Of a stretch of DNA of 64,000 nucleotides, positions 1 to 64,000 are shown piece by piece. A program made the position numbers and the translations under genes. The notes under the pieces were generated by a model that was given only the letters and a program-made list of their open reading frames with translations, did no database searches and had not been told where the DNA came from. Where the stretch lies: NCBI GenBank assembly GCA_960531495.1, contig OY482847.1, forward strand, positions 19,125,566 through 19,189,565, read 5' to 3'. This stretch comes from Zeus faber (taxonomy: Eukaryota > Chordata > Actinopteri > Zeiformes > Zeidae). Position 1 is the first letter of the stretch, and every line of letters starts with the position of its first letter.

Positions 1-453
1 CGATTGGGGGCAAGCGAATGGAGGCCCCCCCCCCCTTTGTTAGAAATAAAACCGAAATAAAAACATTTTGTTAATTTACGCGTATCAGCGCCGACATCCA
101 CCAAAAAAAAAAAAATATTCTAATTAGTAAAATACTAAGCGTGTTATCAGTACTTAGTCGGACACTACAAAAGTGAAAGTGTCTGCTTATCACGGGAGGA
201 GATAAGGAGGAGACCTTAGATCCTCCGTAACCTGCCTCCCTCCATCCGTAATAAGCACCCGTGCTGGCTGAAACTGATTAATTAGTACAGCTTCGCAATT
301 CTGACCTTGAAACACAAGAGCTAGTTTCCATCATTTATTTGAAGTTACAAGTGAGTCCTCAATGATTATGCATTAAAATATATAGGTGATGACCCATGAG
401 CGATCAAATCCGCCGTGAGCCGCTGTAATGGCCATGTGACAAGGTTTGCTGAC
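1..453 (-). other. sltm intron, left edge
   Basis: No coding exon or known repeat seen; a poly-C run sits at 27-37. The remaining C-terminal sltm exons must lie further left. Confidence 0.45.
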
Positions 454-589
454 CTGTTCTCCCATCAAAGGTCGTCCAACATTTCGTTCGTTATAATTGT
501 TCCTCCCTCGACTGGCTGAGCTCCCTCCTCTTAGTGTGGGGCCAGGGCCAGCTCTGCCTGGTCGCTCTGGGCGCATACGCACGGCTCCA
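454..589 (-). CDS. sltm: sltm exon 17
   Basis: 136 bp, acceptor ggcaaacag|TGGAGC after a long pyrimidine tract, donor GAACAG|gtcagc. Encodes [20 protein letters not shown] and continues to GRPLMGEQ. It matches VERPERSGRE..VRG of the family. It ends in phase 0; the following exon is off the window. Confidence 0.75.
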
Positions 590-3500
590 CTGTTTGCCGT
601 AAGGGGGAAAAAAATAAAAATAAAAAAATAGGTGATAAAAGGCCAACGATTGCCCGGGTCATTTGAATGCAGCTCAACCCATTTTATGCCCATTGCCCAT
701 TTAAAAAAATGAGCCAAAAAGGACCTCGATATACACAGAATCACTCATAGTATCACCCAAGCTGCAGCGAAATAATCATATCTACCAAGATCAGACCCAC
801 CAAGAGCTGAATAATATTCAGTAGAGACTACCACAGGGCAATGGCACAATCCAACTATCGACCAATAACGTGCCTCTCCACAAGTCAAGCATTTATTGTT
901 ATTTTGAATGTTCCCGAGTAGAGTGACTTGTGAAAATGTCTCTCTTCTGGAATGTTGTTTTTTTTTTTTTTTTTTAAGCTGCGGGACAAACATGGAAGCT
1001 GCTAAGTCAATCCTTTTCAGGTTCAATCCTGTATTTCGGATGAACCTATAACTGGCTTAGCTATGCATGTCTTTACATGTACATTAGTCTGATGTATACT
1101 TGCCATCGGTCGAGTAGTTTTATCAAAACAAACTTGAAGACTTATCGTACCGAATGTCTGCCTTGCTAGTGGCCATGCTGCTGTCGTTCTTCCATCCTCC
1201 GTGGCCTCCTTCTCTGAGGGAGCGGTTGTGTGACATGCCAGGCACGGTCACCCTGGCTCCGTCAGGCCGCTCCGGCATGGGCATGGGGCGTCTCTCATCT
1301 CTGTCCCTGCGGTCAGTGTCGCGGAGGTCAGCCCGAGCAGCAGGGGGCGCTTCAGCTCTGCGAACTGTGGTAAAGTTCTTAGGGTAGCGCTCGAACCCCG
1401 AGGCCTCTCTGTGCGGAGCAGGGCGAGTCTTCTTGGCTTCTGGCTCACCGTCAAAACGGTTGCGTCTGGAGCGCGGCACAGAGAAAATAATAGAGACAAA
1501 TGTCATTTTAGTTTGACTATTTTCACTGTAATCCTGGGAAAACAATAATTAAGCACGAGGTCAGCGTTGGTTCATTCTCATTGACAAACTGAACTTTACT
1601 TTCCTGTCGAAGGAATATAAAAATGTAAGCATTGTGCTTTAAGAAAAATCACAGCGTACAACCGCCTACTTCACAGTGTAAATACTTGTACCTGTCAAAG
1701 AGGCTTGTTTGTTCAGCAGCAGCCTCTGGGAAGCGACCGCCCCTGTCTCGGGCGTTGAAGTTAGAGAAACTGTTCTGCTGGCGGTTGTAGTCAGTGCCTT
1801 GGCCAAGACGAGCCTCAGATCCAGAAAACACTTTCTTGTTCCAGTAGGAATCATCTCTTTGGCAGACACATTGAGAAATTAGTGTGAGAACTTTACTCAT
1901 GAATACCACAGGGGACAGACAAATTGCATTTGTTATATAGGGGAACTACAGTGGTACTTTGACTTACGAGTTTAATTTGTTCCGTGACAATGCTCGTAAT
2001 TCAATCTGCTCGTAAAGCAAATCAAATTTCCCCATTGAAATTAATTGAAATGCCACTAATCCGTTCCAGCCCCCCAAAAAAACACCACATTTTTCTGTTA
2101 CGTGTTTTTAAATAAGAAAAATGCTTTTATAAATAACAAATATTATACTAAAACATAATAAAGCATAAAAGAGAATTTAAAGAAATAAACTGGTTTTATA
2201 CAGTGTATTTACCTTGGAGATCAGACGACTTGGACTAACGGAAGATGCTGGCGGAGGTGGGGGGTGGAGGAGATAGGCGGAAGAGGTTGGAGGAGTTTGT
2301 TTCATGCTTTTTCAGTCGCTTTCATTTGTTGCGACACTTTATTGCTGAACTTCATTGCTACAATTTATTTATTTTCAGTTCACTTTCGCTTAACTTAAAA
2401 AAATTTGCCAAATCCATCACACGCACACCTTGCTCATGTTTTTCAATGATTTCATGCTTTAATTCAATAGACATCATCCGCTTCCTCTTAGGACTTACTT
2501 TCTTAGGATCCATGGTTTGAAAAAATAAAAAATAAATTTGGCAAAATAACGGCACAAAAACCACAAAACGAACACAAAACACAAAAGAGACGCTTCCACG
2601 GTCAGGTAACCACGTGAAGTGAAAGAGTGAGATGCAGGCTGCTGCTCGCAAATCAATACAAAAAAATCATTTTAAAAATCAACAGAACGACGGCTTGTAA
2701 CTCGGAAAACTCGTATGTTAGTGTACTCGTAAATCAAGGTACCACTGTATATGGAAAAATATTAGTTGCCCTTTTTTAAAATCTTTGGATAACTGAAGTG
2801 AAGACAAAGTGTAGGCCATTGAATGCATCCACTGTATTTTGTAGTCTGCACCTTGAGTCCAAAGGGCAAGTAAAGACCATCAAATGCCTAATGCAGTCCA
2901 AAACTATGGACACAAATATTGACACTGATTTCCCCCCCCCCCCTTCTTCCTTCAATCATGGGATTTTCCCGCTCATTAAAAAAAGGTATTGTGCATATAC
3001 ACAGATCAGCCACAACATTAAAACCACCACTAATAACCACTAATATTGTGTTGCCACTCTCGTGCCGCCAAAACAGCTCTGACCCGTGGAGGCATGGACT
3101 CTACAAGACCTCTGAAGGTGTCCTGTGGTATCTGGCACCAAGACTATAGCAGCAGATCCTTTAAATCCTGAAAGTTGTGAGGTGGGGCCCCCATGGATCA
3201 GGCTTATTGTTCCAGCACATCCCCCAGACGCTCAATCGGATCGGACTCTAACCCTGCCATCCACATGTCAAAGTAAACGTGATTCATCAGACCAGGCCAA
3301 CTTCTTCGATTGCTCTATGGTCCAGTTTTGATGCTCACGTGCCCGTTGTTGCCGCTTCTTTTGGTATACCGGTCTGCAGCTACACAGCAAGCTGCGATGC
3401 ACTGTGTGTTCTGACACCTTTCTATCACAGCAACATTAACTTTTTCAGCAATTTGTGCTACAGTAGCACATTAATAAGACCATGACCCTGTCGCTGGTGC

Positions 3501-6500
3501 ACCGGTGTTCCTTCCTTGGACCACTTTTGGTAGTTACTAACCACTGCATACTGGAACACCCCACAAGACCTTTCATTTTAGAAATGTTCTGACGCAGTCG
3601 TCTAGCCATCACAACTTGAAACTTGTCAAAGTCACTCATCCTTACGCTTGTCAATTTTTCCTGCTTCCATCACATCAACAACTGACAGTTCACCTGCTGC
3701 CTAATATATTCTACCCCTTGACAGGTGCCATTGGAACAATATGATCAATCTTATTCAGTTTATGCCATGGGCACGCTACACGACTTTCAAAGTCATCAGA
3801 TCGCTGTACTGTTCACACTACACAACTTTATTTTGTGATCGGGAATCTTGCAGTCTTGTGTTTTGCACACTAGATGACTGAATGACTGAAGATCTTCCAC
3901 CAGGAGGAATCCCCGACCAGTCTCAGTTCTCCAAATTATGTTTTGTCACAAAAACACCGGAAATGACGTGATTCCATGCGCTGGTCTGGATTACTTTTTG
4001 TCATTAGATTCTTGATCACTGTTTAAATAACTAACAATTAAAAACCTAGAGAAGTAAAATAGGTATGTGTGTTTCTGGCAGCTGCTCAGTGCACGCCCGT
4101 CTTCCCATCTTGAGTTCACCCTCCCCCCACTCCGTGTCTGCTCTCAATGGCTCTAGCTTGTTGCGTCAACCCCGACATGGCCAGATTTTAAACCCGCTTG
4201 ATAGCTGTGATATCAGGGGCTTTGTTCGGAGCTCTCCAAAAACCTGTCGGCGAGTGGAAAATCAGACCAGAATCACATATTCTGAACTTGGCATTACCTG
4301 TCAGTGATTTTAATGTTGTGGCTGATCGGTGTATATCTATCTTAGGTGTCATCTGGTGAAGGCTACAGAAACCCTTGGTTAAAAGGAAGATCATTTTTTT
4401 CTTGCATTATTCTTTTGAGTTTCTACCATAGCCATTAAAGTGAAAAAATCAACAATGACATAAGGCATTTGAGCAAAGAAATACAAAAATAAAATTGCAG
4501 GTTTTGAGAATAATATGTAGCTCCCTGATTGGTTATTATTTTGTCTATCACTTTGTATAATAACGGTTCAATCCAGGAGTGTTGCAGCACTGTTGACAGC
4601 TAATTTTGTTCAGACTGTGGCGGACTGCCAGTAACAAACATGTTATGAGCAGGCCACAGACTTCAGCGGTTATGTTTTAAATTCGGTATTTCTCCAAAGA
4701 TTGTTTTACATTGACTGACTATTTGTAATTTCACTTGTATTACCACACTCTCTTGGAACCTGGCAACATGGAAGAACCTAAAACCATGACCACCAAAGAA
4801 AGTGAGGCTTTCACGCCAAAATCCAGTATGCATGTACCTGTGTTCCACATCGCGGCCCCTTTTCAGGTTGTTTCTTTTCTCCTGCTCGTAACGGAGCTGC
4901 TCCTGTTTCCTTCGCAGTTGCTCGCGTTCTCGGGCCAGTCGTTCTGACTCCTTGCGCCTTTCCTGAATCAAAATTTGCAGAGAAAGAAAGCTCTAATGAG
5001 TTTTATGTATGCAACCCAGCAATTAAAGAGTCAGTATAATTTTTTTACATTTCCGGATGCCACCACCATACAAATGGGTACGAATTATAAATTAAAAAGT
5101 GTGTTAATTCATTAACAAATTACATCACTGTATGATCCACAAGATAAAATAACATACTAATGATTACTGCAGTATTAACTTATATTTCCTCCAAACCAAA
5201 TTGGTGCAGATACTTATTTAATTATCATTGTTTTTTTAAATGCATGGTAACTTGAACGTTGTAAACTGTACCTGTACAATACGGAGGCTCTCTCTTTCCA
5301 GCCTCTCCCTTTCCAAGCGCTCCCTTTCAAGTTTTTGTCTTTCCATCTCAAGCCGTTGGCGTTCCCTGAGGAGGTTCTCTCTTTCTTCGCGCTCCCGCAT
5401 CAGATGAATGCGTCGTTCACGTTCTGCCATCTCACGCCGCCTAAAAGTATAAAGGAAACGCCAAACTAAAACAGATATATAAAGACGTAGTTTTTATTTG
5501 AGGGGAAAAAAAACGGGGGAAACAAAGGCTGGGTAGAGTTTGATTTCTTCTCATTGTAGTGGTCAGGGTGATATCTATCTATAGTTGAGTATTTGGAATA
5601 ATGGGTTGGAAGAGAAGGCCACCTGCGTAACTCCACGGCCCGGCGGATACGCTCCATTCGTTCACGCATCTTCTGCTCCTTCATCTTCTCAAAGGGAAGA
5701 ATGTCTGTGCCGCCGTCTTTATTCTGGAAAGGCCGTCTTTCTTTTATCATCTGTAACTGTAAGATGACAAGCAATTTAAGGCCAAATCAACAACAACAAA
5801 AAAATGCAAATAAGTCTCATGCCAAATATTGCAAAAGTGTAAAACCTCTTCGGGAGGGAGGAAACATCTGGGTCGCCGAATATTATTCATTACATTGGGA
5901 AAGCCAGGCTGAAAAGGGACACAATCATATTTAGCATTCCTTAATGTCAGTGAATCCTATTACTCAATTTTAAAACATAAATAATAATAATGCTACAAAT
6001 TACTTTTTCAAAATTTCTCCCCCTTCTGAAAGGTTGTCGCATTTTGTGGCAGTTGGGATCTCCTTTGGGATGATTCACCACCACCGTTCCAGGACTCTTT
6101 GTTCCTAAAAAAAAGTAAACAAACAAAACATTTTCAATCCACCTGCGCACACACATGGAAGAGAAAGTTCTTACATTTCTACCTTCTGATAACACAATGA
6201 AACTTACGAGTTTGCTTTTTATCATCTTTCTTGGAGAAATCTTGGTCTGAGCTGGATGGATCTGTCTCCGACTTTCCACTTTTAGACAAATCATTGTCTT
6301 TTTCTGAAGGTTTGTCTGACTTCTTATCATCGTTTTTGGATAAAGGTGAGGTTCTTTTAGAATAAGGAAAAGTATAGGTCTTTTAGGTATTTTTCTTTTT
6401 CAACTGAAAGCAATGGGATTTCTTTTGCAATTTTTCCTGTCACCCACTTGTTATTTGATTTTATTCCTGCGGAGGTGCGTTTGTCACTTGATTTGCTGGA

Positions 6501-9500
6501 GCTCGTTTTGTCCTCTGTTTCCTTCTTTGACGGTTCTTTCTTGAACGGATCACTTTTTGCCTAAAAACACAGCGGGAATCGGTCACATTTTTTAATAAAT
6601 TGAAATGCAGGTAGCATAATTAACTCTGGAGACAGATATGGATAACAATACTGTACAATCAAATGAGAGAATGTTTTTATCACCAAGCTGCTTCCATTCC
6701 AATGTTTTGCTTGCCAGCTCACCTTTTCAACATATATCTGTTGTCCGTGGAGGTCTGTCCTATCCAGGAGGGAAATGCAACGGGCCACCTCTGCACTGGA
6801 GGACATTGTCACCAAGCCGTAACACTTCGCTCCAGGACTGCGAGCATTTGTAACCACTTTGGCACTGAAAACCTGTTTGTAAGAAAGCATCATGAAGGTT
6901 TCATGCAATAAACATCGTATGCACCTTAGAAAATCCTAACATTTCCCTCAAAATGTTAAGGTTCATCATGTGTAATTGAACTGAATTGATGCCACACGTC
7001 ACATTTTCACAGCAGTGAGGCATGGAATGACTGGATGGTAAATGAGAAGCCTTGCTCTACCTTGCCATATCTTCCAAACAGGTTCTTCAGATCAGCTGCT
7101 TTGCTGTCAGATGAAAGCCCGCTCACCCATATGTTGCGAGAAGAGCTGTTGATGCTGCTGCTGGTACCGCCTAAACATATATATATAAAAAAATCCTTAG
7201 ATTCTTAGAATTTCCTTTAGATTGCAATTAATTAAAACTAGCTCATTATGGTCTTCACCTTTTTCATCCTTTGCAGGTTTTCCATCTCCATCTCTTGAAG
7301 AGCTACAAAGTAAATTTAGCAACAATGCGGAAAGACGTGAGCACAAGTAATTGAAAACCATAACCATAAACCATTTTGTTAAGACATTTTATGGAATAGA
7401 ACATCACATTAAGTATTTTTCAGGAAAAACAAATATCCCCATAGGCAAGGCGTGGTTTTGGACAAATCTCTGTAAGGCTTCTTTCACTGCTTTTCCACTG
7501 GTGAGATGGATCGGGCTGCAGCCAATTAATTCCCTCGACCAATGATATCTTCAGAAGTGTGAGCAACTTCACTGCGAATCGTTTCGGGAAAAAAAAAAAG
7601 AAAAAAAAAATCTGACATCACAGGGACTAATGCGCTTTTACAATGCCTTGTGTAGGAACTGGAAAAGGCATTAAAAGTGCTGGAAAGATGAAAAGTAACA
7701 GGTGGGTTTTTCCTCTCCTGGTAAATGCCACATTCTACTCAACTTCAAGGAATACATTATAGTAGTAAATGCCAGGATGAGGTACATCAGTGAACGTTTC
7801 CCTTACGGAAAAAAATGAAAACAAAATAAAAAAAATCTTGAGGCTACCCACAATGCTGCGTTCTTAGTGAGCTGGAACTTGGTAGTAGTAGTATCAAAGA
7901 ACTGACATAAAGACAAACCTCTTTGCTTGACCTGACGCCCCAGTAGAGGAGGGGCCTTTCTTCCCAGAATCCTTCTCCTTGTCTCCCGTTTCGGCTTTCT
8001 TCAAGGCCTCTCTGCTCTCCCTCTTCGTTGGCTCAACCTTGGGTCCATCGTCCTTCTTACCATCTCTATGGCCCTCTGTCTCTTCAACCTTCTCGTCATC
8101 ATCGGTGCCGGTTGCAGCAGAGGCCTCTGGGTCGTCAGAGCCCTTCTCAGTGTCTGCATCTAGGAGTTTCACATGTTTACCTGTTTCCAGGAGATCATCG
8201 CCATCGACATCTAGTGTGATGGCATCGTCATTCGGGATTGAGACTGATAGGTGATCGTCCTCAGCGTCTTTAGAGGCATCCATGGCTTCAGCATCCATCT
8301 CTGCTACGTCGGGCTCCCCATCGGCTTCGGGTTCAGCATCCACCTCGGCCTCGGGCTCTGAATCAGCCTCAACCACAGGATCTGACTCCTGTTCAGCCTC
8401 AGCCAGGGTCTCTGCCTCAGACACAGCCAGGCTGTCCTCACAGGTTGCAGGCTTTGAATCATCGTCAATACCATCATCTGTTCTAGTTACATCTGAGGGA
8501 TTTAATGAGGATAAACATGGCAGAACACAACTTTTAACAATATGTCGTATGTCACTTGATCTAGAAAGTTTAACAGAAAGAAAATTAAGTATTAGTGGTC
8601 ATCAAGGGCGTAGACACCACAGGGAGAAGCAAAACACACATCTGTCAGTGGGGCTCTGTTCTTCTTTCTTGCTGCGACCAAACTTGGGTCAAAATCCTTA
8701 TAGATGAGTTTGCAGTTCTGATGACGTCTCAAAAAGGTCTGGAAATTCTCAGGGAGTAACAACCTTGGTACGTGGGGTCAAACGTCATCACTCCAACAGC
8801 CAGTTCTTCCATGAGGAGAAATTCTGGACAGTCTAATAATATGGCAGGTCATCCTGATGGACATCTTCTACATCTTTACTGCCATGAACAGATGTCCTCA
8901 ATGTCTGCCTTAACCAGCAGATTTCAGAGTTTGTAAAAGGAATAAAAAATAAAACAAATCGGATCAAATTCACCTAGCAGTGTCTTGCCAAGTTGAATAT
9001 ATAATCTTTTCTTTGGTGTTAAATGGCTGCCGTGGCCAAGTCCCTGGGTCGTGCTCTTGTTGAAACGCATGCCGTGTGGTTTGTGCAGTAACAAAGGAGA
9101 GGATGCACACTGATTAGTTCCTTCAGCAGCCAATCAATGCATGCGTCTTGAGCCTGTAACAACCATCCGACTTAAAACCTCTGCACCACATCTTTAGAAC
9201 CAGTTCCAAAGTGTTGAGCAGGGCCTGAAATCTTGACGCTTCCATTCGTATGCTGGTGAAAAATGAGTCTTCCAAATAGCAGAGAAGTGTTTGATGGCCT
9301 TAATGTGTTCTTTGTGCCATTTATTGTTGCATGGCTGAGATGACGCCGATGGTGTTTCCGAATCCCTCCCCCGGGGATTACAAAGTACAACCTTAGCTTA
9401 TGACCAACGCAGCAGATGAATCCTACAATGGAGTAAGTTTCCATGGCTTCATACTAAAAGCGCTACCTGAAAAAAAATATTGGAAATTAGCAATATCCCT

Positions 9501-12500
9501 CACGGCGAACACAAACATACCTTTTTCGGATTCATCCTCCTCTGTGTCCTGAAAAAAGATGAATAAAAATGATCATCAGGCTCTTCCACTCAAGTCACTT
9601 TTTCTTCTTGCCCTCTTTGTCAATTTGTATTAGTAATCTGTATTTTGTGTAATCTGTTTCATACATGTTCAAGAGATTATTTGTCACATACATACACATA
9701 CGGTTGTACATATATGCAGTGAAATGTCATGACACCCGGTGATTACGCACAAGCTCAGAGGCCTGGGTGGAAAAGTGCCCAGGGAGTCTCAAAAAGTCAC
9801 AACCGAGTATGCCACAAGCGGACGGTCCCCAGCCAGTGATCTTTGTGCAGACAAATCCACAAAGAGTTCCATATCATACTGAAATTTACAAGAGCGGTAG
9901 TAGCAGGATCTGGGCAAGGTGAAGAAATAACGGCTATAGCTGCCAAGCAGTCATGTGGATCTCCATCGTCAGTGGTGGGGAGAATGGTAGCTGGATTAAG
10001 AACAGTGCGTCGTTTCAAAGTAGGCTTGTGCAAAATTCCATTCAGCGATCGCTGAGGGGCAGCAATTGCCAGTGACGATTTCATCAGGAAGGAGGGTTAT
10101 GCACATACAGCAGTCGTATTTACCAGCACAAAAGGGAATATACATAGGACAAGACCGTATTTATTGAAAGTGCATTGTTGACGTGCCACACCTTGATTGA
10201 GACCATTTTCCCTTCTACTTTATCTCAGCTATTGCCCTGCAAATAAAAGCCAAATTGTATAAAAAGGTAAAAATCTGATCTGATCACCTCTATGGACACA
10301 TGACTGCTGTTTTACAATAGACAATTAATCCTATTATATAATTATAGAACCCAGAATCGTGATTGTGTAACCTTGCCCATAGGTTGCCTTTAGGCTTTCA
10401 CATATTCACTTTGTTTTTAACAGAATGATCACAAGAGGATTATCTCTCCTATCATGTGAAGGACAAATCAACCCCCCTCCCTCCCATCATAGGATAAAGA
10501 AACCCCAAAAAGTCTGCACATGCCTTTTAGCATGGAAACATTTTATGTCCCTGCCAGGGCTCGAGAGTAACGGCGCCCCGTCGCTAGTCCCGAAGATAGA
10601 AAATGTGTTTGGGACAAGCAGGGATGAAAGGGATTTTTGTAAATATAGCCCCTTTCCCACATGGAATCCGTAACATTGCTGGATAATAAATATCTGGAAA
10701 AGGCGTTAGGTAGTGATTCTTACATAGGCGCCTTTACGGAAAAGTTCCGTATGGAGTCTGTTCCCACCTAAATTACTGTTTATGGATACATTATGTCATT
10801 CCTGCCCAAGAGGTATCTAATATCATGTGAGACTAGGCAACAGAATCGGTTTTTAAACCAATGCTTCGCTTCCCGTCTCCACCACCCCCTGGACACATTA
10901 ATCCTAAACCCCAAGTTATGAAATCAGTCTGATTGTTTTCAACCAGTCCTACACTCTCTGCCTCTGGAAAATGAACTTTCTCCACCCATTCTCCCTGTCC
11001 CTGTCCGTTCACACCTTTTTTCAGCTCCGCACTGCGGTGCAGCCGGAGAGCAAGCGAAGCACTTGTGCCCTATGTCCTGCACGATCGCACAGCACCCCTA
11101 ACTGTAAAAGACCTGTCTAGGGTCTGAGTGGCATACTGAAGAAGAAAAATAATAAAATGTAAGACTATAAAGACCTGTCTCCGCAGGTCTCCACATGTTT
11201 CAGTTTCTCGTCTTTGCAGCAGAGCGTCCCGGCTCGGACTCAAACATTTTTAAGAATGTTTTTTTTCTTCTTCCCGAAAACAAATATATATTTTTTACAT
11301 TTGTTTGTTATATATACACTGGTAAAAACCCACTATTTTTGCTTTATTTTGATTCCGCTCCAGCCGTTCTTTACAGAAATGTTACTGCTTCCATTCCCGC
11401 ACACTTCCATTCACAGCTGTTCTGGCAATTTGCCGGAAATTATACTACTTCGAGAGTGGGGAAATTTACGCAACATCCGACACCAGCTTCCTTTCCCACA
11501 TGGGGCCAATAAGGAACATTGCCAGTAGATTTACGGCTTTCAGTGCAGGTGGGAAAGGGGCTTATGTATGACCATCGCTGGAAAATAAACTGAACAGAAC
11601 ACTGACTACATCGGAGCGTGTCTTCTCATGCTGTTACTATAGATATGGTGGATGGCAGAGTCCTGCTGTGTGTGGCTAACGTAGCTAACAGAGGTAATAA
11701 AGCTCAGTGCTAATGGAGCAGAGTTCCTTGTCAGAGGAACATGAAGTGTTAAACAGTGGGCTTGGGCGAGATTCCAATCGGCGATTGCTGGGGGGGGGGG
11801 GAAGCGATCGGTGGGGTTCGCACACGCACATAGAACGTTATGTAACATGGAAAGTGCGGTCTCCCTATCGCAGAATGCAGGAGTTATTATTTACACAAAA
11901 ACATCCAGTTTTTACTCAATTAAGTCTCATAGCAAAGCAATGGGGAGACGTGCGTCCCGACAGGGGGAGTTACACACATGTAGGAAACAAACATTTTAAT
12001 TTTCCATCCAAGTGAGACACTAAGGAAATAAAATACATCTAAAAACTCTCTATGAGATTATATTATATATTGCTATATTATTATCACAGCATTTGCATAT
12101 AGAGCGGCAGGGAGGGAGAGGCAGAGGGAGCGAGACCCTTAATCGTAAATCGTCCCAAGCCAAATCGACTGTGAACTGCAGTTTAATGTGGCAACACAAC
12201 AAGTTTACTGTTATAATGTCAAGGTTTCAAAAAAAATGATTCAGAGTCCAAGAGGACTGGATAGGAGTCCACAGAAGAGCAGTAGACTTCTTGTTTACTG
12301 TAACACCCAAAACTCTCTATGCAGTCCCAGCTCACTCTCTTTTATGTTCTAGAGACTGCCCTGACTCTGGGACCCCACATATACCCCCATGGTGGTCATC
12401 TGACTGCCTAACGACAAATAACATTGCCTAATTGAAAATAAACATTCACATGACAACATTTACTGTAAATAAATGTACTAAAGTACTTCAGCTGTTTGGA

Positions 12501-15500
12501 GTTTGCAGGTAAACATACTTTAAGTTCAGAGTTAAGACACTTTACAGTGTATAAGTTATATTTTACCAAACTTCTGTCAGAGACTCCAGTTCTGTACTGA
12601 CGTTTGTGTGCTGACAACATTTTCATGGTGTTTCAATATGTCACAACCATATAGGATAATAACAAAGTTAAGAAACAACATTTTGATTTTGGGACGTTTA
12701 AATTCAATTCCGAACTGTTAAAATTGTTTGACAGGACGGTTCTGGGACAGTGAGGGAAAAAGTTAGTCTGGAGCCTTGGTACCTACGATATCTTTTTCAA
12801 AACATTTTTCCTCTCCACTGCAGATTACAAACATGAACAATGAGCATATTTTTTCTGGTAGGATTTGTTCAGTGGTTAGGGCTGCCCTCAAATAGCTGAC
12901 GAGATGAGTCTTATTTGACCAAGTTTTTCCATTGGTTGGTTGGTCTCAGGGGAAAATGAAAGAAATGAGATTCGGGAGCTCCGCCTTGTCAAAATTAAAC
13001 CTTAAAAGGCTAGAGGGCTTTTAATTTAAAACAAATTCTAACAAAAATAAATGTTCAGTCTCCTTGCTGGTTGTTACAACACAATCAGGAGAATAATTAC
13101 AGCATTTGATGGTAATTAACAGGCGGCTCGCTTCTTGTGAAAAGGTTCATTCTTGTTATTGTGTTGGTGTTATAAATTAAAGTTGATAAATTAACTAAAT
13201 TCTCTGTCCCCTTGCTGAATTTTCCGACACATTCAGAATTGGGACGTTCCTAAGGACTAATTTCCCCGACGCTTAAACGGAAATTTATACTGAAGACTCG
13301 TCGACTAGTCTAAAAGTCTGAAAAAATATTGCATATATCATAAGATCCATTTTAAGGTGTTAATCAAATTCTTCAATAACCAAATCGTATTTTAGACGCT
13401 CCGACGGACCGGGTGGAGGCGGGCTGGTGGTGCGCCCCAACCCCAGGGGGCTGGGGATGGGGTGGTCCCGGGAAGTGCCGAGGTCGGGCGGAGTGGTGCT
13501 GTAGAGCCTGCGGCCTTCCCGGGTATCCCCTCGTTAGGGACTGGGTCGCTAACAAGGGCATGCTGACAACGGGAAAACAATCTTCTGTACGCCACATTTC
13601 CGTGCAAATTATGACAATATGTAATTTAAATGTGTACATTAATAAAATAATAATAGGGGCAAATAAGTTTAACCGATTTAATGATTAACCGGTGAAATTA
13701 ACAGCCGGCTTGCTTCGTGCGCGCAGATCTCGTAAATTACATTTATATTTTAAAGGCTGGTTATAAGGTTTTGTAATTATCTGTAATGTAGCCTAGCGTT
13801 AACAATGCTAGTTATAACATTCTTTCTGAGCCCTGGAACTCAAACCATTTTCTGATGCCCCAAAAATATATTTGAATAATTAAAATTAATATCATAAAGG
13901 TGCGACAATTTGTCAACTAATAGCTTGAACTGACTACTTACAGCTGACTAGGAAAATCTTAGCCCTAGTGGTAGTGCACAACTATCAAAAGCAAAATTGC
14001 TTTAATGAAATACTGGTTCAAACGAATTTCTTGCTTGTCGCATGGACCTCTGACAAAACAGTCGTGGCATTTTTACACCATTTGGACTGGTCATTAGGAT
14101 GAGCCCATATTTAAATGTGACGTGAAGAGGCTTTGAGAACTGAGTCAAATACAAATTACCAAACGTACGCTACACTCACCTTGGCATAGGAGTCTTCATC
14201 AGCGGTGTTTTCTGTGTCTGAATCAATTCTTTTCCCTTAAGAGTAAAATACAAAAAGACAAAGAGTCAAACTTACATTAGCTCAGTTAACATTCCTTGTT
14301 TCCAATCAAAACAAAGTTTAAACATTACCTTTAGCCTTTTCACTTTTCCTTGTAAGTACATCTGAATTCAGTGGGATTTCACTATCATGATCACCACTTC
14401 CCTCCTCCAGAGCCTAAAAAAATCAGAAGAAAAAATGATCACTAAGTATTTTGAGAAAATGAAGTTTAAAAATTCAAAAAGGTTAACAAAGTTGGATATG
14501 AAAATACAATAGGTTAAATAACAGTTTTAAGCTGTTCTGTGCCATAAATTGACTTTTGATGAAAAAGTATTTTTATTGTATTTTCTTTGATATGCCATAT
14601 TTTTAATTTGATCCATTGCATTCATTTTTGTTAGATTAAAAAGCAATACATTACAGTTATTTTTTTCTTTTTAAATAACCAAGCTTTTGGTTACATTGAT
14701 TTGCTATTAAGTATGGATCATTTGAGAGCAAATGGAGGTGAGAAATTAATTGTAGTCCTCGACCAGTGTTTTTCCAACCGCAGTTCCCCAGGATGTCACG
14801 ATTTTTTTTTTTTTTTTAATTCCACTCCTTAAAATAAATAATGGAAAACATCTCTTGTGTTACAATATCAAAATTGCAAGGCTATACTAAATGATCACTT
14901 CCTACTTTACCAGCTCTTTGTTCATCATAACAAGCCCTGTGCTCGTCATTCAACCAGCTCTGTCTCAATCAGAACAAGCTCCAGTTTCACACTGAAAGTG
15001 GGAACTATTAATAGGCCGTGATGATAACAACAGTTCTACATGTTTGTGACGTTTTAGTGGTTAGTGGCGTTTCCATTGTGAGAAGTGTATCGTGGTTGAA
15101 AAACGGTTGGGAAACACTGGTCTAGAAAGGTCAAACGCCAATTATATCAGGGTTTTCGTTGTAAACAAACAAAAGCAGTAACAACTTATTTTAGATTTAA
15201 AAAATATATAAATAAATAAAAATCGTTCAAACTGCGCGTGTTAAGCGAAAGTGTTCCTTCTCTAACAAATGCCATTGCCAATTAGCGTCAAACGGATGTG
15301 AAAGCGACATTTATGAATAAAGTCTTATATCGTGCAAACACATTCCAAGTGGTCGAAACGGGTCTTAAGCCAAGACATAAGCCGCTGCACCTTCCATGTG
15401 TGGGTTACAGAACACCCAGAGCCCACTTACACCACCGGTCTTGCACGGTCAACACGCTGACAACACAAACATGCACGGCCAACACGCTGCTCTTATCTTT

Positions 15501-17305
15501 TCGGTTTTAAAATTAACTTTGAAGTCCGAATTAGCCTGGGTCAGTTCCGTTGCATCGCCTTGACCAACATCCTGCAGATGACAAACCGAGATTTACATGA
15601 TTTACCCGCTTCAACCTCGTGGCCAAGATACTCTTCACGCCGGATACGTCCAAATTGATCCGTTTGAGCTCCGATTTAAGATCAATTACTCGCAAATCTG
15701 CGATTTTCTTTGCCTCAATGGAAATGGCACCCGACGCCATTTTAGCTCAAATTGTTTTGCTGGTGCGCGCATGCGCCGACGCTTTTTGACCCCCACCGCC
15801 ACAACGTCCCCAATTTATCAAGTTTCATTCCTCAGTAAATTGTGCGTCGTGCACGCACCGTGGAATTATCTAATTTTTGCAAACTTGTTTAATCGCAAAG
15901 TATCGCCGTCAAGCGACTGCGGGGATTTGGAAACCACTCGCAATGCAGGACCCACCCCGCCAGAGTACAGTCGGTTTCATGTTGCAGGCTCGATATCCAG
16001 CTTCAAAATGCAGAGACTTTTGAACCAGGCGGCATTTTAGCACCTGACACTGCAGCACAACCAAGAGCTCCGAGTGCAGTCGAGCTAAATGTTACAGTTC
16101 ATTAAAATGTCGGTGCTGAACATAACGTGTGAAGCGATAAGATAATGTCACTTGGGGGATAACTGGAGCCCACCCCAACTGACAGTGGGCATAAGGCGGG
16201 GGGACAGCGGGGCAGGGGCCCATTGCAAGACCACAACACATTCACTCATTCGCAATTTAAGAATCTCTGATAAGCTGCATGTTGTCAGAAACGCATTAGT
16301 CAATTTCCCAATAACACGCTCATAGACAGTTAGAAACATTAAGTAAAAATAGTGTGAATCCATCAAGTAATAAAATACTGCGAAGGCCAGATTCAACAAT
16401 GTGTTATATTGGCAATGGCAGAGGAAGGAAAAGTGGCGAAAAGTTAAGAGAATGAGTACGTTATGACAGCAAGGAGAGAGAGAAGGGAGAAAGCCTATTT
16501 AGGCAACACAACCACCGCATCACACACACACACACACACGATTCATATACCATCCAATACCAATCATGCCCCAGCAGTATCAATTTCAAATGTTTGGGTG
16601 GTCACTCATCACATTTCATTTGCTGTTCACACACAGTTCATTCCGAGTGGTGTGGACACACCTTTCGCTGTTTACATTTGGGTTGGGCCCTTTGAAGCTA
16701 GTGAAATGAATGAAAACACCCAATAAGAACAGACATAACAAAATCTTGGGTCAAAAACAAACATATTAAAGGGTCGTTGGTGGCACCACAAGCTTTGACG
16801 TAAGTTCCAACCAATGCAAATATATTGCGCACATATGCAAAACAGAATTTTCATGAAATGGGCATTGCTCTTATTAATGAATATTTATTTTAGTGCTGAA
16901 ATGGTGTTGTCATGCTGAAAAATACAACCTCCAAAATAAAACAAACTTCCAAGCGGCCTATAAACTAAGTTCTATGGCCTATAAACAATTGTAAACAAAA
17001 CAACCATAATAACGAAACCATTTTAAATGCACGGTCAGCTTTTCTGTGACATTTTCGATTTAAAATGAGCTCACAGTAGGAATTAGCCTGAGACACATCA
17101 CAGTTCGACCGCATCACACTGACCATCCTGCACAGAGAAGAGGCTGAGATGTGCATGATTTGTTATTTACCTGCTTCAGCCTTGCAACCAGGACACTCTT
17201 CACACCAGACGCGTCCAAACCCCTTCGTTTGAGCTCCGATTTAAGATCAATTACTCGTAAATCTGCTATTTTCTTTGCCTCAATGGAAATGGCACCCGAC
17301 GCCAT
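454..17305 (-). CDS. sltm: sltm, SAFB-like transcription modulator (5' and middle part; C-terminus outside window)
   Basis: Nuclear SAFB-family protein that binds DNA and RNA and acts as a general transcription repressor (family knowledge). Seventeen exons join with consistent phases to 857 codons: 17171-17305 (or 15606-15740), 14329-14413, 14180-14235, 9521-9548, 7919-8477, 7259-7302, 7061-7170, 6723-6872, 6448-6560, 6208-6353, 6004-6104, 5623-5756, 5272-5440, 4838-4962, 1692-1856, 1151-1465, 454-589. Domain order is N-terminal SAP, acidic Asp/Glu region, RRM (RNP2 IWVSGL, RNP1 KCYGLVTM), Lys/Ser-rich linker, [11 protein letters not shown] and a long Arg/Glu coiled coil, then an Arg-rich tail. 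The RRM and DILPFEKM segments resemble SLTM more than SAFB. The human protein is about 1,030 residues, so roughly 150 C-terminal residues are missing to the left. It is head to head with rnf111, as in mammals. Confidence 0.94.
1151..1465 (-). CDS. sltm: sltm exon 16 (Arg-rich tail)
   Basis: 315 bp, acceptor gctccag|ACGCAA, donor ATTCG|gtacga. The junction with exon 15 gives FDRRNRF (FERRDRF in mammals). Encodes [20 protein letters not shown]... ending KADI. A CTCF-like core lies inside the coding sequence on the opposite strand. Confidence 0.9.
1335..1355 (+). promoter_or_regulatory. CTCF-like motif inside sltm exon 16
   Basis: The AGCAGCAGGGGGCGCTTCAG core lies on the strand opposite to the coding sequence. 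Confidence 0.35.
1692..1856 (-). CDS. sltm: sltm exon 15
   Basis: Acceptor gccaaag|AGATGA, donor GACAG|gtacaa. Encodes [20 protein letters not shown] and [20 protein letters not shown], matching the DDPYW...YSRQQNRFNDFD region of SLTM. Confidence 0.9.
1949..2747 (-). mobile_element. Tigger/pogo-like DNA transposon, internally deleted
   Basis: Terminal inverted repeats CAGTGGTACTTTGACTTACG and (right end, reversed) CAGTGGTACCTTGATTTACG, flanked on both sides by the TA target duplication. On the minus strand at 2358-2511 it keeps the start of a transposase: [20 protein letters not shown] then [20 protein letters not shown], a CENP-B/Psq-type helix-turn-helix. The DDE domain is missing, so the copy cannot move itself. 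Confidence 0.8.
2996..4334 (-). mobile_element. Tc1-like transposon remnant with a second element inserted
   Basis: The left end GATCAGCCACAACATTAAAA and the mirror right end TTTTAATGTTGTGGCTGATC are the terminal repeats of a common fish Tc1-like family. On the minus strand at 3445-3654 lies the transposase N-terminus ([20 protein letters not shown]...GLVGCS), and 3066-3200 is the eroded C-terminal coding region. Most of the catalytic core is deleted. Homology stops at about 3757 and resumes at about 4294, so roughly 535 bp of unrelated DNA was inserted there. Confidence 0.75.
4838..4962 (-). CDS. sltm: sltm exon 14 (coiled coil end)
   Basis: Acceptor ttgattcag|GAAAGG, donor CACAG|gtacat. 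Encodes [20 protein letters not shown], then [21 protein letters not shown]. Confidence 0.92.
5272..5440 (-). CDS. sltm: sltm exon 13 (Arg/Glu coiled coil)
   Basis: Acceptor tacttttag|GCGGCG, donor GTACAG|gtacag. Encodes [20 protein letters not shown] and continues through [21 protein letters not shown], the long charged helix of SAFB/SLTM proteins. Confidence 0.92.
5623..5756 (-). CDS. sltm: sltm exon 12
   Basis: Encodes [20 protein letters not shown] then [22 protein letters not shown], donor CGCAG|gtggcc. Two in-frame acceptors, 6 bp apart (start at 5756 or 5750), are equally good. Confidence 0.85.
6004..6104 (-). CDS. sltm: sltm exon 11
   Basis: Acceptor tttttttag|GAACAA, donor GAAAAA|gtaatt. 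Encodes [20 protein letters not shown] and RRGRNFEK, matching the SKSPGHMVILDQTKGD...RRGRYEK block of the family. Confidence 0.87.
6208..6353 (-). CDS. sltm: sltm exon 10
   Basis: Acceptor ttctaaaag|AACCTC, donor ACTC|gtaagt. Encodes [20 protein letters not shown] and continues to [10 protein letters not shown]. The acceptor tract is weak, but the frame demands this junction. Confidence 0.72.
6448..6560 (-). CDS. sltm: sltm exon 9
   Basis: Acceptor gtttttag|GCAAAA, donor AACAA|gtgggt. Encodes [20 protein letters not shown]..., the Lys/Ser-rich linker after the RRM (VEKVKGDPSKKE in mammals). It is followed by an intron of only 94 bp. Confidence 0.8.
6723..6872 (-). CDS. sltm: sltm exon 8 (RRM, second half)
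   Basis: Acceptor acaaacag|GTTTTC, donor GAAAAG|gtgagc. Encodes [20 protein letters not shown] and then [20 protein letters not shown], ending IYVEK. It contains RNP1 and is nearly identical to mammalian SLTM by recall. Confidence 0.94.
7061..7170 (-). CDS. sltm: sltm exon 7 (RRM, first half)
   Basis: Acceptor atgtttag|GCGGTA, donor GGCAAG|gtagag. Encodes [20 protein letters not shown] then GRYGK: RNP2 (IWVSGL) and helix 1 of the RRM. Confidence 0.92.
7259..7302 (-). CDS. sltm: sltm exon 6
   Basis: 44 bp, acceptor tttgtag|CTCTTC, donor AAAAAG|gtgaag. Encodes [14 protein letters not shown] between GQAKS and the RRM. Phase 2 in, phase 1 out. Confidence 0.8.
7919..8477 (-). CDS. sltm: sltm exon 5 (large acidic exon)
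   Basis: 559 bp, acceptor gaacag|ATGATGG, donor AAGAG|gtttgt. Encodes an Asp/Glu-rich region ([20 protein letters not shown]) followed by the conserved block [20 protein letters not shown] and the end [21 protein letters not shown], both diagnostic of SLTM. Confidence 0.92.
8478..9520 (-). other. sltm intron 4
   Basis: A 1.0-kb intron. I see no coding exon and no recognisable repeat; short open frames here match nothing I know. Confidence 0.5.
9521..9548 (-). CDS. sltm: sltm exon 4 (28-bp micro-exon)
   Basis: Acceptor ttttttcag|GACACAG and donor AAAAAG|gtatgt. Encodes DTEEDESEK plus one base. It decides the acceptor of the next exon (8477, not 8482): only that choice keeps the frame (..ESEK-D-DGIDDD). 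Confidence 0.78.
9663..9735 (+). repeat. CACATACATA-tail repeat, copy 1
   Basis: TTCAAGAGATTATTTGTCAC, then CATACATACACATAC and ATGCAGTGAAATG. Same family as 27302, 31364, 38785 and 59860. Confidence 0.55.
10645..11564. mobile_element. MITE-like element with AGCCCCTTTCCCAC ends
   Basis: The left end AGCCCCTTTCCCACATGG and the right end, read in reverse (AGCCCCTTTCCCACCTG), form inverted repeats of about 35 bp, both followed by CCGTAA-type sequence. No transposase frame inside. A clean target duplication is not visible. Confidence 0.55.
11836..12010 (+). repeat. dispersed repeat segment, sltm-intron copy
   Basis: Related in order to 27755-27945 in an rnf111 intron: both carry TCTCCCT, a GTTATTTAC-like tract, ACAAAAACATC, AATTAAGT, GGGGAGAC and AGGAAACAAAC-like blocks. 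It is probably an internal part of the same hAT-type family. Confidence 0.5.
13395..13560. other. GC-rich patch in sltm intron
   Basis: About 165 bp clearly more GC-rich than the AT-rich surroundings, with CpG steps. The open frames on both strands match no protein I know. Confidence 0.4.
14180..14235 (-). CDS. sltm: sltm exon 3 (acidic linker)
   Basis: Acceptor tcttaag|GGAAAAG and donor CCAAG|gtgagt. Encodes [19 protein letters not shown] in frame with exon 2. The 56 bp keep the frame on both sides. Confidence 0.8.
14329..14413 (-). CDS. sltm: sltm exon 2
   Basis: Acceptor ttttttag|GCTCTGG and donor CTAAAG|gtaatg. Encodes [20 protein letters not shown] and then TRKSEKAK, the segment directly after the SAP domain in the family. 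Phase 0 in, phase 1 out. Confidence 0.85.
14764..15119. mobile_element. hAT-type MITE
   Basis: CAGTGTTTTTCCAACC at the left and GGTTGGGAAACACTG at the right form inverted ends of the hAT/Charlie type. About 356 bp with no coding capacity. Located in sltm intron 1. Confidence 0.6.
15606..15740 (-). CDS. sltm: sltm first coding exon, proximal copy A (duplicated SAP domain, possible alternative first exon)
   Basis: 45 codons, intact, with the same ATG context and donor phase as copy B. The first 26 residues are identical to copy B; the second half reads [20 protein letters not shown]. The donor is CGG|gtaaat. Homology continues about 25 bp upstream of the ATG and patchily about 80 bp into the following intron, so this is a genomic duplication and not a retrocopy. 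It could be an alternative first exon with its own promoter or a decaying copy; absence of stops and a preserved splice site favour the former. Confidence 0.7.
15741..17170 (-). other. interval between the two sltm first-exon copies
   Basis: About 1.4 kb. It holds the proximal copy's putative promoter (15741-15800), a short CA repeat at 16521-16540 and the decayed intron-side homology of copy B (17050-17150). No other gene is seen. Confidence 0.55.
15767..15776. promoter_or_regulatory. NRF1-type palindrome, proximal copy
   Basis: GCGCATGCGC, the core of the NRF1 consensus, 27 bp upstream of the copy A ATG. It is the counterpart of the site at 17331. Confidence 0.5.
17171..17305 (-). CDS. sltm: sltm first coding exon, distal copy B (SAP domain)
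   Basis: 45 codons from ATG (17305-17303) to donor CAG|gtaaat. Encodes [20 protein letters not shown]... followed by [19 protein letters not shown], a complete helix-extended-helix SAP motif. It ends in phase 0 and joins exon 14329-14413 ([12 protein letters not shown]), matching the RLKQ-AIEEEGG junction of the family. The RR and final Q match the SAP consensus better than the proximal copy does, and this copy is nearest the divergent promoter, so I take it as the probable main first exon. Confidence 0.85.
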
Positions 17306-17330
17306 TTTAGCTCGAATTGTTTTGCAGGCG

Positions 17331-17342
17331 TGCGCATGCGCA
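17331..17342. promoter_or_regulatory. NRF1-type palindrome, distal copy
   Basis: TGCGCATGCGCA, a perfect NRF1-like palindrome 26 bp upstream of the copy B ATG. NRF1 sites are typical of CpG promoters of housekeeping genes, which fits sltm. Confidence 0.55.
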
Positions 17343-18460
17343 CAACCTCCCCCTTTGACCCCATCCTCTTACTTTATTCATCTTTATTAACCAGTGACGA
17401 TAAATTAAACAACGTGGGAACCGTGAAAGAGGTTTATATACCCACCATCGTGAAAAATGTGGGTCTCAACTTTTCTACATTTGTATATGTAAAGGTGTCG
17501 CCCGTTCCACAAGAAATAATTGAGCGCAACAATGCAATAAATCAGCGCTTTAATAAAAGATGAGAAAAGCCCCCAATTCTTGCAAGCTTGCCTTTACAGG
17601 TAGCCCCACTTCTTCAACACACATCTGTCTGACTTGGAACCATGTGCAAATCATGCACAAAAGCAGGAACATTCATAAAGGGTGGATAAAGGTATTCGTC
17701 TTGTCGTGCACTATATTATAAAACTAGATTATATTGTAAATCTCTTTGCCATGCAGGCCTGGGACGATAGTAGTTCCTAATCTGTGAATTTGATTTGTTA
17801 CGCATCTCTGATAGAAAATACAGCAGCAAGAAAAACCGCAGATCATTGCTTGTTCGTTCTGGGAAAGAAACGGTCTGGTCTGATTATGATAAAACGTAAT
17901 TTATATCAAGCACATCCCTCACCTCAATATTATTTTTTTTTGTGGAAAATGTGATCCACTTATTGATATATTTTTGTCTGAAAATATATTTTTTCCTGCT
18001 ACACGTCTGTCCGTACAACCCTCACCAGGACAAACTCCTTGTATATGAAAATGAACTGCATATGACAAATCAATTGATTCTAATAGAGGCATCGATGAGC
18101 TAGACCCACAATAAATCGAAATATAGAATTATTATACATGATCATATATTTTTTATGATATGTACACAATTTATATTATATGTATAAATGTTCATATTAT
18201 TATTATTTTTTTATTGTTATTATACAATTGTTTTTAACCTTTCAGAGTTTTTTTCCCCCAAATTATAACAGGCTTGCATGAGTGCTATTGGGACTCGTTT
18301 TGCAGTAACGGGTATACGACATACGCTCTGTGTCGACATCATGATTTCCAACATCTGTGTCACCGTGAATGACGCGCAATACTCCAGAGGCGTGAAATAT
18401 GTAACTAATAGGCCGTAGCGAGCTGTCGCAAAGTGTCGTAAAGTAGTCGCGGTGGGGTTT

Positions 18461-18477
18461 GGCGCCCCCTGGTGGCC
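18461..18477 (-). promoter_or_regulatory. CTCF-like motif near rnf111 exon 1
   Basis: GGCGCCCCCTGGTGGCC; its reverse complement, GGCCACCAGGGGGCGCC, is very close to the CTCF core consensus. Confidence 0.5.
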
Positions 18478-18539
18478 CCGAGGAGCTCCGCGCGTCGTAT
18501 CAGCAGTCAGCAAACAGACGAGTCGCTTGATAAACAACA

Positions 18540-18944
18540 GCGGATGCCTCGAATATCCAGGAATGGCAACTTCGTCGAGGGCTAAATAGTGAGGCGTTTC
18601 TCCTTCTCCGTGGCTTGGCTATACCAGGGAGTACTCGCTAGTCAAAAAATATCACACCCCGGATTGAGACGTTGTGAAATAACCGACTTATCCGGTCCTT
18701 TAACCAGTGGAGTGTGGCTAACGCTGAGATTAGCTTAGCTCATCGCCGTCCAGGGCCCGTTCCCTCCGCACTGTTCCTCATCTCTGGCCGGTGTCAGCTT
18801 CACCATCGCCGGATCTCGACATGTATGTCGGCCAGCCTGGGTTCATAGCTACGAATAATAGCTAGACAGATCCAATCCTCTGGGATTACTCTCTTACATG
18901 TTACGAAAGGGCCGGTGACGAATTAAAAGAACGCCTCTGCTCAG
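18540..18944 (+). other. rnf111: rnf111 5' UTR exon 1
   Basis: CpG-rich, with a consensus donor CTCAG|gtatgt at its end. The 5' limit is a guess. It contains a 14-codon upstream reading frame (18821-18865). Confidence 0.6.
18821..18865 (+). CDS. upstream ORF in rnf111 5' UTR
   Basis: ATG to TAG encoding MYVGQPGFIATNNS, fully inside the 5' UTR exon. Short upstream frames can reduce translation of the main frame. Whether it is in the mature mRNA depends on the true transcription start. Confidence 0.35.
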   Translation: MYVGQPGFIATNNS

Positions 18945-19145
18945 GTATGTTTGGTCTTTGTTGTCTTTTTTAACATTATGTGCTGGTAGTTTACTGGCTC
19001 CATCCTGTCAGGTTGCCTTAGGCCTTAGTGGTCAATTTAAATATACGTTGATTTAAGCAACATTTTTGGTGTCGACACAATGTGATTTTATCTAATGACC
19101 TCTTTTCAGTGGCTCTATATGTTTTTCTTATGGGGAGCCACAATA

Positions 19146-19800
19146 GATATATATATAGATATATACTTTATTCATCCCCTGAGGAAATTCGCGGTGTTAT
19201 AGCAGCAGACATCAAAACAAAAGGCTATACAAAACAAAATAATAATAAAATACATAGAAAAAACCCAATTTGTACTATACAATGAATCCTATAAAATAAC
19301 TAAAAACATAGGAAGATTGGCAATATACAATAAACATAAAATGTCATATATAACAACCTAAAGTTGAACCCAAAATATAATTATACAATAAACCTGAAAA
19401 TTGAGTAGAAAACAACAACAATTTCTAAGCATGCAATAACCTAAAAACTAATAATAAAAAATGGAAAAAATGGCAGTATGCAATAAACGTAATTTTATAT
19501 AGCATTTTGCAAAAGACTGTCGGATTCAGGTCACTTAGGTCATGCCAGCCAGAGGAGTTGTAGAGCCTTTATTGTAGCTCCTGTAGCACTCATTGGAGCA
19601 CAATGGTTGTCTCAGTGTCTTGCCAAAGGCAATAGGAAGCCATTTGGGAATTATTAATCTGTGCCTGGTGTTTTTAAACAGTGGATCAGTGGTAAGGTTT
19701 GTTTCATCCAGTTGTTGCATGTCTTTTCGGTTGTCCAGTCAGTGTACATGTTCTAACAGAAAGACAAGTCAACGCCTGTCATGCCCTGTTGTTCAGTAGT
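19146..19800 (-). mobile_element. Rex1/Babar-like LINE 3' fragment
   Basis: On the minus strand the end GAATTTCCTCAGGGGATGAA then TAAAGTATATATC resembles the 3' end typical of fish Rex-type LINEs. Upstream, 19535-19720 has an open frame containing RLIIPKWLPIAFGKTLRQ, which may be a reverse-transcriptase C-terminal remnant. The extent is uncertain. Confidence 0.4.
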
Positions 19801-20205
19801 CCTGACTGACTTAGACTGGGTTGTTTTTGTTGTTAACATTCAAGTTGCAATGGTAGACTGTGTCTTGTGATCATTTTCTCTTTGCCATATAAATGAATCT
19901 GCATCCATGCCACAGAGCCTGCTCCTAGGGCTTCAGTCAAGTGGTGGCATTAATGCTTGGAAAGAAAACTTGCATAAAAAATTACATCTACTGTACCAAT
20001 AACAAGAGTAACCATGTGCATAGCATGTTTATCACAAGGATCCAGTATGCGTTTGATTTCTATATAATAATTATAATTTTACCAAATCCCTACCGATTCT
20101 TACTGCAATTCCTAAATGGGGTTTTTCTATGATGTGTCTAGATACATGTATATTTGCACTAATATGAATCCATAGCATATTAACAGATATACAGCTTTGA
20201 GATTA

Positions 20206-20243
20206 TCTATCTATCTCTCTATCGATCTTATCTATCTATCTAT
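20206..20243. repeat. TATC microsatellite, left part
   Basis: Imperfect (TATC)n interrupted by the LTR insertion at 20244. Confidence 0.85.
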
Positions 20244-20843
20244 TGTTGGAGAATATAATCCTCGAGGATCACCCAGTTGTTCAGTTGTAGAAAACCTGTT
20301 TCAATCAATTACTCTATTCTGTTGATTTAACAATTAAAACCTGTTTTAATCAATTACTCTATTCTGTTGGTCAATTAAATTATGATAACTATTAAGACCT
20401 GTTTCAATCAATTACTAAACTTCTGTTGATCAATTCAAGTATAACAATTACCTTCGAGGTTCTCCGCGTGCTCGTTGATGGGTTGGAGCGTCATTCAGAA
20501 GACGTAACACAAATTTAGAGTTGGTCATATTTATTGTCAGGCAGAATCAGAAAGTGCAGCAGGTTCAGGTCACGAAGTCTGAGCCCGGGCTCCAGGAGCC
20601 GAGCTCACCCAAGTCTATGCCAAACAAGTGGAAAACCCTGGAAGCCCCAATCCTTCTTCCCTGGATCCTTATATAGTCTTATCTAAGCAAGTGGTCACAA
20701 AAGGACATATGGATCACAAAGAACTGATTCTTTGGTGACCAACATGAACAACATCTACGCAAACGGAAAAGTACAGGAACAACATGTGCGCGACTGGTCA
20801 CAAAAGGACATTTCCAACCAGAGGCACCGTATTATTTCTAACA
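20244..20843 (-). mobile_element. solo LTR of an LTR retrotransposon
   Basis: Exactly 600 bp starting TGTTGG and ending CTAACA, so on the minus strand it begins TGTTAG and ends CCAACA. Minus-strand signals are in LTR order: TATATAAGG (20675-20667), then AATAAA (20535-20530). It is flanked by CTAT on both sides, within a TATC microsatellite. No internal region or second LTR was found. About 20290-20450 holds three direct repeats of a roughly 55-bp unit around ACCTGTTTCAATCAATTACT. Confidence 0.7.
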
Positions 20844-20918
20844 CTATCTATCTATCCATCTATCCATCTATCCATCTATCTATCTGTCTATCTGTCTATC
20901 TGTCTATCTGTCTATCTA

Positions 20919-20973
<55 letters not shown>

Positions 20974-20978
20974 GTCAG

Positions 20979-21021
<43 letters not shown>

Positions 21022-21026
21022 GTCTA

Positions 21027-21069
<43 letters not shown>

Positions 21070-21086
21070 GTCTATCTGTCTATCTG
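20844..21086. repeat. TATC/TGTC compound microsatellite
   Basis: About 240 bp of mixed TATC and TGTC units; open frames across it are artefacts of the repeat. Confidence 0.95.
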
Positions 21087-22995
21087 GTAGTCTTGTCTGT
21101 TCAACATTCCCACATTTCCTATATTCCAAAACAACAGAAAAAACATCCTTCACCACAAACATTTAAGCTGTAACCAACTGGTTATTTTCCATTTCCAATG
21201 CCACATAGTGGGCAAATAGTGGAACCACCTCTTGCCCATGTTGCTTCCTTTATCACTATATTGTTCAAGAATGTCAGTAAAAGCTGCTCTTTTTTTAAAC
21301 AAATGTACTGAAACACATTGCTGTTTGCATTGATGAATATTCCATATCCACTTTGGTGGTGTATTCCCCCCTCTCGTTTCTGTTAATTAAATTCATCATT
21401 TCATTTGGAATACTGTACATACATAGTGGCAAACACCCTTGTGAAACAGTAGCCGCATTCAATGACAACAAAAATGTAGATTATCCATAATGGAATGGGC
21501 AGATAACAAGGAAATTGTAACCCAAATTGTATTGTATCTGAAAGTATTTTCAGAGACTTTACTGTAAAATGTAAAACAACACAGTATTTTAGTTGTAAGT
21601 ATTTTACAGTAAAATACAATTCTACTGTAAAATAACACCCAAACCAATCAATTGATGTTCATAATTATTTACTGTTTAGTTTGAGATTATCGATATCTTT
21701 GAGAACCTACTTGGTGTCAAGTGAGAGGTTCTCAATTTAATTGAAAACATCTACAAACTGTTTTTCTGACGTTACAAGTTGTTATTAAATCTTTTCTATA
21801 CAGTATGAATTTGGGTCTACCATTGTGAGTACAATTACTAAACGCATATAAGTAAACTGCTGTTAACATCTTTCTATAACCAACCAACCAACCAACCAAT
21901 CAGTCAATCAAAGACTACATACCATTGAGAAACAAGGAACTTGTTTTCCTCTTAGATTATTGGAGTATGTAGCTAATGTGTATCTAACTTTGAGTTTTCT
22001 CTCGTAAAATGTTGTCATTTGATTGAAAGTATTTCAAATATTTTGGCAGTTGTGGTATCAGAGGGGCCCCCATAAGAGAGAAAATGTCAAATCTGTCTTA
22101 ATAGGCTGGTTAAAAAAAATCGCTACCCAAAACAAGTGAATCAGGATTTGTCCCAGGTCTCACGTATATCTTGGATTGGAGCAGATCATCCTTGACAACA
22201 TCAGCATAAACCTGCTTCTAGACACAACCTAGTTTTAGTGTCACCTTGCTCATTGAAAAACCAGGCTCGAGATGGGAGGGGCTCTCCTGTTACTCTGGTC
22301 AGATACTCAATTAATAGCAGGCATGTAAAAAAAAAAAAAAAAAGAATGAAAGAGCATAATCCATCAATATGTCTTAAGTAGGCAGTATGCTCTCAACTAA
22401 GACCTTCATGAAAAAAATAACACGTGCAGACATGTCCCTATACACAGTTGTCGGTATATGCAATAAGAACTGTTTTTACCCTGATACGGTGAGGAATTCA
22501 ACAGGATTAGATAGAGGATCTGTGCCTCCTGGCATATCAATAGTGAAGCAGCCAGTCATGTGATATTTGGACCAATTGCAGACAGGGGGAGGTCCACAAC
22601 AGGTGAATAGGATGTTCTGGGGCATACACACCGCCACATATGAATTCAAAACACTGTCTTTTTGTTAGTGTCATGCTCGGAATGATTTTTCGTGAATTAC
22701 CAGCTTAAAGACAGAGATGATCACTCCATAACAATGTTTTTGTAATTAGACAATTCCTCAAAGTTTAATTGTCAGATTTGTGTTTTGTGACATACATAAA
22801 ATATTTTTTAAGACTCCAATTTAACCACGTTAAAGCCAACGACTATCTCAGTTATTTTCATGAAAATTATATACATGACTATGGACCTTGTGCATAATTC
22901 TTTTGTTTTGCCTTTTAGGTTTTGTGCGATGCCACTGACAGACACCTAGGAAGCTGCATCATTACTTGGTGCTGCATCTGTGAGGACTTGCCACC

Positions 22996-50515
<27,520 letters not shown>

Positions 50516-51946
50516 TGCTCTTTTTCTTTTCTTTTTCTTTTCTTTTTTTTTTTTAAACCATTTTGTTGAAACTCTCTTTTCTTCTTGTTTTGTTATTCGT
50601 TTTGACCTTTTCTCTTCAATACTGCAGTCAACCAAAGATGGCATGAAAACCTGCGCAGCTCTGACAAGAAGAAAACAAAAAAAAAGAAAACAAAAAAAAA
50701 ACAAAAAACATCTGATTCAGAAAAATAAATAAATATAAGAGGAAAAAAAAAAAATGGAAAAAACCATTGAGCCTAGAGTGCCAGCTGTCACATATTTACA
50801 AAGCTAGAATTCTTCATTAAGGATTTAAAGATTTTATTGTATTTATAAAGCTTTTATGTAGCTTTTGATTGTTTCCTCAAGTGTCATGGTTTTGTTTTTG
50901 TTTTTTCGTTTCATGCGTGTCCCCTCGCGACGCGTTTCTTTGCACATAACGCGGGCTCGGCGCAGCCCGGCGACTCGCAGGTGAGGATGGCTGCTCTGGT
51001 AAAGAAGCATTTCTCTCAACCTAATGCCTTGCTTTACTGGGATAGAATGTCAGCCTCCAGTTTTAAAACGTTGCAGGATTCATTTTTACCAATCACCGTA
51101 TTGATTCGTTTGTTTCTAGAAGATGTTGGATTGTTTGTGAAAGATGTTTTTTTTTTTTTTTTTTTTTTTGTATGTTTCCCCCCTCCCCCACCTCTTTTCC
51201 CCCCTTCTATAAAGTAAATAAAGAACATTCCTAATTAGGGAAATATCATGTTTAAAAGATCAGCTGCTGTTTTAGTGCACACCCAGTATTTTTACAGTAG
51301 AAGATGTTCACTTCACTCTCAGAATATGCACATGCCCCTCCCGCACCGCCGCCATTTAGACAAACACCGTGAACTAAGACATCTAATGTATTTTAGAGAA
51401 AAAGAAAAATGAATGTCACACCTCGTCTCCTGACTGTTCTTTTTCAAATGGAATGATTGTGAAAGTATGTGGTGGATTTGACTCTGGGTTTTTTTTTTGT
51501 TTTTTTTTTTTGTTTTTTTTTTTATCCGGGGGTCCGAGTTTGGAGGATGGATTCCCTGCTAACCGAGTATGAACCTGGGATAACCTTACCACTTTGGGAG
51601 TGAGAGTGGCGTTGGCTTTAATCTTGCTTTTTAATTCAATTCCTGTTTGTTTGTTTGTTTATCTGTTTGTTTAGGGGGGGGGGGGACACAGCACAATAGC
51701 AGATGATTTGCTGTTCATCCTTTCAGTCCAGATCAGCATTATATCCATGCCCTCTCTTTTTGTCTCTGTTCGTAGTTCTGCAGCACGCTCTGTTTTTCGC
51801 TGCTGGGGGGAAAAGATAACACTAATATAATTCTTGACTAACTCACTTGCATATACTTGCACAAGAGAGAAAAACATAGGAGTGCAGAAGTGAATATGAC
51901 AGTGCGCTGAGGCCATGTATTTCCACTCTGGATGAATATTAATAAA
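50516..51946 (+). other. rnf111: rnf111 3' UTR
   Basis: T-rich and A-rich runs (50525-50560, 50680-50755, 51147-51168, 51490-51525). Candidate polyadenylation signals AATAAA are at 51217-51222 and 51941-51946. The real end is not determined by sequence alone. Confidence 0.6.
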
Positions 51947-52530
51947 GAGAACTAACGTTTTGAATGGAGTGTTGGAATGCAGTACTTTGCAGCAGGTATT
52001 CGTGCATTCGATGACCTAATGGCACCAGGATCATATTCTGTGGGGTTTATATTAGTTTAAAAAAATAATATTAATAAACTTGGATAACTTGACTCTGGTC
52101 CTTGGCGTGGTTTTTTGAAAAGCCTTCAGTTCAATTTGGGTGTCTAGCGTTGAATAAAATATTCTTGTCGTTGGCATTAATATGCATGACCATATTTTAT
52201 CAACATATGCGCTAACTGTTTAAAAACCTCTGCCCTCATTAAATGTAATTATGCAGTTAAGCATAGTGCAGTGAATGGTAAGAACATGCCATCAGAATGA
52301 TGATCATGCCAGAATTTGTAAGATTTATCTTGAGGATTGCAGAGCACGGTCAACAAGAAGCTGTGCAGTCTCAGACCCAAAGTTGGGTACTCACCTGGTA
52401 TTCTCAACATTTCTTTTTTTCTGCATTCTAGTCTACTTGAATGTGTTTTGGTTTTGGAATTTTTACATGAAATACTTAAACTCAAAGACTTTTGAGTTAT
52501 GAAAAAGTTCCCACTGTATAAAATTCCCAT
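51947..52530. other. intergenic spacer after rnf111
   Basis: About 580 bp with no recognised gene or repeat; another AATAAA occurs near 52072. Confidence 0.5.
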
Positions 52531-53964
52531 TAAACCCCATTCCAATGAAGTTTGGCCGGTGTCAAATGTAAATAAAAACTGAATACAATGATTTGCAAAT
52601 CCCTTTCAACCTATATTCAATTGAATACACTACAAAGACAAGATATTTAATGTTCAAAATGATCAACTTTGTTTTTTTGCAAATATTCACTTATTTAGAA
52701 TTTGATGCCTGCAACGCGTTCCAAAAAAGCTGGGACGGGCACTCAATAAGCGTTTGGGAACTGAGGACACCGATTGTTGAAGCTTCGTAGGTGGAGTTCT
52801 ATCCCATTCTTGCGTAATGTACGACTTGAGTTGCTCAACAGTCCGGGGTCTCCGTTGTCGTATTTTGCGCTTCATAATGCGCCACACATTTTCAACGGGA
52901 GACAGGTCTGGGCTGCAGGCAGGCCAGTCTAGGACACGTACTCTTACGACGAAGCCACGCTCTTGTAACACATGCAGAATGTGGCTTGGTGTTGTCTTGC
53001 TGAAACGAGCAGGGACGTCCCTGAAAAAGACGTCGCTTGGAAGGCAGCATATGTTGCTCCAACACCTGTATGTACCTTTCAGCGTTAATGGTGCCTTCAC
53101 GGATGTGCAAGCTACCCATGCCATCACAAATGCTGGCTTTTGAACTTTGCGCTGGTAACAACCTGGATGGTCCTTTTCCTCTTTGGCCCGGAGGACACGA
53201 CGTCCATGATTTCCAAAAACAATTTGAAATGTGGACTCGTCAGACCACAGCACACTTTTCCCACTTCGCGTCAGTCCATCTCAGATGAGCTCGGGCCCAG
53301 AGAAGCTGACGGCGTTTCTGGATGGCTCTCGCTTTGCATGGTAGAGTTTTAACTTGCACTTGTAGATGTAGCGACGAACTGTGTCAACTGACAATGGTTA
53401 TCTGAAGTGTTCCTGAGCCCACGTGGTAATATCCTTTACAGAATGATGTCGGATTTTAATGCAGTGCCGCCTGAAGGATCGAAGGTCACGGGCATTCAAT
53501 GTTGGCTTTCGGCCTTGCCGCTTACGTGCAGAGATTTCTCCTAATTCTCGGAATCTTTTGATGATATTATGGACTCTCGATGATGAAATCCCTAAATTTC
53601 TTGCAATTGTATGTTGAGAAACGACTGAGCCTTTCGGGGGATGCTCCTTTTATACCCCAGTCATGACACTCACCTGTTTCCAATTAACATGTTCACCTGT
53701 GGGACGTTCCAAACAGGTGTTTTTTGAGCATTCCTCAACTTTCCAACACTTTCCCAGCTTTTTTGAAACGTGTTGTGGGCATCAAATTTCAAAATTAGCA
53801 AATATTTGCAAAAAAAACTGAAGTTGATCAGTTTGAACATTAAATATCTTGTCTTTGTAGTGTATTCAATTGAATATAGGTTGAAAAGGATTTGCAAGTC
53901 AATGTATTCTGTTTTTATTTACGTTGTACGCAACATCCCAACTTCATTGGAATTGGGGTTTGTA
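52531..53964 (-). mobile_element. Tc1-like transposon, near full length, long terminal repeats
   Basis: Outer ends (ACCCCATTCCAATGAAGTTT left, CAACTTCATTGGAATTGGGG right) and inner segments (ATTCAATTGAATACACTACA) are inverted over roughly 150-200 bp. The minus strand encodes an eroded DD34E transposase: [30 protein letters not shown], and [20 protein letters not shown], with the helix-turn-helix region at 53650-53400. Frameshifts split it; no intact frame remains. Confidence 0.85.
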
Positions 53965-53999
53965 ATATACTGTATATATGGCGCACACACACACGATAC

Positions 54000-54308
54000 A
54001 CTGTAGGCGTAATGTAATTGAGTTGACCTGTCGTCCCTTGTAGCACACTGGCATATCTGAAGTGACCTACCCGCATATTCGGTACATCTCGTCTAGAATG
54101 ACCGGCTTTGGAAGAACTTACGAGGTAAGGTTTGGTCTGGAGGCGTTTGCCTTTGTCCCGAAAACAAACAATTTTTTATCAATCCTGTCTCCTGGCTGAA
54201 CGACAGTGGCAGCGCGGTTGGCTGGTTAATTTGGTGCCCTGGGCTCATGGTGGCTGCTGTTCTTTGCAGGATCTGCTGCATCTCGAGGAGAGATTGGGGA
54301 CTGTGAAC
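54000..54308 (+). pseudogene. duplicated fragment of rnf111 (exon 11 and start of exon 12)
   Basis: 309 bp aligning without gaps to 48586-48894, with two differences seen (A/G near the start; C/A in the intron). Exon 11 copy at 54044-54124 and exon 12 copy at 54270-54308, truncated after GACTGTGAAC. It lies downstream of the rnf111 stop and polyadenylation signals, so it is unlikely to be used. It could also be an assembly duplication. Confidence 0.85.
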
Positions 54309-56093
54309 TTATTTTTATCCATCTTATTATTCACCTTTTAATATCCCAAATTACAAATTTCACTCTTAGAATTTGTCCCCTCTATACCCACTACTACTAT
54401 AGTTTGTAGACTCACTAATAGTGACATTCTTGTTGAAAAACAAAAAAAAGCCTGATAAACATTTCCCCAACAGCTGATCATGGTCCTAGAAAGATAAAGT
54501 AAATAAAGCCTTTAAAACAGAACCCGAAGAGGTCGAGGCAAATGGCAGAGTTAAAAAAAAAAAAAAAAAAAAAAAAGTGCTCCAGACAGATGAGCTCTGG
54601 GAATTGACCTTTGAGCCTGTCTGTGTTATCATCAAATTGAATAAAACATCATGAAATGGAGGAACCTTCCTGTAACACTCAACTTCCATACAACACAGCC
54701 CTTTTATTTTGATTGGTCACTTGTTCCACCAATTGAGCTTGAATTCCAGCAGAGGGGGCGGGGGGGACATTTGAGGATGAACAAGAGGCACACGTACACA
54801 TCAGTTAAATACACAACATGACATGCTTTATTTAAATCATCTGGTAGTTTTCATATTGCACGAGGATGCGTTCACACATCCAGGATCAAACCATCTTGTT
54901 GATAACGCTGCAGTTTCCATGACCAAAGCATTACGTGGTTATTCGTTTTTCCTCTTCTTTTTTTGTTTTTTTTTCTTTTCTTTTTTTAAATTTTGGATTG
55001 ACAAAGGAATGTGTAAGTAATGCAGAGGCAGTGCAAAGGATGTACAGACCTGCAAAGACTGAAGCGAAAAGCAAAAAGGAAATTCTCTGCACTAGTCATG
55101 GAAATAACAAGAAAACAAAAAAACAAGTGTCAAAGGCCTCATTTTCTTTTTACCTGAAATGAATTTGAGCTTTGATCAAAACGAAAAAATCCGTTCACCC
55201 TCGTCTGTGACGACCCCGGGCTGTGCATCCGTAACTCCACCTAAAAGATAAAGTTACCTATTCCCCCCCACATCAGGTGTCAAATGAAAACACAACACAA
55301 AAGTCCTGCAGAAGGTGAAAATACACTATAAAATTAAATTAAAATGAACATATTCCTACATATCAGCAGATATACATACATGGATCTAAAATGCCTGTAG
55401 AATATTTTTCATGTAAACAAATTGATTCTCTTCATTGACTAAGCTCGCTGTTTTGTTTTTTTTGGCATCTTTTTTCCATAAATGTCTCCTTCATAAATGT
55501 GATTTACCGGATGTGAGTGTTTGTGTCTGCAGGTAGTACCTATCCCAATAAAGTGCTATTAAACCACAGACGAGGTGCTCAGAATACAGAATATGTGGCG
55601 TTTACAACGGAATGTGTTCAATACAACAATATAACATGGAAAATATGAAAGGGATCGTTCTGCTGATTCATTATTTGGGTAAAAAAGGAAAAAAAAAGAA
55701 ATATTCCCACGTCCAACTGCATCTGTTCAACAGACACAACCATTCACTTATTATGTACTTCTTCGCAATTCAGTTTATAAAATGTGTAATTATTGTTTTC
55801 AAAAGTCAAAACCTCATCTGTGCCATGTCTATAGATATAGCAACTGAAGAATTAAAAACACCAAGACTGCTAAACCCTTGACCATCGCTTTTGAATGATG
55901 TCGTCGAAGCTTCCGCAAAAAAATGAAAAGAAAAGAAAAAAAAAGAAAAAAAATCACATAAAAACTATAAAATCACAGCCTGGTCCCACAGATTATGTAT
56001 ACTTCATTTCAACGCCTCAAAAAAAGAAAAAAACATTTGAGCTCAAAAACCTCAGCAAAGGGAAGTGAAGATGGCAGTGAGGTGGATGGGGGG

Positions 56094-56140
56094 GAGGAGG
56101 AGGAGGAGGAGGAGGAGGAGGAGGAGGAGGAGGAGGAAGG
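56094..56140. repeat. GGA trinucleotide repeat
   Basis: About 15 GGA units in the myo1e 3' UTR (UCC in the transcript). Confidence 0.9.
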
Positions 56141-56356
56141 AAGGGGGGAGGGGGGTTGTAAAAAGCTATAAATACAAATAAATCAAATAAATAGTTCATG
56201 TTTTGTTCAGTTCTCGTCGGGACTCCGGAGCAACACGGTCCCTGTAGTAACAGTCTCCTCGTCCTTTAAAAAAAAAGCAAAAGCCCCAAAGTCTGCTCTA
56301 GTGGGGGCCACCCCCGCACCGCCCCCGCCCCCCGGAAAAGTTACATTCGCCGCCGA

Positions 56357-56373
56357 CCGCAAGGTGGCGCTGG
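56357..56373 (+). promoter_or_regulatory. CTCF-like motif in myo1e 3' UTR
   Basis: CCGCAAGGTGGCGCTGG, close to the CTCF core. Confidence 0.35.
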
Positions 56374-56422
56374 AGAGCGGGTGTCGCGAGAGGATCCCCC
56401 CCATGGGAACTCTCACTATGTT

Positions 56423-56453
<31 letters not shown>

Positions 56454-56543
56454 AATCTCTCTCTCTCTCTCCCTCTCTTTTTGGTCGACCGTCCGCCCCT
56501 CTGAGTGGGCCGGGTGGAGAAGCACGTCGTCCTCCCGCGGCGC

Positions 56544-63329
<6,786 letters not shown>

Positions 63330-64000
63330 CTGTGGAGACGCACAGCGCAGCATTTCAGGCATACCTCGGTGTTCAGCCGTACAGAGACACACCCGGTGCA
63401 ACAACGAGGACAACAACAACAAGGACGACTGCACATACAATGTACACATCTGAACCCTGTTTATTGTGCAAGTGATGGTGGTGCAACGGATCACAAAAGT
63501 CCTGGTTCGGATCGTATTTTGAGTCACGGATATGTTCCGTTTTTGAGTCGCGGATCGGATCATTTTTTGGATGAGCAAAAAAATATAAATGAAAATAAAT
63601 AAAAAAGGGAGACATAACTTTGCTTTCCATTTATTCTGTAAAACGCTGAACGTAAGGAACTTTTGCCCGTACACTTAAATGACAACAACATTTAAGATGT
63701 CGATTGTTTAAATAAAATGTAAAAATGTGATTAGATCTACACCCAGTAACTGAATTCAATTCCAATAAGAAACCACTATCATGTTCAATTTCTCACATTT
63801 TTAACAACCTACATGTCATGAAAATCAGCTCAGAATTAAGGAAGTTATTTTGTAGAGAAGTCCACAATCCTCAATACACATTGTATTTGTTTACTCGCGG
63901 ATCTTGACCGCTCCAAGATGGCGGACGAGCAGACGCATAGCGGCAACATATGGCAGCTCATTCAACACATGTCGTAAAGTAGCATCAACACAGCGCAAAC
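63330..64000 (-). other. myo1e intron, right edge
   Basis: No coding exon seen. 63486-63580 has repeated GGATCGGATC/TGAGTC words of unknown type, and 63912-63926 holds a YY1-like motif. Confidence 0.5.

Follow-up and report, generated by a model that had tools for sequence, protein, structure and literature searches.

A second candidate first exon with an altered SAP domain in one of two tandem sltm genes of Zeus faber

Clustered protocadherin-type loci carry many first exons in front of one shared body. The general principle of alternative first exons joined to a shared body is named in one paper (PMC4835542), and excerpts of a study of PEP1 in Arabis alpina describe a partial tandem duplication that takes in exon 1 together with stretches of the promoter and of intron 1, in which exons 1a and 1b both splice to one exon 2 and have separate start sites by 5' RACE (PMC3527215). 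The locus analysed here lies in a 64,000-nucleotide stretch of Zeus faber DNA (the window) and resembles PEP1, as excerpted, in that the sltm gene we refer to here as sltmB has two copies of exon 1, each with an ATG, a donor and promoter-proximal sequence, and one exon 2. PEP1, however, is a plant FLC-type gene with copies 6.3 kb apart, whereas the sltmB exons encode different domain halves, the gene has a tandem partner, and the use of both exons is predicted. By this analogy, the first-exon duplication of sltmB is an already known kind of event. As in protocadherin loci, the sltmB promoters would each have a first exon joined to common downstream exons; unlike those loci, sltmB has only two first exons.

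Humans have one sltm gene, unlike this fish, which has two in tandem, one of them with a second first exon carrying an altered SAP. Two papers describe human SAFB1, SAFB2 and SLTM as having an N-terminal SAP, a central RRM and a Glu/Arg-rich tail (PMC9958909, PMC10901741), and sltmB and its partner, sltmA, share this layout (RRM_1, 34.7 bits in sltmB and 43.2 bits in sltmA, residues 321-390 in both; Glu/Arg-rich tail in both, exons 12-14 read directly). Gene conversion between duplicated teleost genes is described in PMC10503786, with a set of 164 genes; as in those duplicates, stretches of the sltmA/sltmB paralogues appear homogenised after duplication, but conversion here is strongly patchy, with the SAP end left diverged. 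Neither a duplicated sltm nor a second sltm first exon is named in the titles and abstract openings of the literature matches listed for sltm or SAFB with fish, duplication or conversion.

We found that sltmB belongs to a same-strand pair in which it lies upstream: sltmA, a second complete sltm, begins 3.7 kb beyond the last coding exon of sltmB, outside the window, and each gene has 19 coding exons with open frames (Table 1). Exon borders were placed from sltmA/sltmB similarity, AG/GT signals and frame, without a gene finder; the exon 9 donor is the GT one base before the AACAAG end, which would break the frame. The pair is flanked by a MINDY-family gene (MINDY_DUB open stretch), presumably mindy2, and by rnf111 (RNF111_N), an arrangement that we take to be the ancestral order, and a third relative with SAP and RRM, which we regard as safb, is on a different contig, C1, away from the locus. 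Because the locus sits beside the MINDY-family gene and rnf111 and is separate from safb, we assign it to SLTM and not to SAFB; an earlier reading of the window by a model (the sequence-only reading) had also named it sltm, and SAP, RRM, Glu/Arg-rich tail and neighbours agree.

Table 1. Coordinates of features at the sltmB locus (window positions; C3 denotes the contig that holds the window).
Feature	Position	Strand	Basis or remark
sltmB exon 1D, distal first exon, SAP with Arg28, CAG/GTAAAT donor	17171..17305	-	Pfam, donor, frame
sltmB exon 1P, proximal first exon, SAP with Ile28, CGG/GTAAAT donor	15606..15740	-	Pfam, donor, frame
Core palindrome GCGCATGCGC (presumed NRF1 type), part of full 12-mer, 26 bp before 1D ATG	17332..17341	.	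motif count
Core palindrome GCGCATGCGC (presumed NRF1 type), 12-mer incomplete, 26 bp before 1P ATG	15767..15776	.	motif count
Intron 1 start after 1D, counterpart of the stretch after 1P	17024..17170	-	alignment
Intron 1 start after 1P, similar to the intron after 1D	15473..15605	-	alignment
sltmB exon 2, acceptor common to 1D and 1P	14329..14413	-	AG acceptor, phase 0
sltmB exon 3	14180..14235	-	
sltmB exon 4	9521..9548	-	
sltmB exon 5, acidic region, dS to sltmA 0.02	7919..8492	-	
912-bp exact identity to sltmA (C3:19115963-19116874)	7437..8348	-	430 bp exonic, 482 bp intronic
sltmB exon 6	7259..7302	-	
sltmB exon 7, RRM first part	7061..7170	-	
sltmB exon 8, RRM second part	6723..6872	-	
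sltmB exon 9	6448..6560	-	donor picked for open frame
sltmB exon 10	6208..6353	-	
sltmB exon 11	6004..6104	-	
sltmB exon 12	5623..5756	-	
sltmB exon 13, Glu/Arg-rich	5272..5440	-	
sltmB exon 14, Glu/Arg-rich	4838..4962	-	
sltmB exon 15, dS to sltmA 0.03	1692..1856	-	
sltmB exon 16, dS to sltmA 0.01	1151..1465	-	
sltmB exon 17	454..589	-	
sltmB exons 18, 19, left of window	C3:19125157-19125314, 19124347-19124455	-	
rnf111 open coding stretch, divergent neighbour upstream of sltmB	22984..23922	+	RNF111_N, 460.7 bits

The two first exons of sltmB, which we refer to here as D (distal) and P (proximal), each comprise 135 nt (45 codons) on the minus strand with an ATGGCG start and a phase-0 GTAAAT donor (8/9 places matching the consensus in D, 7/9 in P), and either keeps the frame into exon 2. 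That two intact first exons of 45 codons, alike in ATG context and with phase-0 donors, lie 1.57 kb apart and can both join that exon had been proposed before, and the sequence bears this out (measured spacing, 1,565 bp; one shared phase-0 AG acceptor). The copies form an ungapped repeat of 177 nt at 87% identity, with zero indels across the 135 exonic nt, while the introns that follow (~140 bp) share 99/122 aligned bases and have 15 gap openings (1 terminal). Similarity is detectable from ~-40 bp to ~+145 bp (in the intron), 310-320 bases altogether; it is weak at -40 to -150 and at the level of shuffled sequence farther out. As similarity is confined to this stretch, most of the spacing has no recognisable duplication, and a head-to-tail unit of 1,565 bp is unsupported; older homology may have decayed. 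Among the best candidates scored, a DNA search of the fish's own genome gave three places, namely D, P and sltmA exon 1. A search of viral contigs found no relative (12 pattern matches, 0 confirmed, as expected), and Rfam found nothing over 13500-19500.

An in-frame TGA sits six bases 5' of the ATG of P. Two AG acceptors in frame lie within 160 bp, and both lead into stops. The TGA rules out, for the whole exon, that P is a mutually exclusive inner exon spliced from D, and the whole P exon is therefore usable only as an alternative first exon.

The 10-base core GCGCATGCGC, a palindrome that we take to be of NRF1 type, occurs exactly twice in the 64 kb, each time 26 bp 5' of an ATG (D and P), in agreement with the prior claim of an NRF1 palindrome 26-27 bp upstream of both; the full 12-mer TGCGCATGCGCA is present at D only. 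The observed/expected CpG ratio over 500 bp around the ATG is 1.29 at P (equalled or exceeded in 6/1,271 overlapping windows) and 0.95 at D (88/1,271), and the high value at P fits a promoter that is unmethylated in the germline. Read further, the higher ratio at P could mean that P is the main sltmB promoter today and D a minor one, SLTM-B having moved off SAP-based DNA binding while sltmA holds the ancestral role, and the strong divergence of sltmB exon 2 from sltmA (dN 0.37, dS 0.80) points the same way. However, CpG content reflects promoter activity only indirectly, and it is D that has the better-kept SAP, the stronger donor and the complete 12-base palindrome; we consider a dominant P very unlikely.

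By sequence, D encodes a normal SAFB-type SAP, with Arg at the position of SAFB2 R45 and Lys-Ser at that of K53/S54, whereas P has Ile at codon 28, where SAFB2 has Arg45, and retains the Lys-Ser (GVKS); R45 was equated with codon 28 via the named residues N46, K53 and S54. In the excerpted SAFB2 work, the SAP fold is lost in R45A and DNA binding in K53A/S54A (PMC9958909). We would expect the DNA grip of P to be weaker or altered because Ile stands in place of the Arg that the SAFB2 SAP needs for its fold. Arg is found here in 6/6 PDB SAP chains with alignments shown (4 proteins) and in 15 of the 22 other SAP matches of the genome, among them sltmA, D and the safb-like exon; in the remaining 7/22 the residue is Phe, Cys, Met, Leu or Ala (3), so Ile28 may be tolerated and the step to a weak SAP may be wrong.

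Pfam SAP scores were 45.5 bits for D and 31.2 bits for P in 73-aa fragments (first exon plus exon 2), and 36.5 bits for sltmA and 26.7 bits for sltmB with P as whole proteins (cut-off, 23.9 bits); among the 23 genomic SAP matches, D ranks 10th, sltmA 11th and P 20th. AlphaFold2, given single 45-residue sequences, produced best models of 87.7 (pTM 0.56) for D and 80.8 (pTM 0.37) for P, with overlapping confidence across the five models of each (67.2-87.7 and 68.6-80.8). Foldseek returned no match for either at E <= 0.001, and at E <= 10 returned 216 for D (none of the best 50 naming a SAP domain) and 1 for P; the predicted structures thus contribute little to the comparison.

The differences between D and P are uneven (5/102 nt from the last 24 leader nt to codon 26 vs. 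17/57 nt in codons 27-45, Fisher P = 2.5e-5), and seven residues differ in the second half of the domain; the idea that the SAP domain itself had been duplicated holds for the doubled first exon but was to this extent overstated. Over 34 shared codons, D and P cluster away from sltmA (bootstrap 83 and 87; by region, 64 for the 5' part alone and 92 for the 3' part). In its 5' half, P looks like a fresh copy of D, or D of P, and the open frame of P there consequently says little about selection on it. In codons 27-45, the 7 amino-acid differences compare with 9.9 expected without selection for the same 17 changes (P = 0.05, marginal), and a stop arises in 37% of such neutral runs. Amino-acid changes unique to one copy number four in P, Arg-to-Ile included, and one in D, with two further sites differing in D, P and sltmA; on these sequences, four vs. 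one are too few to claim relaxed or positive selection.

These data bear on whether P, in intron 1, is a remnant that is decaying or seldom used, with sltmB expressed from D alone and conversion with D keeping the 5' end of P young while its second half drifts. Such a leftover would explain the four unique changes with Arg-to-Ile among them, the Pfam score and best AlphaFold confidence below those of D, the weaker donor and the palindrome short of 12 bases, but it sits poorly with a P that has neither stop nor indel beside an intron with 15 gap openings, higher CpG retention than D, and a preserved donor and palindrome core; we regard it as somewhat unlikely. We favour instead, with a probability of about 0.57, that both promoters are used and that the SAP of the isoform made from P is altered and probably weaker. 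The lack of indels in P against the gapped intron argues for this reading, as do the 7 vs. 9.9 expected changes, the CpG ratio at P and the kept donors; against it stand the low SAP rank of P, as also expected of a decaying copy, the full palindrome at D only and the marginal selection test.

Between sltmA and sltmB, dS is ~0.7-0.9 in exons 1-3 and ~0-0.03 in exons 5, 15, 16, 18 and 19, and near-identical blocks, introns included, sit amid diverged sequence. This looks like recent, patchy gene conversion that left the SAP end untouched. The sequence-only reading, right about gene name, exons, acceptor and palindromes, did not include the whole-gene tandem duplication, the conversion or the Arg-to-Ile change in P. 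The 912-bp identical stretch could also suggest an artefact of assembly, either haplotypes left uncollapsed or a false duplication, but it lies within a 40-Mb contig and the sequence on its flanks is diverged, and both the D/P differences in codons 27-45 and the dS in exons 1-3 are far above allelic levels, which makes an artefact hardly credible. A broader view, which we consider unlikely, is a modular locus with three diverging promoter-plus-SAP fronts (sltmA, sltmB-D, sltmB-P) and two bodies in which ongoing conversion holds the acidic and C-terminal parts near-identical. Selection would then vary the chromatin docking of SLTM while other partner surfaces stay fixed, and a crippled-SAP form could compete with other SLTM forms; since SAFB proteins restrain transposons (PMC10901741, in part), this arrangement could have followed from a conflict between the fish and transposons of its own genome.

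Under the favoured two-promoter reading, after the tandem pair arose a piece of sltmB of at least ~310 bases (core promoter, first coding exon and intron 1 start) would have been copied again, and D and P would each start transcription from their own promoter, with intron 1 predicted at 2,757 bp in D transcripts and 1,192 bp in P transcripts. All differences between the two SLTM-B proteins would fall in codons 27-45, which encode the turn and second helix of the SAP: the D isoform would retain a canonical SAP, and the P isoform would combine normal RNA-binding and Glu/Arg parts with a weakened or altered DNA grip wherever the P promoter is active. As P sits within the first intron of D, transcription from D reading through P may dampen it.

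Should both exons be in use, a SAFB-family gene of a vertebrate would have evolved, on its own, a SAP-altered isoform via promoter choice, and the pair as a whole looks like one in which conversion fixes some parts while the DNA-binding end diverges. If true, the P isoform would correspond, as a natural variant, to the laboratory R45A mutant, and the role of the SAP in SAFB proteins would be testable from the D, P and sltmA products within one animal.

The tandem first exons of sltmB, the minus-strand sltm gene of the window, are real: the distal (D) and proximal (P) copies both start with ATGGCGTCGGGTGCC, each leaves the frame unbroken when joined to the exon at 14329-14413, and the two form an ungapped repeat (87% over 177 nt) that is preceded by related palindromes and extends into the flanks. 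The similarity is clear from ~-40 bp to ~+145 bp of intron (z = 10.1 and 12.8 vs. shuffles) and weak from -40 to -150 (z = 2.5 vs. shuffles), and none was found beyond -150 or ~+145 in the same comparison. Coordinates and frame thus bear out the sequence-only reading, which had proposed two open first exons with phase-0 donors, both able to join that exon in frame. Its proposal of a palindrome before both holds for the core, as GCGCATGCGC, which we take to be the core of an NRF1-type site, has two copies in the 64-kb window, each 26 bp before the ATG of D or P; the full 12-mer occurs only at D, and the 12-base palindrome of P is incomplete.

Features of the sltm locus and its surroundings (window positions, the window being C3:19125566-19189565, or contig positions where prefixed C3)
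Feature	Position	Strand	Details
Exon D	17171-17305	minus	135 nt open, GTAAAT donor, phase 0
Exon P	15606-15740	minus	135 nt open, GTAAAT donor, phase 0
sltmA, coding	C3:19107922-19120646	same as sltmB	regions L004, L005
Exact sltmA/sltmB identity	7437-8348 and C3:19115963-19116874		912 bp, 482 bases intronic (~half)
TCTATCTG tandem array	20844-21086		240 bp, 30 units
Open stretch	46929-47234
Open stretch	47972-48382
Open stretch	52687-53280

The larger finding at the locus is a complete second gene, sltmA, just downstream of sltmB. Searching the window's own genome (803 Mb, 153 contigs) with D as DNA gave three places among the matches listed, namely D, P and C3:19120515-19120654, the last being exon 1 of sltmA, which starts 3.7 kb past the end of the sltmB coding sequence (C3:19124347). 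Both genes were modelled with 19 coding exons, GT/AG ends at all introns and products without an inner stop (949 aa for sltmA; 950 aa for sltmB with either D or P), the exon 9 donor having been picked, identically in both, to keep the frame open; Pfam matched SAP and RRM_1 in each. Beyond sltmA, away from sltmB, there is a MINDY_DUB stretch, presumably mindy2, and upstream of sltmB an RNF111_N stretch; the TCTATCTG array is upstream of the rnf111 coding stretch, which begins at 22984. The three open stretches read by eye like what we take to be Tc1/mariner-type transposase pieces. Querying with a portion of the RRM, the central RNA-binding domain, again gave three places among the matches listed (sltmA, sltmB and one on contig C1 near a safb-like exon 1), so the genome shows two sltm genes and one presumed safb. 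Just before the acceptor of sltmA exon 7 (C3 ~19115625) stands a run of ~19 A, not a pyrimidine tract, and splicing of this RRM exon may therefore be weak.

In trees of 34 shared codons, D pairs with P to the exclusion of sltmA and the safb-like exon (bootstrap 83 with one model, 87 with another), and the exon was therefore probably duplicated inside sltmB, later than the gene duplication; alternatively, sltmA may once have had a second exon 1, since lost. Divergence between D and P is uneven, with 5/102 sites differing across the final 24 bases of the leader and codons 1-26 vs. 17/57 in codons 27-45 (P = 2.5e-5), and 2/26 vs. 7/19 at third positions (P = 0.02). This pattern would result if the promoter and first half had undergone conversion, and equally if the second half had changed faster.

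Divergence between sltmA and sltmB is patchy as well. By exon, with D compared against sltmA for exon 1, NG86 dS was 0.94, 0.80 and 0.68 (exons 1-3), undefined (exon 4, 9 codons), 0.02, ~0, 0.04 and 0.09 (5-8), 0.57, 0.17, 0.40 and 0.55 (9-12), 0.30, 0.52, 0.03 and 0.01 (13-16), and 0.23, 0.03 and ~0 (17-19). Introns are part of the near-zero blocks, further exact runs measure 242, 153, 142, 127 and 102 bp, and the homogenisation does not include exons 1 to 3. These blocks have the look of old tandem copies that recently underwent gene conversion.

Whether P is maintained or decaying can be argued both ways. The P exon is free of indels, whereas aligning the ~140 bp of intron next to it takes 15 gap openings, a terminal one included. 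At the intronic rate the chance of 57 indel-free nt is 0.002, a rough value as gap counts vary by aligner. The 17 nucleotide changes in codons 27-45 make 7 amino-acid differences, where changes free of selection would on average make 9.9 (P = 0.05); neutral runs over these codons met a stop in 37%. CpG observed/expected at P is 1.29, a value at least reached in 6 of 1,271 overlapping windows; the top 15 comprise 6 at P, 6 before rnf111 (17951-18700) and 3 elsewhere. The indel-free exon, the lower-than-expected number of amino-acid changes and the CpG would count for P being alive. Its unique amino-acid changes (4 vs. 1 in D), its weaker donor (7/9 vs. 8/9 consensus matches) and its incomplete palindrome would count against.

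In SAP, the DNA-binding domain of the first exon, codon 28 is Ile in P and Arg in D, sltmA and the safb-like exon. By the numbering of N46, K53 and S54 in PMC9958909, this is R45 of SAFB2; as described there, R45A loses secondary structure, K53A/S54A stays folded and loses DNA binding, and S31A merely weakens binding. Both D and P have the K53-S54 counterparts. P ranks 20th of 23 SAP matches in the genome, and Arg holds the R45 position in 15 of the 22 others (D, sltmA and safb included); in the remaining 7 the residue is Phe, Cys, Met, Leu or Ala, so the fold may survive with Ile. We would therefore expect the SAP of P to be weakened or altered, not certainly dead. Single-sequence AlphaFold lends weak support to an altered domain (best model confidence 80.8 for P vs. 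87.7 for D, with ranges overlapping over five models).

First-exon duplication is a known type of event: in PEP1 of Arabis alpina (PMC3527215), exon 1 has been copied in tandem along with portions of the promoter and of intron 1, which yields a second transcript with exons 2-7 common to both. Gene conversion between teleost duplicates is likewise known (PMC10503786). Among the papers listed in literature searches on sltm we found neither exon 1 duplication nor gene conversion described for this gene, and descriptions may still exist. A proto-Y region table for Nile tilapia in PMC4251933 lists, for 'SAFB-like transcription modulator', a stop-gain variant that differs in frequency between the sexes. 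The interest of the sltm locus lies in the SAP change in P and in what looks like patchy conversion between sltmA and sltmB.
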